Below, one piece after another: positions 1 to 63,824 of a DNA stretch of 63,824 nt. Position 1 is the stretch's first letter, and each line of letters starts with the position of its first letter. A program made the position numbers and the translations under genes. The stretch spans positions 1 through 63,824 of IMG/VR virus record IMGVR_UViG_3300036818_000131; one strand, 5' to 3'. Origin of the DNA: a virus. Below the pieces are notes generated by a model. It had not been told where the DNA came from and made no database searches. It saw only the letters and a list, made by a program, of their open reading frames with translations.

Positions 1-323
1 TCGACATGGACATGCAGGCGATGGTCCGGGTCGATCTGGTCGACGGGTGCGAAGATCACGCCGCAGCGGTCCGGCCGCAGTTCCGGCGGCATGCGGTCCC
101 AGGCCTGCCCATCCGGGCCCCCATTGGCGCCACGTGGACCGCGCTGCGACGCCAGCCACGTGCAGACAAAGGCGCGGCACGATTCCGGGCGGCTCTGATA
201 GATCGCGCAGCCGGTCCCGGGTTTGGCGTGGGTGCACCATTTGAGGCACGGCTTCTCGATCTCGCGGACCTCGAGCAGCCGGCAGCACAGCCGGCACTCG
301 CCGCATCCAACCGGCTCGGCCAT
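1..323 (-). CDS. YkgJ-like cysteine-cluster protein (partial)
   Basis: This gene runs off the left edge, so only the first 107 residues are visible. It starts at an ATG 4 bases after the stop of the upstream gene. The N-terminus has the CGECRLCCRL motif (CxxCxxCC), followed by KPCLKWC, GCAIYQSRPESCR and FVCTWL. This spaced set of cysteines is typical of the YkgJ/UPF0153 family, whose members are thought to bind zinc or an iron-sulfur cluster. The biochemical role of the family is not settled. It is the last visible gene of the tail-side operon. The family call rests on motif spacing read by eye, and the C-terminus is missing. Confidence 0.75.
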   Translation of the reverse strand, partial: MAEPVGCGECRLCCRLLEVREIEKPCLKWCTHAKPGTGCAIYQSRPESCRAFVCTWLASQRGPRGANGGPDGQAWDRMPPELRPDRCGVIFAPVDQIDPDHRLHVHV

Positions 324-327
324 CGGC

Positions 328-801
328 TCAGAAGAGCTCGCGCACCTTCATCGAGCCGCTCATCACGCGGGCGGCCGCCGGGGCGCTGTCGAGGCTGAAA
401 ATCAGGGCTTCGGAAAGCTTGGCGGTGGGCCGTGCCCGCTCCGGCCAGATCCACTGGTAGCCGTTGACCAGGTTGAAGGTGTCGGCGTGCTTGTAGTCGG
501 CGGTGCCGCCGGTCGTCGCTGGCGTCGTGTCGTTGATGCGGCTGGTGAAGGTCGCTGCCGGATCGGTCGGGGTGTCCGGGATGGGTGTGAACGAGCCGCC
601 GCCGGAACCGGCGCTGACCGTCGCCGGCAGATGCTTGACACTGATCTGCAGGATTTCGACGGCGGTCTGTGTGATCTGGCCGATCGTCAATGAGACGAGC
701 TCGATGGCCATCGAGGCGCCGCAATAGGCGGCGCAGAGATCCTGCACCGCCGCGACGCTGACATTGCGAAAGATGATGTTATAGGTGCGGCCTGCCGACA
801 T
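328..801 (-). CDS. Hypothetical virion-operon protein, 157 aa
   Basis: A 157-residue protein without a recognised domain. It has a Gly/Ser/Thr/Pro-rich middle (around SGSGGGSFTPIPDTPTDP) and a segment ending in KYQWIW-like aromatic residues (NGYQWIWPERARP). It starts with ATG just downstream of a rho-independent terminator (821-859) and ends 4 bases before the YkgJ-like gene, so the two may form a separate short transcription unit. The composition resembles other surface or tail-associated proteins of this phage, but no function can be assigned. Confidence 0.7.
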   Translation of the reverse strand: MSAGRTYNIIFRNVSVAAVQDLCAAYCGASMAIELVSLTIGQITQTAVEILQISVKHLPATVSAGSGGGSFTPIPDTPTDPAATFTSRINDTTPATTGGTADYKHADTFNLVNGYQWIWPERARPTAKLSEALIFSLDSAPAAARVMSGSMKVRELF

Positions 802-820
802 TCGTGGTCTCCAAATGAAA

Positions 821-859
821 AAGCCGCCCCCCTTTTGGCGTTAGGACTGGGGGCGGCTT
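821..859 (-). terminator. Rho-independent terminator
   Basis: Perfect 11-bp arms AAGCCGCCCCC (821-831) and GGGGGCGGCTT (849-859) enclose a 17-base loop. Read on the minus strand, the stem is followed by a T-rich stretch (TTTTCATTT). It lies between the gene ending at 899 and the one starting at 801, so it should end the long tail transcript. Confidence 0.8.
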
Positions 860-898
860 GCGAAGGGCTCAGTGAGGGGCGTGGGCGCGTCTAGCGCG

Positions 899-1267
899 TT
901 ATGAATTGATCAGCAGGTAGGGGCGCAATCGGGCCGCAGGGGCAAACAATCCGACGCGATGTTGCGGCTGCCACGGCTGTTGCGGGTCGCCGTCAAACTC
1001 CTCGGGGGCGGTGACGACGCGCAGCCAGATCCACGGCTTGCGCATCGCTGGCGCCGGCGCGTCGATGAGCAGGACCTCGCGCCGGACGCCGCTAACGCTG
1101 AGGCTGCCGGTGCCGGCGCGGATGACCTCGCGGCGCAGCGCGCCGGCGTGCAGGTGGCCGCTCTCCGCGAGCAGCACCTCGCGGGCGACCCCGCCGATGC
1201 GCGCCTCGGGAGTGCTGGCGCGGATGATTTCGCGCGCGAGCCCGCCAGCCCAGGCGCTCGTCGTCAT
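899..1267 (-). CDS. Short-repeat protein (xREV repeats), 122 aa
   Basis: The start is placed at ATG 1267, which overlaps the TAA of the upstream gene as TAATG and so suggests translational coupling. A longer in-frame start at 1321 would lie inside that gene. Residues 1-65 hold four copies of a short motif: GGLAREII, GGVAREVLL, GALRREVI and SGVRREVLL, spaced about 16-17 residues. The same repeat makes up the N-terminus of the 4273-5127 gene, so the two are partial paralogues. The C-terminal half (WIWLRVVTAPEEFDG onwards) is unique. The function is unknown. The position next to two lectin-like proteins suggests a part of the tail or adhesion complex. Confidence 0.75.
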   Translation of the reverse strand: MTTSAWAGGLAREIIRASTPEARIGGVAREVLLAESGHLHAGALRREVIRAGTGSLSVSGVRREVLLIDAPAPAMRKPWIWLRVVTAPEEFDGDPQQPWQPQHRVGLFAPAARLRPYLLINS

Positions 1268-2754
1268 TACGAGGCTACTTTGAAGCCCGACGTCGCGGAG
1301 TTGACGGCACCCGCCGCCCACGCCGACCCGGTGTTGGGGTCAGTCTCGAAATTGGCGTCGATCCACCCATAGCTGGTTCCGGGGCTGACGCTGGCGCCAG
1401 GGCTGTCGGTGCCGCTCGATTTGCACTGCATGCTGATGGTGCGCGCACCACTGTCGCTGCGCTTGATGTAGCCTTTGACGACGACGGCATAGACCGAGCT
1501 CGGGTTTGGTGTCGTCAGCGCCGGGAACGAATAGAGATCCTCGTGCCCGCTGGTGCTGTCCGACACATAGCTGACGTCACCGGGCGGCGGGTTGATGTTC
1601 TCCTCGAACCAGTTGGCCCCGGTGCTCGTCAGATTGCCGTAGATGACCCAGGACGGATCCCCGGAGGTCAGCGCGGTCGGCGAAGCCGGCGCGCCCGAGG
1701 CATAGGTGTTGGCCTTGTTCTGGCCGGTGAGAAGGCTGTCCGCCTCCTGCAGCGCGACCGAGGTGTCGGTGATGAAGCCGAGCCAGTAAGCCGTGCTCGA
1801 GGTTAGCGTCTGACCGGAGGAGAACGAGCTGGTCAGGACCGTGCCGCTGACGGCACCGGTGGTCTGGGTGCCGGTCGCGAGCAGCGCGCCCACCGAGCCC
1901 GCGCTGTCGGAATAGAGCACCGATTTGAAGTTGGCGCCGGCGCTGGTCGCGCCCGGGATGCACGCCACCGAATTCAGCACACAGCTCAGCGCTGGTGTCG
2001 TGAGTTTGCGCAGGAACAATTGATTGGCGCCTGGCGCGTTGGTGCCAGATACCCCTTGCGTTGCCTGCCCCAGCACGGCGGCACCAAACGAAAACTGCAC
2101 CGAGCTGTCGCCGCTCGGCAATTGCGTCTCGATCTGCGGGCTGGTCAAGAGCACCGCGTTGTTGGTCGAGCCCGAGGTGTCGAACAGGTAGAGATCGTCG
2201 AACGTCATGCCTTGACAACTCAGCTGCACCTGGCTGGCCGTGCTGTTCGCGCTGGTCTTGGTCGCGCCGGTGCCGCCCAGGATGCTGACCCCGTCGAGCC
2301 AGACTTGGTAGGACGCCGACGATCCGAAAGTGATGTCCCATTCGAGGTAATGGGTCGCGTTGGCCGAGGTGCTTTGGGTCGACGTCGCGAGCGCCGTGCC
2401 GCTGGTGCCCCCGGTCCTGATCACGATCTGTCCGCTCGTGCTGAGCGTGATGCTGCACTGAGCCGTGCCCGCGTCCAGCAAGGTGACGCCACCTGTGGAG
2501 ACGGTCAGGCCCGAGGCGAACCGCACGCCACCGATCAGCCGCGAATAGTTCGTCGCGAGCGTCTTTGTCAGGGTCGCGGCGAGGCTATTCGTGAGGGCGT
2601 AACCGATGGCACTGAGCCCAGACTGGATTGACCACCCGCTGGTGGTGCTGTCGCTCGTCCATTCGGTGAGCAGCGCGGCGCTGATGTTGGCGGTGACCGT
2701 CTGATCGGTCGGCGTCCCATATTTGTCGAAGCCATCACAGAACAGTAGCCCCAT
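1267..2754 (-). CDS. Lectin-like virion surface protein, copy 2
   Basis: A 495-residue protein, rich in Ser, Thr, Ala and Gly. It begins GLLFCDGFDKYG. Residues about 90-200 (around HYLEWDITFGSSASYQVWLD) look like a concanavalin/LamG-type jelly-roll: a strand pattern with GTAL, THYLE, YQVWLDG and a later DDLYLFD. A second half contains GANQLFLRK and NPPPGDVSYVSD blocks. It has the same length and order as the gene at 2767-4254, with long identical stretches, so the two arose by tandem duplication. At the distal end of the tail module, such proteins are usually receptor-binding or tail decoration. That role is inferred. Confidence 0.85.
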   Translation of the reverse strand: MGLLFCDGFDKYGTPTDQTVTANISAALLTEWTSDSTTSGWSIQSGLSAIGYALTNSLAATLTKTLATNYSRLIGGVRFASGLTVSTGGVTLLDAGTAQCSITLSTSGQIVIRTGGTSGTALATSTQSTSANATHYLEWDITFGSSASYQVWLDGVSILGGTGATKTSANSTASQVQLSCQGMTFDDLYLFDTSGSTNNAVLLTSPQIETQLPSGDSSVQFSFGAAVLGQATQGVSGTNAPGANQLFLRKLTTPALSCVLNSVACIPGATSAGANFKSVLYSDSAGSVGALLATGTQTTGAVSGTVLTSSFSSGQTLTSSTAYWLGFITDTSVALQEADSLLTGQNKANTYASGAPASPTALTSGDPSWVIYGNLTSTGANWFEENINPPPGDVSYVSDSTSGHEDLYSFPALTTPNPSSVYAVVVKGYIKRSDSGARTISMQCKSSGTDSPGASVSPGTSYGWIDANFETDPNTGSAWAAGAVNSATSGFKVAS

Positions 2755-2766
2755 TGCCCGGCTCCT

Positions 2767-4254
2767 TTAGGATGCGACCTTGACGCCGGAGGTGGCGCTG
2801 TTGAGCCCGGTTGCGGTCCACGCCGAGCCGGTGTTCGGGTCGGTGTCGAAGAACGAGTCCATCCAGCCATAGGTCGTCGCCGGGGTCGCCGCTGCGGCAC
2901 TGCCGGAACTGTCGGTCGAGCCCGATTTGCACTGCAGGGTGATGGTGCGCGCGCCGGTGTCGGACTTCTTGATGTTGCCCTTGACCGCGACGGTGTAGAT
3001 GTTGTTGGGGGTCGTCGTCAGCGCCGGGAAGGAATAGAGGTCCTCGAACCCGGAGCTCGACGAGAAGACATAGGAAATGTCGCCGGGCGGCGGGTTGATG
3101 TCGGTCTCGTAGTAATTGACCGCGACCCCGGTCAGGTTGCCGTAGATGATCCAGCTGGCCTGGCTCGTCGTCATTGACGGGTTGGTCGGCGGCCCCGAGC
3201 CATAGGTGTTGGATTTGGTTGCGCCGGTCAAGTTGGTGTCGGCCAATTGCAGGGTGAGCGACGTGTCGGTGATGAACCCGAGCCAGTAGGCGGTGCTGGC
3301 CGACAAGGTCGGAGGGCTGGCAAAGGCGCTGGTCAAGGTCGCACCAGACACCGTGCCGGTGACTTGGGCGCCGGTGGCCAAAGCCGACCCGGTCGGCGAG
3401 CCCGCACTGTCGGCGTAAACCACGGCCTTGAAGTTGGCGGTCCCGCTGGCGACGAACGGGATGCAGGCGACGCTGGCGAGCTGTCCGGCTGGCCCGGCGG
3501 TGAATTTGCGCAGAAACAATTGATTGGCGCCTGGCGCGTTGACGGTGTTGGTCGTCCAGAGGGCCGTCCCGAGGATCGCGGCGCCAAAGCTGAACTGCAC
3601 CGAGCTGTCGGCGTTCGGCAACTGCGTCTCGATCCGCGGGTTGCTGTTGAGCACCGCGTTGTTGGTGCCGCCCGAGGAATCGAACAGGTAGAGATCGTCG
3701 GCGGTGAACGCGCCGCCGCCACTCTGACCGAGCCACACCTGGTTGGCGGTGCTGTTCGCGCTGGTCTTGGTCGCGCCGGTGCCGCTCAGGATGCTGACCC
3801 CGTCGAGCCAGACTTGGTAGGCGGCGGACGCCCCGAAGGTGATGTCGACCTCGAGATAGTGCGTCCCGTTGGCGCTGACCGTAGCGCTCGACGTCGCCAG
3901 CGCGGTGCCGCCGACGGCTCCGGTGCGCACGCTGACGGCACCGGTGGTGTTGAGGGTCACCGTGCACTGCGCAGTGCCGCTGTCGAAGAAACCGATGAGT
4001 GCGGCGTTGTTGGTGAGCGGCCCAGCGAACCGGACGCCGGCGATGAGCCGCGAGAAGTTGCTGGAGAGCGTCTTGGCGGCAATACCGCTGACAGCGACCA
4101 GGATCGCATTGCCGGTCGAACTGAGCCCGGCGACGATCGTTACCGAGCCCGTGAGCGTGTTCCAGTCGCCGGCGGTTAGCAGCGCGGCGACGTTGCTGGT
4201 GACCGAGTTGACCGGCCCATACTTGTCAAAGCCCTCGATGAACTGCACGGCCAT
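2767..4254 (-). CDS. Lectin-like virion surface protein, copy 1
   Basis: A 495-residue paralogue of the next gene downstream (1267-2754). Both begin with EGFDKYG or DGFDKYG, share the jelly-roll-like segment with YQVWLDGVSIL and GTGATKTSANST, and end with TSGVKVAS or TSGFKVAS. Divergence is spread along the length with a few strongly differing patches, as expected for copies that keep a fold while changing binding surfaces. There are 12 bases between the two genes. The likely role is tail-tip or fibre receptor binding, inferred from fold and place. No enzyme motif is visible. Confidence 0.85.
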   Translation of the reverse strand: MAVQFIEGFDKYGPVNSVTSNVAALLTAGDWNTLTGSVTIVAGLSSTGNAILVAVSGIAAKTLSSNFSRLIAGVRFAGPLTNNAALIGFFDSGTAQCTVTLNTTGAVSVRTGAVGGTALATSSATVSANGTHYLEVDITFGASAAYQVWLDGVSILSGTGATKTSANSTANQVWLGQSGGGAFTADDLYLFDSSGGTNNAVLNSNPRIETQLPNADSSVQFSFGAAILGTALWTTNTVNAPGANQLFLRKFTAGPAGQLASVACIPFVASGTANFKAVVYADSAGSPTGSALATGAQVTGTVSGATLTSAFASPPTLSASTAYWLGFITDTSLTLQLADTNLTGATKSNTYGSGPPTNPSMTTSQASWIIYGNLTGVAVNYYETDINPPPGDISYVFSSSSGFEDLYSFPALTTTPNNIYTVAVKGNIKKSDTGARTITLQCKSGSTDSSGSAAAATPATTYGWMDSFFDTDPNTGSAWTATGLNSATSGVKVAS

Positions 4255-4272
4255 CGGCCCTCTCCCTTGTCT

Positions 4273-5127
4273 TTAATAGGCGCCGCCGCGGCCCATCCAG
4301 CGAGCGATATTGGCAATGAACAATGTGTCGCGAGGAGCGATGATCGTCGGCGGTGCCGGAGCCGATGCCGGCGCAAACCGGCGGGTAAACAGCGGCGCGC
4401 CGCTGTCCTCTTGCGCATCGGTCGCAAAAAACAGGCAAGGCTTCTGCGCAATCCAGACGATCGGCGCCGTGGCGAGGCGGCGGATGAAGAAGAGCCAATC
4501 GGGATCTTCTGTCTCATCGAGCTGGCGCAGCCACAGGCGCGGCGGCACTCCCGGCACCGTGACCACCGGCACCACGAACGTCGCGGGCCGGCGGATGAGA
4601 AATGACCGGTCCTCGGCGGTGCTGTCGTCGTCTGCGAAGGCGTGATGCAGCCAGGGCTGCCATAGCGGCCGCGGCAAGACCAGCGGCGTGACCGGCCGGC
4701 GGATGAAGAACGGCCAGAGGTCTTCGGCCTCATCTGCGGCCGTGTGGTGGACCGGCAGGACGCGGTGCTGCCGTGACGGGACGATCGGGAAGGCCCGCCG
4801 GCGAACAAAAAACGGCCAGTCGCCAAGGTCCTCCGGCTCGCGATGGTCGGTGAAGTGGTATTTCTTGGCCTGCCCTGGCGGCACCGGCTGCGCCGGGCCG
4901 AACCAGAAGACCAGCGCCTCGCGGACCAGCCCGTCGATGTAGATCTTGGTCGCCGGGCTGCTGCCGGCGGTGGTGACCAGCGCCTCGCGGACAACCCCGC
5001 CGATCCTCGCCTGGTCTGCGACGTCCTGGACCAGGACCTCGCGGACGACGCCGCTGACGCGCGCCTGCGGGGTATTGGCGCGAATGACCTCGCGGGCGAG
5101 ACCGCCGGCCCGGGCACTCGTCGCCAT
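4273..5127 (-). CDS. Two-repeat-type protein (xREV and FFIRR repeats), 284 aa
   Basis: The N-terminal 75 residues carry four copies of the xREV motif (GGLAREVI, SGVVREVLV, GGVVREALV, DGLVREALV), matching the 899-1267 gene. The remainder is a second repeat of about 35-40 residues, recognisable by DWPFFVRRRAF, DLWPFFIRRPVTP, DRSFLIRRPATF, DWLFFIRRLAT and GAPLFTRRF. Each unit has an acidic stretch followed by two aromatic residues, two arginines and a Pro/Val-rich strand. No family is recognised. The gene sits between a coiled-coil protein and the lectin-like pair, so it probably belongs to the tail tip. Confidence 0.8.
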   Translation of the reverse strand: MATSARAGGLAREVIRANTPQARVSGVVREVLVQDVADQARIGGVVREALVTTAGSSPATKIYIDGLVREALVFWFGPAQPVPPGQAKKYHFTDHREPEDLGDWPFFVRRRAFPIVPSRQHRVLPVHHTAADEAEDLWPFFIRRPVTPLVLPRPLWQPWLHHAFADDDSTAEDRSFLIRRPATFVVPVVTVPGVPPRLWLRQLDETEDPDWLFFIRRLATAPIVWIAQKPCLFFATDAQEDSGAPLFTRRFAPASAPAPPTIIAPRDTLFIANIARWMGRGGAY

Positions 5128-5130
5128 CGC

Positions 5131-5787
5131 TTATTCGGCGCCGAGTGCGGCTTTCAATTGCGCAGCGCGGTCGCGGATAGCCTGCTCGCGGGCGGCGACC
5201 CGCTCCTCGCGGCGCTGCACTTCCTCGCGCAGTCGCGCAGTCTCCGAGGCGGCGCAGGCCAGGATTTGTCGCGCCTCGTCTTCGGCGGCGGCGCGGATCT
5301 GTTGTGCCGCAGTCGCGGCCTCTTGGCGCTGCTTGGCGGCATCCTCTTGCGCCGTCCGGCGCTCGCCCGCGACGGCCGCCCGCTTGGCCTGGCACGCCTC
5401 GGCAAATTCGGCCTCGGTCTTGGTCTGCCGCAGGATGCGCCCGCTCAGTTCGTTCTCGCGTCCAGCCAGGGCGGTGCGCTGCTCGTCAAAGCTCGCCTGC
5501 AGGCGGCTGGTCGCCGCCGCACCCGCGGCGACATCGGCCTCGCGGCGGCCGAGTGCGGCCTCGCGTTCGTCCACGGCCGCCTTGCGCTCGGTGAGCTGCG
5601 CGCTGCGCGCCGCGGCTTCGCGCTCGGCAACCGACAAAGCCGCGAGCGCGCTTGCGATCCGCACCTCTTCGGCCGCCAGCGCGGCGAGCCGCCCGGCCAA
5701 GGTCGGATCGGCTTTCGCCAAGAGATCCGCCAGCAGCGCCAGCGCCGTCGTCAGTTCCGGCGGCGTTGCGCCGCGCGATCCCATCAT
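5131..5787 (-). CDS. Long coiled-coil protein, 218 aa
   Basis: The start is ATG 5787 (an ATG also follows at 5784), preceded by AAGGGGAAA. The longer in-frame ORF to 5961 would overlap the upstream gene and reads as random Arg/Ser-rich sequence. From residue about 15 to the end the protein is almost entirely Ala/Glu/Arg/Gln heptad-like helix (for example REAALGRREADV and REEVQRREERVAAREQA), so it should form a long coiled coil. Nothing else is recognised. A structural spacer or tail-fibre shaft is possible from location only. Confidence 0.8.
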   Translation of the reverse strand: MMGSRGATPPELTTALALLADLLAKADPTLAGRLAALAAEEVRIASALAALSVAEREAAARSAQLTERKAAVDEREAALGRREADVAAGAAATSRLQASFDEQRTALAGRENELSGRILRQTKTEAEFAEACQAKRAAVAGERRTAQEDAAKQRQEAATAAQQIRAAAEDEARQILACAASETARLREEVQRREERVAAREQAIRDRAAQLKAALGAE

Positions 5788-5800
5788 CGGTTTTCCCCTT

Positions 5801-6115
5801 TTACGAGTTCGAGATGACCGCGACGAGGTCGCCCGGGTTGACCGCGTAAAACCGCGTCTCACCCGCTCCCAATCGCTGATTGCTGGTCGTCGCCATGGGT
5901 GTGGCGCCCGGCTGTGGGCTGAACGCAATCGAGCAGATCGCGTCGGTGTGGATCTGCACAAACCGGGTCTTGCTGGTGAACGGGTCGCTCTGGGTGGAAG
6001 ACCCGGAGATGCCCACGGTCTGCTCGGCCGCGGGCGGCATCAGCGGTGCCAGAATGCCCGCACCCGTGCTGTCGAGGCCGAGCTTTTCGACCTCGGCGAT
6101 GTAAAGCGTCGACAT
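5801..6115 (-). CDS. Small tail-region protein, 104 aa
   Basis: A compact 104-residue protein starting MSTLYIAEVEKLG and ending in a beta-rich segment with GETRFYAVNPGDLVAVIS. The upstream GAGGAAATTTC is a usable ribosome-binding site. No catalytic motif was seen. It lies in the tail-tip operon with 13 bases to the next gene. Short beta proteins at this place in related phages are usually annotated as hypothetical. A small virion decoration protein is the best guess. Confidence 0.8.
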   Translation of the reverse strand: MSTLYIAEVEKLGLDSTGAGILAPLMPPAAEQTVGISGSSTQSDPFTSKTRFVQIHTDAICSIAFSPQPGATPMATTSNQRLGAGETRFYAVNPGDLVAVISNS

Positions 6116-6180
6116 GAAATTTCCTCGGGCAAAAAAGCGCCCGAAGGCGCCTGATGGGAACGAGCTGACGGTCTAGCGGG

Positions 6181-6597
6181 TCAGCTGCCGGTGCCGGTGA
6201 GAGCCGCGGTGTAGAGATTGCCGCTGACCGGCCACGTGATCAGCGCCTGGACATTGGCGGTCCGTGCGCCCGTCGCGGTCGGGGTGAACGTCACAGAGAC
6301 GGTGCACTGCCCGTTGCCGCCGTTGAGCGGGTTGGCCGCCGCGCAATCATCGGTCTCCGAAAAGTCGCCGGCATCGCTGCCGGTCAGACTGATCGTGATG
6401 CTGTGATTGAAAGAATCATCGGCGTTTAACGCGACAACCGTCTGCACTGCGCTCGACGCGCCGACCACGGTCGAGGGGAAAGTCAGCGAGGTCGGGGTGA
6501 ATTGGATCGTCGGGAAAATTGTGACCGGCACGTTTTGGAACGTCTGGGCCATACCCAGCAGCGCCAGACCCAGGCCGAGCAAGAGGCGCGTGATCAT
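6181..6597 (-). CDS. Secreted Ig-like (ASH-type) domain protein, 138 aa
   Basis: Starts at ATG 6597, overlapping the stop of the upstream gene as ATGA. The first 18 residues (MITRLLLGLGLALLGMAQ) form a signal-peptide-like helix. The mature part looks like a single immunoglobulin-like strand sandwich of the choice-of-anchor-D/ASH type: FTPTSLTFPSTVVGASS, then ITISLTGSDAGDFS, a Cys pair (DDCAAANP and GQCTVSVTF) and a closing YTAALTGTGS strand. A signal peptide on a gene embedded in a tail operon is odd. Either the protein is exported to the periplasm or the hydrophobic segment packs inside the virion. Confidence 0.75.
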   Translation of the reverse strand: MITRLLLGLGLALLGMAQTFQNVPVTIFPTIQFTPTSLTFPSTVVGASSAVQTVVALNADDSFNHSITISLTGSDAGDFSETDDCAAANPLNGGNGQCTVSVTFTPTATGARTANVQALITWPVSGNLYTAALTGTGS

Positions 6598-7985
6598 GAT
6601 TGTGTCGCCACCAAGGTGAACTGATCGACCGTCGTGATGTTCGTATTGGCAATGCCCGGGCCGCTCGGGTTGATCTCGATCGAACTGCCGGAAATCGAGA
6701 AGATGCCGCCATCGTCGAAATAGGGCGCGCCAAACGCGACGGTGCCGATAAACGGCGAACCATCGCTCATGACCACCGCGAATGTCGCCAGTACCGTGCC
6801 CACTGGCGTCGTGTCGGGGATTGCAAACCCCCCCCTGACCTGGGTCACGGTCACGACCGGCACTGGCGTAAACGAGGCCCGCGCCCCGACGATCGTGCCA
6901 AAAAGCCCGACGATGGCGGCGTCGACCGAGAGCGGCGCATAGAGGCGCAAGCGATTGCCGCGCGCCACCGTAAAGGCCGCGCAAGAATAGCTGCCGGTCT
7001 TCTGCCCGGAAGTGATCGTCAATGTGCCGACGGTCGTCGCGGTACCGGCGGGAGTAACGGACTGGAAGGTCAGTGTGACATCCGCACCGGGTGCCACCTC
7101 GCAACCCGGCGGCGGGCTGCCGGCAAAATTCGCCGCAAAACCGATCGCCACCGGCATCTGGACGTCGAAAATCTCGAAGTGGTTATCCCACTCGTCCTTG
7201 ACCAGCTCGCCGAATTTGCCGCCGACCGAAAACGACTGATACCAGGGGTACGCCGCTTGCCCGCCGCTGCCGGTCAACGTGTAGGGGTATGCCGACGCCA
7301 GCGACAAATCCTGCAGCGCGCCATAAGAGTTGAGCGCCGGAAATTTGAAATAGAGCGTCCGGCCGATCAGGTTGGACTGGAATTTCTGCGAAAATGTCGT
7401 CGCGACAATGCGCCCGAAACTGCTTCCGACGCCGTGCGAGGCGATCGTCGTGCCGTAGCAGCCGCGCCGGATATAGCTGCCGAGATCATAGAGGAAGGCG
7501 CTCGTCAAGCTCGCGCCGGTGTACGCGATGAGCTCGCCCCCACCCGCATCACTGGCGCAATAGCACAAGCTGACGAAATCATCGGCATCCTGCTGCGTGG
7601 CGGGAAGCAATTGCGACTGGCTCTGCGTCAGATCGACCGACAAGGTGTCGGTCAGATCGGGATCGGAGCCCGAGGCGAACGGCGCGCTCACAATCCCCTG
7701 GATGCCGCCAGCGAGGATCGTGCCGATCGACGCATAGGTCGCATTGTCGAGGCTGACATAGACGCCGCAGCCGGCCCAATCGGGGCTCATGCCGGTGGCG
7801 ATGATCCACACCAGGAGCTCGCCATTGGTGAGCTCGGCCGGCGGCTCGAAGATGATCGGCCGGTTGGTGTTGCCGGGATCGACCTGGCCCGAGGTCGCCC
7901 AGCTGAGCATGCCGTTGCTCACCGTCTGCCGCGGATAGAGGAACGCGGTGGCAACACCGGAGGGCGAAATCGCGGACAATGGCAT
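6594..7985 (-). CDS. Tail tip protein, C-terminal half as a separate gene
   Basis: A 463-residue protein. Residues 1-235 resemble the C-terminal part of GTA-like tail tip proteins: SYIRRGCYGTTIASHG, then FSQKFQSNLIGRTLYFKF and LNSYGALQDLS are the usual landmarks, normally found at the end of one long tip protein. Here they are on their own ORF starting at ATG 7985, 9 bases after the preceding gene. Residues 235-463 are Gly/Thr/Val-rich beta sequence without a known family. The likely role is forming the tail tip together with the 7995-10361 product. Confidence 0.7.
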   Translation of the reverse strand: MPLSAISPSGVATAFLYPRQTVSNGMLSWATSGQVDPGNTNRPIIFEPPAELTNGELLVWIIATGMSPDWAGCGVYVSLDNATYASIGTILAGGIQGIVSAPFASGSDPDLTDTLSVDLTQSQSQLLPATQQDADDFVSLCYCASDAGGGELIAYTGASLTSAFLYDLGSYIRRGCYGTTIASHGVGSSFGRIVATTFSQKFQSNLIGRTLYFKFPALNSYGALQDLSLASAYPYTLTGSGGQAAYPWYQSFSVGGKFGELVKDEWDNHFEIFDVQMPVAIGFAANFAGSPPPGCEVAPGADVTLTFQSVTPAGTATTVGTLTITSGQKTGSYSCAAFTVARGNRLRLYAPLSVDAAIVGLFGTIVGARASFTPVPVVTVTQVRGGFAIPDTTPVGTVLATFAVVMSDGSPFIGTVAFGAPYFDDGGIFSISGSSIEINPSGPGIANTNITTVDQFTLVATQS

Positions 7986-7994
7986 TGCGGCCTC

Positions 7995-10361
7995 TCAGTG
8001 GAAGTAGAGCGCGTCGGCCATGAACATCCATTGCGGCCAGTACGCCAGCTGGCCGTTGAAGGTCATCAAATTGCCGTCGAGGTAGGCATTGGAAAACTGC
8101 GTGAAGTAGCGACCGGCGCAGGTTTGATAGCCCATGCTACCGACCGGAAACCCCTCCTCCACGAAGCCGGCGTCTAACAGGATGCTCGGCGCGACGCCCG
8201 GGAGCACGGCATCCAAGCCGGTGTAGTCGTAGCCAGAAACCGGGTCAGGGAACGTCTTCATCGGGTCCATGACCGAGAATTGCAGCACCATGCCGTCGGC
8301 ATGCCCGGTGTAGAAGTGCGGCGCACCCACCGGCCCGCCGGGGTCACTGTTCCAAATCGCAAACATTACCGTCTGGACACAATCCCACGGGGTCATGATG
8401 CCAGTGGCGCTGAACCCCTCAACGGCGTAAACCACGATCGTGCCGAGGATCGGTATGCCGCCAAGATCCGCCGTGACGATCTCATTGGTCAGCGGGGTCG
8501 GCGCCGGTGCCCACCACAATTCAGTCTTCAATATGCAATTGGTTCCCCGGTCGACCCATTCCGGTTGCATGATCTGGACGGCGCGGCGCTGAAAGCCGCC
8601 CAAGCTCGGGCTGCTGACGTTTATGACCGCCACATCGGGAACATCACTCGGGTCTCCGAGATCGTAATTCTCATAAGCGACAAACGCGACAATGACGGCC
8701 GGACCGCTCGTTGTCACACCGGCTGGGGTAGGAGGTAAAGAAAAGGACGGGGGAGAAAGGGGACTTGCCCAGGGGTACCACAGCGGCGGGTCAGCGTCTG
8801 GCTCGCCGAGGCCCCAGTTGCCACGACCGCCCCAATTGCCGTAAACCATCTGCAACGCGGGCGCCGGCAACGGCGGTCCTGGCGGGCTCGGGCCCGGGTT
8901 GACCGGGGACGCCGGAGAGGGCGACGCCGCTGTCCCGGTCACGACTTCCTCGGCCTCGACGGTCAGATCGCCATTGTCATTCTCTTCGATCGACAAGACC
9001 CGCACCGCCTCTTGCACGAGGTAGGCGTCGCCGGCGCTGCCGGTCAGCAGCACCAGGTCCATCGGCTCGAGCAAGGCCTTGTCCCAGCCGATCTGAAACT
9101 TGTAGAGGTTGCGGACGAATTGCGCGCGCTGCAGATAGAGCTGGGCCGCGACCTGCGCCGAGCCGGCATTGGCAAAGCACTTGCCCGGCAGGCTGTCGCC
9201 AATGCGCAAGCCATACTGATCGATGGCACCCTGGTCATAGACTGCGAGGATCGTCGAATTGTAGTAATTGGCGCGGTCGAAATACTCGATCGAGAACCAA
9301 TTGAACGCGTCGGCCGGGTTGCTGCGCGCGAGGATGATCGGGTCGTCTTGCCCGAGTTCCGGGTCGGCGCCGTCCTGATGCGGATGCCAGGGCAGGAAAT
9401 CGGCGTCGGTCAACGCGTAGACCGGCACCAGATTGGGCGTCCAGCTCGCGTCGTTGTTGCTCAGCGCGACATCGCCGTAGGGGATGAATTTGAGCAATTC
9501 GCCGGAGCACACGATCGCGGTGTTGAGCAATCGGCACAAGCCCTCGAGCCATTGCGCCGCCTTCTGCTGGCCGTCCAATGACACCGAGACGAGCAGGCCC
9601 GAGGCTTGGCAATAATCGCCAAATGTGTTGAGAGTGCCGTTGCTCCCGTCGAGAAAATCGAGATTATCCGACGGGAGGCCGGCGCCGTAGCGCTGGTTTG
9701 TCAGAAAATCGGCGATGACATTGCCGGGGTTGGCGTCGGCCGGAAAACTCGGCCCGCCCGTGTTGTAGAGCAGCCCGCTGATCTCAAACGCCAGGTTGGG
9801 GATCGCCGGCGATTTGCCGAGATCCACCGGCGTGCCGGTGATATAGCAGGTGCCGGAATAATTGACCCCGGTGCCGAGCCCGCCAAAGGTCGGGTCGGCC
9901 GCTTGCCCGTCACTGCCGATATAGAAGTTGAGCTGATTGCCGGTGCTGCCCTTGCCGGCGCTGGCGCGCGACGAGCCGAACGCCTCGACCGCGCCATCGG
10001 CAAAGATCAGGTTGTTCGAATTGAATGTCACCGGGCCTTGGCACATGCCGAACGCGACATCGACCGAAAAGTCGCCGCCGCCGCCCTTCTTGCCGCTGCC
10101 CTTGCCCTTGCCGCCGCCGCCCTTGCCCTGCACGGTGTTGGTGCCGCCGAGCGGCAGTGGCCCGCTCCCCTTGCCCTTGCTGCTGCCGTTCGGGCCCCGG
10201 TAATTGCCGAGTGCGATCAGATTGATCTGCTGCTTTACCGTGCCGTAGATCAGCGGCACGACCGAGCCGACTTGGCTGGTGTTGTATTTGAGCGCATTGA
10301 GCGCCTGGTTCTGCCACGCATTGTTCTGCAGAAACGGCGTCGTCGTGCGAAACAGGCTCAT
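7995..10361 (-). CDS. Tail tip (host-specificity-like) protein, N-terminal part
   Basis: A 788-residue protein. The N-terminus (YNTSQVGSVVPLIYGT, then INLIALGNYRG) matches the start of baseplate/tip proteins of GTA-like siphophages. A low-complexity GKGKGSGKKGGGG loop follows at about residue 80-95. The core, to about residue 480, includes NLYKFQIGWDKALLEPMD and SIEENDNGDLTVEAEEV. After a Pro-rich linker (about 485-505) comes an approximately 280-residue Trp/Tyr-rich region of unknown type that is not normally part of the family. The usual C-terminal tip segment is encoded by the next gene. It follows NlpC/P60 as in GTAs. Confidence 0.8.
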   Translation of the reverse strand: MSLFRTTTPFLQNNAWQNQALNALKYNTSQVGSVVPLIYGTVKQQINLIALGNYRGPNGSSKGKGSGPLPLGGTNTVQGKGGGGKGKGSGKKGGGGDFSVDVAFGMCQGPVTFNSNNLIFADGAVEAFGSSRASAGKGSTGNQLNFYIGSDGQAADPTFGGLGTGVNYSGTCYITGTPVDLGKSPAIPNLAFEISGLLYNTGGPSFPADANPGNVIADFLTNQRYGAGLPSDNLDFLDGSNGTLNTFGDYCQASGLLVSVSLDGQQKAAQWLEGLCRLLNTAIVCSGELLKFIPYGDVALSNNDASWTPNLVPVYALTDADFLPWHPHQDGADPELGQDDPIILARSNPADAFNWFSIEYFDRANYYNSTILAVYDQGAIDQYGLRIGDSLPGKCFANAGSAQVAAQLYLQRAQFVRNLYKFQIGWDKALLEPMDLVLLTGSAGDAYLVQEAVRVLSIEENDNGDLTVEAEEVVTGTAASPSPASPVNPGPSPPGPPLPAPALQMVYGNWGGRGNWGLGEPDADPPLWYPWASPLSPPSFSLPPTPAGVTTSGPAVIVAFVAYENYDLGDPSDVPDVAVINVSSPSLGGFQRRAVQIMQPEWVDRGTNCILKTELWWAPAPTPLTNEIVTADLGGIPILGTIVVYAVEGFSATGIMTPWDCVQTVMFAIWNSDPGGPVGAPHFYTGHADGMVLQFSVMDPMKTFPDPVSGYDYTGLDAVLPGVAPSILLDAGFVEEGFPVGSMGYQTCAGRYFTQFSNAYLDGNLMTFNGQLAYWPQWMFMADALYFH

Positions 10362-10370
10362 ACGCGCCTC

Positions 10371-10829
10371 TCAGAACGCTGAGATGAAGACGAGCGGTCG
10401 GTGCTGCGCCAGCCGGCCGTGCTCGGCATTGCCCCAGCACACGCAGCGGCGCTCGGCGTAAGCGTGGATCAGCCGCGGCCAGTCGACGACGATCGCGCCA
10501 TGCCAAAAGACCCGGCCGTATTTGAACAACACGACGTCACCGGGCTCGGGCTGCTCGACGATCCGGCCGTGTTGCAGCAGCCCTTTGAGGTAGGTTTCCT
10601 CGCCGCGGTGCTGGAATTGATCGGGGCGGTAGAACGGGATCTTGACCTCGCCGACGAGGCCCACCGCGCGGTAGACGCCATAGATCAGACCGAGGCAATC
10701 GACCCCGGCACCCTTGAGGCAGGCCATGTGGTGAAAGGGCGTCGTGAGCCAGGTCTGCGCCTCATCGATGACGGCTTGGCGCAGACGGGTTATCGTGGAC
10801 GGGTCGCGATCCTCGGAGAGCACCGACAT
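10371..10829 (-). CDS. NlpC/P60 tail-associated peptidase
   Basis: A 152-residue cysteine peptidase of the NlpC/P60 fold. The catalytic Cys45 sits in GVDCLGLI, His110 in FWHGAIVV and a third polar residue, His122, in LIHAY. The length and order (DUF2163, then NlpC/P60, then tip protein) match gp14 of gene transfer agents, where the enzyme trims peptidoglycan during tail penetration. One gene (11326-12411) and two plus-strand genes intervene between it and DUF2163 here. Its ATG (10829-10827) shares the CATG tetramer with the start of the opposite-strand gene at 10828. Confidence 0.9.
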   Translation of the reverse strand: MSVLSEDRDPSTITRLRQAVIDEAQTWLTTPFHHMACLKGAGVDCLGLIYGVYRAVGLVGEVKIPFYRPDQFQHRGEETYLKGLLQHGRIVEQPEPGDVVLFKYGRVFWHGAIVVDWPRLIHAYAERRCVCWGNAEHGRLAQHRPLVFISAF

Positions 10830-11043
10830 GGCAGACCCCTTCCGACGTCACGAGAACGATGCCAGCCGCACGCAGAGCCTTGCGCAGGCCGTGGCGAAGG
10901 CGGCGGAGCAGCAGCGGTTATTCGACCGCGACCCGCGCGTCGCGGCCTTCCCGGGCGGGATGGCCTTGCCGGGCGGGATTTGGGCGAAGCCCGCGGCACC
11001 GCGGCCGCAGGGTTATTTCAGCCGCCAGCGGAGGAAGGCGTGA
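10828..11043 (+). CDS. Small Arg/Ala-rich protein, 71 aa
   Basis: The start ATG at 10828 is preceded by GGAGAGCACCGAC, a plausible ribosome-binding site. The protein begins MADPFRRHENDASRTQ, has an amphipathic Ala/Gln helix and ends in a Gly/Pro-rich tail with PGGMALPGGIWAKP. No domain was recognised. Its stop overlaps the GTG start of the next plus-strand gene (GTGA), so the two are co-translated. The promoter would have to lie inside the antisense NlpC/P60 gene. None is convincing by eye. Confidence 0.6.
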   Translation: MADPFRRHENDASRTQSLAQAVAKAAEQQRLFDRDPRVAAFPGGMALPGGIWAKPAAPRPQGYFSRQRRKA

Positions 11044-11228
11044 GCCGCCCGATACCGGTGCGGCCGCGCATGGCACCGCTCGCGGTGACCCTGCTGCGCG
11101 CCGATGGTCTGCATACAAGGCAGATCGCCCGCCGCCTCAAGCGCCCGCGGCGCTGGGTCAGCCGGGTGATCCGCGACGACGAGATCTACCTTTTCGGCCG
11201 GCCCGCCTACATCGCGCGCCAGCGTTGA
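11040..11228 (+). CDS. Small helix-turn-helix protein, 62 aa
   Basis: A 62-residue protein starting at GTG 11040, coupled to the upstream gene through a GTGA overlap. Residues 14-38 (LRADGLHTRQIARRLKRP followed by RRWVSRVI) read as a helix-turn-helix: a helix, the turn around LHTRQIARRL, and a recognition helix with basic residues. There is no room for other domains. It could be a DNA-binding regulator or a transposase-like HTH remnant. It is one of two candidate regulators in the window, but nothing ties it to a specific operator. Confidence 0.65.
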   Translation: MSRPIPVRPRMAPLAVTLLRADGLHTRQIARRLKRPRRWVSRVIRDDEIYLFGRPAYIARQR

Positions 11229-11325
11229 GCCAGCCCGCTTACGAGCCAGCCCCCCTCACGAGCCGGAGGCCGACACACCGACACATCCGCAGAAAATCGC
11301 GAGGCTGCCCAGCAGGTGAGCCGAC

Positions 11326-12411
11326 TCACGAAAACGTGCCGGTGCCGATCGACTGCAATACCGCGGCCGAGGTCGTCGTCAGGGTCAGGTAGAAATCGCG
11401 CCAGGTGTTCTGTGCGATCGTCATCGTGCCATTCAACGTCCAGCCGGTGTTGGTCGTGATCGTCCAGACGTGACTGGCGGATGACTGGTTGATGATGCGC
11501 AGTTTGTAGGTTTGCCCGGCGACCGCATTGGGGATCGCGGCGACGAGGTTGGCGACGGTCGGCAATTGCGCGTTGGCATCGCCCCCCATCGTGCCGGTCA
11601 TCGCCAAGGCAACCTCGAGCTGGCCCGCGCTGATATTGGCCCCGGTCAAGGTCGTGCCCGAGGTCGCGGTATTGGTGTTGTAAGCGAGGTCGGCTGTGAA
11701 CGACGGCAGGTTCATGATCTGCAACGTGCCGGCAACCGGACAATAGACCTCGCCGATAAAGCCGGCCGGCAACGTGACGCCGGTGCCGCTGGCAAAGCCG
11801 TTGACGGTCTCCGAGCCATTGCCAAAGAACTGGATCGGGTTGGCGGTGTTGTTGGCGATAAAGCGTTTCTGCCCGGCGGCCGCGGCGGCGCTGGGCTTGA
11901 CCGAATCGTAAGGTGCCGTCGCGGCGGTCGCGGTCGTGATGTTGCTGAACTCGGTGCTCAGCTGCGTCGCGCTCCCCTGGCCGCCGCCGCTGAACGCGGT
12001 GACCCCGGTCGCGGCCGAGCGGGTGATCAATCCGCTCAATGTCAGGCCGGCGATGGTCGCCGAATTGGCGGTGGCGATCAAGGCGCCGATCGAGATCTGC
12101 AGCCACACCGCCGCACTCGTCGCGGCGTTGACGCACACCCAGGCGCGACCCGGCGAGGCGGCGGTGTTGATCCACAGCGAGCCCGGCCCGTAATCCTGCG
12201 TGTTGTCATTGCCGACCGCCGGGTCGCTCGCCGCGGTAAAATTGTTGCGGCCGGTCGCGACCGGCGAAAATCCCATCGCCTGCAACGCGATCGCATCGAC
12301 CTGCGAGGTGACCGAAACAAACAGATTGGCGTCGACGGTATAGGTCGTCCCGGACAGCGGTTTGACCGTCGCACCAGCCAAAACGCCTGGCGGAGCCAGC
12401 ATTGCAACCAT
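11326..12411 (-). CDS. Thr/Ala-rich virion surface protein, 361 aa
   Basis: The start is ATG 12411 with GAGG upstream; a TTG at 12417 would add two residues. The first 45 residues (GATVKPLSGTTYTVDAN through VDAIALQAMGF) form a small module that recurs in phage surface proteins. The rest is low-charge, Thr/Ala/Asn-rich beta sequence with NNTANPIQFFGNGSETVNGF and a closing TIAQNTWRDFYLTLTTT. The gene separates DUF2163 from NlpC/P60, which are adjacent in GTAs, so it looks inserted. It is probably a tail fibre or decoration protein. Confidence 0.75.
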   Translation of the reverse strand: MVAMLAPPGVLAGATVKPLSGTTYTVDANLFVSVTSQVDAIALQAMGFSPVATGRNNFTAASDPAVGNDNTQDYGPGSLWINTAASPGRAWVCVNAATSAAVWLQISIGALIATANSATIAGLTLSGLITRSAATGVTAFSGGGQGSATQLSTEFSNITTATAATAPYDSVKPSAAAAAGQKRFIANNTANPIQFFGNGSETVNGFASGTGVTLPAGFIGEVYCPVAGTLQIMNLPSFTADLAYNTNTATSGTTLTGANISAGQLEVALAMTGTMGGDANAQLPTVANLVAAIPNAVAGQTYKLRIINQSSASHVWTITTNTGWTLNGTMTIAQNTWRDFYLTLTTTSAAVLQSIGTGTFS

Positions 12412-12436
12412 TGACAAGCCTCAATTGAATGGGAGG

Positions 12437-13381
12437 TTAGACCGCTGCCTCGGGTGGCGGGATGTCGGGAAATCCGCCAAACCGCAGCTGGTTCTGAAAG
12501 GTCCCCGAGCACGTCGTCAGGGTATGGTCGCAGCCCGGCAATAACTGAAACGTGTCGGTGCCGGCCGCGACCGGGAAGATCCACGGCTTCAGGTAAAACA
12601 CCCCGCTCGGCGCAATGCTGCTGTCGAGCTGGCCGATGGTCCGCGTATAGCCGGCATTCTGGCCGCTGAGGCCGATGATCGAGCCATTGTCGTAAGCCGT
12701 CGAGGGGCTCGGCACAAAATCCGTAAAGATGACGCTCTGCGTCGAGGTGACATCGCAGGTGATGGTTTGCGCACCAATGCCGGTCGCCGCCCCCACCGCG
12801 TTCGTGCCGTTGACCCGGTCATAGCCGCACATGCCGGTGCCGGGCTCGCCAAAGATGTGCGTGCAGGCCGCCTGAAAGAGCCGCCGCGGCATCTGCGCGG
12901 TCAACAGATCGGTGAGGCTGTTGACGTGGATCACCGTCTTGGTGCGGCCGATCTCGACATCGCCGACGCGGCCAAAAAACCGGCTGATCGTGCCGACGAC
13001 GTTGCCCGACGACAGATAGGCGCGCCACACGCGGCACCAGCCACCGTCGAAGAGGCCGGCTTGCAGTGCCGCTTGCCAGGTCAGGGTGCCGCCGAGACCC
13101 AATTGGTCATTGGCGCCGGCATAGAGCGTGACCTCGATGTGGCCGACCTCGACGCCGATCTTCTCGACGATCTTGGTGCGTTCGATCGGCGGTCCGAGCG
13201 CGAAGGTGAACAGCGGGTCGTCGGTATCGGGTGCCGGCGCGACCAGCGCGGTCTGAAAGCTCGAATAGCGCAGGATCTCGCCGCCCTGCAATGTGAAGGT
13301 GTAGAGGTCGGCCATTTGCACATTGACGTCCGGCCCCCAGCTCGCCAGCAGGGCTTGCAAGGCGGCTGTGGCGGGCCGCAT
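12437..13381 (-). CDS. Tail assembly/tip protein, DUF2163 with BR0599-type C-terminus
   Basis: The start is ATG 13381, overlapping the previous TAA (TAATG). The longer ORF to 13423 lies inside the upstream gene. The protein is 314 residues. The N-terminal DUF2163 part begins MRPATAALQALLAS and includes DLYTFTLQGGEILRYSSF. The C-terminal cap has ACTHIFGEPGTGMCGYD and the hallmark end GCDHTLTTC then NQLRFGGFPDIP. This matches GTA gp13, part of the distal tail complex (hub). Its partner DUF2460 is directly upstream. Confidence 0.9.
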   Translation of the reverse strand: MRPATAALQALLASWGPDVNVQMADLYTFTLQGGEILRYSSFQTALVAPAPDTDDPLFTFALGPPIERTKIVEKIGVEVGHIEVTLYAGANDQLGLGGTLTWQAALQAGLFDGGWCRVWRAYLSSGNVVGTISRFFGRVGDVEIGRTKTVIHVNSLTDLLTAQMPRRLFQAACTHIFGEPGTGMCGYDRVNGTNAVGAATGIGAQTITCDVTSTQSVIFTDFVPSPSTAYDNGSIIGLSGQNAGYTRTIGQLDSSIAPSGVFYLKPWIFPVAAGTDTFQLLPGCDHTLTTCSGTFQNQLRFGGFPDIPPPEAAV

Positions 13382-13992
13382 TACAGCACGACCGAGGTCA
13401 GCTTTACTTGCTTGATCTCCCAATAATCATGAGCGAATTCCTCGAAATCGAGCGCGTCCGGGAAGTACACGCGAAAGTAATACGTGAAGTCGGCGGTGAC
13501 AACGACCCCGGGCCCCGGCGGCGTCGCAAACGTCACGAGGCCGGTGGTGTCGTCGACGCTCCAGCCGGCCACAGGCGAGTCGTTGAGATAGACATTGCCG
13601 ACGACATTGGGGGCGATCATCGCCTCGCCGCGGCCGCCCGGCACCAGCGCACGCAGCAATTGGAATTGCGTATTGGTGTTGTCGCCGGTGCCGAGAACCG
13701 AGCCGGTTGCCGTATTGTCGCTGGGATCGTTCAAGAGGAACGCATCGAACGCGCCCTGCGACGTGTTGAAGAAATCCATCATCGTGCGCAATTCGGTGGG
13801 GCTCGTGTAGGAGCACCACGGGCTGTCGTGCAGCACCGCGTAGATCAGCTTGAAATTCCAGATCGGGTTGGCGTAGTCGCTGGTCCGCAACGTGCGGCCG
13901 GAGACCGCGCGCTGCATGCGGGTCGCCCAACCGGGCGTCTTGGTCACGGTGTAGCTGAGACCCGGGAAGACCGGATATATTCTTTGACTCAT
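13381..13992 (-). CDS. Tail tip protein, DUF2460 family
   Basis: A 203-residue protein of the DUF2460 family (GTA gp12, distal tail protein). Landmarks are FPGLSYTVTKTPGWATR, then RTLRTSDYANPIWNFKLIY, a DFFNTSQGAFDAFL block and a C-terminal TFATPPGPGVVVTADFTYYFRVYF. It sits between the tape measure and the DUF2163 gene, the standard order in siphoviruses with GTA-like tips, where it joins the tube to the hub. Confidence 0.92.
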   Translation of the reverse strand: MSQRIYPVFPGLSYTVTKTPGWATRMQRAVSGRTLRTSDYANPIWNFKLIYAVLHDSPWCSYTSPTELRTMMDFFNTSQGAFDAFLLNDPSDNTATGSVLGTGDNTNTQFQLLRALVPGGRGEAMIAPNVVGNVYLNDSPVAGWSVDDTTGLVTFATPPGPGVVVTADFTYYFRVYFPDALDFEEFAHDYWEIKQVKLTSVVL

Positions 13993-14005
13993 ATCGGCCC
14001 CCCGA

Positions 14006-17000
14006 TTACCCGCCCGGTGTGAAGCGGCTGTTGTTGCGGTGCGCCCGGAAGAAACTCTTCGCGATGGTGTCGGAATGCGCCATCAGGAAAGCAGCACCGC
14101 TGCGGCTGTCGATCGCCGACAGGTGGACGTGGGTGTCGCCATAATTGACCGACGGCCCGGCGGGCGACCCGCCACCAGAAGCGCCGCGCAACCCCTCGGC
14201 AAAGCTGCTCGGGATCACCTGTTCGCCGTGGTGCAGCAGGCCGACCATGTCGCGGTCGACCTCCCAGGCGCCCTGCGCGAAGTGCGGTATTTGCCGGCCG
14301 CCCATCATCGTCATGCCGAGGATGCGGCCGAGCCCGCCATCCGGCGGCGGCGGTGCCGCACTGGCGATCAAATTCTGCAGGCCGCGCGAGATTGGCGCCG
14401 GCAAGACCATTTCATTGGGGTGCGCGACGATGAGGCGGCCGCCCTTGCCATCGGCAACGGCACCGCCGCCACCGACCATCATGCCGCCAACCACCATGCC
14501 ACCGGCGGCCGACGGGATGACGCCGCCCTTCTCGAGGGCGAAGAGCCCGCCGAGGATTTTCGGCACAAAGCCGAGGACTCCACCGATGATCCCGCCGCCG
14601 CCACCGCCTTGGCCGCCGCTGAAGAGGCTGCCGAGCAGGCCGGAAAAGCCGGTGAGCCCGCTGCTGGCAGTCGTCGTGCTGCCGGTCAACCCTTGCAATG
14701 CGGGAGCGGCCTGGTTGGCCGCCGTGGTCAGGCCTTGCACTCCGGTACCGGCGCCGCCGCCACCTGAGCCGCCGCCGCCGAACAGGCCGCCCAGCCAGCC
14801 GAACAGCCCGCCGCCGCCCTGGCCGCCCTGACCGCCGCCGCCCTGACCGCCCTGACCGCCGCCGCCGAACAGGCCCCCGAGGAGCCCGCCCGAGCCCATC
14901 AGCTTCTGCAGCGCCATGAGCAGCGCCAGGATCTGCGTCAGACCCGCCAGATTGCTCTGCGGGTTGGCCGGCACGAGGGTCGGCGTGACAAAGCCGAGCG
15001 AGGAAACCGTCTGCTGCTCCGGCAGCCCGACGACGGTGCCGCCCGCGGCCGACATCACCCCTGGCGGCACGATGGCGCCGCCTTCCGACGACATCGCGCC
15101 GAGCACTTGGCTCGTCTCGGCGGCCGGCAAGATCATCTCGCCGGGGTGGACAACGGCGATCTGGCCGCCTTTGCCATCGGCCACCGGGGCACCGCCGAGC
15201 GCGCTGGTCAGCCGCCCCTTGGCGAAGGGTGCGACATCGCCCTTGGCGGCGAGCGCCCGCACGCCGCTCTTGATGGCTTGCGGCAGTGCCGTCTCGTGGA
15301 CCTGCAATCCACCCGCGGCCGACGGGATGACGCCCCCGCCGGCGAATTCGTGGACATCGGCAACATCGGGAAAGCCGGTGCCGATATCGGCCATGCCGAC
15401 AGTGCCAAAGTCTTGCGCCACGAGCTCGCCACCGAGCTCGGCGGCGTCGGCCTCGCCGAGATCCTGCGCCGCGAGTTGACCGCCGAGATCGGCGGCATCG
15501 GCGGTCGACAAATCGCCCGCGCTGCCGCCCGGCAGCCCCGAGATCTGCGCCGAGGTCGGTCCGGTGAGTTTTGCCGACCCGGCGGCGAGCGGCGTTGTCT
15601 TCTGCGACGTCGCACCGCTGGCCTGGCCCTTCTGCCCGCCCTTGCCCATCAGCATCATCAAGAGCGCGAGCAGCGCCGCCCAAATCTCCCAGCCTTTGCC
15701 GAGGCCCGGGATCGGCGGCAATGTCGGCGATGCGGATCCCTGCGTCGCGACCGGCGCGATCTCGCCGGGAACCACGATGGCGCCGCCGGCGGCCGAGGGG
15801 ATGACGGCCCCCTCGAGCATCGAGTCCGAGGACCAATCGCCGTCGGCACTGGTGTCGCCGGCGCTGGAAGACCAGTTCGGCGCCCGCCGCGGGTCGTCGG
15901 GATCGGTCGGGTCAGGCGCACCGGTGAGCCCGCGATACTGCTCGCCGATCGGCTGGCCAAAGACTCGAGCGACGATCTGCGCGATCGGGTGGAACGGATC
16001 GGTAAACCCGGCCGCCGGCGAGTCGCTGGCGCTCGCCACCTGATCGGCCGGGATGATGAACTCGCCCTGGTGGACCAGCGCGAGCCCGGTTTGCTCGACC
16101 GGGCCGCCATCATCAAAGCTCGGCACGTCGCTCGACCAGTCGCTGCCCGCTTCAAACGGCGTCAGCGGTGTTCCGAGCGGGTTGTCGGCATTGATGACGA
16201 GCGGGTTGCCGGTGTTGCCGGTATCGCCGAACCCAGTCCAGCCCTGGGCGCGGTTCATCGCCGCCAAATTCGCCGTGATCGTCGGCACGCCCGGGATCGG
16301 GCTGGTGATTTGCGCCACGGCATTGGCCGCGTCGAGCGTGCCCTTGATGAAATTCTGCGGGCCTTCCGGTGACGTAAAGCCGGCAGCAAGCAACTTGTCG
16401 CTGAGGCCGCCACCAGATGTGCCGGTTGGCGTTGCCGCGACACTGGCCAGTTGCGTTGCTGCGGCATTGGCCGGCGGCGTCGCACTCGGTGTCGCCGGTG
16501 CCCCCTGTTCCCTGCCAGGGGCAGGGTTGCCAGGGGCAAGCGTGGCGGGCGCCGCTTGCGGCTGATCGGTCTGGTGTTGCAGCAGCGCCTGCGTGTTCTG
16601 GTCGGTCGCCGCGGTGTTTTTGTCGGTCGCCTGCGCGCTCGGGTCTTGGCCCTTGTCGCCGCCACCAAAGAGGCCGCCGAGACCGCCCTTGCCGCTGAAC
16701 AGCGCGAGCATCGCGGCACCGGCCGCGGCCCAAATCTCCCAGCCCTTGCCGAGGCCGTTCTGCTGCGGCTGCAATGTCGCAATCGCCGGCTGCTGCTGTG
16801 TGATCGTCGAGGCCGGCAGCACGATTTCGCCGGCATGGACGACGGCCGCACCCGACTGCGTGACGGTGCCGCCGGCTGCCAGATGCGGCAACTTCGACGG
16901 CAGCGTGTCGGGGAGGTCATCGAGATCGAGGACGACGTGCGCCGGGAAGGATTTGGCGCCGAGCATCTGCAGCGCGTCGTAGCGATGGCCGCCTTCGAGG

Positions 17001-20000
17001 ATGTAGGGGCCACCGGAGTCGACCGCGACAATGAGCGGGTCGAGCTCGGCCGATTGATTGATGTCAGCGGCTAATTTGGTGGTGCGCTCAGTGATCTCCG
17101 GCTTGCCCGAGAAATAACTGAGCGGGACCTCGCGGACGCCCGACAAAACCTCATAGTTGCCGAAGGACGCGCCAATCGAGTCTTGATTGGGCGTATGCGC
17201 GCGCACAGTGCGACCGTCGACACTCTCGCCCGCCAATGGATAGAGCTGGTGGAGTGTCTCGTCGGTGGTGTCGAGCGCGACATGCCCCGATGGTGCTGGC
17301 GGCGTCATTCCAGCGCCCGGCGCGGCGCCCTTCGACGTTATGTAGCCATCGCGGTCAATGTCGTAGGTATTGCGGAAGAACGATGCCCCCTCGTCCGTCA
17401 TCATTGAGAGGCGGATTTTTTTGTCGGGGAACTCGCGGAAGAGATCGTTGACGAGCGCGGTGGCGGAGCCTTGCCGCCGTGCGTCCTCACGCGTGTGGAT
17501 GTTCTGAATTTGGACGTCGTCGCCGTAGATCGACAGATCAGCAGCGGCGCGGATTTGTCCATTTTCCGAAATGGATTTCGTGCCGAACAGTTCGCCGTGA
17601 TAGGCATCGTGGACGCTGGTATCTGCGATTTTCCGTGCAGCTTGATCGAGCGCCTCGGCGGCTTTGGCTTCCTTGCCGGCACCCATGCCGAGCACCATGC
17701 CGGCCGAGGCGAGACCACTGAGCCCGGTACCGATTGCGGCGGTGGTGTCGCCGCGCTGCAATGCCGGGACAACCCCGGCCAATGAGCGCATCGCGCTCCC
17801 GGTGTCGCTGACACCGGCCACGCGCATTGCGGCATCGACCGCCGAACTCGCCACCGTGGCCGGGCCGCCGCCGAGCTTCAGCGGGTCTGAGCGATCAGGA
17901 GCAGCATTGACGACATCGGCCGGGACGACGTATTCGCCCTCGTGCAGCAATGCCAGCCCAGTCTCGTCGACCGGGCCGCCATCATCGAAGCTCGGCACGT
18001 CGCTCGGCAATTGCTGCGTCGCTGCGGGGGTGACATTGGCGGGTGTCGTCGTCAGCGGCGATTGCGGGTTGATCTTCGCCTGCTCGGCCAGGATCTTCTG
18101 CGACGCCGCCTCGTCGAAGACCGGGTTTTCGCCCTGCGTCATCGCCTGCGAGCGATTGGTCGGGTTGGCCTCCCAATTGGCATAAGCGTCGCGCAGGCTT
18201 TGATTGTGCAGCAAATCCTGCGTGCGAACGATCTGGCCGCTGCTCAGGTGCCCGATATCATCGCCCTGTGAGGTCGGCTCGAACCCGCGGCCGTAATTGG
18301 TCCATTGCTGGCCGAGTTCGTTCACGCGGGTCTCAAGGGCGGGGCCGAACTGCTCAGGGGATGACAGATAGCCGGTGGTCGGCGGGCCCTCATGCGTAAC
18401 TTGGCTAAGGTCGCGACCAGTGTACGGCTGCGAAAAGAGATCGGGTCTCGAGGCCATGTAGGCCTCGGCCTCCGACGAGCTCATCGTCGGCCGGCCGCTC
18501 ATGTCTTGCAGGTAGGAGACGGTCTGCTCGCCGGTCATGAAGAACTGCTGGGGCCCGGCTGCGGTGTCCTCCGTGATGATCGGCGAGCCGCCCGCTAACT
18601 GGGCATAGCGCCCGCCGGTGGTGATGTCGCCGCGGGCATAGGCTGCCTGCGCTATTCCCAGATAGTCACCACCAGTACCGGTGCCGGTTCCAGCGCCGCT
18701 GCCGGTGTCTATGGTCTGGTCGCCCGGTCCAGAAGCTGTCCCAGGGACGGTAGCTTGCGTCGCGGTCGGGCTCTGCAAATCATGGAGGGCTTGCGTGTTG
18801 TCCTTTGTCGCCTGCGTGTTGTCGGCGGTGTCGCCGGTCAGCTTCTGGTCGGCCGTAACCGATTGGGCGATCTGCGAGGTCTGTGCGTTGGACTGGGTGG
18901 CGCTGTGGTCCGTCGCGTGCGCCGCGGCCGTGCCGTTGCCCGTTGCGGTAGCCGTTGTCAGTGCCGGGGCGAGCGCCGGCGGGGCGAGCTCGAGGTTGAA
19001 TTTGTCGAGTGTCGCGGTGGTCTGGCCGAGGGTGTCGATCAGATCGGCATTGGCCGATCGGATCGCCGACTGAAAGCTCTGCGTCGAGCTGCCGATCACC
19101 TCGGCATTAGCTGTCGCCAGCGCATTGCCGAATGACGGCGCGCTGCTGTCGACACCTTGCGACACCGCTTCGGTGATCTGGGTATTCAGAGCCGAGCCGC
19201 CGCCATCGAACCCAACCTGGGGATCGAACCCGAGTTGGGGCAGTGGTGCGTTGGGAGCCGGCGCAGAGCGGCCGAGCTGCCCCGTGCCGCGATCGGTGGT
19301 TGCCAGCGCGGTGCCGGTTTCACCAGCCGCAGCCCGACCGGCCCCGGCGCTGAGCGCGCCGCTCGGCACGTTGATCAGCAGATGCTCGGCGACAAAGCTG
19401 GCCATATCGTCGGCCGGCACCGGCACGCCGGTATTGCCGGCGTCTTGGATATGCCGGACCTGCCCGGCGTAATTATTCGCGGTGCCGACAAACGCATCGC
19501 CCAGATTGGTGAGCTGCTGTTGGACGTGTGCGATCGGCTGGTCGAAGAAATCCTGAAAGTCCTGGCCGATGCCTTCGACGAACCCGGGCTTGGCGCTAAC
19601 GCCGGCCGTGGCGGCATCGGCCGGGATGATCGTCTCGCCGGCATGCACGAACGCCAGCCCGGTGCTCTCGACGGTGCCGCCTTGCTCAAAGGCCGGGACG
19701 CTATCGGGGGCGCCGCCGGCGAGCGGCAGGCACATTTGCTCGGTCGCGGGTGTCGGGGCGGCGGGCTCCACGGGAGCCGCAGAGGGGGGAGCTGCGGCTG
19801 TGACGGGTAACCCGCCGCCCGACGGTGTGGCCGGCGCCGAAAGAGTGGTGCCGGCGACCTGTGCGACGTTGACTAGCTGTGGGCCGGTCTGTTGTGCGAC
19901 GTTGACTGGCTGTGGGCCGGTCTGTGCGGCATAGACCTGATTGGCGTAATCCGCACGCCGTGGCGCGTCGGCTAGTGATTTCGGCCGCTCGAGGTTTTTC

Positions 20001-23000
20001 TCGAACCGCTTCGCCAGTTCGCCGGCCGCATCGCCGGCCTTTTTGAAGGTTGGATCGAGCTTCGAGAGCTGCTGATCCATGAACTCCATCTGGACTTGCC
20101 AGTCGGTCGGTGACCGGCCACTCGACGCCGCATAGGCCTCCATCGCCTGCCGGTTGCCGACCTGCGGATTTTCCTGGAACAGCCCGAGTTCGCCGGCTTT
20201 GCCGACGGCATCGGTGCGCAGATGGGACTCGGCCGCGGCATTGCCAATGACCGCGGCTGCAGCGCTCGGCGAATAGCCGTGCGCCAGCAGCCACTGGTAC
20301 ATCTGCGATTGCATCGCGGCGGAGCCCGGCACTGGGCCTTCGCCGGCGGTGGATTCCGCCGCCGTCTTGCTCGGGCTCTGGCCGCCCGCGATCGTTGGCG
20401 TGCCGCCAGCACCGCCCGGCGCGCCCGCACCGCTCAGCGCGCGCAATGCGTCGGTATTGGCCTTGGTCGCATCGGTATTGGCGCCGGTCGCCAGCCGCAG
20501 CTGGTCCTCGGGCTTCAGCTTGTCGCTGTCGCCAAACCCCAGCATATCGCCGAGGCCACCAAACAGCTCGCCAATGCCCGATTGGTCGAACAGCTTTTGC
20601 AAGGTCTTTTCGAGCAGCTTCTTTTCCTGCTGCTCGAAGAATTTCGCGATCGCCTGACCCCAACTCTCCTTGTGCTCCATGACGCCGGTGATTGCGTCGG
20701 TGAGCGAGCTCGCCAATTCCTTGTCGATGTCTTTGGCGCGTTTGACGCGCTCTTCCTCTGCCTTTTCCCAGATCTCGCGCTGTTTGTCGGCGTCGCGCTG
20801 TGCCACTTCCGCCGAGCGATCGGCGATCTGGTTTTCGAGCTCTTCGTTCCCTTTGGCCTTGGCGGCTTCTTGCGCCAGGATCTGCTGCACCGCTGCCGCA
20901 TGGCTGGCGACGATGCGGTCTTCGAGGGCGGCCGCGGTCGACGCGGTGAGCTCGCCCATCGAGCGGCGGCGCTCGACCGAGTGCAGATCGGCCTGCTCCT
21001 GCTGATCGATGATGCGGCGCTGGTTCTCCAGCTGTTTGATCGCGCGCCGGGCTTCTTGGTCGGCGTAATTTTGCTGCTGGGTCTCGAGACGCTTTCTGCC
21101 CTCGCTGCGCTCGCCCTCGTCCTTGTTGTTCTGGATCTGCTGTGCCTCGGGGCCGAGCCGCACGCCGGCGTCCTCGCGGGCCTTCTTCTCCTTGGCAATG
21201 GTTTCATCGATCAGCGCGATGCGCGCGCGCAAGAGCCGCTCGATTTCCGCCTCGTTGTGGCGGGCCGCGGTGATCTCTTCGTCGAGCGCCTTCAGCCGTG
21301 CCGATTTGTCGGACTCGATGAGCCGGATGACCTCATTGAGGTGGCTGCGTTCGGCTGCGGCAACCCGCTCCTTCTGCGCCAGGACCTCGCCTTCGCCGAC
21401 CAGCTCCTGTTGCTGCGCCTGCTGCAGCAATTCGAGGATATGGCGCTCGGTCGCGAGCCGCTCGGTGGAGCCGCTTTCGGTCTCGTCGGCGCGGGCCCGT
21501 TCGGTCGCGATGGTGCTCTGCAGACGTTCTTTGGCGGCTCTGCGTTCCGCGTCGGTGACGGCATTGATCTGCTGTTTGACGGCCGGGGTCTGATCGGCCA
21601 GCTGACCCGCTTCTTCGGGGGTTTTGCCCTGCTCCGTCAGGCGTTGGATTTCGAGGTTGCGGACCGCATCGCGCTTCTTCTTCTCGATCTCGACAACCAG
21701 GTCGGCATTCTTCTGATGCTGGCGCGCCTCCTCATCGAGATCGCGCAGGGTTGTCTGCAGCGCCTCGTCCGCGGCCTGCTTTTTGACCTCGGCAAGGTGC
21801 TTGTCGGCAGCCTCGACGGCGGTGGCATTGACGAGCGGGTGCGCTTCGGCCGCGGCGGCACGGATCGCCGCGTTGACCTGCTCCTCGATCGCGACGCGCT
21901 GTTGGCCCGATTTCCCGGCTTGCGCCTCGGCCTCGCGCATCTGGTCGATCCAGGTCTTGAACTCCTGTTCGCGCTGCGTGCGGACCGCGGACTGGTATTG
22001 GTTTTCCGCGGCGATCGCTGTCGGGGTCTGCCGCGCCAGCGGCGCCGCTTCCTCGCGGGCCCGCGGCAATGCTTCGGCGACCGGGATGCTTTCACGTTCA
22101 GAAATCGCCAGCGCATGGACCTTGGCGATGGCCTCGGCCTCGTAACGCACGACCTCGTCGGCGATCTGCCGGCGGATGGCGATCACCGCCTGGGCGTTGT
22201 TGCGCTGCGCTTCGAGCTCGCCCTGCAATTTCGCCATGCGCGCGGCGTGCTGCTCGGTCTCGGCAGCACCATGAGTGTTCGCGGCTTCGATCTCGAGGCG
22301 TTGCTGCGCGGTCTTGACGTTTTCGAGTTGTGTCTGCAATTGCTGAGCGGCGGCATTGTTGCCCGCCATCAGCGCGCCTTCGATCTGCCCCTCTAGCGCG
22401 AGTTGGGTGTTTTTCAGTTGATTGAGTTGCAGGCCGAGGGTGTTGCGCTTCTGCTCTTCTTTGGTGAGGTCGGAGGCGGTGTCCAACCCCGCCGAGACCT
22501 CGGGCAGTTGTGCTGGTGTCGGACGCTTCTCTTCCCCGATATGCTCTTTCGGCAGCTCCTTTGGGTAGACTTCAGTGAGGCCGCTCAGGCCTCCCATCGC
22601 GCCCTCGCCCATCGCCGCGGCGAGCGAATAATATTCGCGCAGCGCGTTGGTCTTCTTTTGACGGGCCTCGGCCTGGCCGCCCGCACCGCCCTCGATCGCT
22701 CGCGTTACCGCGTCATAGGCCTCGGGGATCCGGTGTGTTTCCTCGAGAGACTTGACATAATCACGAAGCAACTGACCGTTTTCGGCCAATGCTCCGTTGG
22801 TGTCCAAGATCTTCTCAGCCCATTTCTCGTAAGCCTCGGGACCGCCGCTGACGGCCTGGACAACCTTTTTGGCTTCCTCCGCCGCAGTGGTGTGTCCGAG
22901 TTGGGCCAACGCCTCGGAGAGCCTGGCGAAGCCCTCCTGCGATGCCAATGCGTTGGAAGGCAGATTGCGAAATTCGTCACTGATCGCGCGGATTTGCGCA

Positions 23001-23761
23001 CCGGTCTCGTGGTATTCGCTCGACAGCATCCGGGTGAATGACGCCGCCTGTGTTTTTGCTTGTTCGTAGCCGACACCGCCCTGCACCAGCCGATCGGTCG
23101 CATCGCGCAGTGCCAGCACGCCTTCGATGGCCTGGTAGGCGGCATAGCCGATCGCCGCCAATGCGCCGACACCGGCAACCGCGGCAACGCCCCACACGCC
23201 GGAAAGGCTGCTGACGATCGTGTGCAGTGAGCCCATGCGCTCGAGCAGCACGACGATCGAGCCGGGGATGCGGTTGAAATTCCCGGTCATCGCCTCGTGG
23301 CCGAGGACGAGGAATTCGCGCGTCGTGCCGGCGGTGGCGAATTGCAGTCTGCCGTGCGCCTCGGTGAGGCCTTCGGCATTTTCATTCGCGGCTTGGAACG
23401 CCTCGCTCGCGCGATTGATGCCGGCGACCGACTCGTCGAATGAACCGAGCCCGGATTGGACGCGCGAGAGCGAGGCAACGAACTCTTGCTCGGCCTGCGA
23501 GAGGACCCGCGTCGACTGTGCCGCCTGCGCGGCACTCTGCGCCAATTTGACATTGGCGGCGGACGCCGCCTGTGCGGCGTCGGCCTCCTTGGCGAGGAGT
23601 TCGAGCGCCTTTTCGAAATTGCCATTGGTCTGCGCGAGCGCCGCAGCCATTTGTTTTTGGCTGACTTCGAGCTGCTGTGTCGCCGCCCCCACCTGGTTGA
23701 CGCCGGCGACAAAGCCCGAGGTCTCAGCGGTGATTTTGACGTTGATCGAGCCGTCGGGCAT
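14006..23761 (-). CDS. Giant tape measure protein with lysozyme-, GNAT- and ParB-like segments
   Basis: 3251 residues, the longest gene here. Residues 1 to about 1100 are mostly coiled coil, with a hydrophobic stretch near 195-220 (WGVAAVAGVGALAAIGYAAY). At about 1145-1260 there is a phage tail lysozyme-like domain (YQWLLAHGYSPSAAAAVIGN, then AESH and GLFQENPQ). At about 2050-2145 a segment with RRQGSATALVNDLF matches GNAT motif A. At about 2190-2290 LDPLIVAVDSGG and ILEGGHRYDALQML resemble ParB/sulfiredoxin-like domains. From residue 1360 to the end a motif of the form GG-x-V-x-TGLALVHxGExxxPA recurs about nine times. The last 350 residues are Gly-rich. It sets tail length and probably enters the cell with DNA. 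Tail chaperones lie directly upstream. Confidence 0.9.
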   Translation of the reverse strand: MPDGSINVKITAETSGFVAGVNQVGAATQQLEVSQKQMAAALAQTNGNFEKALELLAKEADAAQAASAANVKLAQSAAQAAQSTRVLSQAEQEFVASLSRVQSGLGSFDESVAGINRASEAFQAANENAEGLTEAHGRLQFATAGTTREFLVLGHEAMTGNFNRIPGSIVVLLERMGSLHTIVSSLSGVWGVAAVAGVGALAAIGYAAYQAIEGVLALRDATDRLVQGGVGYEQAKTQAASFTRMLSSEYHETGAQIRAISDEFRNLPSNALASQEGFARLSEALAQLGHTTAAEEAKKVVQAVSGGPEAYEKWAEKILDTNGALAENGQLLRDYVKSLEETHRIPEAYDAVTRAIEGGAGGQAEARQKKTNALREYYSLAAAMGEGAMGGLSGLTEVYPKELPKEHIGEEKRPTPAQLPEVSAGLDTASDLTKEEQKRNTLGLQLNQLKNTQLALEGQIEGALMAGNNAAAQQLQTQLENVKTAQQRLEIEAANTHGAAETEQHAARMAKLQGELEAQRNNAQAVIAIRRQIADEVVRYEAEAIAKVHALAISERESIPVAEALPRAREEAAPLARQTPTAIAAENQYQSAVRTQREQEFKTWIDQMREAEAQAGKSGQQRVAIEEQVNAAIRAAAAEAHPLVNATAVEAADKHLAEVKKQAADEALQTTLRDLDEEARQHQKNADLVVEIEKKKRDAVRNLEIQRLTEQGKTPEEAGQLADQTPAVKQQINAVTDAERRAAKERLQSTIATERARADETESGSTERLATERHILELLQQAQQQELVGEGEVLAQKERVAAAERSHLNEVIRLIESDKSARLKALDEEITAARHNEAEIERLLRARIALIDETIAKEKKAREDAGVRLGPEAQQIQNNKDEGERSEGRKRLETQQQNYADQEARRAIKQLENQRRIIDQQEQADLHSVERRRSMGELTASTAAALEDRIVASHAAAVQQILAQEAAKAKGNEELENQIADRSAEVAQRDADKQREIWEKAEEERVKRAKDIDKELASSLTDAITGVMEHKESWGQAIAKFFEQQEKKLLEKTLQKLFDQSGIGELFGGLGDMLGFGDSDKLKPEDQLRLATGANTDATKANTDALRALSGAGAPGGAGGTPTIAGGQSPSKTAAESTAGEGPVPGSAAMQSQMYQWLLAHGYSPSAAAAVIGNAAAESHLRTDAVGKAGELGLFQENPQVGNRQAMEAYAASSGRSPTDWQVQMEFMDQQLSKLDPTFKKAGDAAGELAKRFEKNLERPKSLADAPRRADYANQVYAAQTGPQPVNVAQQTGPQLVNVAQVAGTTLSAPATPSGGGLPVTAAAPPSAAPVEPAAPTPATEQMCLPLAGGAPDSVPAFEQGGTVESTGLAFVHAGETIIPADAATAGVSAKPGFVEGIGQDFQDFFDQPIAHVQQQLTNLGDAFVGTANNYAGQVRHIQDAGNTGVPVPADDMASFVAEHLLINVPSGALSAGAGRAAAGETGTALATTDRGTGQLGRSAPAPNAPLPQLGFDPQVGFDGGGSALNTQITEAVSQGVDSSAPSFGNALATANAEVIGSSTQSFQSAIRSANADLIDTLGQTTATLDKFNLELAPPALAPALTTATATGNGTAAAHATDHSATQSNAQTSQIAQSVTADQKLTGDTADNTQATKDNTQALHDLQSPTATQATVPGTASGPGDQTIDTGSGAGTGTGTGGDYLGIAQAAYARGDITTGGRYAQLAGGSPIITEDTAAGPQQFFMTGEQTVSYLQDMSGRPTMSSSEAEAYMASRPDLFSQPYTGRDLSQVTHEGPPTTGYLSSPEQFGPALETRVNELGQQWTNYGRGFEPTSQGDDIGHLSSGQIVRTQDLLHNQSLRDAYANWEANPTNRSQAMTQGENPVFDEAASQKILAEQAKINPQSPLTTTPANVTPAATQQLPSDVPSFDDGGPVDETGLALLHEGEYVVPADVVNAAPDRSDPLKLGGGPATVASSAVDAAMRVAGVSDTGSAMRSLAGVVPALQRGDTTAAIGTGLSGLASAGMVLGMGAGKEAKAAEALDQAARKIADTSVHDAYHGELFGTKSISENGQIRAAADLSIYGDDVQIQNIHTREDARRQGSATALVNDLFREFPDKKIRLSMMTDEGASFFRNTYDIDRDGYITSKGAAPGAGMTPPAPSGHVALDTTDETLHQLYPLAGESVDGRTVRAHTPNQDSIGASFGNYEVLSGVREVPLSYFSGKPEITERTTKLAADINQSAELDPLIVAVDSGGPYILEGGHRYDALQMLGAKSFPAHVVLDLDDLPDTLPSKLPHLAAGGTVTQSGAAVVHAGEIVLPASTITQQQPAIATLQPQQNGLGKGWEIWAAAGAAMLALFSGKGGLGGLFGGGDKGQDPSAQATDKNTAATDQNTQALLQHQTDQPQAAPATLAPGNPAPGREQGAPATPSATPPANAAATQLASVAATPTGTSGGGLSDKLLAAGFTSPEGPQNFIKGTLDAANAVAQITSPIPGVPTITANLAAMNRAQGWTGFGDTGNTGNPLVINADNPLGTPLTPFEAGSDWSSDVPSFDDGGPVEQTGLALVHQGEFIIPADQVASASDSPAAGFTDPFHPIAQIVARVFGQPIGEQYRGLTGAPDPTDPDDPRRAPNWSSSAGDTSADGDWSSDSMLEGAVIPSAAGGAIVVPGEIAPVATQGSASPTLPPIPGLGKGWEIWAALLALLMMLMGKGGQKGQASGATSQKTTPLAAGSAKLTGPTSAQISGLPGGSAGDLSTADAADLGGQLAAQDLGEADAAELGGELVAQDFGTVGMADIGTGFPDVADVHEFAGGGVIPSAAGGLQVHETALPQAIKSGVRALAAKGDVAPFAKGRLTSALGGAPVADGKGGQIAVVHPGEMILPAAETSQVLGAMSSEGGAIVPPGVMSAAGGTVVGLPEQQTVSSLGFVTPTLVPANPQSNLAGLTQILALLMALQKLMGSGGLLGGLFGGGGQGGQGGGGQGGQGGGGLFGWLGGLFGGGGSGGGGAGTGVQGLTTAANQAAPALQGLTGSTTTASSGLTGFSGLLGSLFSGGQGGGGGGIIGGVLGFVPKILGGLFALEKGGVIPSAAGGMVVGGMMVGGGGAVADGKGGRLIVAHPNEMVLPAPISRGLQNLIASAAPPPPDGGLGRILGMTMMGGRQIPHFAQGAWEVDRDMVGLLHHGEQVIPSSFAEGLRGASGGGSPAGPSVNYGDTHVHLSAIDSRSGAAFLMAHSDTIAKSFFRAHRNNSRFTPGG
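16500..16522. repeat. Palindromic element copy in tape measure
   Basis: A 23-bp copy (GCCCCCTG, TTCCCTG, CCAGGGGC) inside the tape measure gene, encoding NPAPGREQGAPAT. It is followed by a near-repeat of the arm at 16527-16537. Confidence 0.85.
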
Positions 23762-23840
23762 GGTCGACCTCCGTCACATCCGTTGAATGGAAAAACCCAG
23801 GAAAACCGCGGTCTTTTTCAATGCACGCAATGGTGCAATG

Positions 23841-23849
23841 TGCTACAAT
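23841..23849 (+). promoter_or_regulatory. Candidate extended -10 promoter
   Basis: TGCTACAAT lies 35 bases before the plus-strand ATG at 23884 and fits an extended -10 (TGn plus TACAAT). No good -35 is present at the right distance. The stretch is unusually AT-rich for this genome. It is the only visible candidate for driving the 23884 gene. Confidence 0.45.
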
Positions 23850-23883
23850 CTTAGGTAGTTGAACGGCTCACAGGACAGCAAGC

Positions 23884-24237
23884 ATGTTTAAAACCGAGCT
23901 CAAAAACAGACTCGCATTCGGCATAGCCGTGGCGGTCATAGCCGTCGCGACCATTGGGACCGCGATCTCTCTCTACGATCTTCGGAGCCGCCAGAACCAT
24001 GTCGTCGATTGGGTCCAAGGCTTCCACCAAAGGGGGGGCTCACCGGTCCCCGCAGAAGACGACATCCGGTTCGTCTTCAGCTTGCTACACGACCGGGGCT
24101 ACACTGATAAGGAGATCTACGCCTGCGCGACCTTCATCGCGCTGGACCGGTGCCTGTATGAGGCGCACCACCCGTCGGCGGCATTGCTCGCGGGCATTAG
24201 GGGGTGGGAAGGGCCGTATTTCCCCTTTCCACAATGA
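23884..24237 (+). CDS. Small N-terminally membrane-anchored protein, 117 aa
   Basis: Starts at ATG 23884 after AGGACAG. Residues 10-30 (LAFGIAVAVIAVATIGTAIS) are one hydrophobic segment after a Lys/Arg-rich start, so the protein is a single-span membrane or signal-anchor protein. The soluble part contains two Cys (YACATFIALDRCLYEAHHP) and ends in aromatic residues. It is transcribed against the tail operon from its own likely promoter. The next 250 bases hold no convincing gene. A role in superinfection exclusion or lysis is possible but not shown. Confidence 0.7.
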   Translation: MFKTELKNRLAFGIAVAVIAVATIGTAISLYDLRSRQNHVVDWVQGFHQRGGSPVPAEDDIRFVFSLLHDRGYTDKEIYACATFIALDRCLYEAHHPSAALLAGIRGWEGPYFPFPQ

Positions 24238-24489
24238 GGGCAACCGGGTCATCGGCGTCGTTGGAGTGCTTGGATTGGTGGGTGTCGCGGGTCGGCTCGT
24301 TGCGATTGAGACCAAGCGCGGTTAGGGTCGCCCCGAAAACTGCATGTACTTTCGCGACTGACGAGAAGGCCCGCAAGGCCGCCGAGAGCGCCAAACCGCC
24401 GAAGCCCAGGTCGAAGCCATAGGGTCGATCGATGAGCGACGAGAAGGTAGTCGGATGGCTCAATTCGGCATCGATAGGAGAATAGCCGC

Positions 24490-24825
24490 ATGAGCAAGGG
24501 CATCGAGGACGAGCTTTACGAGATGGTGAACATCTATCCGGCGGATAGCGGCTTGCCGATGACCGTTTGGGCCGGGCCCCGCGGCAATGCTCGCCATGAT
24601 GTTCGGGTCAAGGTCAACATGGCGCACGGCGATCGGATGTCGATCGCCAACACCGCAGTCGTTGCAGTTCGTCCGGTGCCACGCTTGATTGCCGGGCGGT
24701 TGTCCTCGGCTGATCTGCAAGCCGTCAGTGACTGGTTGCGGCTCAACCAGGCGGCGCTCGTGGCGCATTGGGACGGCCAGATTTCCGGCGTCGAGTTCGG
24801 TCGGCGATTGCAGCGCCTGCCATAA
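24490..24825 (+). CDS. Conserved small phage protein, 111 aa
   Basis: ATG 24490 follows AGGAGAATAGCCGC, a strong ribosome-binding site. The protein has a beta-rich middle (MTVWAGPRGNARHDVRVKVN, then NTAVVAVRPVPRLI) and a helical C-terminus with SDWLRLNQAALVAHWDG. I recognise this arrangement from small uncharacterised proteins in rhizobial genomes and prophages, but no function is known. It ends 4 bases before the convergent end of the GT tail-chaperone frame. Confidence 0.75.
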   Translation: MSKGIEDELYEMVNIYPADSGLPMTVWAGPRGNARHDVRVKVNMAHGDRMSIANTAVVAVRPVPRLIAGRLSSADLQAVSDWLRLNQAALVAHWDGQISGVEFGRRLQRLP

Positions 24826-24829
24826 CGGG

Positions 24830-25683
24830 CTAATTGAGCCCGATGACGCCGCCCGGGAACTCACTGAGCATCTGGAACGCATTGACCGTGCGCTGCGGCT
24901 TCTTGTAGCCGAAATAGGAGGCGACAAAGAGATCGGCGGGCGGCTCGTCGACCCATTCTTCGTACATTGCATTGAGCCGCGGCATCGTGAGGTCGTCTTC
25001 CCACCATTCCCAGCGCGAGCCCTTCAGCCGGTTGCAGACATGGGCGATGATCTTGTCCCAATCGGGGAGCTCGGGTTCGGGCTCCCCGGCTCGGCCAAAG
25101 GGGCGGTAACCGGTTCGGACCTCTTCATCATGCCGGTCTGCTGTGCGACGATGCCGATCGCGTCGATCATTTCCAGCATGCCGATCGCCATGTCGTCGAA
25201 CTGCGCCCGGGTCGTTTGCGGATGCGCCCGGGTCAATGCCCAATAGAGCGCATCGCAGATCACATCGAAAAACTGCGGCTCCAATTCCATCGCGATTTCG
25301 AACGAGAAATCGGTGATCTGCCAGATCTTTTGGCGCAGCGCCGCCTCCGAGCCGAGCTGCGCGACGAGGCTCGCCTTCTCCTCGGCAGCGAACTTGCCGA
25401 GCTTGGCCTCGGCGATCTCGCGCATGCGCTTGGTGACTTTTGCGACCGCCGGCACGACGATGCGGTTCTGCCGCGGCGCCAGGAGCGGGATCGGCCACTC
25501 CTTGCCGGCGAGGTGGATCGTCGGGGTCGAGCCGTCCTTGGCGCGCTCATTGGGCTCGGGCATCAGAGCCATGGGATTTTGGGTCGTGCTGCCATTGGGG
25601 AAGGGCGGCGGCAGTGCGGATGGCGCAGCGGCCGATGGAACAGCCGCGCCGAGCACTTGCGCGATGTCGGCAATGTCGGCCAT
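24830..25683 (-). CDS. Tail assembly chaperone GT (-1 frameshift product)
   Basis: The fusion made when ribosomes slip back one base at 25102-25096, giving about 284 residues: some 195 shared with the G protein plus an 88-residue T part. The T part (LPDWDKIIAHVCNRL, then WEWWEDDLTMPRLNAMYEEW and ASYFGYKKPQ) is clearly protein-like, yet it has no start codon or ribosome-binding site of its own near the junction. By analogy with lambda gpGT, the fusion would bring the tape measure and tail tube together during assembly and be absent from the virion. It lies directly before the tape measure gene, as in most siphoviruses. Confidence 0.85.
25024..25683 (-). CDS. Tail assembly chaperone G
   Basis: The 219-residue zero-frame product. 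The start is ATG 25683, which overlaps the upstream stop (TGATG). The longer ORF to 25758 would run into the previous gene. The N-terminus is Ala/Pro-rich. Residues 55-190 are helical with TIHLAGKEWPIPLLAPRQN and FDDMAIGMLEMIDAIGIV. The last 25 residues after the slip site are Ser/Pro-rich filler. Position, size and the frameshift signal make this the gpG-type tail chaperone. Confidence 0.85.
   Translation of the reverse strand: MADIADIAQVLGAAVPSAAAPSALPPPFPNGSTTQNPMALMPEPNERAKDGSTPTIHLAGKEWPIPLLAPRQNRIVVPAVAKVTKRMREIAEAKLGKFAAEEKASLVAQLGSEAALRQKIWQITDFSFEIAMELEPQFFDVICDALYWALTRAHPQTTRAQFDDMAIGMLEMIDAIGIVAQQTGMMKRSEPVTAPLAEPGSPNPSSPIGTRSSPMSATG
25063..25102 (-). promoter_or_regulatory. Programmed -1 frameshift signal
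   Basis: On the minus strand the heptamer C CCT TTG (25102-25096) is in the exact X XXY YYZ phase of the G frame. After a 7-base spacer comes a perfect 8-bp stem, CGGGGAGC (25088-25081) with GCTCCCCG (25070-25063), enclosing a 10-base loop. Slippery site, spacer and stem are all in the places expected for ribosomal -1 frameshifting. The -1 frame then reads through the T part to 24830. Confidence 0.88.
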
Positions 25684-25913
25684 CACCGCTGCTCCGTATC
25701 GGGTGCCGTCGCGGCAGCCGGTATGTTCTCGACCCGGCCGCCATAGGCGATGATGCACCAGACGATGGCGTCTTCGAGCACCTGGTTCTGGTGCTCCGAC
25801 AATTCCGGCTGCTTGCCGAAATCGAGCCGCATCTGCACCGATTTGATGACCGCCAGCGCGAAATCATCCGGCCCGTAGCCGGGGATCACCGTCTGAATTC
25901 TTGGTTCGCTCAT
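25683..25913 (-). CDS. Small pre-chaperone protein, 76 aa
   Basis: A 76-residue protein beginning MSEPRIQTVIPGYGPDD, with a helical middle (ALAVIKSVQMRLDFG and QNQVLEDAIVWCIIAYGG) and a short polar end. Its TGA overlaps the ATG of the G chaperone (TGATG), so the two are translationally coupled. The family is unknown. The place suggests a tail assembly helper. Confidence 0.8.
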   Translation of the reverse strand: MSEPRIQTVIPGYGPDDFALAVIKSVQMRLDFGKQPELSEHQNQVLEDAIVWCIIAYGGRVENIPAAATAPDTEQR

Positions 25914-25922
25914 TGCCCACCC

Positions 25923-26645
25923 TTATTGTTGCAGAGACAATTGCCAGTCGCGCTCGCCTCTGACGTAATCGCAATATCGACTGTGGTCGAAGGCATGCAG
26001 AACAAACGCCATGTCGTGCCAACCCCGGACCATGCCGAGCTTGTGCGACAAGCCGTTGATGCGCGCCAGTTTGCGCATGCCATGCGCATCGTTGAATTCG
26101 CGGATCGCCAAGAGCTCGCCGACATAGTCGCAATGGATCTCGGTCAAATCGCCGATGATGTCGTCGAAATGACAGTGGACCCGCGGCAACAGCAGCGCCT
26201 CTGACGCCTCGAACAGCGCCAGCGCCTTCGTGGTGCTGGAATAGTAATCGAGATCGAACGCGACAAACCCGACCGGCGGGACCGCGCCAAGATCCGTCGC
26301 CGCAGCGATGAATTCGGGCAGACAGTCGCCAATATCACCGAGCAATACCTGGGCGCGCCGCAGCCTTCGCCGCAGCGCATCCTGGTCCATCCGGAAGAAA
26401 CCTGGCCGCCAATTATAGGGCAGGTCCCGGTAATCGGTGGGTGGCGGCAACCCGGAGCCGAGATCGAAACCGACGACGGCAAAAGCCACACCGGTGTCGC
26501 GCTCGATCTCGAGGGCCGCCTCTTCCATCGCGACGAGCCCATTGCCGCCCGCGACCCCGAATTCGATCGCGGTGCACGCGGCAAGCCCCAGCGCCTTGGC
26601 GAGCGCTGCGGCTTGCTTCATGCCAAAGGTGTACTCATCGCGCAT
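25923..26645 (-). CDS. Class I SAM-methyltransferase-like protein, 240 aa
   Basis: Starts at ATG 26645. The upstream in-frame ORF overlaps the next genes and is Arg/Pro-rich noise. The segment TAIEFGVAGGNGLVAMEE resembles motif I (E-x-G-x-x-x-G) of macrocin-O-methyltransferase-like enzymes. VVGFDLGSGLPPP would give the acidic residue after beta-2. FVAFDLDYYSST and HCHFDDIIGD look like the later catalytic and metal-binding strands. Such proteins are often found in sugar-modification clusters. The acceptor is unknown; a glycan on the virion or host is the natural guess. It is wedged between tail tube and tail chaperones. Confidence 0.65.
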   Translation of the reverse strand: MRDEYTFGMKQAAALAKALGLAACTAIEFGVAGGNGLVAMEEAALEIERDTGVAFAVVGFDLGSGLPPPTDYRDLPYNWRPGFFRMDQDALRRRLRRAQVLLGDIGDCLPEFIAAATDLGAVPPVGFVAFDLDYYSSTTKALALFEASEALLLPRVHCHFDDIIGDLTEIHCDYVGELLAIREFNDAHGMRKLARINGLSHKLGMVRGWHDMAFVLHAFDHSRYCDYVRGERDWQLSLQQ

Positions 26646-26649
26646 TGCG

Positions 26650-26787
26650 TTACTCGCCGGACACCTCGGCCGGGTGAAACGCCGGCCACGGGCCGAGATC
26701 GGCCGGTGGGGCATCGGCCGTGGGGACCGCGCAGCCGGCGAGAACCAGCAGCGCGGCCCCGATGGCCGATAGGAACAATGCCCGCAC
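26650..26787 (-). CDS. Small lipoprotein, 45 aa
   Basis: A 45-residue ORF starting at GTG 26787, 3 bases after the tail tube stop, and ending 4 bases before the methyltransferase start. The N-terminus MRALFLSAIGAALLVLAGCA is a textbook lipoprotein signal with lipobox LAGC. The mature part is short, Pro/Ala-rich and ends PAEVSGE. The start lacks a strong Shine-Dalgarno, so coupling to the tail tube gene would be needed. Size and lipobox recall Rz1-type spanin outer-membrane subunits, but no inner-membrane partner is visible next to it. Confidence 0.55.
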   Translation of the reverse strand: MRALFLSAIGAALLVLAGCAVPTADAPPADLGPWPAFHPAEVSGE

Positions 26788-26790
26788 CGA

Positions 26791-27543
26791 TTAGGCGTCG
26801 GACATCGCAATCGTGCCCCAGGCGCCGGAGCAATCGGCAAACGCCTGGAATTCGAGGTCGAACATCAGATAGTCGACGTTCTTGAACGGCATCCCGGTCT
26901 TGCTGGCCTTGCACTGGTTCAGCTTGATCGAGATCGTCTTGTTGGTGCCGCACACGTTGTAGGTATTGGAGCCGATCAATTCGAACGTCGTGCCCTGGCC
27001 CATGACCTGGTTCACGGCACTGATCTGCTGCATCGTCGTCACGGTGTAGCTGTAGTAGACGTCGAGCGCGACACTGACATCGCCGGCGGCGATCGTGTAT
27101 TGCCCGACCGCGGCAGCGCCCGCGATATACGAGCCAGTGGTCGCCCCGGACGGAACCGGCTGCAGCGGAATGCCGGTCGCGTGGTAGCGCACCCCGAGAT
27201 CCTCGGAGAATGTCGCGCCGTGCGAGACCGTGAAGGTCGTCGCGGCGGGTGTCACGGCCTCGGGTGCGGCGAGCTGGAAGCCGGAAGCGCTGCTGATGCT
27301 CTGGCCGAGGATCGTGTTGTTGATATTGCCGGCGGCGACCTGGGCGTATTTGCCCTTGCCGGTGATCTTCATCGCCGCCTGCGCGACGTCGACCGGCAAG
27401 GCGTATTGCCCGATCAGCTCTTTCAAGGTGCGGTCGATGTCGATTTCCATATCCTGCAATACGCCGAGCAGGGTCGGGATCTGATTGGCGGTGTCGGTAC
27501 GCTTGCAGAACCAGTTACCGACGCCAAAATTGTAGGCGACCAT
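26791..27543 (-). CDS. Major tail tube protein (putative)
   Basis: A 250-residue protein. It begins MVAYNFGVGNWFCKRTD, has a helix around QDMEIDIDRTLKELIG, a Thr/Ala/Gly-rich beta middle and a closing MFDLEFQAFADCSG strand, consistent with a tube fold. It lies upstream of the tail chaperones and tape measure, the canonical place for the tube subunit. A palindromic leader motif (27570-27578) sits 27 bases before the ATG and recurs before other structural genes. The family assignment is from context and general pattern, not from a specific motif. Confidence 0.7.
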   Translation of the reverse strand: MVAYNFGVGNWFCKRTDTANQIPTLLGVLQDMEIDIDRTLKELIGQYALPVDVAQAAMKITGKGKYAQVAAGNINNTILGQSISSASGFQLAAPEAVTPAATTFTVSHGATFSEDLGVRYHATGIPLQPVPSGATTGSYIAGAAAVGQYTIAAGDVSVALDVYYSYTVTTMQQISAVNQVMGQGTTFELIGSNTYNVCGTNKTISIKLNQCKASKTGMPFKNVDYLMFDLEFQAFADCSGAWGTIAMSDA

Positions 27544-27569
27544 TGATTACACTCCGTCTAAGGGATACC

Positions 27570-27578
27570 GACGCCGTC
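27570..27578 (-). promoter_or_regulatory. Leader motif GACGGCGTC (tail tube)
   Basis: The palindrome GACGGCGTC, extended to CGCCGTGACGGCGTCGGTAT, is in the leader of the tail tube gene. The same core plus GGTAT lies at the same distance from the ATG at 56637-56645, and the core alone precedes the capsid gene at 45082-45090. It may be a promoter or RNA element for highly expressed virion genes. Confidence 0.45.
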
Positions 27579-27623
27579 ACGGCGTTGGCACTGGTGGGCG
27601 ATGCATCGATCGGACGGCCCCCC

Positions 27624-27649
27624 TATGGGCTCCCCCCAATGGGCTCCCG
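27624..27649. repeat. Tandem 15-bp duplication
   Basis: ATGGGCTCCCC at 27624 is followed 15 bases later by ATGGGCTCCCG. It lies in the non-coding leader between the 34-residue ORF and the tail tube gene. A similar ATGGGCGCC triplet occurs at 30156-30200 inside a coding region. Confidence 0.6.
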
Positions 27650-27729
27650 CGCAGGGAATGCCGACGATCATCGATGGTTGGCGAGCGCCTTGCCCAAGGG
27701 CGTTTGGGAACGAAAAATCGGTCAGCGGC

Positions 27730-27834
27730 TCACAGGCCGACCGGATAGCCGAGCAGCCACCGGAATACGGCACGCAAATATTCGAGGTAGTGGTCGAACT
27801 GCGGAGCTTGCGGGAAGGGACCGCGGTCTACCAT
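27730..27834 (-). CDS. Very small protein, 34 aa
   Basis: ATG 27834 is preceded by GAGGAGGAGACAGTCACA, one of the strongest ribosome-binding sites in the window. The 34-residue product runs MVDRGPFPQAPQFDHYLEYL then RAVFRWLLGYPVGL. The last half is an amphipathic to hydrophobic helix, so it may associate with membrane or with another protein. It fills the gap between the TPR-glycosyltransferase and the tail tube gene. Confidence 0.6.
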   Translation of the reverse strand: MVDRGPFPQAPQFDHYLEYLRAVFRWLLGYPVGL

Positions 27835-27864
27835 TGTGACTGTCTCCTCCTCGCGGGATTGCAG

Positions 27865-29373
27865 CTAAGCGGCGACGAGCGGCCGCGTCTCAGTGACAGT
27901 GGTTTCCGACTCGATCTCGGCTTCGCAAATGATTGACTTGACCTGGTCGATGACCCCCGGCCAATCGCCCGGGGTCTCCTGGGTCACCAGGCGCATCGAG
28001 GGGTACCACGGCGTGTCGTCGCGGCCAGTGAGCCAGCGCCAGCAGCGCCAGTTCGACAGCAATGCAATGGTCGGCCGCCCGAGGGCACCGGCGAGGTGCA
28101 ACACCGAGGTGTCGACCGAGACGACGAGATCGACCTGCATCAATGCCGCGGCGGTGTCGGCAAAATCGCCGAGGATCCCCGAGAGGTCGCCAATCAGCGA
28201 GCGCATGCCGTGGTTGGCGATGTCCGCGACCCGCTCGCCCTTTTGCAGTGACACAAAGGAGAGCTGCGGCAGATCGACCAATTGCAGCATGTGGTGGAAC
28301 GGCATCGAGCGCCGCATGTCGGGCACATAGCCCGAGGATCCGGCCCAGCACAGGCCGACCGTCAACAGGCACCCGGCGGGCTTGTGGATCGGGATCCCCA
28401 AACCATTATCCGGCGCGCGCAGATAGGGGGCTCCCGCCATTGACGCGCCAGGTGGCCCAAAGGGAATCGTCTCGAGGGTCAATCCGAGAAAGGCCGGCAC
28501 CGACAGCATCGGCGAGTGATAATCGGCGGGCGGCGGCGGCCCGTTGACTTCGGCGACCTCATCGGCGAGGCCGGAAATCGCGATCAGCCGCAACAAGGGC
28601 TGCGGCACCGCGGCGATGACATGCGCGCCGCGCTCTTTGAGCCACGGCAGAAAGCGGCAGAACTGGATCGTGTCGCCAAAGCCCTGCTCGTGGTGCACGA
28701 TGATGGTTCGGCCCGCGAGATCCTGGCCTTCCCAGCGCGGGATGCCGCTATCCCAGATCGGGTTTTTCTGCAGTTCGTCCCAGCGCGCTTCGTGCGCCAC
28801 AAGGCCTTCGCCGAATTGCCCCGAACCCAACAGCGCGATGCCGAGATCGCGGCGGATGCGGGCCTCCTGCGGGGCCAGTTCCAGTGCCGTGCGAAAGCAT
28901 TGCACCGCCTGCTCCGGCCGGCTCGCGGCCATCCGCGCCAGGCCCAAATTGTGCCACAGCCCGGCGAGCCCGAATTGATTGACCTCTTCGCCGGCGGCGC
29001 GGCGCTCGCTGGCGATGCGGATCGCCTGCATATGGCAACGTGCGGCCTCGTCATAGCGGTCGGCGCGGAACAGCGCATTGCCGAGATTGCCGAGATAGGC
29101 CGGGTTTTGCGGTTCGAGATTGACCGCGCGCTGCGCCAATGCCAATGACGCGGCGAACTGGCGGCGGTCCTGGACAATGCAGGCGAGGCTCGTCAGTGCG
29201 GCGTGATGGTTGGGGTCGAGGCGCAATGCCGAAACCAGGCAATGCTCGGCACCGCCGATATTGCCGCGCTGGTAATATTCCTTACTCGACAGAAAGAAAC
29301 GCTGCGCCGTCGGGACGAACTTGCCGTCCCCAGGGGCCATTGGGGACGGGGCAATCAGCGGTGCTTCGATCAT
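27865..29373 (-). CDS. TPR protein with GT9-like glycosyltransferase domain (copy A)
   Basis: 502 residues from ATG 29373, which overlaps the previous stop (TGATG). Residues about 30-230 hold TPR-like helix pairs (PAYLGNLGNALFRADRYDEA, GLWHNLGLARMAASRPEQAV). Residues 240-480 look like a family 9/heptosyltransferase-type fold: RTIIVHHEQGFGDTIQFCRF, VGLCWAGSSG, then DLVVSVDTSVLHLAGALGRP near the end, where the sugar-nucleotide site usually lies. Similar TPR-GT proteins occur in rhizobia. A second copy is at 54414-55889. In the virion operon it may glycosylate a structural protein. The acceptor and donor are unknown. Confidence 0.8.
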   Translation of the reverse strand: MIEAPLIAPSPMAPGDGKFVPTAQRFFLSSKEYYQRGNIGGAEHCLVSALRLDPNHHAALTSLACIVQDRRQFAASLALAQRAVNLEPQNPAYLGNLGNALFRADRYDEAARCHMQAIRIASERRAAGEEVNQFGLAGLWHNLGLARMAASRPEQAVQCFRTALELAPQEARIRRDLGIALLGSGQFGEGLVAHEARWDELQKNPIWDSGIPRWEGQDLAGRTIIVHHEQGFGDTIQFCRFLPWLKERGAHVIAAVPQPLLRLIAISGLADEVAEVNGPPPPADYHSPMLSVPAFLGLTLETIPFGPPGASMAGAPYLRAPDNGLGIPIHKPAGCLLTVGLCWAGSSGYVPDMRRSMPFHHMLQLVDLPQLSFVSLQKGERVADIANHGMRSLIGDLSGILGDFADTAAALMQVDLVVSVDTSVLHLAGALGRPTIALLSNWRCWRWLTGRDDTPWYPSMRLVTQETPGDWPGVIDQVKSIICEAEIESETTVTETRPLVAA

Positions 29374-29681
29374 CACTGCTCGGTGGACTCTACTGGGTGC
29401 TCCGCGGGCTCGACAAACCCGACGGCCTCGGGCTCGGCCCCGGGCTCGGCCTTGGGCATGATCGCCTGCGCCACCGGGTCGACCGGGGCGTCGGCTTTCA
29501 CGGCCTCGGGCTCGACCGGCGCCGCCCCCTGTTCACTGCCAGGGGCAGGGACGCAGCCGAGCCGGCTCATTTCCGCGACGTCCTCGGCCGCGACGACAAT
29601 CACCCGCTCGGCCGCGGCGCGGTAGAACGGGCCGTGCGCGAGGTGGAATGACTGCCCGGCCACGGGGGCGAGCATTTTCAT
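29373..29681 (-). CDS. Small protein with Pro/Glu/Ala tail, 102 aa
   Basis: The start is placed at ATG 29681 with AGAAGGACTTGCC upstream. An alternative ATG at 29786 has GGAG and would add MGCPCRQIRAAIEHV and more, so the N-terminus is uncertain. Residues 1-50 (APVAGQSFHLAHGPFYRAAA and ERVIVVAAEDVAEMSRLG) look folded. The rest is an acidic Pro/Ala/Glu tail that includes a copy of the palindromic element (PAPGSEQGAAP). The function is unknown. Confidence 0.65.
   Translation of the reverse strand: MKMLAPVAGQSFHLAHGPFYRAAAERVIVVAAEDVAEMSRLGCVPAPGSEQGAAPVEPEAVKADAPVDPVAQAIMPKAEPGAEPEAVGFVEPAEHPVESTEQ
29524..29546. repeat. Palindromic element copy
   Basis: A 23-bp copy of the interspersed palindrome (arms GCCCCCTG and CCAGGGGC) inside the small Pro/Glu-tail gene. 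It encodes PGSEQGA on the minus strand. Confidence 0.8.
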
Positions 29682-29912
29682 GGCAAGTCCTTCTGTTGGG
29701 GGGAGTGCGGGCAACAAGCCGACGAGGAATTTGCCGCCCGGCACATGCTCAATGGCGGCGCGGATCTGGCGGCACGGGCAACCCATGTGCTAAGATCTCC
29801 AGTGCTGCAGCCTGCGGTGGCGTGGAGCAACACGGCTAAGGCCGGCCGTCGACGCCTGGGATGGGCGCGCTACCGGCACGACCGGAACATCCCGGCCCGC
29901 AGTTGCGGCAGT

Positions 29913-31136
29913 TCATTTTTCGAGACGCGGCTGGATCTTGGCGGTAAAGAGCTTCATCGCCCGCGCGATCGCCTGGTCCATATCCCAATATTTGTATTCT
30001 CCGAGCCGCCCGGCAAAGATCACGTTTGGCACTTTGTCGGCGAGCTTGCGATAGCTCTGGTAGAGCGCGCGATCCTTCGCTGCGGGGTAGGGGTATTCGT
30101 AGGCGTCGGGATCGCTCGGCGAATAGGCATATTCCTCGGTCAGCAATGTCCCGCCATAGGCGCCATCCCCATGGGCGCCGTCCCTATGGGCGCCATGTGG
30201 GCCGATCTCGGATGCCATGTGGCGCCATTCGATGACGCGGATCCACGGCACCGCGGGGTTCGGGTTGTTGGTCTGCACCGTCGGGTAGAGCGGCGGCGAC
30301 CCCTTCAGCCAGCTCAGCTCGCGCTGCTGTGCGCGGTAGCGCAACCGGCCGAGATCAAACCAGAAGAATTCGTCGATCGGCCCGGTGAACACGACGGTCG
30401 ATGGCCCATTGCGACCCGATTGCGCGATGTGTTGGTGACGCTGCAGGTAATCGACGCCGCAATGCACCTCGATCGCGCCGGCGGCATCCCCGGCGGCCTC
30501 ATTGGCCAGCATGGCTTCGACCAGTGCCGAATACCCGTCGACCGGCACACCCTGCCAGCGGCTCGTCTTCAGCCGGTGATCGATGCGCCCATCGGGCCCG
30601 CTGTGGCGGATCTCGAAGCGCTTGGCGAGGCCGGGCTCGAGCTCGCGCGGGTCGGCACCCCACTGTTTGGCGGTGTAACCCCGGACAAAATCATCATAGG
30701 CCTGCCGCGGCATCGCAGCGAGACAAGCATCCTCGAAATGCCGCAGATCGGTTTGCCAATAGATCGGGACCAATTGCTGCCACTTCGGGCCCCACCGGCG
30801 TTCGAGATACTCGCTCGTCAGCGGCCAGTCTTCGAGATGGCCGTCAACCGACGTCTTGACCTCGGCGGCGAACGGCCGAAACGCGCCGAACCGATTGACA
30901 AAGTCCCAGATCTTGCGCGAGGAGGTGCGGAAGTAATGCGGGCCATAGAGACCATAGCGGATGCCGCTCTCGTGCACCGCATCGCGGATGTTGCCACCGA
31001 CCACCTCGCGGCGCTCGAGGACGAGCACGCGATAGCCGGCATCGCTCGCCAGGCGCGCGATCGTCGCACCGGTGAGCCCCGAGCCGACGATGAGGAGATC
31101 ATGCCCCGCTTGCTCGCGGCAATGGCGATTGGTCAT
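29913..31136 (-). CDS. glf: UDP-galactopyranose mutase
   Basis: 407 residues from ATG 31136. The N-terminal FAD-binding motif is DLLIVGSGLTGATIARLAS, followed by VLVLERREVVGGNIRD, the flavin-binding pattern of Glf. Later landmarks are GLYGPHYFRTSS, KWQQLVPIYWQTD, FVRGYTAKQWG, and near the end GRLGEYKYWDMDQAI. The enzyme (EC 5.4.99.9) converts UDP-galactopyranose to UDP-galactofuranose in the cytoplasm. The length is close to the usual 370-400. The divergent plus-strand cassette next door encodes a DUF4422 protein. Together they suggest galactofuranose or a related sugar is made for the phage. The expected coenzyme and UDP contacts appear intact, but this is by eye. Confidence 0.92.
   Translation of the reverse strand: MTNRHCREQAGHDLLIVGSGLTGATIARLASDAGYRVLVLERREVVGGNIRDAVHESGIRYGLYGPHYFRTSSRKIWDFVNRFGAFRPFAAEVKTSVDGHLEDWPLTSEYLERRWGPKWQQLVPIYWQTDLRHFEDACLAAMPRQAYDDFVRGYTAKQWGADPRELEPGLAKRFEIRHSGPDGRIDHRLKTSRWQGVPVDGYSALVEAMLANEAAGDAAGAIEVHCGVDYLQRHQHIAQSGRNGPSTVVFTGPIDEFFWFDLGRLRYRAQQRELSWLKGSPPLYPTVQTNNPNPAVPWIRVIEWRHMASEIGPHGAHRDGAHGDGAYGGTLLTEEYAYSPSDPDAYEYPYPAAKDRALYQSYRKLADKVPNVIFAGRLGEYKYWDMDQAIARAMKLFTAKIQPRLEK
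30156..30200. repeat. Tandem 15-bp repeat in glf
   Basis: Three tandem 15-base units (ATAGGCGCCATCCCC, ATGGGCGCCGTCCCT, then ATGGGCGCC) inside glf. Because 15 is a multiple of three they add His/Gly/Asp/Ala-rich residues to the protein (GAHRDGAHGDGAYGG) without breaking the frame. Confidence 0.75.
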
Positions 31137-31213
31137 TATTGCGCTCGCCTCTATCCGTTCCGAACCGCGGTGCAGGGAGAGCGCGGCTTTTGGTGGCGCC
31201 ACGGATCAAGTCT

Positions 31214-31230
31214 GTGGGCTAAAGGCCCAC
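31214..31230 (+). other. Small hairpin in divergent leader
   Basis: GTGGGC and GCCCAC (6 bp, 5-base loop TAAAG) lie 32 bases before the plus-strand ATG at 31262. There is no T-run, so it is not a terminator. A leader structure is possible. Low weight. Confidence 0.3.
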
Positions 31231-31261
31231 GGCATTGGCTGCGCCGCATGCAGCAGGAGTG

Positions 31262-31522
31262 ATGATGATCGAAGAGACACTGAGTGAGGAGAACCGCCGC
31301 CTTGTTCCAATGAAGCTCTATGAGATCGAGCTAGAGGTGAAGGTCGGCGGCATGCTGCGCGTGCCGGCAGCCGACGCGGTTGCCGCACGCGATCTAGCCA
31401 TAAGGCTTGTCGCGCTGACGGGTGAAGCGCTGAACAATGCCCTCAAATCCAATAGGCGGTTCACCTATCACCCAAAGCCGTTCGATATCATCACGTTGAG
31501 CCCACCCGTCGAGGTCGAATGA
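31262..31522 (+). CDS. Small protein before DUF4422, 86 aa
   Basis: Starts at ATG 31262 (an ATG also at 31265) after CAGGAGTG. The 86-residue product has a beta-hairpin-like LYEIELEVKVGGMLRV, a helix AADAVAARDLAIRLVALTG, and a final strand with FDIITLSPPVEV. This reads as a compact alpha/beta domain, but the family is unknown. It ends in ATGA overlap with the DUF4422 gene and so is part of that operon. Confidence 0.7.
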   Translation: MMIEETLSEENRRLVPMKLYEIELEVKVGGMLRVPAADAVAARDLAIRLVALTGEALNNALKSNRRFTYHPKPFDIITLSPPVEVE

Positions 31523-32283
31523 AACTCAAGGTCTACACCGTGCACCACGCGGTACCGCAATGGTACATGGCCGATGACACCTTTGTGCCGTTCATTGTCG
31601 GCGAGGCCGGCGAAGGCCCGCTCGATCCGGTCTTTCAGACCGACCGCGAACCGCCGACCCTCACCGATCACCACAGCCTGGCCGAGATGCGCTGCCACTA
31701 TTGGGTGTGGCAGCATCTACCGCCAACGGCCCATGGTGGCGGCAATTATGTCGGCTTCCAGCATTACCGGCGGGCGTTCGCCGGGGAGATGAGTGCCGGC
31801 CGGGTCGCCGAGTTCCGGGTGAGTGCGGCCGATTGGCTGCGCCGCGAGCCCGGGCTGACGGCGCATTGGTTCAACGGAACCCTGAACCATGCCGACATCA
31901 TCGTGCCGCGCAAATGGCCGGCAGCACCCGATCTCGGCACCGATTATGCGCGCTCGCACAGTGCCGAGGATTGGCAGACGCTGCTGCACGCACTTCCCTC
32001 GCCCGAACTCACAACCCTGGCGGCGCAGATCGATTTCATCCACCGCGCCAATATGTTCGTGATGCGCGTCGATCTGTTCAATGAATACATGACCTGGTGG
32101 GATATGATCATGACCAGAGTGATGCTGGCGATCATCCCGCCGGCGGACGGCTATCAGTCGCGCACCTTTGGCTTTATGAGCGAGCGGCTGTTCACGATGT
32201 GGGTGACGCAATTGCGCCACCAGCGGCCGCAATTGCGCATCCTCGAATTGCCATTGGTCCTCGGCGATTTCCCCGCGATCTAA
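31519..32283 (+). CDS. DUF4422 glycosyltransferase-like protein
   Basis: 254 residues. The N-terminus KLKVYTVHHAVPQWYMADD and the later HSLAEMRCHYWVWQHL, then NYVGFQHYRRAF, are the typical signature of DUF4422 proteins, which occur in capsular and O-antigen clusters and are thought to be glycosyltransferases. The C-terminal MSERLFTMWVTQLR also fits. It is on the strand opposite to glf and the structural genes, in a four-gene plus-strand cassette. It may use UDP-galactofuranose made by the neighbour, which is inference. Family-level enzymology is poorly known. Confidence 0.85.
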   Translation: MKLKVYTVHHAVPQWYMADDTFVPFIVGEAGEGPLDPVFQTDREPPTLTDHHSLAEMRCHYWVWQHLPPTAHGGGNYVGFQHYRRAFAGEMSAGRVAEFRVSAADWLRREPGLTAHWFNGTLNHADIIVPRKWPAAPDLGTDYARSHSAEDWQTLLHALPSPELTTLAAQIDFIHRANMFVMRVDLFNEYMTWWDMIMTRVMLAIIPPADGYQSRTFGFMSERLFTMWVTQLRHQRPQLRILELPLVLGDFPAI

Positions 32284-32294
32284 GGGATTGGCAG

Positions 32295-32417
32295 ATGCTC
32301 GCGAGGTTTTACGATATGGCTTATCGGCGACCCGTCCTCGCCACCGCCGTCTGCGGTGGCATTTTGACGGCCATCGCAATCGCCGTTGATCTTCATTTTC
32401 GCGTGCACGCGTTTTAG
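32295..32417 (+). CDS. Small membrane protein, 40 aa
   Basis: ATG 32295 follows AAGGGATTGGCAG. The 40 residues consist of MLARFYDMAYRRP, one membrane helix (VLATAVCGGILTAIAIAV) and DLHFRVHAF. It lies 11 bases after the DUF4422 stop. The length, basic head and single span resemble small phage membrane proteins. No function can be given. Confidence 0.6.
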   Translation: MLARFYDMAYRRPVLATAVCGGILTAIAIAVDLHFRVHAF

Positions 32418-32431
32418 CGGGTAAGGGCGCT

Positions 32432-32626
32432 ATGATGTCCAACCTGACGATCCACTTCGTCGTGCTGGCCGTGCAAATCGCATGCTTGGCGCTGACCGTG
32501 CGCAATCTTGCGGCGATGCGCCGGCAGAGAGCGGTAATGGACGCGCATGTGGCCGCGGTGGATCAGCGGATTGTGCTGGCGCTGGCGTTGTGGCGGCACA
32601 CCCGGCGCCGGGCCATCATTACTTGA
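32432..32626 (+). CDS. Small membrane protein with helical tail, 64 aa
   Basis: ATG 32432 follows TAAGGGCGCT. Residues 3-22 (NLTIHFVVLAVQIACLALTV) form one membrane span, followed by an Arg/Ala-rich amphipathic helix containing RRQRAVMDAHVAAVDQRI. It is the last gene of the plus-strand cassette that began at 31262 and converges with the oxygenase gene. Together with the 40-residue protein it may form a membrane pair. The function is unknown. Confidence 0.6.
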   Translation: MMSNLTIHFVVLAVQIACLALTVRNLAAMRRQRAVMDAHVAAVDQRIVLALALWRHTRRRAIIT

Positions 32627-32639
32627 GGCCGCTCTCGCA

Positions 32640-33299
32640 TCACGCGGTACCGGGGCAGGGCTCGGCCGCATAATACTCGCCCGGCGCAAACCGGCAGCCC
32701 ATGTTGACCGAACGCGCCCCAGATCCCAATGGACCCTCGCGGTAGAGCCGCACCGGCAGGCAGCGAAAATCGAAGCTGACCCGGCTCCAGCGCTCTTGAT
32801 TGATGTGGTTGCCGTGCTGCCGTGCCACCGCGTCGAACACGACGACATCGCCGGGATAGGCGTAGATCGGGCGCTCCCAGCGTTGGTCCTCGATGTAGAT
32901 CGAGTTGGTCTCGACCGCACTCGTCAATGGCAGCCAAAAATTCACTTCGCCGGCCGGGTGACCGTATTCGGCGTCGCTGTGCCAAGCGCCGACCGCGACA
33001 TTGCCCGGCAATTGCACGCGAAAGGTCGGGATCGCCTGGTAATAAAACGGCTCGCAGAATTGCCTGGCGACGAACTCGGTCACGAATCGCTGGTAGAGCG
33101 GACCCCAGACCTCGCGTGTCGCATAAAAGCGCTCGTGCCACTTGGTCCTTTGGTCATTCTCGCGCGACTGCAGCGGAAACGCATTTTCGCGCAATGCCGC
33201 CAGATCGACCTCGTCGAGGAAATAGGTGATCAGCGCCGGGAACGGGTAGCGCCGTAATGGATAGCTGAGCACCGCGTAGAAGGTGTCGGGCGTGATCAT
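32640..33299 (-). CDS. 2-oxoglutarate/Fe(II) oxygenase-like protein
   Basis: 219 residues. The core GNVAVGAWHSDAEYGH supplies the H-x-D pair (His107, Asp109). A jelly-roll follows with GEVNFWLPLT, PGDVVVFDA and a distal His (162 or 165 in RQHGNHINQERW) before Arg173 in SRVSFDFR, which would bind 2-oxoglutarate. This is the pattern of small-molecule or sugar hydroxylases related to the StrG/phytanoyl-CoA type. It overlaps the DUF5672 stop by ATGA, so the two are co-translated. The substrate may be a sugar nucleotide or an amino-acid side chain of a virion protein. Confidence 0.75.
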   Translation of the reverse strand: MITPDTFYAVLSYPLRRYPFPALITYFLDEVDLAALRENAFPLQSRENDQRTKWHERFYATREVWGPLYQRFVTEFVARQFCEPFYYQAIPTFRVQLPGNVAVGAWHSDAEYGHPAGEVNFWLPLTSAVETNSIYIEDQRWERPIYAYPGDVVVFDAVARQHGNHINQERWSRVSFDFRCLPVRLYREGPLGSGARSVNMGCRFAPGEYYAAEPCPGTA

Positions 33300-34066
33300 C
33301 GCGCGGCCTCGCCACCTTTGACGTGATCTATGGCGCGGATCGTGTCGCGGTTTTTCAGCATCTGCGCGATGAGCTGCGTCTTATTGACGACATAGGCGCT
33401 CGCCGCATCGAGCCGCGCAGCGATCTCCTCGTCGCTCAATACCCAGCCCCAATTGCGCACATCGTGAAAGCCAAAGCTTGGCCCTGGCGGGGAACAGGGG
33501 GGCGGCGGGTGGCCATGCTCGAACGAAAACCGCGCCGCCAGCTCATAGGGCGCAAAGCGGAACCCGCACCTCTCCAGCATCGGCCGGTAGAGCCGGCCGA
33601 GCGCATCGTCTTCCGGGTAGCGGTAGGGGAAGGTCTTCCGGTGTTCGGCGAGGAACTGCGCGAGCCGCAGCGAGCGCAATGAAAACCCGCCATTGCCGAC
33701 ATTCTGGCCGGGCGGATGCCAGGGCCAGGGTGCGCCGATATAGTCGTAATCGAGAAACGCCGGGTCCCACTGACCGGCATCGACGACCCAGCCATCCCAT
33801 TGCACGGTGAGGAAATGGCTGGTCTCGACCTGGTGCGGCACCTCGTACCACAGCGGCTGATCGGCGGCTTGCTTGCCGTGCTCGTGGAACGGGAACTCGC
33901 GCGCCCGGATCCAGTCGTACTCCGGCTCGCTGCCGCCGCCATCGGTCCACAACAGCACCGCGGCCGGGGTGATCTGGCGCAACGTGTCGCGCAACGCCAG
34001 GCGCGCGAGGTCCTGCGCGACATTGTCGATACACACGAGCGTGACCTCGGGCAGAGCGAGCAACAT
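33296..34066 (-). CDS. DUF5672 family glycosyltransferase-like protein
   Basis: 256 residues from ATG 34066 with GGAGGGTCGCTC upstream; the longer ORF to 34153 overlaps the next gene. Family landmarks are SHFLTVQWDGWVVDAGQWD, FLDYDYIGAPWPW, and QNVGNGGFSLRS, then EDDALGRLYRP. DUF5672 proteins are predicted GT-A-type glycosyltransferases, often in O-antigen or virus clusters. In DDALGRLYR a second acidic site is present. A degraded palindromic element (33481-33503) falls at HPPPPCSPPGP. The acceptor is unknown. Confidence 0.85.
   Translation of the reverse strand: MLLALPEVTLVCIDNVAQDLARLALRDTLRQITPAAVLLWTDGGGSEPEYDWIRAREFPFHEHGKQAADQPLWYEVPHQVETSHFLTVQWDGWVVDAGQWDPAFLDYDYIGAPWPWHPPGQNVGNGGFSLRSLRLAQFLAEHRKTFPYRYPEDDALGRLYRPMLERCGFRFAPYELAARFSFEHGHPPPPCSPPGPSFGFHDVRNWGWVLSDEEIAARLDAASAYVVNKTQLIAQMLKNRDTIRAIDHVKGGEAAR
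33481..33503. repeat. Palindromic element copy (inverted)
   Basis: An inverted copy (GCCCTGGCGG then GGAACAGGGG) inside the DUF5672 gene. It encodes PPPCSPPGP on the minus strand, the only copy lying in the opposite orientation relative to its gene. Confidence 0.7.
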
Positions 34067-34089
34067 GAGCGACCCTCCAGTTCTTTCGG

Positions 34090-34257
34090 TTAGGTGTGCG
34101 GGTGCGGCTGCTCCTTTTGCCACTCCTCGAGCAAGATTTGGGCCCGGGCACAAGCTGCCTTGGCGTCGGCCGGGGTCAGCAGACTCGCGGCGAGGCGTGC
34201 CACGCGAATGGCGGTGCTCTCGACTGTCGCGGTGTCGTTGATTATTCCGTCGGTCAT
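34090..34257 (-). CDS. Small helical protein, 55 aa
   Basis: ATG 34257 is preceded by AGGAAATCATTGAA. The 55 residues (MTDGIINDTATVESTAIRVA, then RLAASLLTPADAKAACARA) form mostly helix with two Ala-rich stretches. No family was found. A 26-bp tandem duplication lies in the intergenic region just upstream. Confidence 0.6.
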   Translation of the reverse strand: MTDGIINDTATVESTAIRVARLAASLLTPADAKAACARAQILLEEWQKEQPHPHT

Positions 34258-34306
34258 TTCAATGATTTCCTGACTTGCGGCTCGCATGCTCGAAGGTATG
34301 GGCGAG

Positions 34307-34358
34307 CCGGGAATAGGTTCTTGCGTCCAACCTCGGGAATAGGTTCTTGCGTCCAACC
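34307..34358. repeat. Tandem 26-bp duplication
   Basis: Two identical copies of a 26-base unit (beginning CGGGAATAGGTTCTTGC, ending GTCCAACCT) directly adjacent, in the 221-bp gap between the secreted protein and the 55-residue gene. No gene was seen in this gap. Confidence 0.9.
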
Positions 34359-34478
34359 TACTTATCAAAACCCGAGGCGGGAAGACGCTGGCGGCGCGCT
34401 GTGCCGTGCGAAATGCCCCAACGGATCCCCCTGGCGGGAGGTCGGTACAGGACGCGATGATCCCGGGGTCCCGCCGAA

Positions 34479-35090
34479 TTAGGGTTGGGTCGTCGTGCCG
34501 AGGCTGTTCCACGCAGACGTAGATGCGTTCCATTGCCACCAGTTGTTGGCGGAGTCCCGGATATAGACCTGGCCGACATGGTGCACGGTGTAGAGGTTGC
34601 CGCACCCACTCCCGACGTGGGAGCCGTTGAGCAGGGTCGCGAAGGAGCCGAAGCACGCCGCGCCGAGGCTCCACGTCCCGGCGGCGCTGACCACCGTTGT
34701 TCCGGACTGGCCATCGGCCGTGTAGGGCAGCGTCCCGCACAGCGGACCGGGTGCGGTGGCCGCGGCGGCGAATTTGCCGGCACTCGGGCTCCACTGGAAC
34801 CACACGCCATAGCCGTCCATCAGATACGGATCGGCCCCGTTGATGCCGCGAAAGCAAATCCCCGAGACGCCGGCGAGGACCGTGCCGTTGCGGCTCACAT
34901 GCCACTGCGCCGCCGGACAATCGCTGCCGGTGCATTGTGCGCCAAAGGAAAAGTTACCGTCGGGTGTGGCAAGGATCCCACTGGTCGGAGTGCTGACAGC
35001 GACCGGGAGGTCAGCCGCATGCGCAGACCCCGAGGCGAGCAACAGGATCAAGACGGCGCGCCGAAGGCAACGCAGATTTCGCGTGATCAT
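34479..35090 (-). CDS. Secreted protein with two WWQW-like repeats, 203 aa
   Basis: The start is ATG 35090 with AGAGGACGGTCC before it; an ATG at 35105 overlapping the upstream stop is the alternative. Residues 1-25 are a signal peptide (RRAVLILLLASGSAHA then ADL). The mature part has six Cys and two similar modules: MDGYGVWFQWSPSAGKF (about 115) and DSANNWWQWNASTSAWNSLG (about 180), which recall repeated short carbohydrate-binding-like loops. A secreted protein between tail completion genes is unusual. It may coat the virion or act outside the cell. Confidence 0.75.
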   Translation of the reverse strand: MITRNLRCLRRAVLILLLASGSAHAADLPVAVSTPTSGILATPDGNFSFGAQCTGSDCPAAQWHVSRNGTVLAGVSGICFRGINGADPYLMDGYGVWFQWSPSAGKFAAAATAPGPLCGTLPYTADGQSGTTVVSAAGTWSLGAACFGSFATLLNGSHVGSGCGNLYTVHHVGQVYIRDSANNWWQWNASTSAWNSLGTTTQP

Positions 35091-35101
35091 GGACCGTCCT
35101 C

Positions 35102-35548
35102 TCATGGCACCAGGATCTTGACGGGGATAACCGCCCCCCCCTGGCCGTGGTCGATATCGACGTCGCTGATCGCCTTGACCGTGGCGCCGTCGATATAGAC
35201 CGCCTGCACGAGACCGCCCAAGGTTTGCGTCTGGTGCACCGGGTTGTCGGGCATCAAGGCCGCCTCGACCGCGTCGATCAGCGGGTTGAGGAGTGTCGCA
35301 CCGGCGACATTCTGGTCGTTGTTGTAGTAGACGATGATCAGCCAGACTTCCCACCAGCGCTTGCGCAGACCGCGCTCGCTGCCTTCAGTCTTTTCGGGCT
35401 GCTCCCAGGTCATCAGGATCGGCGTGTTGATCGCCTCGACCGCTGACGGGCGGATATAGCGCCGCGTCGTCACTTTGAAGCCGGGCACCGTCGCGACCAG
35501 GTTGAAGAGCGCCTGGAAGACGGTCTCGCGGGTTGGCGGACAGACCAT
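35102..35548 (-). CDS. Tail terminator/completion-like protein, 148 aa
   Basis: A 148-residue protein beginning MVCPPTRETVFQALFNLVAT, with FKVTTRRYIRP and a central EVWLIIVYYNND strand followed by the helix TLLNPLIDAVEAALMPDN. The end contains KAISDVDIDHGQGG. Its place directly after the HK97 gp10-like gene and its mixed alpha/beta pattern fit tail terminator proteins (lambda gpU-like). This is a context-based call. Confidence 0.6.
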   Translation of the reverse strand: MVCPPTRETVFQALFNLVATVPGFKVTTRRYIRPSAVEAINTPILMTWEQPEKTEGSERGLRKRWWEVWLIIVYYNNDQNVAGATLLNPLIDAVEAALMPDNPVHQTQTLGGLVQAVYIDGATVKAISDVDIDHGQGGAVIPVKILVP

Positions 35549-35659
35549 AAATCGCCCTCCTCACCAGCGCACGAAACCGCGCACCGCTCGGGATGCGGTT
35601 GCCGAGCGCGGCAACGAGCGTGTGCATCGCGGTAAAATCGGCACTGAACATCCGCCCAC

Positions 35660-35735
35660 TCCCAAATCAGGCGGCCCCAAATCAGGCGGCCCCAAATCAG
35701 GCGGCCCCAAATCAGGCGGCCCCAAATCAGGCGGC
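35660..35735. repeat. Tandem 15-bp repeat array at a stop codon
   Basis: Five near-perfect 15-base units with core CCCCAAATCAGGCGG (minus strand CCGCCTGATTTGGGG). Each unit carries an in-phase TGA on the minus strand. The stop of the HK97 gp10-like gene (35727-35729) is the first of these. The array fills the gap before the next gene. Confidence 0.92.
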
Positions 35736-36212
35736 CGCGGCGAGGTCGCCGACGGTGCCGTGAAACGCCGCCATGATGTCGGCCTCGCGCTGGGTCAACG
35801 CCGAGCGCAGATAGGAGCGCTCCGGGATCCGCGTGTCGTGCGCGGCGGTATGCCGGGCAAAGACATCGCCGCCCCCCCCGTTGGCGCCACTGGGAACCCA
35901 ATGCAATGCCTGCGCGTGCACCGGAAAGATCTCCGGCGTGTGGATGGTGCCGCCATACTCGTGGATCCCCGCGTAGGGCGTGCCGCCGGCGGTGATGGTA
36001 CCGGTGATGACCTCGCCGCTATCGCTGAGCGCGGTCGAGATCTGCGCCACCGGGCCACGGAAGAGCCGCGCCATATTGGCGCGCGCGGTCTCGGCGACGA
36101 GCTCGGTGAGATCGCGCACGGTAGTGACGAGCCGCTGCCGGGTCGCGCCCGGCAAGCGGCCGAATTTGACGCGGAGCTCCTCGAGCCCCCGCCACTCGGC
36201 GGTAAAGCTCAC
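35727..36212 (-). CDS. HK97 gp10-like head-tail joining/tail completion protein
   Basis: 161 residues starting at GTG 36212 in a GTGA overlap with the gene before. The pattern WRGLEELRVKFGRLPGATRQ, RDLTELVAETARANMARL and later TGTITAGGTPYAGIHEYGG then RSYLRSALTQREADI is typical of the HK97 gp10 family, which completes the tail or joins it to the connector. The ending GDLAAAA runs straight into the tandem repeat array, so its C-terminus may have been set by repeat expansion. Confidence 0.88.
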   Translation of the reverse strand: MSFTAEWRGLEELRVKFGRLPGATRQRLVTTVRDLTELVAETARANMARLFRGPVAQISTALSDSGEVITGTITAGGTPYAGIHEYGGTIHTPEIFPVHAQALHWVPSGANGGGGDVFARHTAAHDTRIPERSYLRSALTQREADIMAAFHGTVGDLAAAA

Positions 36213-36580
36213 TTAGCCGGGCCCGCGGCCTGGAGGCCCAGGCCAATGCCTTCGAGCCGCTGCCGCTCGCGCTGCCGCTCGGGGTGCTGCCAGCACGATT
36301 GTTCCGGCCGCACCTCGGGCCAATAGGTGATGATGCCGTGCACGACGAGCTCGGGCGCTGATATCGGTTGGGCGCCGGCGGCGGTGAGAACCGGCCGCTT
36401 CGGCTCGGGCGGCTTGAAATAATAGACGGCCTGCGCTTTGGCCGAGTCTTCGCGGCAATAGAGCAGCCCGTCATCGGCGTCGCGCTCGGCGAACGGGCAA
36501 TTGCCGCATTGCGGCACCGTGCGGAGCGACTCCAGCGCCTGCTGCATCGGGATGTCGTCGGCCATCCCTGCGATGTTCAT
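36209..36580 (-). CDS. Cys-rich small protein, 123 aa
   Basis: The start is placed at ATG 36580 (preceded by GGGGGTATATCGCA). M6 of that ORF or the GTG further upstream are alternatives. The protein has CGNCPFAERD, LYCREDS and a later CWQHPERQR, so four Cys in a spacing that might bind metal. The middle contains KPPEPKRPVLTAAGAQP. No family was recognised. It precedes the gp10-like protein and shares the ATGA/GTGA-coupled organisation of this stretch. Confidence 0.65.
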   Translation of the reverse strand: MNIAGMADDIPMQQALESLRTVPQCGNCPFAERDADDGLLYCREDSAKAQAVYYFKPPEPKRPVLTAAGAQPISAPELVVHGIITYWPEVRPEQSCWQHPERQRERQRLEGIGLGLQAAGPAK

Positions 36581-36616
36581 TGCGATATACCCCCGTTCGA
36601 TCGGCACATTGCCGCG

Positions 36617-36646
36617 TTGACATTAAGCAAAACCGCGCCGTACCGT
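36617..36646 (+). promoter_or_regulatory. Candidate sigma70 promoter (leaderless)
   Basis: A perfect -35 TTGACA (36617-36622) is followed after 18 bases by TACCGT (36641-36646). Transcription would start near 36653, which is the A of the ATG of the repeat coiled-coil gene. No Shine-Dalgarno is visible, so the mRNA may be leaderless. Confidence 0.55.
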
Positions 36647-36652
36647 CGGCGC

Positions 36653-37105
36653 ATGAGCGAAGAACACTTGTCCCGCATCGAAGCCGCCATCGCCGGTGTG
36701 CGCGCCGAGATGGCGACCAAGGCCGATCTCGAAGCCGCCATCGCCGGGGTGCGCGCCGAGATGGCGACCAAGGCCGATCTCGAAGCCGCCATCGCCGGTG
36801 TGCGCGCCGAGATGACGACCAAGGCCGATCTCGAAGCCGCCATCGCCGGTGTGCGCGCCGAGATGGCGACCAAGGCCGACATCGACGGCGTCGCGAAGAA
36901 CGTCGATGTGGCGGCGCTCGGTCGTCTCGTGCAGCAATTGACGACCGATCAACTGGCTCTCAAAGACCAAGTTGCCGTTTTCTCGGCGCAGGTCAGCCAA
37001 CTGGTCAATCTTGTCGGCGGCTTCGGCAATCTGCTACAAAGGGTTGCCGAGCAGCAATTACGCCTCAGCGACCGCGTGCGGGAATTGGAAACCCGCGAAC
37101 CGTAA
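36653..37105 (+). CDS. Coiled-coil protein with four 20-residue repeats
   Basis: 150 residues from ATG 36653. Residues 10-85 consist of four tandem 60-bp units encoding EAAIAGVRAEMATKADL-type repeats, nearly identical at the DNA level. The rest (DVAALGRLVQQLTTDQLALK and so on) is continuous coiled coil ending VRELETREP. The composition is like DUF1640-type coiled coils. It is transcribed opposite to the connector genes from a clear -35 box. Near-identical DNA repeats imply recent expansion or strong homogenisation. Confidence 0.8.
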   Translation: MSEEHLSRIEAAIAGVRAEMATKADLEAAIAGVRAEMATKADLEAAIAGVRAEMTTKADLEAAIAGVRAEMATKADIDGVAKNVDVAALGRLVQQLTTDQLALKDQVAVFSAQVSQLVNLVGGFGNLLQRVAEQQLRLSDRVRELETREP

Positions 37106-37131
37106 TCAATACCCCCTTATCAATACCCCCT
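37105..37131. repeat. Direct repeat at convergent gene ends
   Basis: ATCAATACCCCCT occurs twice with a 14-base period. The stop codons of the plus-strand coiled-coil gene and the minus-strand connector gene both fall at or in it. Confidence 0.8.
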
Positions 37132-37986
37132 GGGCATTGCCGAAACTGGCGCCACCGCCCTGAATTGCTTCAGTGTGCTGGCCATCCAGGCGTTCATGTC
37201 CTTTTGGCTGTAAGTGACGCCGTCGCCGGCGGCGGTGCCGATATGATCGGCGGTGACACCGGGATGCTGGCGCTCGAGCTTGTAGCGGGTCGCCACCAAT
37301 TCGATGCAGGCCTGCGCGATCTCATACGGCACAGCCGGATAGCCGGCCTGGTAGATCAGGCTGACGCTGAGCGGCACGCGCGGCACGGGGTAGCCCGAAA
37401 TCACCAATTTGGTCGGCGTGTAGCTGTAGCCGATCGGCGGATAGAACCCGGTGATCTGCGGCATGACGATGCCGCCGGGTGCCGGACCAAACACGATCAG
37501 ATCGCTCGAGCCGACACCCGGGGCGGCGGCGTCTTGGTTCATCACCACCGTCGTCGCGGTCACCGATTGCACCGTCGTGTTGACCTGGATGGCGCCCGGG
37601 GTGGTGGGATCGGTGATCCCCATGCCGGCGATGATCCAGCTCGCAACCGCAGCGAAATTCAATGTCGGGTTGCCGGCCGCCGTCGTGCCGTTGGTGGTCA
37701 ATGTGCCGCTGGTTCGCGGGATCGGCGGAATGTTGACGCCGCCGACATCGACCCCATAGACCGCAGTGACCGGGTAATTGGCGAAGACAAAGGTGTTGCC
37801 GGCGAGCCCGTCGCGCAACTCGCTGTAATTGGTCAAGACGACGTCGCGCCCGAGATAGCGCGCGAGAAACGAGCTCGCCGCGGTGATCAATCGGCTGAGG
37901 ATCGCATCATCGGTCGTGCCAAAGGTGCCGCTCGTGTTGAGCCACGCCTTGACGTCAGCGAGGGTCGTCAGATCGCCAGCTGCCAT
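37120..37986 (-). CDS. gp6-like head-tail connector protein
   Basis: 288 residues, ATG 37986 with GGGAGGGCCGC. The N-terminus DLTTLADVKAWLNTSG and TTDDAILSRLITAASSFLA is the usual start of gp6-like head-tail connectors. The C-terminal YEIAQACIELVATRYKLE helix is also typical. Between them a beta-rich insertion of about 120 residues (GTTAAGNPTLNFAAVASW through PAPGGIVMPQ) makes it longer than the usual 100-200 residues. It starts the connector/completion block. Confidence 0.8.
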   Translation of the reverse strand: MAAGDLTTLADVKAWLNTSGTFGTTDDAILSRLITAASSFLARYLGRDVVLTNYSELRDGLAGNTFVFANYPVTAVYGVDVGGVNIPPIPRTSGTLTTNGTTAAGNPTLNFAAVASWIIAGMGITDPTTPGAIQVNTTVQSVTATTVVMNQDAAAPGVGSSDLIVFGPAPGGIVMPQITGFYPPIGYSYTPTKLVISGYPVPRVPLSVSLIYQAGYPAVPYEIAQACIELVATRYKLERQHPGVTADHIGTAAGDGVTYSQKDMNAWMASTLKQFRAVAPVSAMPRGY

Positions 37987-38452
37987 GCGGCCCTCCCGGC
38001 AAAATCATGTTGGGCTCACCTATGGGGCGATACCCCGGTGCCCATGTCGCGCGCAGGCGCGTGCTGAGGCGCCCGCCTTGGCCGCGGTCTTGGCGAAACT
38101 GGATGAACTCGACGTCGGAGGCCGCAAACAAGCCATAGCCGGCGCCGCGCTTTGTCGCGATGGCGAAGGGACTGCCCTTCAGCGCACGGCGCAATTGCAT
38201 GATGTGGATCTTGAGCGCCTCGGTGCTGCCGCCGTCACCCGGGAGCCGCTCGGAAGCGCTCGCCAGGAAGTCGAACGGGACAAACCGCCCGAAGCGCTCG
38301 CGCAGCAATTGCAATACCCGCCACCACATCTTGGTCGTCCGGCGGGCCTCGCCATCCACGACAATGCAGCGCCGCGCGTCATCAAACGTCGGATGCAACA
38401 GCGGCTGTGGAGCACCCGCGTCGATCAACCCGCCACAATGCGGACATTCCAT
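37955..38452 (-). CDS. Winged-helix regulator with N-terminal zinc ribbon, 165 aa
   Basis: Starts at ATG 38452. The longer TTG start at 38473 is inside a tandem repeat. CPHCGG (residues 3-8) is half of a zinc ribbon. Residues about 50-115 match the OmpR/PhoB-type DNA-binding wing: WWRVLQLLRERFGRFVPFDF, TEALKIHIMQLRRALKG, then ATKRGAGYGLF. There is no receiver domain. The C-terminus overlaps the connector start by 32 bases. A transcription factor inside the structural operon suggests control of host or phage genes late in infection. The target is unknown. Confidence 0.8.
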   Translation of the reverse strand: MECPHCGGLIDAGAPQPLLHPTFDDARRCIVVDGEARRTTKMWWRVLQLLRERFGRFVPFDFLASASERLPGDGGSTEALKIHIMQLRRALKGSPFAIATKRGAGYGLFAASDVEFIQFRQDRGQGGRLSTRLRATWAPGYRPIGEPNMILPGGPHGSWRSDDPR

Positions 38453-38490
38453 CAGGCAATGCCCATCAGGCAATGCCCATCAGGCAATGC
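38451..38490. repeat. Tandem 14-bp repeat at gene junction
   Basis: ATCAGGCAATGCCC is repeated three times with period 14. It contains the ATG of the winged-helix gene and the TGA of the preceding gene (38480-38482). The two genes are thus separated by repeat copies rather than a spacer. Confidence 0.88.
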
Positions 38491-38851
38491 GTGTGCGAGA
38501 GGATTGCGCCATGCGGACATAGGGCGGGATATCCGACGGGTCATCGAAGATCGCGGTGTAACCCGCCTCGAATTCCGCCTTTGGGCAAATCGATTTGTCG
38601 CCGTCGCGGTAGAGCAGCCAGTAATCGCCGGGCACCGGCGTGTAGCGGGCGAACATGAGTGGCTCGGCGGGCAGCGGGCCAAAGCGCTGGTCGACGAAAT
38701 AGATCGCCGGCCCCGCAGCGGAATATTCGACCCGGGCGATCTGCAGCGCCTTCACTTCGTTGAACGAGCGGTATCTCGGGATCTCGGCGGACAACCCGTC
38801 GCCGCCGTGCAATTCCGCGCCGGGCGGCAGGCGGCCGGTTTGCCTGGGCAT
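38480..38851 (-). CDS. Conserved phage protein, 123 aa
   Basis: The start is ATG 38851, overlapping the TAA of the glycosyltransferase gene (TAATG). The middle FNEVKALQIARVEYSAAGPA and IYFVDQRFGPLPAEPLMFA, then GDYWLLYRDGDKSICPKAEF, read as a beta-rich globular fold. I recognise the style from uncharacterised phage proteins near connectors but cannot name a family. The last residues MAQSSRTRIA are encoded next to the tandem repeat. Confidence 0.7.
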   Translation of the reverse strand: MPRQTGRLPPGAELHGGDGLSAEIPRYRSFNEVKALQIARVEYSAAGPAIYFVDQRFGPLPAEPLMFARYTPVPGDYWLLYRDGDKSICPKAEFEAGYTAIFDDPSDIPPYVRMAQSSRTRIA

Positions 38852-39954
38852 TACCCGACCGCAGCCAATGTCGGCTTGCCGACCAGCATTTGCGACCACG
38901 TGGCGAGGCCCTGGGCATTATGCGTGGTCAAGGCCTTGAGCCCGTCCGCCGCGGCGTTCGGGTTGTGCAACAGGGCCACGCCGGCCGCGGCGATGTCGTT
39001 GGCGTCGTCGGAGGCCGCGGTCCATCGCGGCGGCACCCAATCGATCGCATCGGAGGTGACCGACGGCACGCCCTCGGCGACACCATCGGCGACGACCATG
39101 CAGAAACTCTCGGTATAGGACGGCTGGATCAAGAGATCCATGTGCCGCACGATGCGGCGGAAGGCCGGCCAGCTCTGCCAGCCCGATTGCATGATCGTGA
39201 CCCCCGGCAAATTCGCATAGAGCGCTTCGAGCGCGCGGGTGATCGTATCGCCGCCGCCCTCGGCGCGCCCCGAGGAGGTCCAGAACTCAAGATCCGCCTG
39301 CAGGCGGCCCGCCACTTCGAGTGCCGCCGCACCCGCGGTCAGGATGTTCTTCAACGGCCGCGTCGCGCCAAACGAGCCGATCCGCAAAATCTTGCCGGGC
39401 TGCCAGCGCTGCGCCACGGTGCGGGCGGCGCTGAGGTCGTACATATTGGGCAGCCAGCGCATCGGCATGTGGTAGACGTTGTGCCACCACTCGATCAATT
39501 TCTTGTTGTTGGCGCCGATTTTGAAATTGCCCGTGCTGGTCTGCAGATCCGAGTCCTCGCGCAACAACCGCACGCCATTGGCGTCGGCCTGCAGAAAGCC
39601 GACATTGCTATGCGATACGACGGTAAACTCGACATCGTGATATCGGCTGCACAACGCCATCAGATCGGTGGTCGGGATCCACGGCGCGCTGATCACGACG
39701 TGGCTCAGCGGCACCTGGCTCATCGCGAGCGTGCCCTTGCGGCTCTGTTCGATCTTTGCCACCAGATCGGCGGCCGAGGTGACCGGCCAGACCTCGGTCC
39801 AATAGCCCGCGGCGTTCAACATCCGCGCATTGGTCAATGCCGTCACGCCGAGCCCGATATGGCTGATGTGCTTGGCGGCGGCGAAATTCTTGTAGGCGAT
39901 CGCGAGGTGCGCCCGCTCGGGACTAGGGCGCACGGATTGTGGTGAGCTTTGCAT
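38851..39954 (-). CDS. GT4-like glycosyltransferase, 367 aa
   Basis: ATG 39954 with AAGGGGGGTTGCAAGCA. The longer ORF to 40215 is noise. The N-terminal Rossmann half carries GLGVTALTNARMLNAAGYW and HVVISAPWIPTTDLMAL. The C-terminal half has RIGSFGATRPLKNILTAG and the family motif region LIQPSYTESFCMVVADGVAE then GVPSVTSDAIDW, matching the E-x7-E donor-binding stretch of GT-B glycosyltransferase family 4. The donor is unknown. It is another sugar enzyme alone between virion genes. A secreted or virion-bound target is likely by context only. Confidence 0.85.
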   Translation of the reverse strand: MQSSPQSVRPSPERAHLAIAYKNFAAAKHISHIGLGVTALTNARMLNAAGYWTEVWPVTSAADLVAKIEQSRKGTLAMSQVPLSHVVISAPWIPTTDLMALCSRYHDVEFTVVSHSNVGFLQADANGVRLLREDSDLQTSTGNFKIGANNKKLIEWWHNVYHMPMRWLPNMYDLSAARTVAQRWQPGKILRIGSFGATRPLKNILTAGAAALEVAGRLQADLEFWTSSGRAEGGGDTITRALEALYANLPGVTIMQSGWQSWPAFRRIVRHMDLLIQPSYTESFCMVVADGVAEGVPSVTSDAIDWVPPRWTAASDDANDIAAAGVALLHNPNAAADGLKALTTHNAQGLATWSQMLVGKPTLAAVG

Positions 39955-40093
39955 TGCTTGCAACCCCCCTTGGGTTGGCGACGGATGAGCGGATGGATCG
40001 CGAGTTGTCAGTCGGGCGCGAGTTGTGGTGACGGGCCAGCCCGTTAATCCCGAGAGCAAAGCATGCGATACTCGGCGCGAACTGGCCCGAAAC

Positions 40094-40342
40094 TCACTCG
40101 GGAATGGCGACGGCGCGGACGGTGGCGTCCTTGCTCTCCAAAAGTTTCCTGAGACAGACGGTGCGCTCCGGACCCGCCGGCACGATCTCGACGAGGTGAT
40201 GCGCCAATTCGGCAAACGGCTTCGAGACCGCCTGCAGATCCTCGCGCAGGTGCGCGTAGGCGAAAAACTTCAGCATGCGTTCCGGTGGTCGCCGCAATGC
40301 GCCGGTTGCGGCATCGCGGTCGCCGGGTGCATTCCCGTCCAT
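40094..40342 (-). CDS. Acb2/Tad1-like helical hairpin protein (candidate anti-defence sponge)
   Basis: The start ATG 40342 (82 residues) has GGAACGTGAA upstream. The ORF extends to 40465 but that part includes a duplicated piece of the neighbouring gene. Residues 23-80 (RMLKFFAYAHLREDLQAVSK, PFAELAHHLVEIVPAGPERT, then RKLLESKDATVRA) form two helices joined by a Pro turn with a conserved ERT-x-LRKLLE-x-KDA pattern. This is the layout of short phage proteins in the Acb2/Tad1 hairpin group, whose studied members bind cyclic nucleotides and block CBASS or Thoeris. Similarity was judged by eye, so other small helical families remain possible. Confidence 0.55.
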   Translation of the reverse strand: MDGNAPGDRDAATGALRRPPERMLKFFAYAHLREDLQAVSKPFAELAHHLVEIVPAGPERTVCLRKLLESKDATVRAVAIPE

Positions 40343-40420
40343 TTCACGTTCCGAAATCACCAAAGACCTCTCGTAAGCGAGCTCGGTTGCACGACGGCGG
40401 CGTTCCAGCGCCCGGTTCAC

Positions 40421-40440
40421 CAGACGCCGTAGCCGAGCGG
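40421..40440. repeat. 20-bp direct repeat, copy 1
   Basis: The 20-base sequence CAGACGCCGTAGCCGAGCGG is identical to 40478-40497, 57 bases away. The second copy is the 3' end of the 40477-40650 gene, so the first looks like a duplicate that has lost the stop codon. Confidence 0.9.
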
Positions 40441-40476
40441 CAGGCGGAGTATTGATGTATTGCATTGCCCGGCACG

Positions 40477-40650
40477 TCAGACGCCGTAGCCGAGCGGGAG
40501 CATCGCCAAGAGATCGCGGCGCAGCTCGGCCTTGGTGTCTTCCTTGGCGAGGTAGGTCTTGTCGGCATGCGGCGAGTCGAGCTTGTCGGCGATCTCGCGG
40601 ATGCGCCGTGCCGCGTGCGCTTGGTCCCAGGCGGTCTGTGCTCCCGACAT
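40477..40650 (-). CDS. Small charged helical protein, 57 aa
   Basis: ATG 40650 begins MSGAQTAWDQAHAARRIREI and continues with DKLDSPHADKTYLAKEDTKA and LRRDLLAMLPLGYGV. It is a highly charged helix with a hydrophobic end. It lies between the 186-residue gene and the hairpin-protein gene. Short charged proteins at this place may be regulators or chaperones. The function is unknown. Confidence 0.75.
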   Translation of the reverse strand: MSGAQTAWDQAHAARRIREIADKLDSPHADKTYLAKEDTKAELRRDLLAMLPLGYGV

Positions 40651-40653
40651 CGC

Positions 40654-41214
40654 TCAGCTTTTCCTGACCTTCGCCGCCGGTGCGGAAGCCGACGCGGCGA
40701 CCTCGGCCGCGATCGGCGGGTCTTGCAACGCCGGCTGCGGGCCGCCCAGCGGGTGGTCGCCCTCGGCCGGGAAGATGGTCGGGCGAACCGCACCGCCATC
40801 GCTCGTCTGCTCGCCCTTCGCGGCGGCCGGATCGGCGGGCGCCCCCTGTTCCCTGCCAGGATCGAGCTCGGCGATGTGCGCCCGCAGCATCGCGTTCGAG
40901 GCCTCGAGCTCGGCGATATAGAGCTCACGCGAGCTGGCCCCCGGTTCCCCGCCAGAGCCTGCCCCCCAGGGCCCAGCCTGGGGCGAAAGCAGGGGGGCAT
41001 GCTTCGGATCGGACGCCACGGCACCCGGTACGCCGACCATGCCGTGCGAGGAGGTCATCTCGCTGACCGCCTCGACCGGCAGCCAGTTGATGCCGCGCTC
41101 GTCGGGCGGAAACGAGAAGCCGTTCCACGACACCGCCCGCGGTTCGCCGTCGCGATGCGTCAGCGGCACCAGCGGGTGGGGCGTCTGAAAAATCACTGTT
41201 CCTGCGGTGTCCAT
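40654..41214 (-). CDS. Protein with folded N-terminus and disordered tail, 186 aa
   Basis: ATG 41214. Residues 1-60 (MDTAGTVIFQTPHPLVPLTH through NGFSFPPDERGINWLPVEA) look folded. After residue 60 the chain is low-complexity, with a helix (ELYIAELEASNAMLRAHIAEL) in the middle. It includes degenerate copies of two palindromic elements (40841-40860 and 40958-40993). The stop lies next to the 57-residue gene. The function is unknown. The GTG/ATG-coupled neighbours suggest an accessory head-tail protein. Confidence 0.7.
   Translation of the reverse strand: MDTAGTVIFQTPHPLVPLTHRDGEPRAVSWNGFSFPPDERGINWLPVEAVSEMTSSHGMVGVPGAVASDPKHAPLLSPQAGPWGAGSGGEPGASSRELYIAELEASNAMLRAHIAELDPGREQGAPADPAAAKGEQTSDGGAVRPTIFPAEGDHPLGGPQPALQDPPIAAEVAASASAPAAKVRKS
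40841..40860. repeat. Palindromic element copy (partial)
   Basis: GCCCCCTGTTCCCTGCCAGG, the first 20 bases of the interspersed palindrome, encoding PGREQGA in the 186-residue protein. The right arm is degraded. A weaker copy is at 40937-40957. Confidence 0.75.
40958..40993. repeat. Second palindromic element, copy 1 (inverted)
   Basis: A 36-base sequence (minus strand starts CCTGCTTTCGCCCCAGGC) that matches 32 of 36 bases at 47001-47036 in opposite orientation. Outer arms are CCTGC and GCAGG. It sits inside the 186-residue gene. Confidence 0.75.
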
Positions 41215-41378
41215 GGATGAAATCCTGCGTTGTGGCAAAGATGGACGGCGACCTCGGGCGGCACGTCGACGAGCCATGGGCTGGCCGGGTCGGTGTGGTC
41301 GGCGCGAAACGGCGGGTAGGAGGTGGTGCCGTGCGAGATCGGCGCGCTCTCGGCGCCCGCCGGGAGGACGAGGATCAC
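41193..41378 (-). CDS. Small conserved protein, 61 aa
   Basis: Starts at GTG 41378 overlapping the previous stop (GTGA). The 61 residues run (M)ILVLPAGAESAPISHGTTSY, then PPFRADHTDPASPWLVDVPP, EVAVHLCHNAGFHPWTPQEQ. It is Pro/His/aromatic-rich and probably folded around the one Cys and His residues. The function is unknown. It overlaps the start of the 186-residue gene by 22 bases. Confidence 0.7.
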   Translation of the reverse strand: MILVLPAGAESAPISHGTTSYPPFRADHTDPASPWLVDVPPEVAVHLCHNAGFHPWTPQEQ

Positions 41379-42085
41379 GGCTGCCCCAGCCCCAAGGCAC
41401 CGAGGCCCAAATGGCCGAGGCGCCGATAGGTGCGGCCATTGCGCTGCGCCCGGCGGCTCAGCTTGCCGTCGAGATCCTGCTTGACGATCTGCGTCCACTC
41501 GCCATTGGCGAGCTCGATCCCGAGATAGCCGCCATGCAACAGCGCCGGCGCCGGCTTTGTCAGATGCCGCATCGCGTCATAGGGCCCGTGGCCGCCGGTG
41601 AAATAGGCCGGGTAGCAGAAATCGGTGAGCCGCACGTGCGGCCAGCGCGGCTTGGTGTAGCCGTAGCGATCGGCCTCGACCGCGTCGCACACTTCCTGAT
41701 AGCAATGCAGTCGCGTGTGCGGGATCGGCAATATCGTGTTGACATCGGGGTCGCCGAGCATCTCGAGGAGCTCGTGCGTCGCGTCGACGGTCCAGGCTTC
41801 GCCGTACTGCATTGCATCGGCGGCGAACACCTTGCCCTGTGGCAACCCGCTGTCGTCATCGTGATAGCCGCCGGCGCCCGGGACATCGGTCACATCGAGG
41901 ATGTAGAGCGGCCACATGCCGACCGGGACCAAACCCCGCAGACCGGCAAAGTGCAAATTGGCACCGCGGCCCGGCCAATGCGACAGCCAGTCTTCGGCGA
42001 CCTGCGCCTGGAAGGCCGGGATCACCGATTGGATTTCGGCGTCGCTCAATACGGTCGAGCGGTTGACGAGGACGATATCGGTCAC
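41375..42085 (-). CDS. Zincin-like (HExxE) protein, 236 aa
   Basis: 236 residues from GTG 42085 in a GTGA overlap. The centre TVDATHELLEMLGDPDVN holds an H-E-x-x-E motif on a helix, followed by HCYQEVCDAVEADRYGY and VRLTDFCYPAYFTGG. This combination recalls a group of uncharacterised, possibly metal-dependent peptidase-like proteins in phages and actinobacteria. The metal-binding third ligand is not certain. The N-terminal 90 residues contain SHWPGRGANLHFAG and PLYILDVTDVPGAGGYHDDD. A role in virion maturation or host interaction is possible. Confidence 0.6.
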   Translation of the reverse strand: MTDIVLVNRSTVLSDAEIQSVIPAFQAQVAEDWLSHWPGRGANLHFAGLRGLVPVGMWPLYILDVTDVPGAGGYHDDDSGLPQGKVFAADAMQYGEAWTVDATHELLEMLGDPDVNTILPIPHTRLHCYQEVCDAVEADRYGYTKPRWPHVRLTDFCYPAYFTGGHGPYDAMRHLTKPAPALLHGGYLGIELANGEWTQIVKQDLDGKLSRRAQRNGRTYRRLGHLGLGALGLGQP

Positions 42086-42282
42086 GGGAATTCCTTTTCG
42101 TTCAGTGCCGCCAATGCGGCTTTGGTTTTGCTGATCTTGCGCATCGCCTCGTCGCGGATCGCGCGTGCCGCGCGGTTCTCCTGCAGGCGGGCGCGCTTCC
42201 AGGCGGCGTATTCGGGATTGGGGTTGCGCCGGTATTTGTGCGAGCGCGGATAAAGCGAGCGATCGTAGACACCATGCGGCAT
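42082..42282 (-). CDS. Small basic protein, 66 aa
   Basis: ATG 42282. The 66 residues begin MPHGVYDRSLYPRSHKYRRN and continue as an Arg/Ala/Glu/Lys-rich helix (EYAAWKRARLQENRAARAIR). The ATGA overlap with the zincin-like gene suggests co-translation. The strongly basic character suits nucleic-acid or capsid-interior binding. The family is unknown. Confidence 0.7.
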   Translation of the reverse strand: MPHGVYDRSLYPRSHKYRRNPNPEYAAWKRARLQENRAARAIRDEAMRKISKTKAALAALNEKEFP

Positions 42283-42370
42283 GGCTGACCGCCTATTTGA
42301 CCGGTTGTGGGGACGGCAAAACTCTCGGAATTCCGCGGTCACCGCGGTGTCCGCGGTGTGTGTGTGGACC

Positions 42371-42586
42371 TCAGATGTCTTGGCGGTGCGGGAAAGGCTC
42401 GCCGATACGGCACCGCGCGCGGTTGAATTGATAGCCCGGGTGGTTTTCGAGCCACTGTGCGGCGAGCTCCTGGCCGCGGATCGCACAGCCGGCCAAGCTC
42501 GTCTCCTCATCGGGGTAGATCTCAAGGCAGCTCTGCTGCGCTGAAGAGCCCATCAGGCAAAAGACGAGCGCGACATAGACCGGCAT
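42371..42586 (-). CDS. Secreted small protein, 71 aa
   Basis: 71 residues with a signal peptide (MPVYVALVFCLMGSSAQQSC). The mature part has four Cys (SCLEIYPDEE, AGCAIRGQELAAQW and ARCRIGEPF) likely to form disulfides. I have seen the ETSLAGCAIRGQELAAQWLE pattern in small hypothetical proteins of rhizobia and their phages. It follows two other signal-peptide genes and probably ends the capsid transcript. The function is unknown. Confidence 0.75.
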   Translation of the reverse strand: MPVYVALVFCLMGSSAQQSCLEIYPDEETSLAGCAIRGQELAAQWLENHPGYQFNRARCRIGEPFPHRQDI

Positions 42587-42611
42587 GCGACATTGTCCTT
42601 TTCTGCGGCTT

Positions 42612-42857
42612 TCACTTTTGCGTCGCGGTGACGGTGAGGCTTTGGGTCGAGCCGCAATGGCTCGGGTCGATCGCGTTCAGACCGACGACGATGACAGTGC
42701 CGCGAACGCGAAAATCGGCACTGTCGCCGCCAATGATCTGGTAAGTGATCGGGTTGCCGTTGCCGCCGCTCTTCAACACCGCCACGACGGTACCCGGCGG
42801 CGCGTCGCACGGCACCGAGGCGCTGAACAGCAACGTGAGCGCCGCCGCGGTCAGCAT
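42612..42857 (-). CDS. Secreted beta-domain protein, short paralogue, 81 aa
   Basis: 81 residues: a signal-peptide-like start (MLTAAALTLLFSASVPCDAP), then a small beta domain: PGTVVAVLKSGGNGNPITY, DSADFRVRGTVIVVGL and HCGSTQSLTVTA. It aligns with the C-terminal two-thirds of the next gene upstream (PGTVVSALS, GDTSDFAVSG, NCGSVPTVAIT), so the two are tandem paralogues. The start ATG directly follows the TAA of that gene. Confidence 0.75.
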   Translation of the reverse strand: MLTAAALTLLFSASVPCDAPPGTVVAVLKSGGNGNPITYQIIGGDSADFRVRGTVIVVGLNAIDPSHCGSTQSLTVTATQK

Positions 42858-43211
42858 TTACGGCTGACTTGCGGTGATCGCCACGGTCGGTACCGACCCG
42901 CAATTGGCCGGATTGACGCCATTGGGGCCGACTATGACATTCGCCCCGGACACCGCAAAATCACTGGTGTCGCCGCTGCTCGCCGTAAACGTCGCGGGAT
43001 TGCCGGTGCCGCCGGTCACACTGAGAGCCGAAACCACGGTGCCCGGTGCGCTGGTGCACGGGATCGTCGGTGCGGCCGGGGTGAAGACGATCTGCAGCGG
43101 CTTCTGGATCGTGATCGAGAGGGTGCCGGTGACAGTGCCGGCGCGCGCATGCGCGGAAGCAGCACAAAGGATCAGCGCCGCAGTCAGCGCCGGGAATGCG
43201 AATTTCATCAT
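42858..43211 (-). CDS. Secreted beta-domain protein, 117 aa
   Basis: 117 residues, ATG 43211 (a second ATG at 43208) after AAGGAATTCCC. A clear signal peptide MMKFAFPALTAALILCAASA then HARAGT. The mature protein has TVTGTLSITIQKPLQIVFTP, then the paralogous Cys-bracketed beta domain ending VAITASQP. The gene lies just downstream of a strong terminator after the capsid gene, so it may have its own promoter or depend on read-through. The function is unknown. Periplasmic location seems likely. Confidence 0.78.
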   Translation of the reverse strand: MMKFAFPALTAALILCAASAHARAGTVTGTLSITIQKPLQIVFTPAAPTIPCTSAPGTVVSALSVTGGTGNPATFTASSGDTSDFAVSGANVIVGPNGVNPANCGSVPTVAITASQP

Positions 43212-43233
43212 GGGAATTCCTTGCAAAAATAGA

Positions 43234-43269
43234 CCCGCCCCTGGCACGCCGCATCGCGCCAGGGGCGGG
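43234..43269 (-). terminator. Rho-independent terminator after capsid gene
   Basis: Perfect 12-bp arms CCCGCCCCTGGC and GCCAGGGGCGGG with a 12-base loop, followed on the minus strand by TCTATTTTTG. It would end transcription of the capsid gene before the secreted-protein genes. Confidence 0.88.
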
Positions 43270-43514
43270 GTTCCGCCGGATTTTGCGGCCCGGCGGGGGG
43301 TGAAAATCAGCCGTTTGCGATGCGGTTCTCTCGGCGCAGAATGCGACCCGCTTGCGATGGAGCCAGAAGGCACAATCGGGTAAAGGTGCGCGGGCCATCG
43401 GCTGGTCCAATCAGCTGGTGGTCAAGGGTCAATGGCGGTGTTCGCTGCACCGCTGTTGACCCGGCCACTTAACTGACTGGAACGCCGATAGGTCAAGCTA
43501 CCCGATTGATTTGA
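43270..43514. other. Capsid 3' region without gene, containing a long hairpin
   Basis: The 245 bases between terminator and capsid stop contain no supported ORF on either strand. At 43426-43462 GGGTCAA and GTTGACCC-type arms plus inner GCGGTG/CACCGC arms form a two-part stem with one small internal loop. There is no T-run. It may protect the 3' end of the capsid mRNA. Confidence 0.55.
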
Positions 43515-45029
43515 TTAACCATTTGCGATGTTGGTGAGGACGCCCATCGCAAACGGTGCGTACACCGCGAGCACCTCTTCGGCATAGACGCCGACCTGGC
43601 GCTGGCGGGTGACGATCGGCCAGTCGATCTGGTAGTAGTCTTGCCGCGTCTTGACTTCCGCGACATTGGGCACTTCGTTCGACTGGTATTGGATCGGCAG
43701 GTTTTCGGCCCAGCCGATGATCGTCCCCGGCGGTACGCGCGGGTGGATGCGGATCGGGATGCGCAACCCGCCATTGATCGCGAACGGGTTGTAGTAGTAT
43801 TGGATCACCCCAGAGGCGGTCAGCTGATACTCGCCACCGCTGCCATCGGCCGAAGCCTCATAGCGCAGCAAGGGCCCGGAACTGTTGGTCAGCACCTTGG
43901 TGGTGATGTTCTTGAGCTCTTGGCTGTTGACATAGAGCACGGTCGGGCTGAGCTCGAAATTGTCCCACATAGCCTGGAACATCGTGTCGATCTCGGTGAC
44001 CGAGCCGCGGCCCGAGGCGGTGAGCACGGTGCCGGTGCCGGCGGTACCGGTCGCCAATGACTTGACATAGGCGTTGTTGCCCGATTTCAGCGCCGTGGTG
44101 AGCAGCCCGTCATAGGCATAGTTCGGGTTGGCCGAATTGTCGGCGGTGATCGCCGAGGCCGGCTGGTTGCCGGTGGCGAGCGGTACCGCTTGGACATAGC
44201 TGTTGATCGTGGTGATCGCCTGCAATGTCTCGGTGCCGGCGCTGTTCACAGTGGAGATGAACCACGCATAGGCGACCGCACCCTGGATCGCGGTCGTCGT
44301 CATCGCCAGCGCATTGGTCGAGATCGTGACCGCCTGGCCGGCACTCTCGGCCGAGATGTTGGACGAGCCGCCCGACAATGTGTAGGGCTTGCCATCCGCA
44401 CCGGTGATCGCTTTCGAGGTCGCAACCCCGGCGAGGACCGTGCTGTTCTGGTAGCCCTCGAGGGTGAGTGCCACGACCTTGACGTAGTACGTGCCGGTCG
44501 GCAGTGTGCTGTTGGCGTTGGTCTGCGGCGACAGGCTCGGCGTCGCCGGGGTGCCCAATAGCAGTGAGGCGTTGCCGGCGAGGATCGCCATCTCTTCTTT
44601 GAGCATCATCTTCTGCAGAAGGCGGAAGGTCATCTTCGCCTGGATGTCTTCGAACGAGCGGCCAGCGCTGATCGCCTCGAAGGTCGCCGCGTCTTCTTCG
44701 CCGATCGTGACAAAGGACGCGACCTTGTTCGAGGTGTTGTAGCTCATCTGGCCAGAGCGCTGACCCTCTGGGACCCAGCCCATTGCGTCAAAGCCCGAAC
44801 CAATGATGGCATTGACCTGCCGCCAGTTGGTCCCAGTCCCCGTGCCGCCTCCGATCCGCGGCATGACATTGCGGATCGGTGTGACAAACGGGTAGAGGTT
44901 TTTCGACGGGGCCTGCAGATCGTAAGCAATGAGGCCCGTGCCGGTCGAGATCGTTTTCGCGATCTCGTCATTGGGGGACGCAAGCGCCACCTTCATCAGA
45001 TCCAGAGATTCCTGGGTAATCGGTTGCAT
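43515..45029 (-). CDS. Major capsid protein
   Basis: 504 residues. The N-terminus (TQESLDLMKVALASPNDEI, then NVMPRIGGGTGTGTNWRQVN) and FEDIQAKMTFRLLQKMMLKE resemble the spine helix of an HK97-type shell protein. Residues about 170-290 (STLPTGTYYVKVVALTLEGY and so on) form a Thr/Ala/Gly-rich Ig-like insertion. The C-terminal part GLRIPIRIHPRVPPGTIIGW and IDWPIVTRQRQVGVYAEEVL fits the shell core. Place: directly after protease/scaffold, insulated by terminators on both sides. The family name is inferred from context and length. Confidence 0.85.
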   Translation of the reverse strand: MQPITQESLDLMKVALASPNDEIAKTISTGTGLIAYDLQAPSKNLYPFVTPIRNVMPRIGGGTGTGTNWRQVNAIIGSGFDAMGWVPEGQRSGQMSYNTSNKVASFVTIGEEDAATFEAISAGRSFEDIQAKMTFRLLQKMMLKEEMAILAGNASLLLGTPATPSLSPQTNANSTLPTGTYYVKVVALTLEGYQNSTVLAGVATSKAITGADGKPYTLSGGSSNISAESAGQAVTISTNALAMTTTAIQGAVAYAWFISTVNSAGTETLQAITTINSYVQAVPLATGNQPASAITADNSANPNYAYDGLLTTALKSGNNAYVKSLATGTAGTGTVLTASGRGSVTEIDTMFQAMWDNFELSPTVLYVNSQELKNITTKVLTNSSGPLLRYEASADGSGGEYQLTASGVIQYYYNPFAINGGLRIPIRIHPRVPPGTIIGWAENLPIQYQSNEVPNVAEVKTRQDYYQIDWPIVTRQRQVGVYAEEVLAVYAPFAMGVLTNIANG

Positions 45030-45061
45030 TGGGGTTCACTCCTCCCAAGAGGGGGGCTATT

Positions 45062-45090
45062 GGCGAAACTGCGTTTCGCCTGACGCCGTC
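45062..45090 (-). promoter_or_regulatory. Structured capsid leader with GACGGCGTC motif
   Basis: GGCGAAAC and GTTTCGCC (8-bp stem, 3-base loop, 45062-45080) are followed by TGACG-C-CGTCA (45081-45091). The core GACGGCGTC is shared with leaders at 27570 and 56637. It lies 33-62 bases before the capsid ATG. Confidence 0.55.
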
Positions 45091-45117
45091 AGGCCGAGCT
45101 CGCCCGGCCGGTAGGCA

Positions 45118-45156
45118 ACAAAAAACCCGCCACCCGAGGGGATTGGATGGGCGGGT
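45118..45156 (-). terminator. Rho-independent terminator before capsid gene
   Basis: ACCCGCC and GGCGGGT arms (45125-45131, 45150-45156) with an 18-base loop, followed on the minus strand by TTTTTTGTT. It separates protease/scaffold from the capsid gene. Confidence 0.82.
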
Positions 45157-45184
45157 CCATTCGGGGGTTATCGGATGCCGAGGA

Positions 45185-47857
45185 TCAGGTTCTGCCGCTG
45201 ACCGCGCGCCCTGGCGCCGGCGCGTCGGTGAAACCGTGAATTTTCAGCGGGGTGCGCAACGAGCGCTTGATCAGCGCCTTGGTCACATCGTCGTCGCTCA
45301 TGTGCGCCAGCGCGTCGGTGACATCGACCGCGGCAGCAGTGGTGCCGCCGGCATTGTCCTGGCTCTTGGTCAGCCCCCCATTGCCGCCAATTGCACCGCC
45401 GGCGACCCGAGCCAGCGCCTTGGGCGGCACCTCTTGCTGTGCGATGTCTTCGACCCGAGCGCGCAGTTCCTGGTTCTGCGTGACGAGCCCCTGCACCAAT
45501 TCGGTGAGGCCGGTCGTCGTCTTGATCAATTGCTCGAGGCCCGGACTGCCTTCGGCGACCGCCAGGAACTCGGCCTTGATCAGAGGCTCGCCGGCAGTGG
45601 CGCCGGTCGTGGCGCCGGTCGTGGCGGTGGTCGTGGCGGTGGTCGTGGCGGTGGCTGCCTTGCCGGTATCGATGGCGGGCCCCCCCTTGGCGCTAATGGG
45701 GCCTTCACCTTCGCCAGCAGAATTGGGGGTGCCGCCCGGTGCCTCCTTGGTGGCGTGGCCGGCCCCCTGTTCCCCGCCAGGGGCATGCTTGCAGACCATC
45801 GCCATGCCTTCGCATTTCGTCAGGTGGAAATGCGCCTTGTCGAGGTTCGCCATCGTGGCACCGGTGTGCCGTGACGGCTTGCTGCCATCGGCCTTGCAGG
45901 TCTCACCATCGGCGACCGCGGCGATGCAGTGATGGGCGATTTCCATCAGCGATTTGTGGCCGGCTCCGGCCTTCTCGACATCGCGCCCGGGGGCTGCGAG
46001 CAAGGCCTCGATGATTGCGAGTGCGGTCGCATCGCTGGCCCCCTGTTCCCTGCCAGGGGCAGGCCCCTGTTCCCTGCCGGGGGCAGCCTTGGCGGCACCC
46101 GGCACCGGGGCTGCCGGCACCGCGCCCGTCGGGTTCGGCGCTGTCGTCTCGGGGTTCTTGCCGGTGTCGACCGTCGAATGCTGTGTGGCGGCCGCGGCGC
46201 CCTGCTCGGGGTTGCCGTCCTCTAGCATTTCGCGGCCATCGGCATTGAGATGAGTGGCGCCCTCGTCGAGCACCGCTTTCATCGCATCGCCCAAATGCAT
46301 GCGGTCGCCTTTGATGCACGAGGCCAGGTTCATCGCCTTGTGCATCGCAGTGGCAGCAACATCGAGTAATGCTTGGTCGCGGGCGTTGTGCTTGGCGCCC
46401 GCCTTTAAAATAAGAGTCACGAGCGCCTCCGCTCTGGGTTGATCGGGAATGGATTTCCGTAGGCATTCGGTGATGACCGAGAGCGCCACCCCCCCCATTG
46501 GGGCGACCGGCCCGTCAATGAGTTCGGGGATTTCGGTGCCCTCGAGCACCTCTTGGGTTTCCTCGGCGACGAGGTCGACGAGGAACTGGCAGAGATCGGC
46601 GCACATCGCGGCGGCGCGGCCCGGCAGGCTCGACTCGTCGCCTTCCATCGCCGCCTCGAGCGCCAGTCTTTCGCGCAGCCAGCGCAGGCTGCCGATCATC
46701 TGCGCGACGTCGCCGATGTCCCATAGGCTCTTGGCAAGCTCGGCGAGCGAGGCCTTCTCGCTCGCGGCGGGTGGCCCGTCCCCCTTTGGTCCATTGGGGT
46801 CGATCGTCTCTTTCCAGGCGGCGACAATGTGCGCCTTGAGCGCGCTCAGAGGCTCGCTGGAATATTTTCCGGAATATTTGCCGGCGTTCTTGGCTTTGTG
46901 GATGTACCGCCACGCCGCGCGGATGCGCCCCTCGGTGTCGAGCACAACGGCATAAGGCGTGGAGCCCCCATTGGCGCCCTCGGGACCCCCAACGGATCCC
47001 CCTGCTTTCGCCCCGGGCTGCGCCCCGGCGGGCAGGCTTTTGGCCGCATCGCCGCCCTTGGCGATAGCTGCGGCATCGGCGGCTGGCGCCAGCGCCACGG
47101 TGCCGGCCTCGATCGCGGCCAATGCCGCGTCGATCGCCGCCTGCGCGGTATTGGCGCCCTCGCCGGCGCGCTTCTCGATCGCGCTCTGAGTGGGCGGTTG
47201 CGCTTGGCCATCCGCAACCAAACCCGAATTGCCGGGCGCGGCGTCAACCGCGTCGCCCTCGGCGGTCAATGGCGCAGCGAGATCCTGCTGGCTCGACTTT
47301 TCGAGGCATTTGATCGCGTCGGCCTTGGCAATGTGGTGGTGCCTGGTGTCGCCGCACGACCAGATCTGGATCGGCGGATTGAACGCGGCAGCACCTGCCG
47401 CAATAGGCCCTGGAGGTCCTGCCATACTCGCTTTCCAACAGTCAAAAGTGGCTTCGGGATTGGCGGGCCGGTCGACCAGTGAGATCTCGTTGAGGACGAG
47501 CCCGGTGATCGTCTTGGGATTGCCGGCTTCGCGTTTTGTCACCCGACCGCCAATGGAGAACCCCCTGTAGACTTGGTTCTTGACCTTCGCGACGGCGATT
47601 GGATCGACGATGTGTGCGACGATGCGCGTGACATTGTCGTCGCCGACATCGGCCTCGAGTGCGGTACCCGCCGCCTGCAACTGGTGCATCTCGCGGATCG
47701 CGGGAAAGCGCATATAGTCGGGCAAGGCCGCGCGCATCGCCTCGGCCTTGACCATTTCCCCCTGATCGTCGATTGATTCGGTCGAGGCAATGCCGTGCAC
47801 CTTGACGGTGTCGTCGGCTTGCACCTCGACCTTCTCGATTTTTCCGAATAATCTCAT
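45185..47857 (-). CDS. U35-type prohead protease fused to a large scaffold-like region, 890 aa
   Basis: Residues 1-145 are a U35/HK97 prohead protease: His58 (AIREMHQL) and Ser101 (YRGFSIGGRV), plus the later NEISLVDRPANPEATF. After residue 150 comes about 740 residues of Ala/Gly-rich, charged sequence, including DTEGRIRAAWRYIHKAKNAG near 320, a helical block 380-560 and a Ser/Thr/Ala tail. The end VDVTDALAHMSDDDVTKALI looks like a scaffold C-terminus. Usual proteases of this family are about 180-230 residues. Three palindromic-element copies encode APGREQGA-like inserts at about 590-700. It matures the head and probably shapes it. Confidence 0.88.
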   Translation of the reverse strand: MRLFGKIEKVEVQADDTVKVHGIASTESIDDQGEMVKAEAMRAALPDYMRFPAIREMHQLQAAGTALEADVGDDNVTRIVAHIVDPIAVAKVKNQVYRGFSIGGRVTKREAGNPKTITGLVLNEISLVDRPANPEATFDCWKASMAGPPGPIAAGAAAFNPPIQIWSCGDTRHHHIAKADAIKCLEKSSQQDLAAPLTAEGDAVDAAPGNSGLVADGQAQPPTQSAIEKRAGEGANTAQAAIDAALAAIEAGTVALAPAADAAAIAKGGDAAKSLPAGAQPGAKAGGSVGGPEGANGGSTPYAVVLDTEGRIRAAWRYIHKAKNAGKYSGKYSSEPLSALKAHIVAAWKETIDPNGPKGDGPPAASEKASLAELAKSLWDIGDVAQMIGSLRWLRERLALEAAMEGDESSLPGRAAAMCADLCQFLVDLVAEETQEVLEGTEIPELIDGPVAPMGGVALSVITECLRKSIPDQPRAEALVTLILKAGAKHNARDQALLDVAATAMHKAMNLASCIKGDRMHLGDAMKAVLDEGATHLNADGREMLEDGNPEQGAAAATQHSTVDTGKNPETTAPNPTGAVPAAPVPGAAKAAPGREQGPAPGREQGASDATALAIIEALLAAPGRDVEKAGAGHKSLMEIAHHCIAAVADGETCKADGSKPSRHTGATMANLDKAHFHLTKCEGMAMVCKHAPGGEQGAGHATKEAPGGTPNSAGEGEGPISAKGGPAIDTGKAATATTTATTTATTGATTGATAGEPLIKAEFLAVAEGSPGLEQLIKTTTGLTELVQGLVTQNQELRARVEDIAQQEVPPKALARVAGGAIGGNGGLTKSQDNAGGTTAAAVDVTDALAHMSDDDVTKALIKRSLRTPLKIHGFTDAPAPGRAVSGRT
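45762..45784. repeat. Palindromic element copy
   Basis: A 23-bp copy (GCCCCCTG, TTCCCCG, CCAGGGGC) inside the protease/scaffold gene, encoding HAPGGEQGAGHA. Confidence 0.85.
46038..46084. repeat. Palindromic element, two tandem copies
   Basis: Copies at 46038-46060 and 46063-46084 in tandem inside the protease/scaffold gene, encoding AAPGREQGPAPGREQGA on the minus strand. This is the only tandem pair. Confidence 0.88.
47001..47036. repeat. Second palindromic element, copy 2
   Basis: A 36-base sequence starting CCTGCTTTCGCCCCGGGC with outer arms CCTGC/GCAGG. It matches 40958-40993 at 32 of 36 bases in opposite orientation. It encodes LPAGAQPGAKAGG in the protease/scaffold gene. Confidence 0.75.
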
Positions 47858-47880
47858 TGATGCGTTCCTAGAGATTTCCG

Positions 47881-48477
47881 GTGTCTACGACTGATGCAAA
47901 CGTGAAACGTTGCGGCGGCTGCAGCCGGGGATTACCCCGTCAAGCCTTCGCCAAAAACCGAACGAAGCCTGACGGATTGGCAACGCAGTGCAGGCAATGC
48001 ACAGCCGAATATTTGAGTCGATACCGGAGTGAAAAACTGGAGCTGGTGAGGGCGGGCCAACGGCGGCACTACGTCAGAAACCGTATTGCCGTTCGGCGGG
48101 CCCAGCGTTGTTATCGCCTCGAAAACGTTGAGACGCTAAGAGGGAAGAAGCGCGCGTACAATCGAGTGTATTATCGAACGGAGGTCGGCAGATCGTCGAA
48201 GCGCAACGCCGTGCATCGTCGGCGCGCTCGCAAATTGGGCAATGGAAGTACCTTCACCCTGGCGGATTGGCACGCTCTCATTGCTCGATCGCCCCATTGT
48301 CATTGGCGCAAAACGCCCTTCGCGGCCACGCGGCGACCGACGCACGACCACGTCATCCCTCTATCGGAGGATGGCGAGGATACCCTGGAGAACAGCGTTT
48401 GCGCCTGCATGGAGTGCAATCTCCGCAAAGGGGCGCGGGCAATCGATCCGGTTACCGGCCAGGCGTTGTTGCTGTAG
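47881..48477 (+). CDS. HNH endonuclease, 198 aa
   Basis: Starts at GTG 47881, only 23 bases from the divergent protease/scaffold start. The N-terminus has a zinc-ribbon CGGCSRGLPRQAF and CRQCTAEYLSRYR. The C-terminal HNH motif is HDHVIPLSEDGEDTLENSVC then ACMECNLRKGAR: the two His, the Asn and the C-x-x-C pair are present. Such free-standing nucleases are often mobile (homing) elements. The stretch is less GC-rich than its surroundings (for example TACAATCGAGTGTATTATC), suggesting separate origin. It may cut DNA during packaging or act as a selfish gene. Confidence 0.88.
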   Translation: MSTTDANVKRCGGCSRGLPRQAFAKNRTKPDGLATQCRQCTAEYLSRYRSEKLELVRAGQRRHYVRNRIAVRRAQRCYRLENVETLRGKKRAYNRVYYRTEVGRSSKRNAVHRRRARKLGNGSTFTLADWHALIARSPHCHWRKTPFAATRRPTHDHVIPLSEDGEDTLENSVCACMECNLRKGARAIDPVTGQALLL

Positions 48478-48517
48478 CTCTCCCAAAGGCGTAAAGACGC
48501 ATCGGAGTGGCCTTGCA

Positions 48518-48757
48518 ATGAATGATCGAAAAGAAATTGTCGAAGCCCTCGGCGCCGAGCTGGTCGAGCTGATCGAGCGCGACAATAGCTTGCGCCTGCT
48601 GCAGGCCTGCGGCGTCGAGGTGGCGTTTGGTCCGACCGGCTGGCGTGCCGTGGTCGGCGGCCGCGAGATCAGCAATACCGATATCGACGTCGTTATCCGT
48701 CGCGGTCTCGCCGTGATACGCGGGCGGCGCGATCTGTGGCCGACGCCGCCGGTATGA
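48518..48757 (+). CDS. Small alpha/beta protein, 79 aa
   Basis: ATG 48518 after CGGAGTGGCCTTGCA. The 79 residues begin MNDRKEIVEALGAELVELIE and contain VEVAFGPTGWRAVVGGREIS then IDVVIRRGLAVI. A helix followed by a beta sheet is likely. The family is unknown. Its stop overlaps the next start (ATGA), so the two genes are co-translated. Confidence 0.7.
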   Translation: MNDRKEIVEALGAELVELIERDNSLRLLQACGVEVAFGPTGWRAVVGGREISNTDIDVVIRRGLAVIRGRRDLWPTPPV

Positions 48758-49080
48758 CCGAAGAGCGTCGTGTCTGGATTGCGCAATGCCTGTGCCCGCA
48801 GCGGCATTGCATAATGGCGACCGCCGGCGAAGCCGAAAATCGCCGCGCCGCCGAGGCGACCGTCGGCGCACTTCTCCGAGCCAACGTCAAGGCGAAGCTG
48901 CTATCAGGCGAGTTCAATCCGTGGTGTGGCCTCTGCCACGCTGCGGCCGAGAGCTGGCGCTATGAGGTCGCCCGCTCGCGGTTCCGTTCGATGGCGGAAG
49001 CGACGCCGGCGTTAAAGGAGAGCGAAGGGCAGCAGCAGGTTACACGCGCGCTGTGGGGCGGTATGCGGCGCAGCGATTGA
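48754..49080 (+). CDS. Cys-rich small protein, 108 aa
   Basis: ATG 48754 in an ATGA overlap. The protein has CLCPQRHCIMAT, a helix (EAENRRAAEATVGALLRANV) and a second Cys group WCGLCHAAAESW, giving five Cys and two His in a zinc-binding-like arrangement. The end SEGQQQVTRALWGGMRR is polar. I know similar small proteins from rhizobial prophages as uncharacterised. Confidence 0.72.
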   Translation: MTEERRVWIAQCLCPQRHCIMATAGEAENRRAAEATVGALLRANVKAKLLSGEFNPWCGLCHAAAESWRYEVARSRFRSMAEATPALKESEGQQQVTRALWGGMRRSD

Positions 49081-49090
49081 GGGCGCCGAC

Positions 49091-49405
49091 ATGAGTGAAT
49101 TGCACGACATCGATCGGCGGGTTGCGGTGCTCGAGCAGATCGCGCGCGACACCGCGGCGGGACTGGCCGACATCCGAAGCGAGTTGCGGCAGATGCGCAC
49201 CGAATCCCGCACCGAATTGCAGGGGCTGCGCACCGAGTTCCGCACCGAATTGCACGAGTTCCGCACCGAATTGCAGGGGCTGCGCACCGACATCCGCGAG
49301 CAGAGTAGAGAGCTGCACGCCGATTTTCGTTGGTTGCTGCGGTTTACGATCGGCGGCTTTGTCGGCACGTGGGCGCTGCTCGCGCACGGGCTGCATTGGT
49401 TTTGA
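49091..49405 (+). CDS. Coiled-coil protein with C-terminal membrane segment, 104 aa
   Basis: 104 residues. Residues 1-80 are coiled coil with internal repeats RTELQGLRTEFRTELHEF then RTELQGLRTDIREQ. A hydrophobic stretch (RFTIGGFVGTWALLAHGLHW) ends the protein, so it is tail-anchored. The design (cytosolic coil, one span) resembles phage DUF1640/holin-accessory proteins and other Bdr-like phage coils. Regulation is unknown. Confidence 0.75.
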   Translation: MSELHDIDRRVAVLEQIARDTAAGLADIRSELRQMRTESRTELQGLRTEFRTELHEFRTELQGLRTDIREQSRELHADFRWLLRFTIGGFVGTWALLAHGLHWF

Positions 49406-49468
49406 GGGCACCCCTCAACGCGATTTGCGAACTCCTCAAGGACACCACCCTAACAGGGAGATCTAGCG

Positions 49469-50014
49469 ATGGTCGACTGGCTCGCGCCCACCAAATGCAT
49501 GTTCTGGCGCCTCGACGACAACCACACGCCGGTCCAGTGCGAGACCTTCGAGGAGTATTTCGCATCCGTCGAGAAGGACCATCAAGTCGCCGAGACGTGG
49601 ATCGCCGACGGGGTGCGGGTCTCGACGATCTTTCTGCCGGTCGGCCACGGCTTTATCGAGAACCCGGCATTCTTCGAAACGATGGTGTTTGGCGGCCCAC
49701 TCGACCATTGCCAAGTGCGCTATCGCACCTGGGACGAGGCGGCCGCCGGCCACGAGCGTCTGTGTACCGAAACCCGCAGGCTGCTGGCATTGCCGCCGGC
49801 CGAGCTCGAAGCCGAGATGAGCCGGCGAACGAGCGAGCGGTTCCGCTTCATCCGCGAACAGGCTTTGGCGGTCGGCGTGCCCGAGGAGATCGCCGATCAC
49901 CTGGGCCGCGCCCTCAATCAACGAAACGCCGGCCAACGAAACGCCGGCCAACGAAACGCCGACCAAACAAAACGCCGGCCAACAAAACGACTGCCAAGAA
50001 AGCGACCCGAGTGA
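49469..50014 (+). CDS. Conserved phage protein with expanded C-terminal tail, 181 aa
   Basis: ATG 49469 after AGGGAGATCTAGCG. Residues 1-130 are a conserved-looking domain (DGVRVSTIFLPVGHGFIENP, FFETMVFGGPLDHCQVRY, TWDEAAAGHERL) that I associate with uncharacterised phage proteins. The C-terminus is QRNAGQRNAGQRNADQ, encoded by tandem 15-bp repeats (49920-49980), and then becomes Lys/Arg-rich. The repeat tail is probably a recent addition. Confidence 0.75.
   Translation: MVDWLAPTKCMFWRLDDNHTPVQCETFEEYFASVEKDHQVAETWIADGVRVSTIFLPVGHGFIENPAFFETMVFGGPLDHCQVRYRTWDEAAAGHERLCTETRRLLALPPAELEAEMSRRTSERFRFIREQALAVGVPEEIADHLGRALNQRNAGQRNAGQRNADQTKRRPTKRLPRKRPE
49920..49980. repeat. Tandem 15-bp coding repeat
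   Basis: Four units of about 15 bases beginning AACGAAACGCCGGCC with small variations. They code for the (GQRNA)n tail of the 49469 gene, keeping the frame. Confidence 0.9.
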
Positions 50015-50021
50015 TTGACCG

Positions 50022-50402
50022 ATGCCGGCGCTCTCCGAGCAGGTGAAGCGCGGCCTCAAGAGCCTGCGCTACCTCGCCGAACACGGTCCGCGCATGTCAC
50101 TGCCGGAAGTGCTCGGGCAAAAGCTCATCCCCAGCGTGCATTGCGCCGAACTTACCGTCGACGCAGAGATGTGGATCGTCTGCTACGGGCTCGAAGTGCA
50201 GCCGAGCGGCGTCTATCGCCATCTCAGCATCAGCAATATCGACCGCGGCACCCTGCCGTTACCGGAAACCCTCATGCTGATCGCTCGCGAAATGGGTTTC
50301 ACCGCCGAGCGGATGCAGGTCTCGGTGGCGCGGTATCCTAAGCGCGGTCTTGCCGTCCAAGTCATGGAGCCAATCACACAGGCTCGCGAAACACCAATCT
50401 AA
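50022..50402 (+). CDS. Conserved phage protein, 126 aa
   Basis: ATG 50022, 126 residues. It begins with a helix (SEQVKRGLKSLRYLAEHGPR) then beta strands WIVCYGLEVQPSGVYRHLSI and LPETLMLIAREMGF followed by helices. It ends the plus-strand cassette from 47881. Its TAA overlaps the TAG of the convergent truncated paralogue. The family is unknown; the pattern is similar to small phage early or accessory proteins. Confidence 0.72.
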   Translation: MPALSEQVKRGLKSLRYLAEHGPRMSLPEVLGQKLIPSVHCAELTVDAEMWIVCYGLEVQPSGVYRHLSISNIDRGTLPLPETLMLIAREMGFTAERMQVSVARYPKRGLAVQVMEPITQARETPI

Positions 50403-50482
50403 GCCGCGTTGCCGGCCTGGTCGACCGCGGTGACCGCATTGGCCGACGGTGCGGAAGCGAGGAAAACGTAGGTCAGTGCCAT
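50399..50482 (-). pseudogene. Truncated copy of the 118-residue surface protein
   Basis: A 27-codon ORF from ATG 50482: MALTYVFLASAPSANAVTAV then DQAGNAA. The first seven residues and the last seven match the gene at 51458-51814 (MALTYVF and DQAGNAA). The middle is gone. The upstream sequence GTCAGTGCCAT is also shared. It looks like a remnant left by internal deletion. Confidence 0.7.
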
Positions 50483-50499
50483 CGTTTGATCCGATCGGG

Positions 50500-51429
50500 T
50501 CAGGAAAGCGTGATGCCGTAATAGGCGGCGATGTTCTGGCGGGTCGCCAGGCGGTTGGCCCCGCTGAGATACGACGGCCATCCCAAGAATTCCGTAGCGA
50601 CGCCGTCAAAAAACGCCGTCGCCGTACCAAGAAGATCTTCGGCCCCGATATTGAATTGTTCGGCGATTACTCCGGTATCCCCTGATGTAAAGTCGGCTGT
50701 TCGCGTCAATTGCGCGCCGTTCAATAGGGCGGTTGGTGACCCGGCGGACGCGTCCCACAACAACTCGAAGAGATAAAACTGACCTGTTTCAACGTCGGCA
50801 CTGCTGAAGCTGCCGCCGCCGTCATCCGCAAATCCGGCATCGTCCGCACCGAACGTAAGGCTGCCGGAACTTGCCGCCGATGACGATCCTATCTGAATGT
50901 AAATATCCGGACCGCTGCCGTCCACATTGGCACCGGCAATGTAGTGGATGCCACCATCAACGGAGCTCTTGGCGACAAAAAAGAAAGTGAAACTGCTGCT
51001 CGGCCATGTGGCGCTGCCGGGCGTGGTTAGGACGTTAGAATTGGCGGCGACGAATGAAATCCCTGGCTTGCTATTCAGCGCAGCGGCGTCCCAGCCCGGC
51101 TGATTTGCGTTCGTTGCCTGCGAAACATCATTGCCGTTGCCGCTTTGGTCCGTCCACGCCGCGACAAAGCCGTTTGCGGCGCCGATGAAGGACGAGATCG
51201 ACGCGGCCGGCGCATCGCCAGTCGTCGCATCACTGTTGTAAGTGTGTGTCGTGTCGTCGCTGTCGCGGCGGATCGTGTAAAGCGCCGAGCCGCGTTTGGC
51301 GGCCGACAATGCGCGCTGGCTGTAGGCGACGACCGCGCCGCCAACGATATCGAGCGGGCCGGTGTAGGACGACCCGTGCGGCCGCGCGATGGTCGCGATG
51401 CCCGGTACACTGAGACCGAGCCTGGGCAT
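50500..51429 (-). CDS. Lectin-like surface protein (ArabFuran-like N-terminus), 309 aa
   Basis: The start is ATG 51429. Residues 30-110 (IVGGAVVAYSQRALSAAKRG, RRDSDDTTHTYNS and FVAAWTDQSGNGNDVSQATN) match the concanavalin-like domain of phage proteins related to arabinofuranosidase B. The conserved WTDQSGNGNDV box is intact. The C-terminal part (DGVATEFLGWPSYLSGANRL, then RQNIAAYYGITLS) is the usual jelly-roll ending. There is no clear catalytic pair. A carbohydrate-binding decoration of the head is likely, given the head-spike neighbours. Confidence 0.8.
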   Translation of the reverse strand: MPRLGLSVPGIATIARPHGSSYTGPLDIVGGAVVAYSQRALSAAKRGSALYTIRRDSDDTTHTYNSDATTGDAPAASISSFIGAANGFVAAWTDQSGNGNDVSQATNANQPGWDAAALNSKPGISFVAANSNVLTTPGSATWPSSSFTFFFVAKSSVDGGIHYIAGANVDGSGPDIYIQIGSSSAASSGSLTFGADDAGFADDGGGSFSSADVETGQFYLFELLWDASAGSPTALLNGAQLTRTADFTSGDTGVIAEQFNIGAEDLLGTATAFFDGVATEFLGWPSYLSGANRLATRQNIAAYYGITLS

Positions 51430-51457
51430 GCTACTGCCACACCGCGACGATGTCGGC

Positions 51458-51814
51458 TTACGCCGCGTTGCCGGCCTGGTCGAGCCAGCCGGTCGAAGAA
51501 CGTTGCGTCCCGACAAAATAGACCGTCTTCGAGAGCGTCGTGTCGTAATAGGACATGCCCAACGAGGGTGCCGGGTTGAGGTTGTTCAAGGCGCCGGTGA
51601 GTGCCGTTCCCGGCTGTGGCGCGGGCCGATCGGTGGTCGCTCCGGTCGCCAGCAGCGGCTGCACCGTGGCATTACCGACGCCCTCGAGGGTGAGCGCGTC
51701 GGCCGCCGCGACACCGGTGATGATGCCGGCGCTGTTGGGGTTGTAGCGGGTGCCGCCGATGGTCACCGCCTGTCCAGTGGCGGGGATGATCGCGAAGACG
51801 TATGTCAGTGCCAT
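51458..51814 (-). CDS. Small surface protein, 118 aa
   Basis: 118 residues, MALTYVFAIIPATGQAVTIG then RYNPNSAGIITGVAAADALT, ending STGWLDQAGNAA. It is Ala/Thr/Gly-rich beta sequence. A 27-codon remnant of a second copy is at 50399-50482. The 70 bases upstream of its start hold no gene. It lies between the beta-helix protein and the lectin-like protein, so it is probably part of the same surface structure. Confidence 0.75.
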   Translation of the reverse strand: MALTYVFAIIPATGQAVTIGGTRYNPNSAGIITGVAAADALTLEGVGNATVQPLLATGATTDRPAPQPGTALTGALNNLNPAPSLGMSYYDTTLSKTVYFVGTQRSSTGWLDQAGNAA

Positions 51815-51884
51815 ATGTTGCCGCCTTTTTGCTTCAGGTCATGGTCGGGGCGCCGCGATCCGCGAAAAATCGTCGGTGCCGAGG

Positions 51885-54158
51885 TCACGCCACCCCCAGC
51901 GCAAACCCGAGCTTGAGCCGCGTCGCTGCCGCGTCCGGGGCGGTGTAAGCACCGATACTGAACCCCTTCGCGTCCTTGACCGGGTTGCCGTAGAAATCCT
52001 GCAGCCCGGGATTGATCGAATAGAGCGCCGCGAGATCGCGCCCGGCGCCGATCAATCGCGAGGCGCCTTGCAGATGATAGGCGGCCGGTGCCGGCGGCGC
52101 ATAGCCGCCGATCGTGCCGCCGCTGCCGGGATCGACCAATTTCGGGTCTTGAAAGAGCGAATGCGCTTCCTGCGACGACGCCGCCTGATAGGCGGCGAGC
52201 GAGCTATAGGTCGTGCTGTGGTAAGAGGCCGAGAACCCCGTCCCATAATAGCAGTTGCCGTCGAGCGTGCACGACTGATTGTCAAAGGACAGAGTGCAGG
52301 AACCGCTTGCTCGAATGAGATTGTTGGCGAAATAGCCGGTGGGCCCGACCCCGTCATTGTTGCCCTGCAGGTAGACGACTTCCGATCCCGGCTGATTGGT
52401 GCAATAGACCGTATTGTTGTAGATCGCGATGCTCTTCGGGCAGGTGCTGCCGTCGCCGCCGGCATTCCAGACGCTGATCTCTTCGAGGTGAAGCGCGGCG
52501 TTGCTTTCCAGGATATTGAACCGTGCCGTGCACCCGGTATGGGTATTGCCGCTGCCAAAATTGAAGAAGAAGATCCCGGCGCCGTCGCAATGATGGATGT
52601 AGCAGTATTCGACCGTGCAGTTGTGGCAATCGACATCGAAATCGACGCCGTCGCCATCTTCCGGCGCATTGACCGCGATCTGGTTGTAGACCTCGCAAAA
52701 CGAGACGACGCTGCCGGTCGTCCAGTTGTATTCGATGCCGGCGTTGCCTTGGGCCTCGTTGGCGCCGCAGTCGTGCACGTAGCACAGCGTAACCAAGCCG
52801 TTGTGGGAATTGCCGACAAAGATCCCGGTGCTCGACTGATAGGGGCTGTTCGACGACGCCGTGCCGGGGCAGTTGCCGACCGTACAGCCGGATATCGTGA
52901 CATTGTCGAAGGCGCGGGTCAGTGTGAAGGTGCCGCCGGTGCCGCCGCGCTGGCCGACCGAGCCGGCGATCCCAAAGCAGATGCCGGCGGTGATGTTGCT
53001 GCTGATGTCGACATTGTCGGTGCAATTCGTGACCGTGCAATTCTGCACCGTGACATTGCTGACCGCGTCGGCGGTGTCGGGGCAGGTCCCGAGAATGCCG
53101 CTGCGCCCGAACCCGGAGGCCCTCAGCCCCAAGAACGTGATGTCGGCGATCGCCCCGGCAGCACCGTCGCTCCAGAGGTAGGCGCCATTGTAATTGGCGG
53201 TGTCGTCGCCGGCGAAGGTCAGGTTCTGGAGCGTGATACTGCCGATGTTGTGCAGCAGCGCGCCATCCAGTCCGCTTGGCGCGATCGTCGCATTGCCGGT
53301 GCCATAGGAGTCGACGACCAATGGCGAGCCGGAGGTCGGCGGGGTCTGCGAGGAGTAATTTGTCGTGGTCAGTTGCAGAGAGCCGGGAAATGTCTGGCCG
53401 CCCTGAAACAACACCTGGTCGCCGGCCATAAAAACCGAGCTGTTGACCTGGCCGACCGTCTGCCACGGCTGCGCCAAGGTGCCGGGGTTGCTGTCATTGC
53501 CGCTGTTCGCGACATGAAAGGCGGTCGCGACTGGCGGCGTCCCGATCGCAAACCCGATAATCTCGTATGGGATGTCGCTCGCCGTGCTGGTCGTCATCGC
53601 TTGCGTGCTGCGGTACGACGGCGCGGTCGCGTACTCCGCGAGCCACGTCGTACTGACATACTGCGCTTGCGTCTGACCGGCGTTCAATCCGGACGAATTG
53701 ACATCGACGGCATAGCCGATCAAGAGATCGCCGCTGTTGGCGGTAAAATTGCCCGATGATTGCGTCGTCCCGGTCGTGCCGCTGGCGCCCGCGAAACCAT
53801 TCAGTACGGCATTGCTCGGAACACCGCCCCACTCGTCGCCGATCACGACGCCGAAGGTGACCCCGCCCGTCGATGAGGCCGAGAGGGTGATCGTCGAGGG
53901 GCTGTTGGTTACATCAAGGAGCCGGAATGCCACCCAGTAATAGTTTGAGCTGGCGAGGAACAGCGCCTTGACGACCGGGTAACTGTTGCCTTTGTCGTCG
54001 AGTATGCTGGTGATGCTGTCGGTGCCGTCATTGGTTCCGACCCAGCCGGCGACGCCGGTCACCGGGTTGCCCGAGGTCACCGCCGCGTCGAAGGTCAGAG
54101 TCAGCGTTGTGCCCGATTGCCCCGAGTGGGTTTTGCCCTGGACGTGGCTGTAGCTCAT
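51885..54158 (-). CDS. Right-handed beta-helix protein (putative head spike or depolymerase)
   Basis: 757 residues. Residues 1-210 form a beta-sandwich with SASSTGGVTFGVVIGDEWGG. After FHVANSGNDSNPGTLAQPWQ (about 215) there are many coils of a right-handed beta-helix: VSNVTVQNCTVTNCTDNVDI, FDNVTISGCTVGNCP, GLVTLCYVHDCGANEAQ, CTVEYCYIHHCDGAGIFFF. The Cys-, Asn- and Thr-rich ladders and the PWQTV start are typical of polysaccharide lyase-like repeats. Acidic residues in EDGDGVDFDVDCHNC could be catalytic, but this is not established. Next to a GTA-type head-spike base protein, it may be the head spike itself. Confidence 0.85.
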   Translation of the reverse strand: MSYSHVQGKTHSGQSGTTLTLTFDAAVTSGNPVTGVAGWVGTNDGTDSITSILDDKGNSYPVVKALFLASSNYYWVAFRLLDVTNSPSTITLSASSTGGVTFGVVIGDEWGGVPSNAVLNGFAGASGTTGTTQSSGNFTANSGDLLIGYAVDVNSSGLNAGQTQAQYVSTTWLAEYATAPSYRSTQAMTTSTASDIPYEIIGFAIGTPPVATAFHVANSGNDSNPGTLAQPWQTVGQVNSSVFMAGDQVLFQGGQTFPGSLQLTTTNYSSQTPPTSGSPLVVDSYGTGNATIAPSGLDGALLHNIGSITLQNLTFAGDDTANYNGAYLWSDGAAGAIADITFLGLRASGFGRSGILGTCPDTADAVSNVTVQNCTVTNCTDNVDISSNITAGICFGIAGSVGQRGGTGGTFTLTRAFDNVTISGCTVGNCPGTASSNSPYQSSTGIFVGNSHNGLVTLCYVHDCGANEAQGNAGIEYNWTTGSVVSFCEVYNQIAVNAPEDGDGVDFDVDCHNCTVEYCYIHHCDGAGIFFFNFGSGNTHTGCTARFNILESNAALHLEEISVWNAGGDGSTCPKSIAIYNNTVYCTNQPGSEVVYLQGNNDGVGPTGYFANNLIRASGSCTLSFDNQSCTLDGNCYYGTGFSASYHSTTYSSLAAYQAASSQEAHSLFQDPKLVDPGSGGTIGGYAPPAPAAYHLQGASRLIGAGRDLAALYSINPGLQDFYGNPVKDAKGFSIGAYTAPDAAATRLKLGFALGVA

Positions 54159-54172
54159 CGCTCAGGCCAATG

Positions 54173-54412
54173 TCATTGCCACACGGCGACGATGCTCGCT
54201 GCAGTCGTCCCGCTGCTCCAGACCCGTCTGACCCGGATCGGGTGCCAGCCGGCCGGAGCGGCGGTAAAGGTCACGATCTCGCCATCCATCATCGTCACTC
54301 TGAGGTCGCCGCTGCCGCCGACATACAGCGCTGTCGTGAATTCCGGTAAATCGACACTGTCGCTGGGTGTGACCGCGACGGCATGCGGCACGGGATCGGA
54401 AAGTTCGGCCAT
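54173..54412 (-). CDS. Head spike base protein (RCAP_rcc01079-like)
   Basis: 79 residues from ATG 54412. The motif DPVPHAVAVTPSDSVDLPEF, TALYVGGSGDLRVTMMDGEI and VTFTAAPAGWHPIRVRRVWS, then SGTTAASIVAVW, is the pattern of the spike base protein of the Rhodobacter GTA (rcc01079 family), which sits on the capsid vertices. Length and order also fit. The gene is between a TPR-glycosyltransferase and the beta-helix protein. This suggests the beta-helix is mounted on the head. Confidence 0.85.
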   Translation of the reverse strand: MAELSDPVPHAVAVTPSDSVDLPEFTTALYVGGSGDLRVTMMDGEIVTFTAAPAGWHPIRVRRVWSSGTTAASIVAVWQ

Positions 54413-54413
54413 G

Positions 54414-55889
54414 TCAACCAAGCCTCTGTTTGAGTTCCCAATCGGGATCGGCGATCCGGCCGCGCACGAGATGGTGCAATTCGTGAAGCGGGCCGCTCCA
54501 ATCGTCGTGCGCCGCCTGGCGTAAGAGCCGCATGGTCGGGTACCACGAGGTCCGTTCGGTAGCAAAGCCCCAGCGCCAGCACGGCAGGTGGGGCAACAGC
54601 CCGATCACCGGCCGCCCCATCGCACCCGCGAGATGCAGGGGTGCCGAGTCGACCGAGACGATGAGATCGAGGGCGGCCATGTAGGAGGCGGTGTCGGCCC
54701 AATCGCGCAAGCGGCGCGAGAGGTCGTGGACCAGCACGCCGGCGCCGGCCGCGAGCTCGTGCGCCGCACCGTCGGATCCATGTGGGCCGGATCCATGTGG
54801 GCCGACCTGCAGGCTGTAGAGCGCCACACCGGGGATCGCGGCGAGCCCGACAAGCTCGCCGAGCGGCACACCGCGCCGCGCCGAGCGTTCCCCAAGCGAT
54901 CCCGGGAGCGACCGCGGCGCCCAGACGAGACCGATTGCGAGCCGCGTCCCGGGGGGCTTGTCGAGCACGACCGGCTCGGCGGTGAGATAGCGGGTCAATT
55001 TCGCCGACGGCAATTCGACGTCGAGATGCCGCAGGTAGGAGCAGACGGGCGAGTGATAATCCGCCCGATCGGGTCCATCGGCCGGCAGATCACCCTCGAG
55101 GTCGACGAGCTCGAGCATTGGGCAGGCGCGAAAGCGCGGCCAGGCAAAGAGCGGCAGCAGATCGCGCGGTGCCGCCAATGTGATGCGCCCCGCCCGTTGT
55201 GCCAGCGCGCCGAGAAAGCGCGCGAATTGGATCGTATCGCCCTGCCCCTGATCGTGGTGCACGAGGATGTGCTTGCCGGTCAGGTCCTCGCCCTGCCATT
55301 CCGGGATCCCGAGCTCCCACACCTGAGTGCGGCCGATTTCCGCAAAACGGTGCTCGTAGAGCGCCAGGCCACGGCGGTAATCGGCCGCGGAATTTTGATT
55401 TGGGGAACTTGCCTTGGCCAGCACCGGGTAGGCGAGATGGGTCAGCGCCCGCGCCCGCCGCCCCTCGTCAGTGCCGGCGACCGCACCAGCGGATTGCGTG
55501 TACCAATCCTCGGAGGCCACGAGCTCGCCGAGCGCGTAGCACACCGCACCCAAGTTGAAGGTGATCTCGGCATCGCCGGGGCGGCGCTGGTTGGCCGCTT
55601 CGAGCCACACCCGAGCCTTGTGGTAGCGACCCATCCGATAGAGGATGCAGCCGAGGTTTTTCAACGCGTCGGGGTGCTCGGGAGCGATCCCGACGGCCTT
55701 TTCCGCGCAGGTCAGTGCCGCCCCGTATTGCCCACGATCGGCCAATAGCGAGGCGACAGAGAACCAGGCCTCGGGCCGCCCAGCGCAATCCACTGGAGCA
55801 GCCCTAAGCCCGGTCGTGTAATAGGCCAGCGCGCCATCGAGATCGCCAGCGATGTGGCGGTTGAAGGCCGCCCGGAGTGCGGTACTCAG
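54414..55889 (-). CDS. TPR protein with GT9-like glycosyltransferase domain (copy B)
   Basis: No ATG is available. The best start is CTG 55889, nine bases after AAGGGGG, giving 491 residues and a complete first TPR (STALRAAFNRHIAGDLDGAL). A GTG at 55793 would cut this repeat. Residues 1-165 are TPRs (LKNLGCILYRMGRYHKARVW). The rest carries KHILVHHDQGQGDTIQFARF, IGLVWAPRSLPGS, and DLIVSVDSAPLHLAGAMGRP, as in copy A (27865-29373). A tandem 15-bp repeat adds PHGSGPHGS. It is next to the spike base gene, so a head-spike glycan is a natural target, though unproven. Confidence 0.8.
   Translation of the reverse strand: MSTALRAAFNRHIAGDLDGALAYYTTGLRAAPVDCAGRPEAWFSVASLLADRGQYGAALTCAEKAVGIAPEHPDALKNLGCILYRMGRYHKARVWLEAANQRRPGDAEITFNLGAVCYALGELVASEDWYTQSAGAVAGTDEGRRARALTHLAYPVLAKASSPNQNSAADYRRGLALYEHRFAEIGRTQVWELGIPEWQGEDLTGKHILVHHDQGQGDTIQFARFLGALAQRAGRITLAAPRDLLPLFAWPRFRACPMLELVDLEGDLPADGPDRADYHSPVCSYLRHLDVELPSAKLTRYLTAEPVVLDKPPGTRLAIGLVWAPRSLPGSLGERSARRGVPLGELVGLAAIPGVALYSLQVGPHGSGPHGSDGAAHELAAGAGVLVHDLSRRLRDWADTASYMAALDLIVSVDSAPLHLAGAMGRPVIGLLPHLPCWRWGFATERTSWYPTMRLLRQAAHDDWSGPLHELHHLVRGRIADPDWELKQRLG
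54774..54803. repeat. Tandem 15-bp duplication in TPR-GT copy B
   Basis: GGATCCATGTGGGCC occurs twice head to tail. It encodes the PHGSGPHGS insertion of the glycosyltransferase. Confidence 0.9.
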
Positions 55890-55915
55890 GTTGTATCCCC
55901 CTTATGTCGATGCAG

Positions 55916-56611
55916 TTACGGCGCAATCGTCGAGTAGACGACCCCATAGGTGTGCGTGGCGTTGGGTGCAGTATGGGGAGTCCAAATTCCCGCGTTGGTC
56001 AGGGCCCCGAGAGTGGTCGAGTTGTCGGCGCCGTCGGTCTCTTCCTTGAGGATCGTGACGTCGACCGCATTGGGCGGCACCGGCACCGCGAGAGCCGCAG
56101 TCGTGTCGATCTGGATCTTCGGGCTGGCGCCACCGACAAGCCCGCTGGTGATCGCCGAGGCGACGGTCAACACACCCTTGGTGAACGGCACGGTCAGCAA
56201 CGTCGAGGCCGCGGTCACCATGGACAATGCGTCGACCTGCGCGGCGGTGCCGTCATTGGCGGCATAGGTCACGGTGCACACGCCGGCGGTGATCGCCACG
56301 GTGCCGGGATCGACCCGCATTTGGCACTTGCGCAGCGTGTCCGGGTTGGCGGCGACGGTGAGCGTGGTGTTGGTCAGTGCGACCGATGCGACAATGGCGC
56401 CGACGGCGGCGGCGGCCGGAGCGCTGATGAGCGAGTTATAGGTGCGCGTGTCGCGCCGCACCGGGACATAACCGGCCTTCAGCGCATCGTTCTGGTCGCG
56501 CGGATCGATCGTAAACGTGCCGTCGGAATTTTGCGCAACGGTGCCCGAGAACGGGCCCTGAAAGGCGCCGGCCGGGGTAACACCGACGGCGGCGATGACC
56601 AAAACTGTCAT
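55916..56611 (-). CDS. Head-surface protein, 231 aa
   Basis: 231 residues beginning MTVLVIAAVGVTPAGAFQGP. Most is beta-type, Thr/Ala/Val-rich (ALTNTTLTVAANPDTLRKCQ, VTYAANDGTAAQVDALSMVT), ending THTYGVVYSTIAP. ATG 56611 follows TAGGAGCTACCC. The leader carries the GACGGCGTC motif with GGTAT, identical in placement to the tail tube leader, which suggests high expression. I read it as a decoration or vertex protein, without a family. Confidence 0.72.
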   Translation of the reverse strand: MTVLVIAAVGVTPAGAFQGPFSGTVAQNSDGTFTIDPRDQNDALKAGYVPVRRDTRTYNSLISAPAAAAVGAIVASVALTNTTLTVAANPDTLRKCQMRVDPGTVAITAGVCTVTYAANDGTAAQVDALSMVTAASTLLTVPFTKGVLTVASAITSGLVGGASPKIQIDTTAALAVPVPPNAVDVTILKEETDGADNSTTLGALTNAGIWTPHTAPNATHTYGVVYSTIAP

Positions 56612-56636
56612 GGGTAGCTCCTACTGGGGGAATACC

Positions 56637-56645
56637 GACGCCGTC
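56637..56645 (-). promoter_or_regulatory. Leader motif GACGGCGTC (head-surface gene)
   Basis: CGCCGCGACGGCGTCGGTAT on the minus strand, 26 bases before ATG 56611. The same motif is at 27570-27578 before the tail tube gene. Confidence 0.45.
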
Positions 56646-56666
56646 GCGGCGTGGGTTGGGGAAAGG

Positions 56667-57404
56667 CTATTCTTCGTCTTCGTCGAGGTCGGCGAGCTCG
56701 TACCAACATCTGCAATTTGGGTGCGGGTAGTCGCCATTGGGCCAATCGTCGGCGATCGCAATGACGCCGGCATCGGCGTTCTCCTCGCAATCGGCCTCGA
56801 CGGCATCATCCTCCTGGGTCCGCCAGACCTTGCCTGGTGCGACTCGGCTGTTGCGCATTGCGACATTGAGCCCTTCGCGCTCGGCCTGCGTCACTTCGTT
56901 CTGCGCAATGCGATCGGCGCGCGCGCGGTTGAAGGCTGGCGCCTCGGCGACTGCGGCGACCAATTGCGCCGCGGTGAAGCCCCCAGCAGTTGCATTGGCC
57001 GCGAGGGCCGCGAGGGCCGCGAGGACCGTCGTCTCGAGCATGCCGCGGCTGCGTTCCTTGAGCCCGGGGACCAGATCGGCCGCCTGGCTCTGCGCCCACC
57101 CATCGGCGCGGTTGTCGAGGTCGTCGACGATATCGGGGACCTCGTCCCCGCCCGCATCATCGGGCAGCGGCGGCAAGCCGAGAGTGGCGCGGGCCTCGTT
57201 GCGCGTTCGGGCTTGCCCGCCGAACCCTGCGGCTCGGAGCCCATCGGCGTAGACCGGCGCGAGATCGGCGGCGAGGGTCGCGACGAGCCCCGACCAATCG
57301 CCGAAATCGAGCCCTGCCAGCAAGGCTGCGGCCCGCCGGCGTTCTTCGTCTTGCGGGTCGGTGCCATCGCCATCGGCGCTGACGGCACCGCGGTCCTCGC
57401 TCAT
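56667..57404 (-). CDS. SPP1 gp7/Mu F-like minor head protein
   Basis: 245 residues. The C-terminal half carries the family hallmarks RARADRIAQNEVTQAEREGL, APGKVWRTQEDDAVEADCEE and YPHPNCRCWYEL. The N-terminal half is helical (SGLVATLAADLAPVYADGLR). In SPP1-type phages this protein binds DNA or the portal inside the head. It is shorter than many family members because the N-terminal region is abbreviated. The ATGA-coupled gene upstream has no known family. Confidence 0.85.
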   Translation of the reverse strand: MSEDRGAVSADGDGTDPQDEERRRAAALLAGLDFGDWSGLVATLAADLAPVYADGLRAAGFGGQARTRNEARATLGLPPLPDDAGGDEVPDIVDDLDNRADGWAQSQAADLVPGLKERSRGMLETTVLAALAALAANATAGGFTAAQLVAAVAEAPAFNRARADRIAQNEVTQAEREGLNVAMRNSRVAPGKVWRTQEDDAVEADCEENADAGVIAIADDWPNGDYPHPNCRCWYELADLDEDEE

Positions 57405-57661
57405 TCGATAAAGAGGCTTTCGAGCGGCTTGACCTCGATCGTGCAGCTCGAAACGTCGTAGCTGTTGGTATCGGCCAGCACCATGTGGCCCTGTGCGGTG
57501 ACGCTGATCGGGCCCGCTCTTCGGATGCCCTCGATGGCACTCTCGACGAACACAAAGACCGGCTCGGGGACATTGTGCAGCGAGCCCGCCTGGCGCAGAT
57601 CGGCCAGGTGCGCCAGTGCGCGAGCCCGGTCCTTGGCAATGAAATTAAAATGGAATGACAA
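57401..57661 (-). CDS. Small phage protein, 86 aa
   Basis: 86 residues starting at TTG 57661 with GGGGGAAAGCA upstream; no ATG is available. The sequence MSFHFNFIAKDRARALAHLA then EPVFVFVESAIEGIRRAG and HMVLADTNSYDVSSCTIEV suggests an alpha/beta fold. Its TGA overlaps the minor head protein start. The function is unknown; head assembly by context. Confidence 0.72.
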   Translation of the reverse strand: MSFHFNFIAKDRARALAHLADLRQAGSLHNVPEPVFVFVESAIEGIRRAGPISVTAQGHMVLADTNSYDVSSCTIEVKPLESLFIE

Positions 57662-57708
57662 TGCTTTCCCCCGCTATTTCGAAAGGCTAAGGCGCCGGAT
57701 TAGAAAGG

Positions 57709-58011
57709 CTAAAACCGCAAATCTGCGATCTGCTCGGGGGTCCAGCCAACGGGCGGCTCAGAGACCGGCAGGGTAACCTGGTGGATCGTTCGCAGCTGCT
57801 CAGCGACCTCGCGATCGGCGAGCGCGACGACAATCCCGGGCAGATACAGCATCCTGATATCGGGGTGGCGTTGCTGCATCCACTCCTCAAACTGTAGGAT
57901 CATCCTGGCGCTCCAGCAATCGGGCACGAAGACCAGCAACACATCGGTCGGGGCCATTGACAGTTTTGCAATGGCCACGTCCGTGACCCCGGTTTCGTCG
58001 ACTATCGCCAC
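57709..58011 (-). CDS. Small phage protein, 100 aa
   Basis: 100 residues from GTG 58011 with GAGGAGCTAAC. It has a Rossmann-like beta-alpha pattern: TDVLLVFVPDCWSARMILQF and RMLYLPGIVVALADREVAEQ. The ending SEPPVGWTPEQIADLRF is similar to part of the portal (GWTPEQIAGF), perhaps by chance. It is at the start of a minus-strand run, opposite to the operator-controlled cassette at 58133. The family is unknown. Confidence 0.7.
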   Translation of the reverse strand: MAIVDETGVTDVAIAKLSMAPTDVLLVFVPDCWSARMILQFEEWMQQRHPDIRMLYLPGIVVALADREVAEQLRTIHQVTLPVSEPPVGWTPEQIADLRF

Positions 58012-58062
58012 GTTAGCTCCTCAAATCCGCAATCAAATTAGACCCTTAACCCTCATTGCGCA

Positions 58063-58091
58063 TTGCAATAGTGCACCGGGTGCACTATGTT
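58063..58091 (+). promoter_or_regulatory. Promoter with palindromic operator A
   Basis: TTGCAA (58063-58068), a 17-bp spacer, then TATGTT (58086-58091). The spacer is filled by a near-perfect palindrome with arms ATAGTGCACC and GGTGCACTAT around one G (58068-58088). A repressor there would block RNA polymerase. The next gene begins at 58133. The same arrangement is found at 63593-63621. Confidence 0.85.
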
Positions 58092-58132
58092 ACGACTCGG
58101 CGCTGCAACGCCGCGGAAATCGGAGACCCTCG

Positions 58133-58501
58133 ATGAACATCGCAGAACGCAACCGGGCCATCAAAAGCACTCTCGCGATGGCCTTTGGCCGCGACAAGAT
58201 CAGGGTGCGCGGCTCACGCGGCACCGGCTACGGCTGGGTCAGCGTCCACATCGACTACACGCCGCTCGACGTCGAGATCCGGCGCGAGCTCGAACAGCAC
58301 TGCAAGGCGCTGCTGCGGGCGGCCAAGGTCGACCTCGGCTTTACCTACACTGACGACACCTGCCAGTCGACCAGCGACCAGTGTCTGATCAGTTTCAATC
58401 CCTGCCGCTATCAGCGCACGTTCCGCGATGCCGATGGGCGCCTGCATGCGCAGCGCGATTACCAGGGCCAGTGGGAACCGGTCGATGGAGCAGCCCAATG
58501 A
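58133..58501 (+). CDS. First gene of operator A cassette, 122 aa
   Basis: ATG 58133 after CGGAGACCCTCG. The 122 residues contain KIRVRGSRGTGYGWVSVHID, EIRRELEQHCKALLRAAKVD and CLISFNPCRYQRTFRDADGR. It is alpha/beta, probably with two Cys close together. I know similar proteins as uncharacterised in rhizobial phages. Its stop overlaps the next ATG (ATGA). The gene is directly controlled by the promoter at 58063. Confidence 0.78.
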   Translation: MNIAERNRAIKSTLAMAFGRDKIRVRGSRGTGYGWVSVHIDYTPLDVEIRRELEQHCKALLRAAKVDLGFTYTDDTCQSTSDQCLISFNPCRYQRTFRDADGRLHAQRDYQGQWEPVDGAAQ

Positions 58502-58671
58502 GCATCTACGACTATTCTGAGTGCGACGAGGTCGCGGACAACATGCCGCAACCGACCAAGCCGCTCTCGTTCGACGAGGCGCTCGCAATCATCAACGCGC
58601 AGATGCCGGACGAGACTTTCACGATCCGCGCCAATGTCGCGCAAGCGCTCGCCCAGAGGAGCAAACGCTGA
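58498..58671 (+). CDS. Small acidic protein, 57 aa
   Basis: 57 residues, MSIYDYSECDEVADNMPQPT, then KPLSFDEALAIINAQMPDET and IRANVAQALAQRSKR. It is an acidic, mostly helical protein with TGATG coupling to the next gene. Family unknown. Confidence 0.72.
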   Translation: MSIYDYSECDEVADNMPQPTKPLSFDEALAIINAQMPDETFTIRANVAQALAQRSKR

Positions 58672-58961
58672 TGGCCACACTCTACAAGCATGGCCCGATC
58701 CGCGGCGTCTTCAAGCGCGGCGGCGACCGCTACGTGTGCTTCGAGAACGGCACGGTGCTGCGCAACCGCCCCAATGGCTGCGGCGGCTTCGCCGGCTGGC
58801 GCCTGACCGCCTTCAATACCGACCGGCTACTGTCGGGCACCCTGCTGACTCCTGACACCAGCGCAGCGGCGCAGGCGATCCTGGCGCGCGCCAACCGCGA
58901 CAATCACGTCCACGAGGGCGCCAAGCGGCTCCGCCACATCGAGCGCCGCATCGCACTCTAA
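58671..58961 (+). CDS. Small basic protein, 96 aa
   Basis: ATG 58671 in a TGATG overlap. 96 residues with a beta-hairpin-like start (LYKHGPIRGVFKRGGDRYVC, GTVLRNRPNGCGGFAGWRLT) and a helical end (SAAAQAILARANRDNH). The Cys and Arg content suggests nucleic-acid or metal binding but no motif is clear. Third gene of the operator A cassette. Confidence 0.72.
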   Translation: MATLYKHGPIRGVFKRGGDRYVCFENGTVLRNRPNGCGGFAGWRLTAFNTDRLLSGTLLTPDTSAAAQAILARANRDNHVHEGAKRLRHIERRIAL

Positions 58962-58973
58962 CGGGAGACTGAG

Positions 58974-59519
58974 ATGAGCAAGAAAATTCGCATCGAGTAT
59001 TTCGGCGTCGAGGGCGAGGGCCCGACCGTCACCGCCGCCAAGCAGGACGCTGGCCGCCGGCTTGAGCATCTGGTCAAGCAGACCGAGGAGTCGCCGACCA
59101 TCATCAAGGTCGGCGGCGTTGCCGCACTGGTGGCGTTCCAACGCCACGGCTGGGGCTGGCGGCTGATCCAGACGACGGGCCAAGCGCTCAACACCGGACG
59201 CATTCACGTCAGCAGCGGCTACGACAAGCGCGAGGCCGAGCTCGGTGCGCTGAAGCACGTCCTCGATGTCGCGTGGAATTTCCCCAACGACGTCACTGAC
59301 GAGGAGTGGATCACCGAGTCTCTTAAAGGGTGCGGCGTCTATCTCTCGCTCGGCGACGAACGCCAGATTAAAGCCGATGCACTGCGCGGTTTTGGCTGGC
59401 AGCGCCGCTACCGCGTCGCCCGCGCCCAGGGCTATGACGACGCGGATGCCTTCCACATCGCCGGCAACCTGCCGCACATGACCAAGGCCGCCAGAGCGGC
59501 TGCGGCGGAGGTCGCGTGA
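58974..59519 (+). CDS. Conserved phage protein, 181 aa
   Basis: ATG 58974 after GGGAGACTGAG. 181 residues, with MSKKIRIEYFGVEGEGPTVT, HGWGWRLIQTTGQALNTGRI and DVAWNFPNDVTDEEWITESL, then GWQRRYRVARAQGYDDADAF. This reads as a small alpha/beta protein. The C-terminal half resembles other phage hypotheticals. It is co-transcribed with the following gene (TGATG). Confidence 0.75.
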   Translation: MSKKIRIEYFGVEGEGPTVTAAKQDAGRRLEHLVKQTEESPTIIKVGGVAALVAFQRHGWGWRLIQTTGQALNTGRIHVSSGYDKREAELGALKHVLDVAWNFPNDVTDEEWITESLKGCGVYLSLGDERQIKADALRGFGWQRRYRVARAQGYDDADAFHIAGNLPHMTKAARAAAAEVA

Positions 59520-59722
59520 TGGTCACCCAGGTCGACGTCGAGGTCGAAAACCACGGCACGATCTTTCTCGTCCGCCCGCTGACCGAGACGGCCCGCGACT
59601 GGCTCGACGAGAATGTCAGCGACGATGCGCAGTATTTTGGCGGCGCGCTCGTCGTCGAGCACCGCTACATCGAGGACCTCGTCGAGGGGATGCTCGGCGA
59701 TGACCTCAATGTGGGATCGTGA
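59519..59722 (+). CDS. Conserved small phage/plasmid protein, 67 aa
   Basis: The ATG at 59519 (TGATG) is preferred to the GTG at 59516. The core NHGTIFLVRPLTETARDWLD, ENVSDDAQYFGGALVVEHRY and IEDLVEGMLGDDLNV matches a widespread small protein of proteobacterial phages and plasmids with no known function. It is the last gene of the operator A cassette and converges with the portal gene. Confidence 0.82.
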   Translation: MVTQVDVEVENHGTIFLVRPLTETARDWLDENVSDDAQYFGGALVVEHRYIEDLVEGMLGDDLNVGS

Positions 59723-59744
59723 CCATGGCATCAGACGCACTAGG

Positions 59745-61691
59745 CTAGAGTTTCTCCCAGCCCTCCAATCGCATCTCGCGCGCCAGCTGGCGCGCCACGT
59801 CCTCAGCGCGCGCGGCAAAGAAGGGCTCGAGCTTCCGCTGCAACCGGGTCCGGCTCTGCTCCAGCAATGCCGTGTTGCGCCGCGACACCCGCGTCGTCTT
59901 GGCAAAAGGGCTGTCGGCGGTTTTGCCTACCTCGCCCTTGGGTTTACCACCTGGTCCAGTCGACTCGCCCTTTGGTGGTTTGCCGCCCTCGGCATCGGCC
60001 GCAGGCGTCCTCTTGCCGGGCGGTGAATTTTTCCCAGGCTTGCCGGGTTTGCCAGGTTTCCCGCCGGCTTCCGCGGGAGGATTCTTCCCCTTGGAGCCCG
60101 GCGCCTCGCCTGGCGCCGCCTCGCCTGGCACCACCATCGGCGGCGGCTCGGGCGGGTTGAGCACCGAGTCCAATGTCACCGGTCCCGTGGCGGTCTTGAA
60201 CAGGATCTCGTCGCCGCCTTCGACCGGCTCGAGCCCCAATTGGTCGCGCCCCTCGTTCACCGTCATCAGGCCATTGCCCGTCAGATTGACCAGCATGTCG
60301 GCCTGGTCTGTCGGGTCGATCGGCTTCTGGTCGGACCAGGCGAATTCGAGGTCCGGATGGCCCTGCATGCGAATGATGCCGTCGATCAACCGCTTCACGT
60401 ACCCCATCAGCGGCGCCAAACCCTCTTCGAGGGCGGCTTCCTGCGCCGTCTCGGCGGTGGCGCGGTTGACCTGGCGGGTGAACGCGGTCGGCGGCAACGA
60501 GAACGCAAAGCAGATGACGCGGGCGCGCCATTCGTCGAAATCGTCCTTGACCGGCGGCTGTTTGATCGCCTGATACTTGGCGCCTTCCGGGCCCCACAGC
60601 AGCTTGGTGCGCTCGGCGGTGTTGCCGGCGTATTTGCTGTCGAAAAACTCCTGGAACCCCGCGATCTGCTCCGGCGTCCAGCCCGCCGGCGAATTGACCA
60701 TCCCGGCTGGAACATTGCCCTCCGTGAAATGCTGCAATTGCATCACGCCGCGCCGGATCGAGGTGTTGATCGTCAGCACGATCTGCTCGACCGGGCTGAA
60801 GCCATAAAGGTGGTCGGCGCGCGGGTTGCGCGGGAAGTAGATCAATTCCTGGTCGGTGAACTCATTATAGATCTCCCCCTCGTCGACATTCGAGCGCCCG
60901 CCGTCCGCGAGCATGACCCACGGGCGGCCATGGACGATCTGCTGAAACGCCGGTGCGGGCGGCTGCGGCCGCCGTCCGGTGTCGTCGATCAGCACCTTGA
61001 TCGTCGAGCCATCGATGACGTCGAAGCCGATGACATCGCCGCCGCGATTGCGCCGCGGTTCCAGCGCCGGGCAATCGGCGACGAGGATCTGGTCCATCAA
61101 TGTCCGCAGCCAGGTCGCGAAGGGCACCCGCCGGTCGGGGTATTGCCAGAATTCGGTCAGCTGCTGGATCCGCGCCGGGGCGTTGCGCGCGGGGTCCTTT
61201 TCGTTGCGCGGTTTGATCGTCCAAGTGAGCTTTTCGACTTGGTCCTTGCGCGTCTCGATGCACAGCCGCGTAATGTCGTCGCGCGCCAGCGCCTTCAGCT
61301 CGGGAAACCCGATCGTCTCGAATGAACGCGGTGTGTAGATGTAATTGACGCCGACCGGGAAGTTGAAGATGCGCAAGCGCTCGCGCTCGACCGGCACGAG
61401 CGGATAGCCTGGCGCAAAGAGCCCGCCCGACGGCTGGAAGACCGGGGCAAATTGCGTGATGTCGGCCGGCGACCGCGGGGTGTTGCCGCCACCATTGGGG
61501 CCGCCGCCGTTCTGCCCCCAGCTGTGGGAGTAGATCGGCGCGCCCCCTGTTCTAGCCAGGGGCAGGCTTTTGCCCTGAAATGGCGCCGGTGCGCCGCCAT
61601 TTGAGCCATTTGGGCCGGACTCCCGGCGAAACGGCGCCGTTAGCGCATTGATCATCCCGACCAGCGAGGTCTGCACGCCGCCGCGCGGCAT
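59745..61691 (-). CDS. Portal protein (HK97-type)
   Basis: 648 residues. The core (VGVNYIYTPRSFETIGFPEL, RDDITRLCIETRKDQVEKLT, PFATWLRTLMDQILVADCPA, YGFSPVEQIVLTINTSIRRG, EEGLAPLMGYVKRLIDGII) is a typical HK97-like portal. There is an unusually long N-terminal, Gly/Asn/Pro-rich head (residues 25-75) and a C-terminal Gly/Lys/Pro tail after residue 535 (KPGKPGKPGKNSPPGKRT). A palindromic-element copy at 61542 encodes SLPLARTGGAP. It follows TerL directly, with the start one base after the TerL stop. Confidence 0.93.
   Translation of the reverse strand: MPRGGVQTSLVGMINALTAPFRRESGPNGSNGGAPAPFQGKSLPLARTGGAPIYSHSWGQNGGGPNGGGNTPRSPADITQFAPVFQPSGGLFAPGYPLVPVERERLRIFNFPVGVNYIYTPRSFETIGFPELKALARDDITRLCIETRKDQVEKLTWTIKPRNEKDPARNAPARIQQLTEFWQYPDRRVPFATWLRTLMDQILVADCPALEPRRNRGGDVIGFDVIDGSTIKVLIDDTGRRPQPPAPAFQQIVHGRPWVMLADGGRSNVDEGEIYNEFTDQELIYFPRNPRADHLYGFSPVEQIVLTINTSIRRGVMQLQHFTEGNVPAGMVNSPAGWTPEQIAGFQEFFDSKYAGNTAERTKLLWGPEGAKYQAIKQPPVKDDFDEWRARVICFAFSLPPTAFTRQVNRATAETAQEAALEEGLAPLMGYVKRLIDGIIRMQGHPDLEFAWSDQKPIDPTDQADMLVNLTGNGLMTVNEGRDQLGLEPVEGGDEILFKTATGPVTLDSVLNPPEPPPMVVPGEAAPGEAPGSKGKNPPAEAGGKPGKPGKPGKNSPPGKRTPAADAEGGKPPKGESTGPGGKPKGEVGKTADSPFAKTTRVSRRNTALLEQSRTRLQRKLEPFFAARAEDVARQLAREMRLEGWEKL
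61542..61563. repeat. Palindromic element copy
   Basis: A 22-bp copy (GCCCCCTG, TTCTAG, CCAGGGGC) inside the portal gene. It encodes SLPLARTGGA, a different reading frame from the other copies. Confidence 0.8.
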
Positions 61692-61692
61692 C

Positions 61693-63186
61693 TCAGCTCT
61701 CGGCCCCTTCCGTGCCGCCAGGCGCGGCGCCTGGGGCGGGCTTCGGCGATTGGCGTTTTTTCATCATCTCAAACCACTCCACCGATCCTGGCTGCGGCGG
61801 CGAGGGCGGCTTCTTGTCGCGCTCGGCTTTCGCGGCGATTTTTGCGGCGTGCTCGCGCCGGTACAGTTCGTAGAGCCCCTCGCTCGCCATCGGCTCGACG
61901 AGCAGGTCGGTGAACGCCCACACCAACGCGTCGACGCGGTCGGGTGAATAGCCGGCCTTGGCGCGATCGAAATCCGTCGTAAACGCGCACATCTGGTCTT
62001 CCAATGTCGCGAACGAGCCGATGTGGTAGACGCGGCCGGGCTTCTGCTCGTAGAGCGCTGCCACCGGCTCGGCGCGGATCACCTTGCCGCGCGTGGCGCG
62101 CACTGGCGTATAGGCGACACTGCGGTCGATCATGCGCAATGTGTTCTCGACCATCTCGCCGCCGTTATTGACCTCGGCGACGACGCGGTCGGCTTTGTGC
62201 TCGCGGTAGAGCGCGATCGCCCTGTTGGCCCATTCGGTTGGCGTGTAGCGGCCGGAATGGTCACCCAATACATAACCGCAGCCATTGGCATCTTTGCCGG
62301 CGAGGATGATGCCGGTCTCGTCGGCGTCCTCACCGCTCGACGCGGCGGGGTCGATCGCGACGACGATGCGAACGAGCTCGGGCGCTGGTTTGTAATGCGG
62401 CCAGCGCAGTTCCTCGAGGCGCTGGCGGTTCCACAATGCGCCCGGGACATCGTCGAGGATCTCGGCGTTGAGCTCCTGGCGGCCGAGGCGCGTGCCTTCG
62501 TATTTCTTGACGATCTGGGCGAGAAAAGCCGGCGCCAGATTGGCCCTATTGTCGTAAGTCGAGCCGCGCGTGATCTCGGTCGTCGAATCGGCGACCAATT
62601 CGCGAATGATCCGGTTGGGCTTTGGCGTCGTGGTCACGACGACGCGCGGATCCTCGCCGAGGCGCAGCCCGAACATCAGCATGTCCCAGGCTTCAGGATA
62701 GCGCCAGGTGGCGAGCTCGTCGCACCACGCGAGATCGTGCTGCGGTCCGCGCAGCCGCTCCGGTTCGTCGGCACTATAGGTCGTGGCGATTGCGCCATTC
62801 GGCCACGTCAAACGCCGCTTCGAGGGTTCATAACGCGGCCGCTCGCGCTCGATCCCGATGGCGAGCAGACCACTTTCGCCCTCGACCATGACGTCGCGGG
62901 CGTCAGCTGCCGTCGGTGCGACCAGCGCGATGCGGCGGCGCTCGTGCTTAATGACCTGGTCGTGGACATATTCGGCGCCGGTGCGGGTCTTGCCAAAGCC
63001 ACGGCCGGCGAGCAATAGCCAGGTGCGCCACTCGCCGGGCGGCGGCTTCTGCTCTTCCCGCGCCCAATATTTCCACCTGTGCTGCAGCAGTTCGCGTTGC
63101 GTGTCACTCAGACTCCGGAGGAATTTTCTCCGTTGTGCTGCCGGTAAGAGTGCGAGTGATCTTACGATCGAGATCGGCTTCGACAT
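61693..63186 (-). CDS. terL: Terminase large subunit
   Basis: 497 residues. Walker A is LLLAGRGFGKTRTGAEYV (residues 57-74), with the TTTPKP coupling motif at 185-190. Walker B is HDLAWCDELATW (about 150-161). The nuclease begins at VVAIDPAASSGEDADETGII (Asp279), and the later HVNNGGEMVENTLR-like and YSPDRVDALVWAF motifs are present. The enzyme is the DNA-packaging ATPase/nuclease. It overlaps TerS by 83 bases, which points to strict coupling. Confidence 0.95.
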   Translation of the reverse strand: MSKPISIVRSLALLPAAQRRKFLRSLSDTQRELLQHRWKYWAREEQKPPPGEWRTWLLLAGRGFGKTRTGAEYVHDQVIKHERRRIALVAPTAADARDVMVEGESGLLAIGIERERPRYEPSKRRLTWPNGAIATTYSADEPERLRGPQHDLAWCDELATWRYPEAWDMLMFGLRLGEDPRVVVTTTPKPNRIIRELVADSTTEITRGSTYDNRANLAPAFLAQIVKKYEGTRLGRQELNAEILDDVPGALWNRQRLEELRWPHYKPAPELVRIVVAIDPAASSGEDADETGIILAGKDANGCGYVLGDHSGRYTPTEWANRAIALYREHKADRVVAEVNNGGEMVENTLRMIDRSVAYTPVRATRGKVIRAEPVAALYEQKPGRVYHIGSFATLEDQMCAFTTDFDRAKAGYSPDRVDALVWAFTDLLVEPMASEGLYELYRREHAAKIAAKAERDKKPPSPPQPGSVEWFEMMKKRQSPKPAPGAAPGGTEGAES

Positions 63187-63556
63187 TTTTCAGTTCAATC
63201 GGATCGCCGCCTGCCACGCCGGTGTGTTTGTGGATGCTGGTCTCGTACCAGCCGCCCCTGGTTTTCAGCCAAAAAATCGCGCCGGTCATGCGCGCCCTAT
63301 CGTCGGTGATCGGCCACGCAACCGGCGCTCCGTCATCGTCTTCGGTGTAGCCCACGATCGCAGTGAAGAGAAACGTGGCGACCTTGTTATTGGCCTCGGT
63401 TGCGCCGGTGTCGAGCTCGACCGCGCAATGCTTGCGCAACGTCGTTTTCGAGATCCCCATGACCATTGCAATCTCGGTCTGCGGGATGCCGTTGCCGGCC
63501 ATTGTGCGCGCCTGCCTTCTGGCGCTTTCGGTTGGTTCCCAGCGCGGTCGTGCCAT
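63104..63556 (-). CDS. terS: Terminase small subunit-like protein
   Basis: 150 residues. The helix-turn-helix NGIPQTEIAMVMGISKTTLR then KHCAVELDTG is at residues 22-53. A helix with MTGAIFWLKTRGGWYETSI follows and the C-terminus (VEADLDRKITRTL) is probably the oligomer or portal-contact part. The place just before TerL and the fold suit a small terminase. The divergent gene at 63663 is separated by the operator-containing region. Confidence 0.85.
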   Translation of the reverse strand: MARPRWEPTESARRQARTMAGNGIPQTEIAMVMGISKTTLRKHCAVELDTGATEANNKVATFLFTAIVGYTEDDDGAPVAWPITDDRARMTGAIFWLKTRGGWYETSIHKHTGVAGGDPIELKNVEADLDRKITRTLTGSTTEKIPPESE

Positions 63557-63592
63557 TGGCCAAATTTCTGTAGTTAACGCGTGTCATTGTCG

Positions 63593-63621
63593 TTGCGACG
63601 GTGCACCCGGTGCACTATATT
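63593..63621 (+). promoter_or_regulatory. Promoter with palindromic operator B
   Basis: TTGCGA (63593-63598), 17 bp, TATATT (63616-63621). The spacer holds the palindrome GTGCACC-C-GGTGCAC (63601-63615). It is the same layout as operator A and lies in the gap between terS and the plus-strand gene at 63663, so one protein may control both directions. Confidence 0.85.
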
Positions 63622-63623
63622 CG

Positions 63624-63651
63624 CAGTGTCACAGAGGCAGTGTCACAGAGA
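63624..63651. repeat. Tandem 14-bp duplication in leader
   Basis: CAGTGTCACAGAGG and CAGTGTCACAGAGA lie head to tail between the operator B promoter and the ATG at 63663. They fall inside the predicted 5' leader. Confidence 0.85.
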
Positions 63652-63662
63652 AAGAGCAGCAC

Positions 63663-63824
63663 ATGAATTTGCAACGTCTAATGAGCTACGCCGGGGCACT
63701 GACCGCCGCCATTCGGCGGGAGGGCGCGATCCTCGACATTGACGGGCTGCGCTTCGAGCGGCGCGCCGACATCGTCGTGCCCACCGATTACGTCAGCCCA
63801 ATGGCGCAAGGCGGCGGGCGGCAC
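63663..63824 (+). CDS. Operator B-controlled gene (partial)
   Basis: ATG 63663 to the window end, 54 residues: MNLQRLMSYAGALTAAIRRE, then GAILDIDGLRFERRADIVVP and TDYVSPMAQGGGRH. The stop is outside the window. There is no recognised domain in this part. It is the first gene after operator B and so should be co-regulated with the 58133 cassette. Confidence 0.65.
   Translation, partial: MNLQRLMSYAGALTAAIRREGAILDIDGLRFERRADIVVPTDYVSPMAQGGGRH

Follow-up and report, generated by a model that had tools for sequence, protein, structure and literature searches.

Effector domains on phage structural proteins

Wall hydrolases in tape measures, and effectors of the polyvalent and MuF types on head-side carriers, are already known. 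In polyvalent proteins a single polypeptide linked to the virion combines several enzymatic domains of disparate kinds (Iyer et al. 2017, PMC5512222). ART, GNAT, ParB and lysozyme domains occur in these proteins and their delivery with DNA has been predicted. A zincin-like metallopeptidase for processing is common in them but not obligatory, and early modification and counter-defence have been proposed as their roles (PMC5512222). The injected proteins described there include the defence proteins DarA and DdrB of phage P1, which have a head carrier; DdrB is a ParB-fold member. In the MuF polymorphic toxins and effectors, a phage structural protein is fused to swappable effector domains, with a head or portal-side carrier and a terminal toxin (PMC3482391, PMC5512222). 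On the tail side, siphovirus tape measures exit the tail, insert in the envelope and bear wall-cutting domains, and those of T5 (pb2), TM4 and phiIPLA35 consist of a ruler plus wall hydrolases only (PMC6116005). Homologues of a glycine-zipper stretch, on which translocation of a T6SS DNase effector depends, occur in the C-termini of tape measures (PMC10240207).

The tape measure described here resembles each of these systems in part. It comes from a soil phage, IMG/VR record IMGVR_UViG_3300036818_000131 (63,824 bases, one assembly), and the whole of this record is referred to as the window. As in polyvalent proteins, disparate activities are found in one polypeptide, namely a lysozyme domain, a GNAT-like domain and a ParB-fold domain, with ART domains in orthologues. 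Unlike polyvalent proteins, the carrier is a tape measure, the cassettes are bounded by a repeated motif, and neither a zincin-like metallopeptidase nor another processing peptidase was found in the window protein. Like the MuF proteins, it fuses a phage structural protein to effector domains that appear swappable, but the window has an internal multi-cassette array in a tail ruler; no immunity gene was identified for it. It shares the ruler and the wall-cutting domain with T5 pb2, TM4 and phiIPLA35 and adds effector domains of a cytoplasmic type. The P1 proteins differ in being carried in the head and not in the tail, and the ParB-fold domain of the window has no detectable sequence relation to DdrB. 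The T6SS effector Tde1 has a hydrophobic Gly-rich segment, with homologues in tape measures, that is thought to move the effector across the membrane (PMC10240207). Tde1 works in a different machine and the role of the corresponding segment in the window tape measure is putative. The terms "tape measure" and "tail length" are absent from the main text of PMC5512222. A search restricted to the open-access literature gave no description of GNAT, ParB or ART cargo, or of exchangeable cassettes for it, in a tape measure, in agreement with the initial annotation, which knew of no described tape measure with this set of domains.

The tape measure protein and its setting

The tape measure gene (14006..23761, minus strand, as are all features of the protein and the tail-tip genes below) runs without interruption through 3251 codons from an ATG at 23761 to 14006. 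PHROG 15478, "tail length tape measure protein", matches the ORF with an E of 1.4e-11, and the gene lies in a conserved siphovirus tail operon. The 3251-residue tape measure that had been proposed from the letters alone is confirmed. In relatives the gene is flanked by the same genes, at 58-86% identity across most of their lengths, and two conserved genes lie upstream. Downstream is a GTA-like tail-tip module (7995..13992) that is syntenic in relatives and comprises phrog_2913, phrog_778, a minor tail protein and a J-like tail protein. This type of tail tip presumably points to an alphaproteobacterial host. In the relative L019 (L019:10363-15140) the region of the J-like tail protein is matched twice in tandem, each copy at about 71-72% to the single copy of the window. 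The two copies differ in their C-terminal halves, which suggests a duplicated receptor-binding module.

The relatives that share the window's tape measure are metagenome contigs, all of them, and are given here by L numbers. No match to queries made from the ruler, or from the cargo to the C-terminus, was found in 50,697 phage records, and there were no prophage copies of the C-terminus among 84,980 species genomes.

The ruler region (aa 1-1110, 20432..23761) aligns from end to end with the tape measures of L005 and L028, at 54-59% identity. It is constant at about 1110 aa in these three proteins, and the cargo zone is variable. For the L005 orthologue the identity is 54% over aa 1-1110, and the middle region is unconserved except for the boundary motif described below. 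The ruler is followed by a Phage_lysozyme2 domain at aa 1151-1278 (19928..20311; Pfam, E 7.2e-19), where a tail-lysozyme-like region had been expected at about 1145-1260. Judged by this match it is certainly a lysozyme domain, which is an ordinary feature for a tape measure. In L005 this zone is occupied by Amidase_2, in L020 and L028 by SLT and peptidase M15. The conserved C-terminal region (aa ~2650-3251, 14009..15814) is Gly-rich and has hydrophobic segments and degenerate copies of the motif. It is 61% identical to L005 (aa 2653-2955) and 66-73% identical to L019-L028 over the last 180-240 aa. The cassette joints of the window rest on one assembly; from aa 2921 on, the C-terminus has the support of L018.

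The GNAT-like domain

The initial annotation put a GNAT-like motif at about residue 2094 and a ParB/sulfiredoxin-like region at about residue 2255. The two motifs, RRQGSATALVNDLF and ILEGGHRYDALQML, are found at aa 2095 and aa 2254, each within one residue. The GNAT-like domain covers aa 2048-2140 (17342..17620), with the acyl-CoA motif RRQGSA at 2095-2100. The Pfam GNAT match is weak when the whole protein is scanned (E 0.027); the segment alone gives an E of 3.6e-4 and 21.2 bits against a Pfam cut-off of 20.7. The domain shares 46% identity with a phage protein of L002 (E 1e-26) and about 31-35% with the GNATs of L003, L004 and L029-L031, and the loop RxxGxG/A is kept in these relatives. An AlphaFold2 model of the GNAT and ParB parts was built from nine aligned sequences. 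It has a pLDDT of about 74-84 over the GNAT part, for which Foldseek against the PDB returned RibT, PanZ and RimI. With both the acyl-CoA loop and the predicted fold present, aa ~2048-2140 appear to be a minimal GNAT.

L003 is gp273 of Tunturiibacter phage Tunturi_5, a protein of 1489 aa. Besides the GNAT it has a NUDIX domain and three stretches of ART-PolyVal, and its gene adjoins a gene for a "minor head protein". One polyvalent GNAT family of Iyer et al. 2017 has an ART as its neighbour within the polypeptide. ART and GNAT occur in one polypeptide both in Tunturi_5 gp273 and in the tape measures of L019 and L020; no ART domain was found in the window protein.

The ParB/sulfiredoxin-fold domain

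The second domain covers aa 2174-2290 (16892..17242) and contains EGGHRYDAL. Searched alone, the segment has a weak match to ParB_N in Pfam (E 0.018) and sequence matches in the PDB to ParB, Spo0J, sulfiredoxin and SbnI (E 0.008-0.2). A profile of the ParB-fold family matches PDB ParB with an E of 0.0015. Six homologues were found in other contigs at 48-56% identity (E 1e-27 to 1e-38), and two of the six have ParB_N matches of their own. These relatives were detected only by the alignment-based search; a single-sequence scan gave none. In the fold model most of the ParB part has a pLDDT of 79-96, Foldseek against the PDB returned sulfiredoxin and ParB folds, and EGGHR is invariant across the ParB-fold alignment. 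The conserved Arg of a G-x-H-R type pocket and the predicted fold place aa ~2174-2290 in the ParB/sulfiredoxin superfamily.

The homologues include large multidomain proteins (L096, L097), a 578-aa protein (L035) and, as with the MuF effectors, proteins of the MuF kind: L036 has Phage_Mu_F and ART in the same protein, and L098 is MuF-like by inspection. The homologue in L034 (L034:4020-11750) is a polyvalent protein of 2577 aa in which the ParB-fold domain is accompanied by ART-PolyVal and a diguanylate cyclase domain (GGDEF).

Three more specific assignments were rejected. Sulfiredoxin enzymes have a catalytic Cys in a GGCHR signature; in the window a Gly precedes HR (EGGHR) and this Cys is missing. 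A partition ParB that acts as a CTPase clamp does not fit a domain that has no helix-turn-helix and is directly followed by the third copy of the boundary motif, and the CTPase activity suggested earlier is not specifically supported. A DdrB-like ParB was rejected on an hhalign probability of 0.1 between the window ParB profile and P1 DdrB, and the model has no extra Tyr-bearing helix of the DdrB type between the last helix and strand. The motif DGHHR has been noted for ParB toxins (PMC3482391). EGGHR resembles it, and on this likeness we would guess at a phosphotransfer or nuclease role.

Chance motifs can be set aside for both domains in view of their homologues and predicted folds. Neither part is only coiled coil or disorder, as both fold in the model, and the key residues (RxxGxG/A of the GNAT and GGHR of the ParB part) are kept in relatives. 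The likeness to polyvalent proteins that was first put forward as an idea is backed by homology to Tunturi_5 gp273, L034 and L036 and by ART-PolyVal in orthologous tape measures.

Cassettes and their boundaries

The three segments named in the initial annotation stand, but it missed the more important feature, which is an array of cassettes with swaps. The middle of the tape measure consists of cassettes bounded by a repeated motif, GGpVxxTGLAxVHxGEyVvPAd. Copy 1 (aa 1350-1381, 19619..19714; EQGGTVESTGLAFVHAGETIIPAD) corresponds in the DNA to a 92-nt direct repeat, D1. Copy 2 lies at aa 1922-1950 (17912..17998) and copy 4 at aa 2546-2572 (16046..16126). Copy 3 (aa 2291-2318, 16808..16891) is aligned to the copy of the motif where the L026 and L027 sequences begin to differ. 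In the alignment to L005 the motif is found at aa ~1930, ~2297 and ~2552. The direct repeats are 92 nt with 70-84% identity in the window and 97 nt with 75-95% identity in L020. Since the boundary motif is a direct repeat in the DNA, homologous recombination is a sufficient mechanism for cassette change.

The GNAT and ParB domains sit exactly between motif copies 2 and 3, and at this slot L005 has only low-complexity sequence. They are preceded by a cassette leader (aa 1963-2040, 17642..17875) that is about 51% identical to the segment before the ART in the L026 tape measure. Nearer the ruler, motif copy 1 is followed by a linker (aa 1382-1489, 19295..19618); motif and linker together are 45-49% identical to the cassette starts of L019 and L020. 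For the segment of about 210 aa at 1690-1900 (18062..18694) no homologue or family was found, and its single-sequence model (pLDDT 38) is uninformative.

The cargo at equivalent slots varies among relatives. The L020 tape measure (3299 aa) has SLT and an M15-like peptidase followed by motif-bounded cassettes with two ART-PolyVal stretches (PF18760 in L019 and L020) and a GNAT; one more segment resembles an ART exoenzyme by eye only. L019 has the same set and, ahead of it, a second GNAT cassette. In L026 there is an ART-like segment, 31-35% identical to the L020 ARTs, and its leader is about 50-51% identical to that of the window's GNAT and ParB domains. If cassettes are swappable, one leader is expected to turn up before different effectors, as it does here. 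Effector-free orthologues are L005 and L027, with an amidase, and L028, with SLT and M15.

Two pairs of contigs suggest recent change. L019 and L020, which come from different samples, are 99.94% identical over 12,322 bases and the match ends at L019:618 / L020:4262, the start of a boundary motif. For L026 and L027 the match (99.9% identity, 8.4 kb) also ends at a boundary motif; L005 and L027 agree with each other.

The wider family of the motif (GG..TG.A.VH.GE..P) is widespread near the C-terminus of other, mostly short tape-measure-like ORFs of viral contigs (L045-L095). About 50 further contigs bear it, mostly with shorter tape measures and zero or one motif match, and in most of them there was no match to the cassette effectors.

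A model for delivery

The architecture (domains, boundaries, leader sharing and cassette variation) is apparent from sequence comparison and predicted structures. We consider it probable that the protein is a working ruler and also a carrier of polyvalent-type effectors, whose cassettes recombine and are delivered at DNA entry. In such a model the coiled-coil region (aa 1-1110) would set the tail length and the peptidoglycan hydrolase zone after it would open the cell wall. Homologous recombination at the motif repeats would insert, delete and swap cassettes, leaving the ruler and the C-terminus undisturbed. During infection the tape measure would exit the tail before the DNA does, insert into the inner membrane by its hydrophobic Gly-rich C-terminus and bring the cargo to the cytoplasm at once. 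Ejection and membrane insertion are proposed by analogy with other siphoviruses; the lambda tape measure has been labelled beside inner-membrane ManYZ during injection (PMC13190303). Release into the cytoplasm and the activities of the two domains are steps that we infer. The GNAT may attach an acyl group to a host protein, and the ParB-fold domain may be an NTP-dependent phosphotransfer or nuclease-type enzyme directed against host defence or metabolism. Early protein modification and counter-defence may be the role of the cargo, as has also been proposed for phage GNATs (PMC7824862). The size of the cargo, about 1,500-2,000 aa, has to be counted against delivery, as it must fit inside the tail tube. 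We lean slightly towards the wider reading that a soil siphovirus lineage has a "polymorphic tape measure", a general chassis for delivering effectors, in which interchangeable leader and effector cassettes recombine at the motif and reach the host cytoplasm before or with the genome.

The GNAT and ParB-fold domains may instead be passengers of recombination that are structurally tolerated and have no host role. The cassettes do vary freely, and since some orthologues, such as L005 and L028, lack effectors, no effector is essential for tail assembly. Passengers would not be expected to retain their signature motifs (RxxGxA and GGHRYDA), to keep the reading frame intact through long arrays or to come repeatedly from the polyvalent set (ART, GNAT, ParB) and not from random genes; the GC3 of the cassettes also resembles that of the remainder of the gene. 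We regard this explanation as unlikely. It is also quite unlikely that the cargo acts before the cytoplasm and is not injected, either modifying or binding parts of the tail, envelope or periplasm or aiding tail assembly. This would agree with the wall hydrolases in the same variable middle region and with siphovirus tape measures spanning the envelope (PMC6116005). Against it, homologues of the cargo belong to MuF fusions and polyvalent proteins, for which injection from the head is predicted. The substrates of GNAT, ParB/Srx-fold and ART enzymes (acetyl-CoA, NTPs and NAD) are moreover cytoplasmic.

The cassettes could mainly fit the tape measure to the envelopes of different hosts, with effectors as a minor by-product of modular wall piercing. 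The hydrolase slot is indeed swapped too (lysozyme, amidase, SLT, M15), but the effector cassettes lie apart from this slot and are multiplied in L019 and L020, which makes such a reading highly improbable. Misassembly of metagenome reads must be considered because the contigs with extra cassettes, L019 and L026, terminate within a cassette and the boundaries are repeats; the joints of the window, too, come from one assembly. A polyvalent protein gene that was fused to a tape measure gene in this way is hardly credible, given that L026 and also L019 and L020, two contigs of different samples, independently show a like architecture, that the window leader is in frame and matches the L026 leader, and that GC3 is uniform.

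Few phage proteins reach the inner membrane as early as tape measures do, and host defences such as SNIPE sense them. Should tape measures ferry enzymes as well, phages would own an immediate-early, tail-borne route of counter-defence, a counterpart of the head-borne polyvalent and MuF effectors. Gene prediction would overlook cargo of this kind because such proteins are annotated only as "tape measure", and the repeated motif offers a search handle for more of it. The cassette slot is a natural site for testing which cargo a siphovirus tail is able to deliver, and the extent to which the tape measure enters the cell becomes testable.

Other genes of the window

Carbohydrate genes are found among the structural genes at 27865-39933 and 54414-55745 and may form a virion glycosylation island. 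They encode two TPR plus glycosyltransferase-9 proteins, a UDP-galactopyranose mutase (29913-31136), DUF4422 and DUF5672 proteins and a GT4. At 45185-47857 there is an 890-aa protein that has an N-terminal match to a head maturation protease and a long C-terminal extension.
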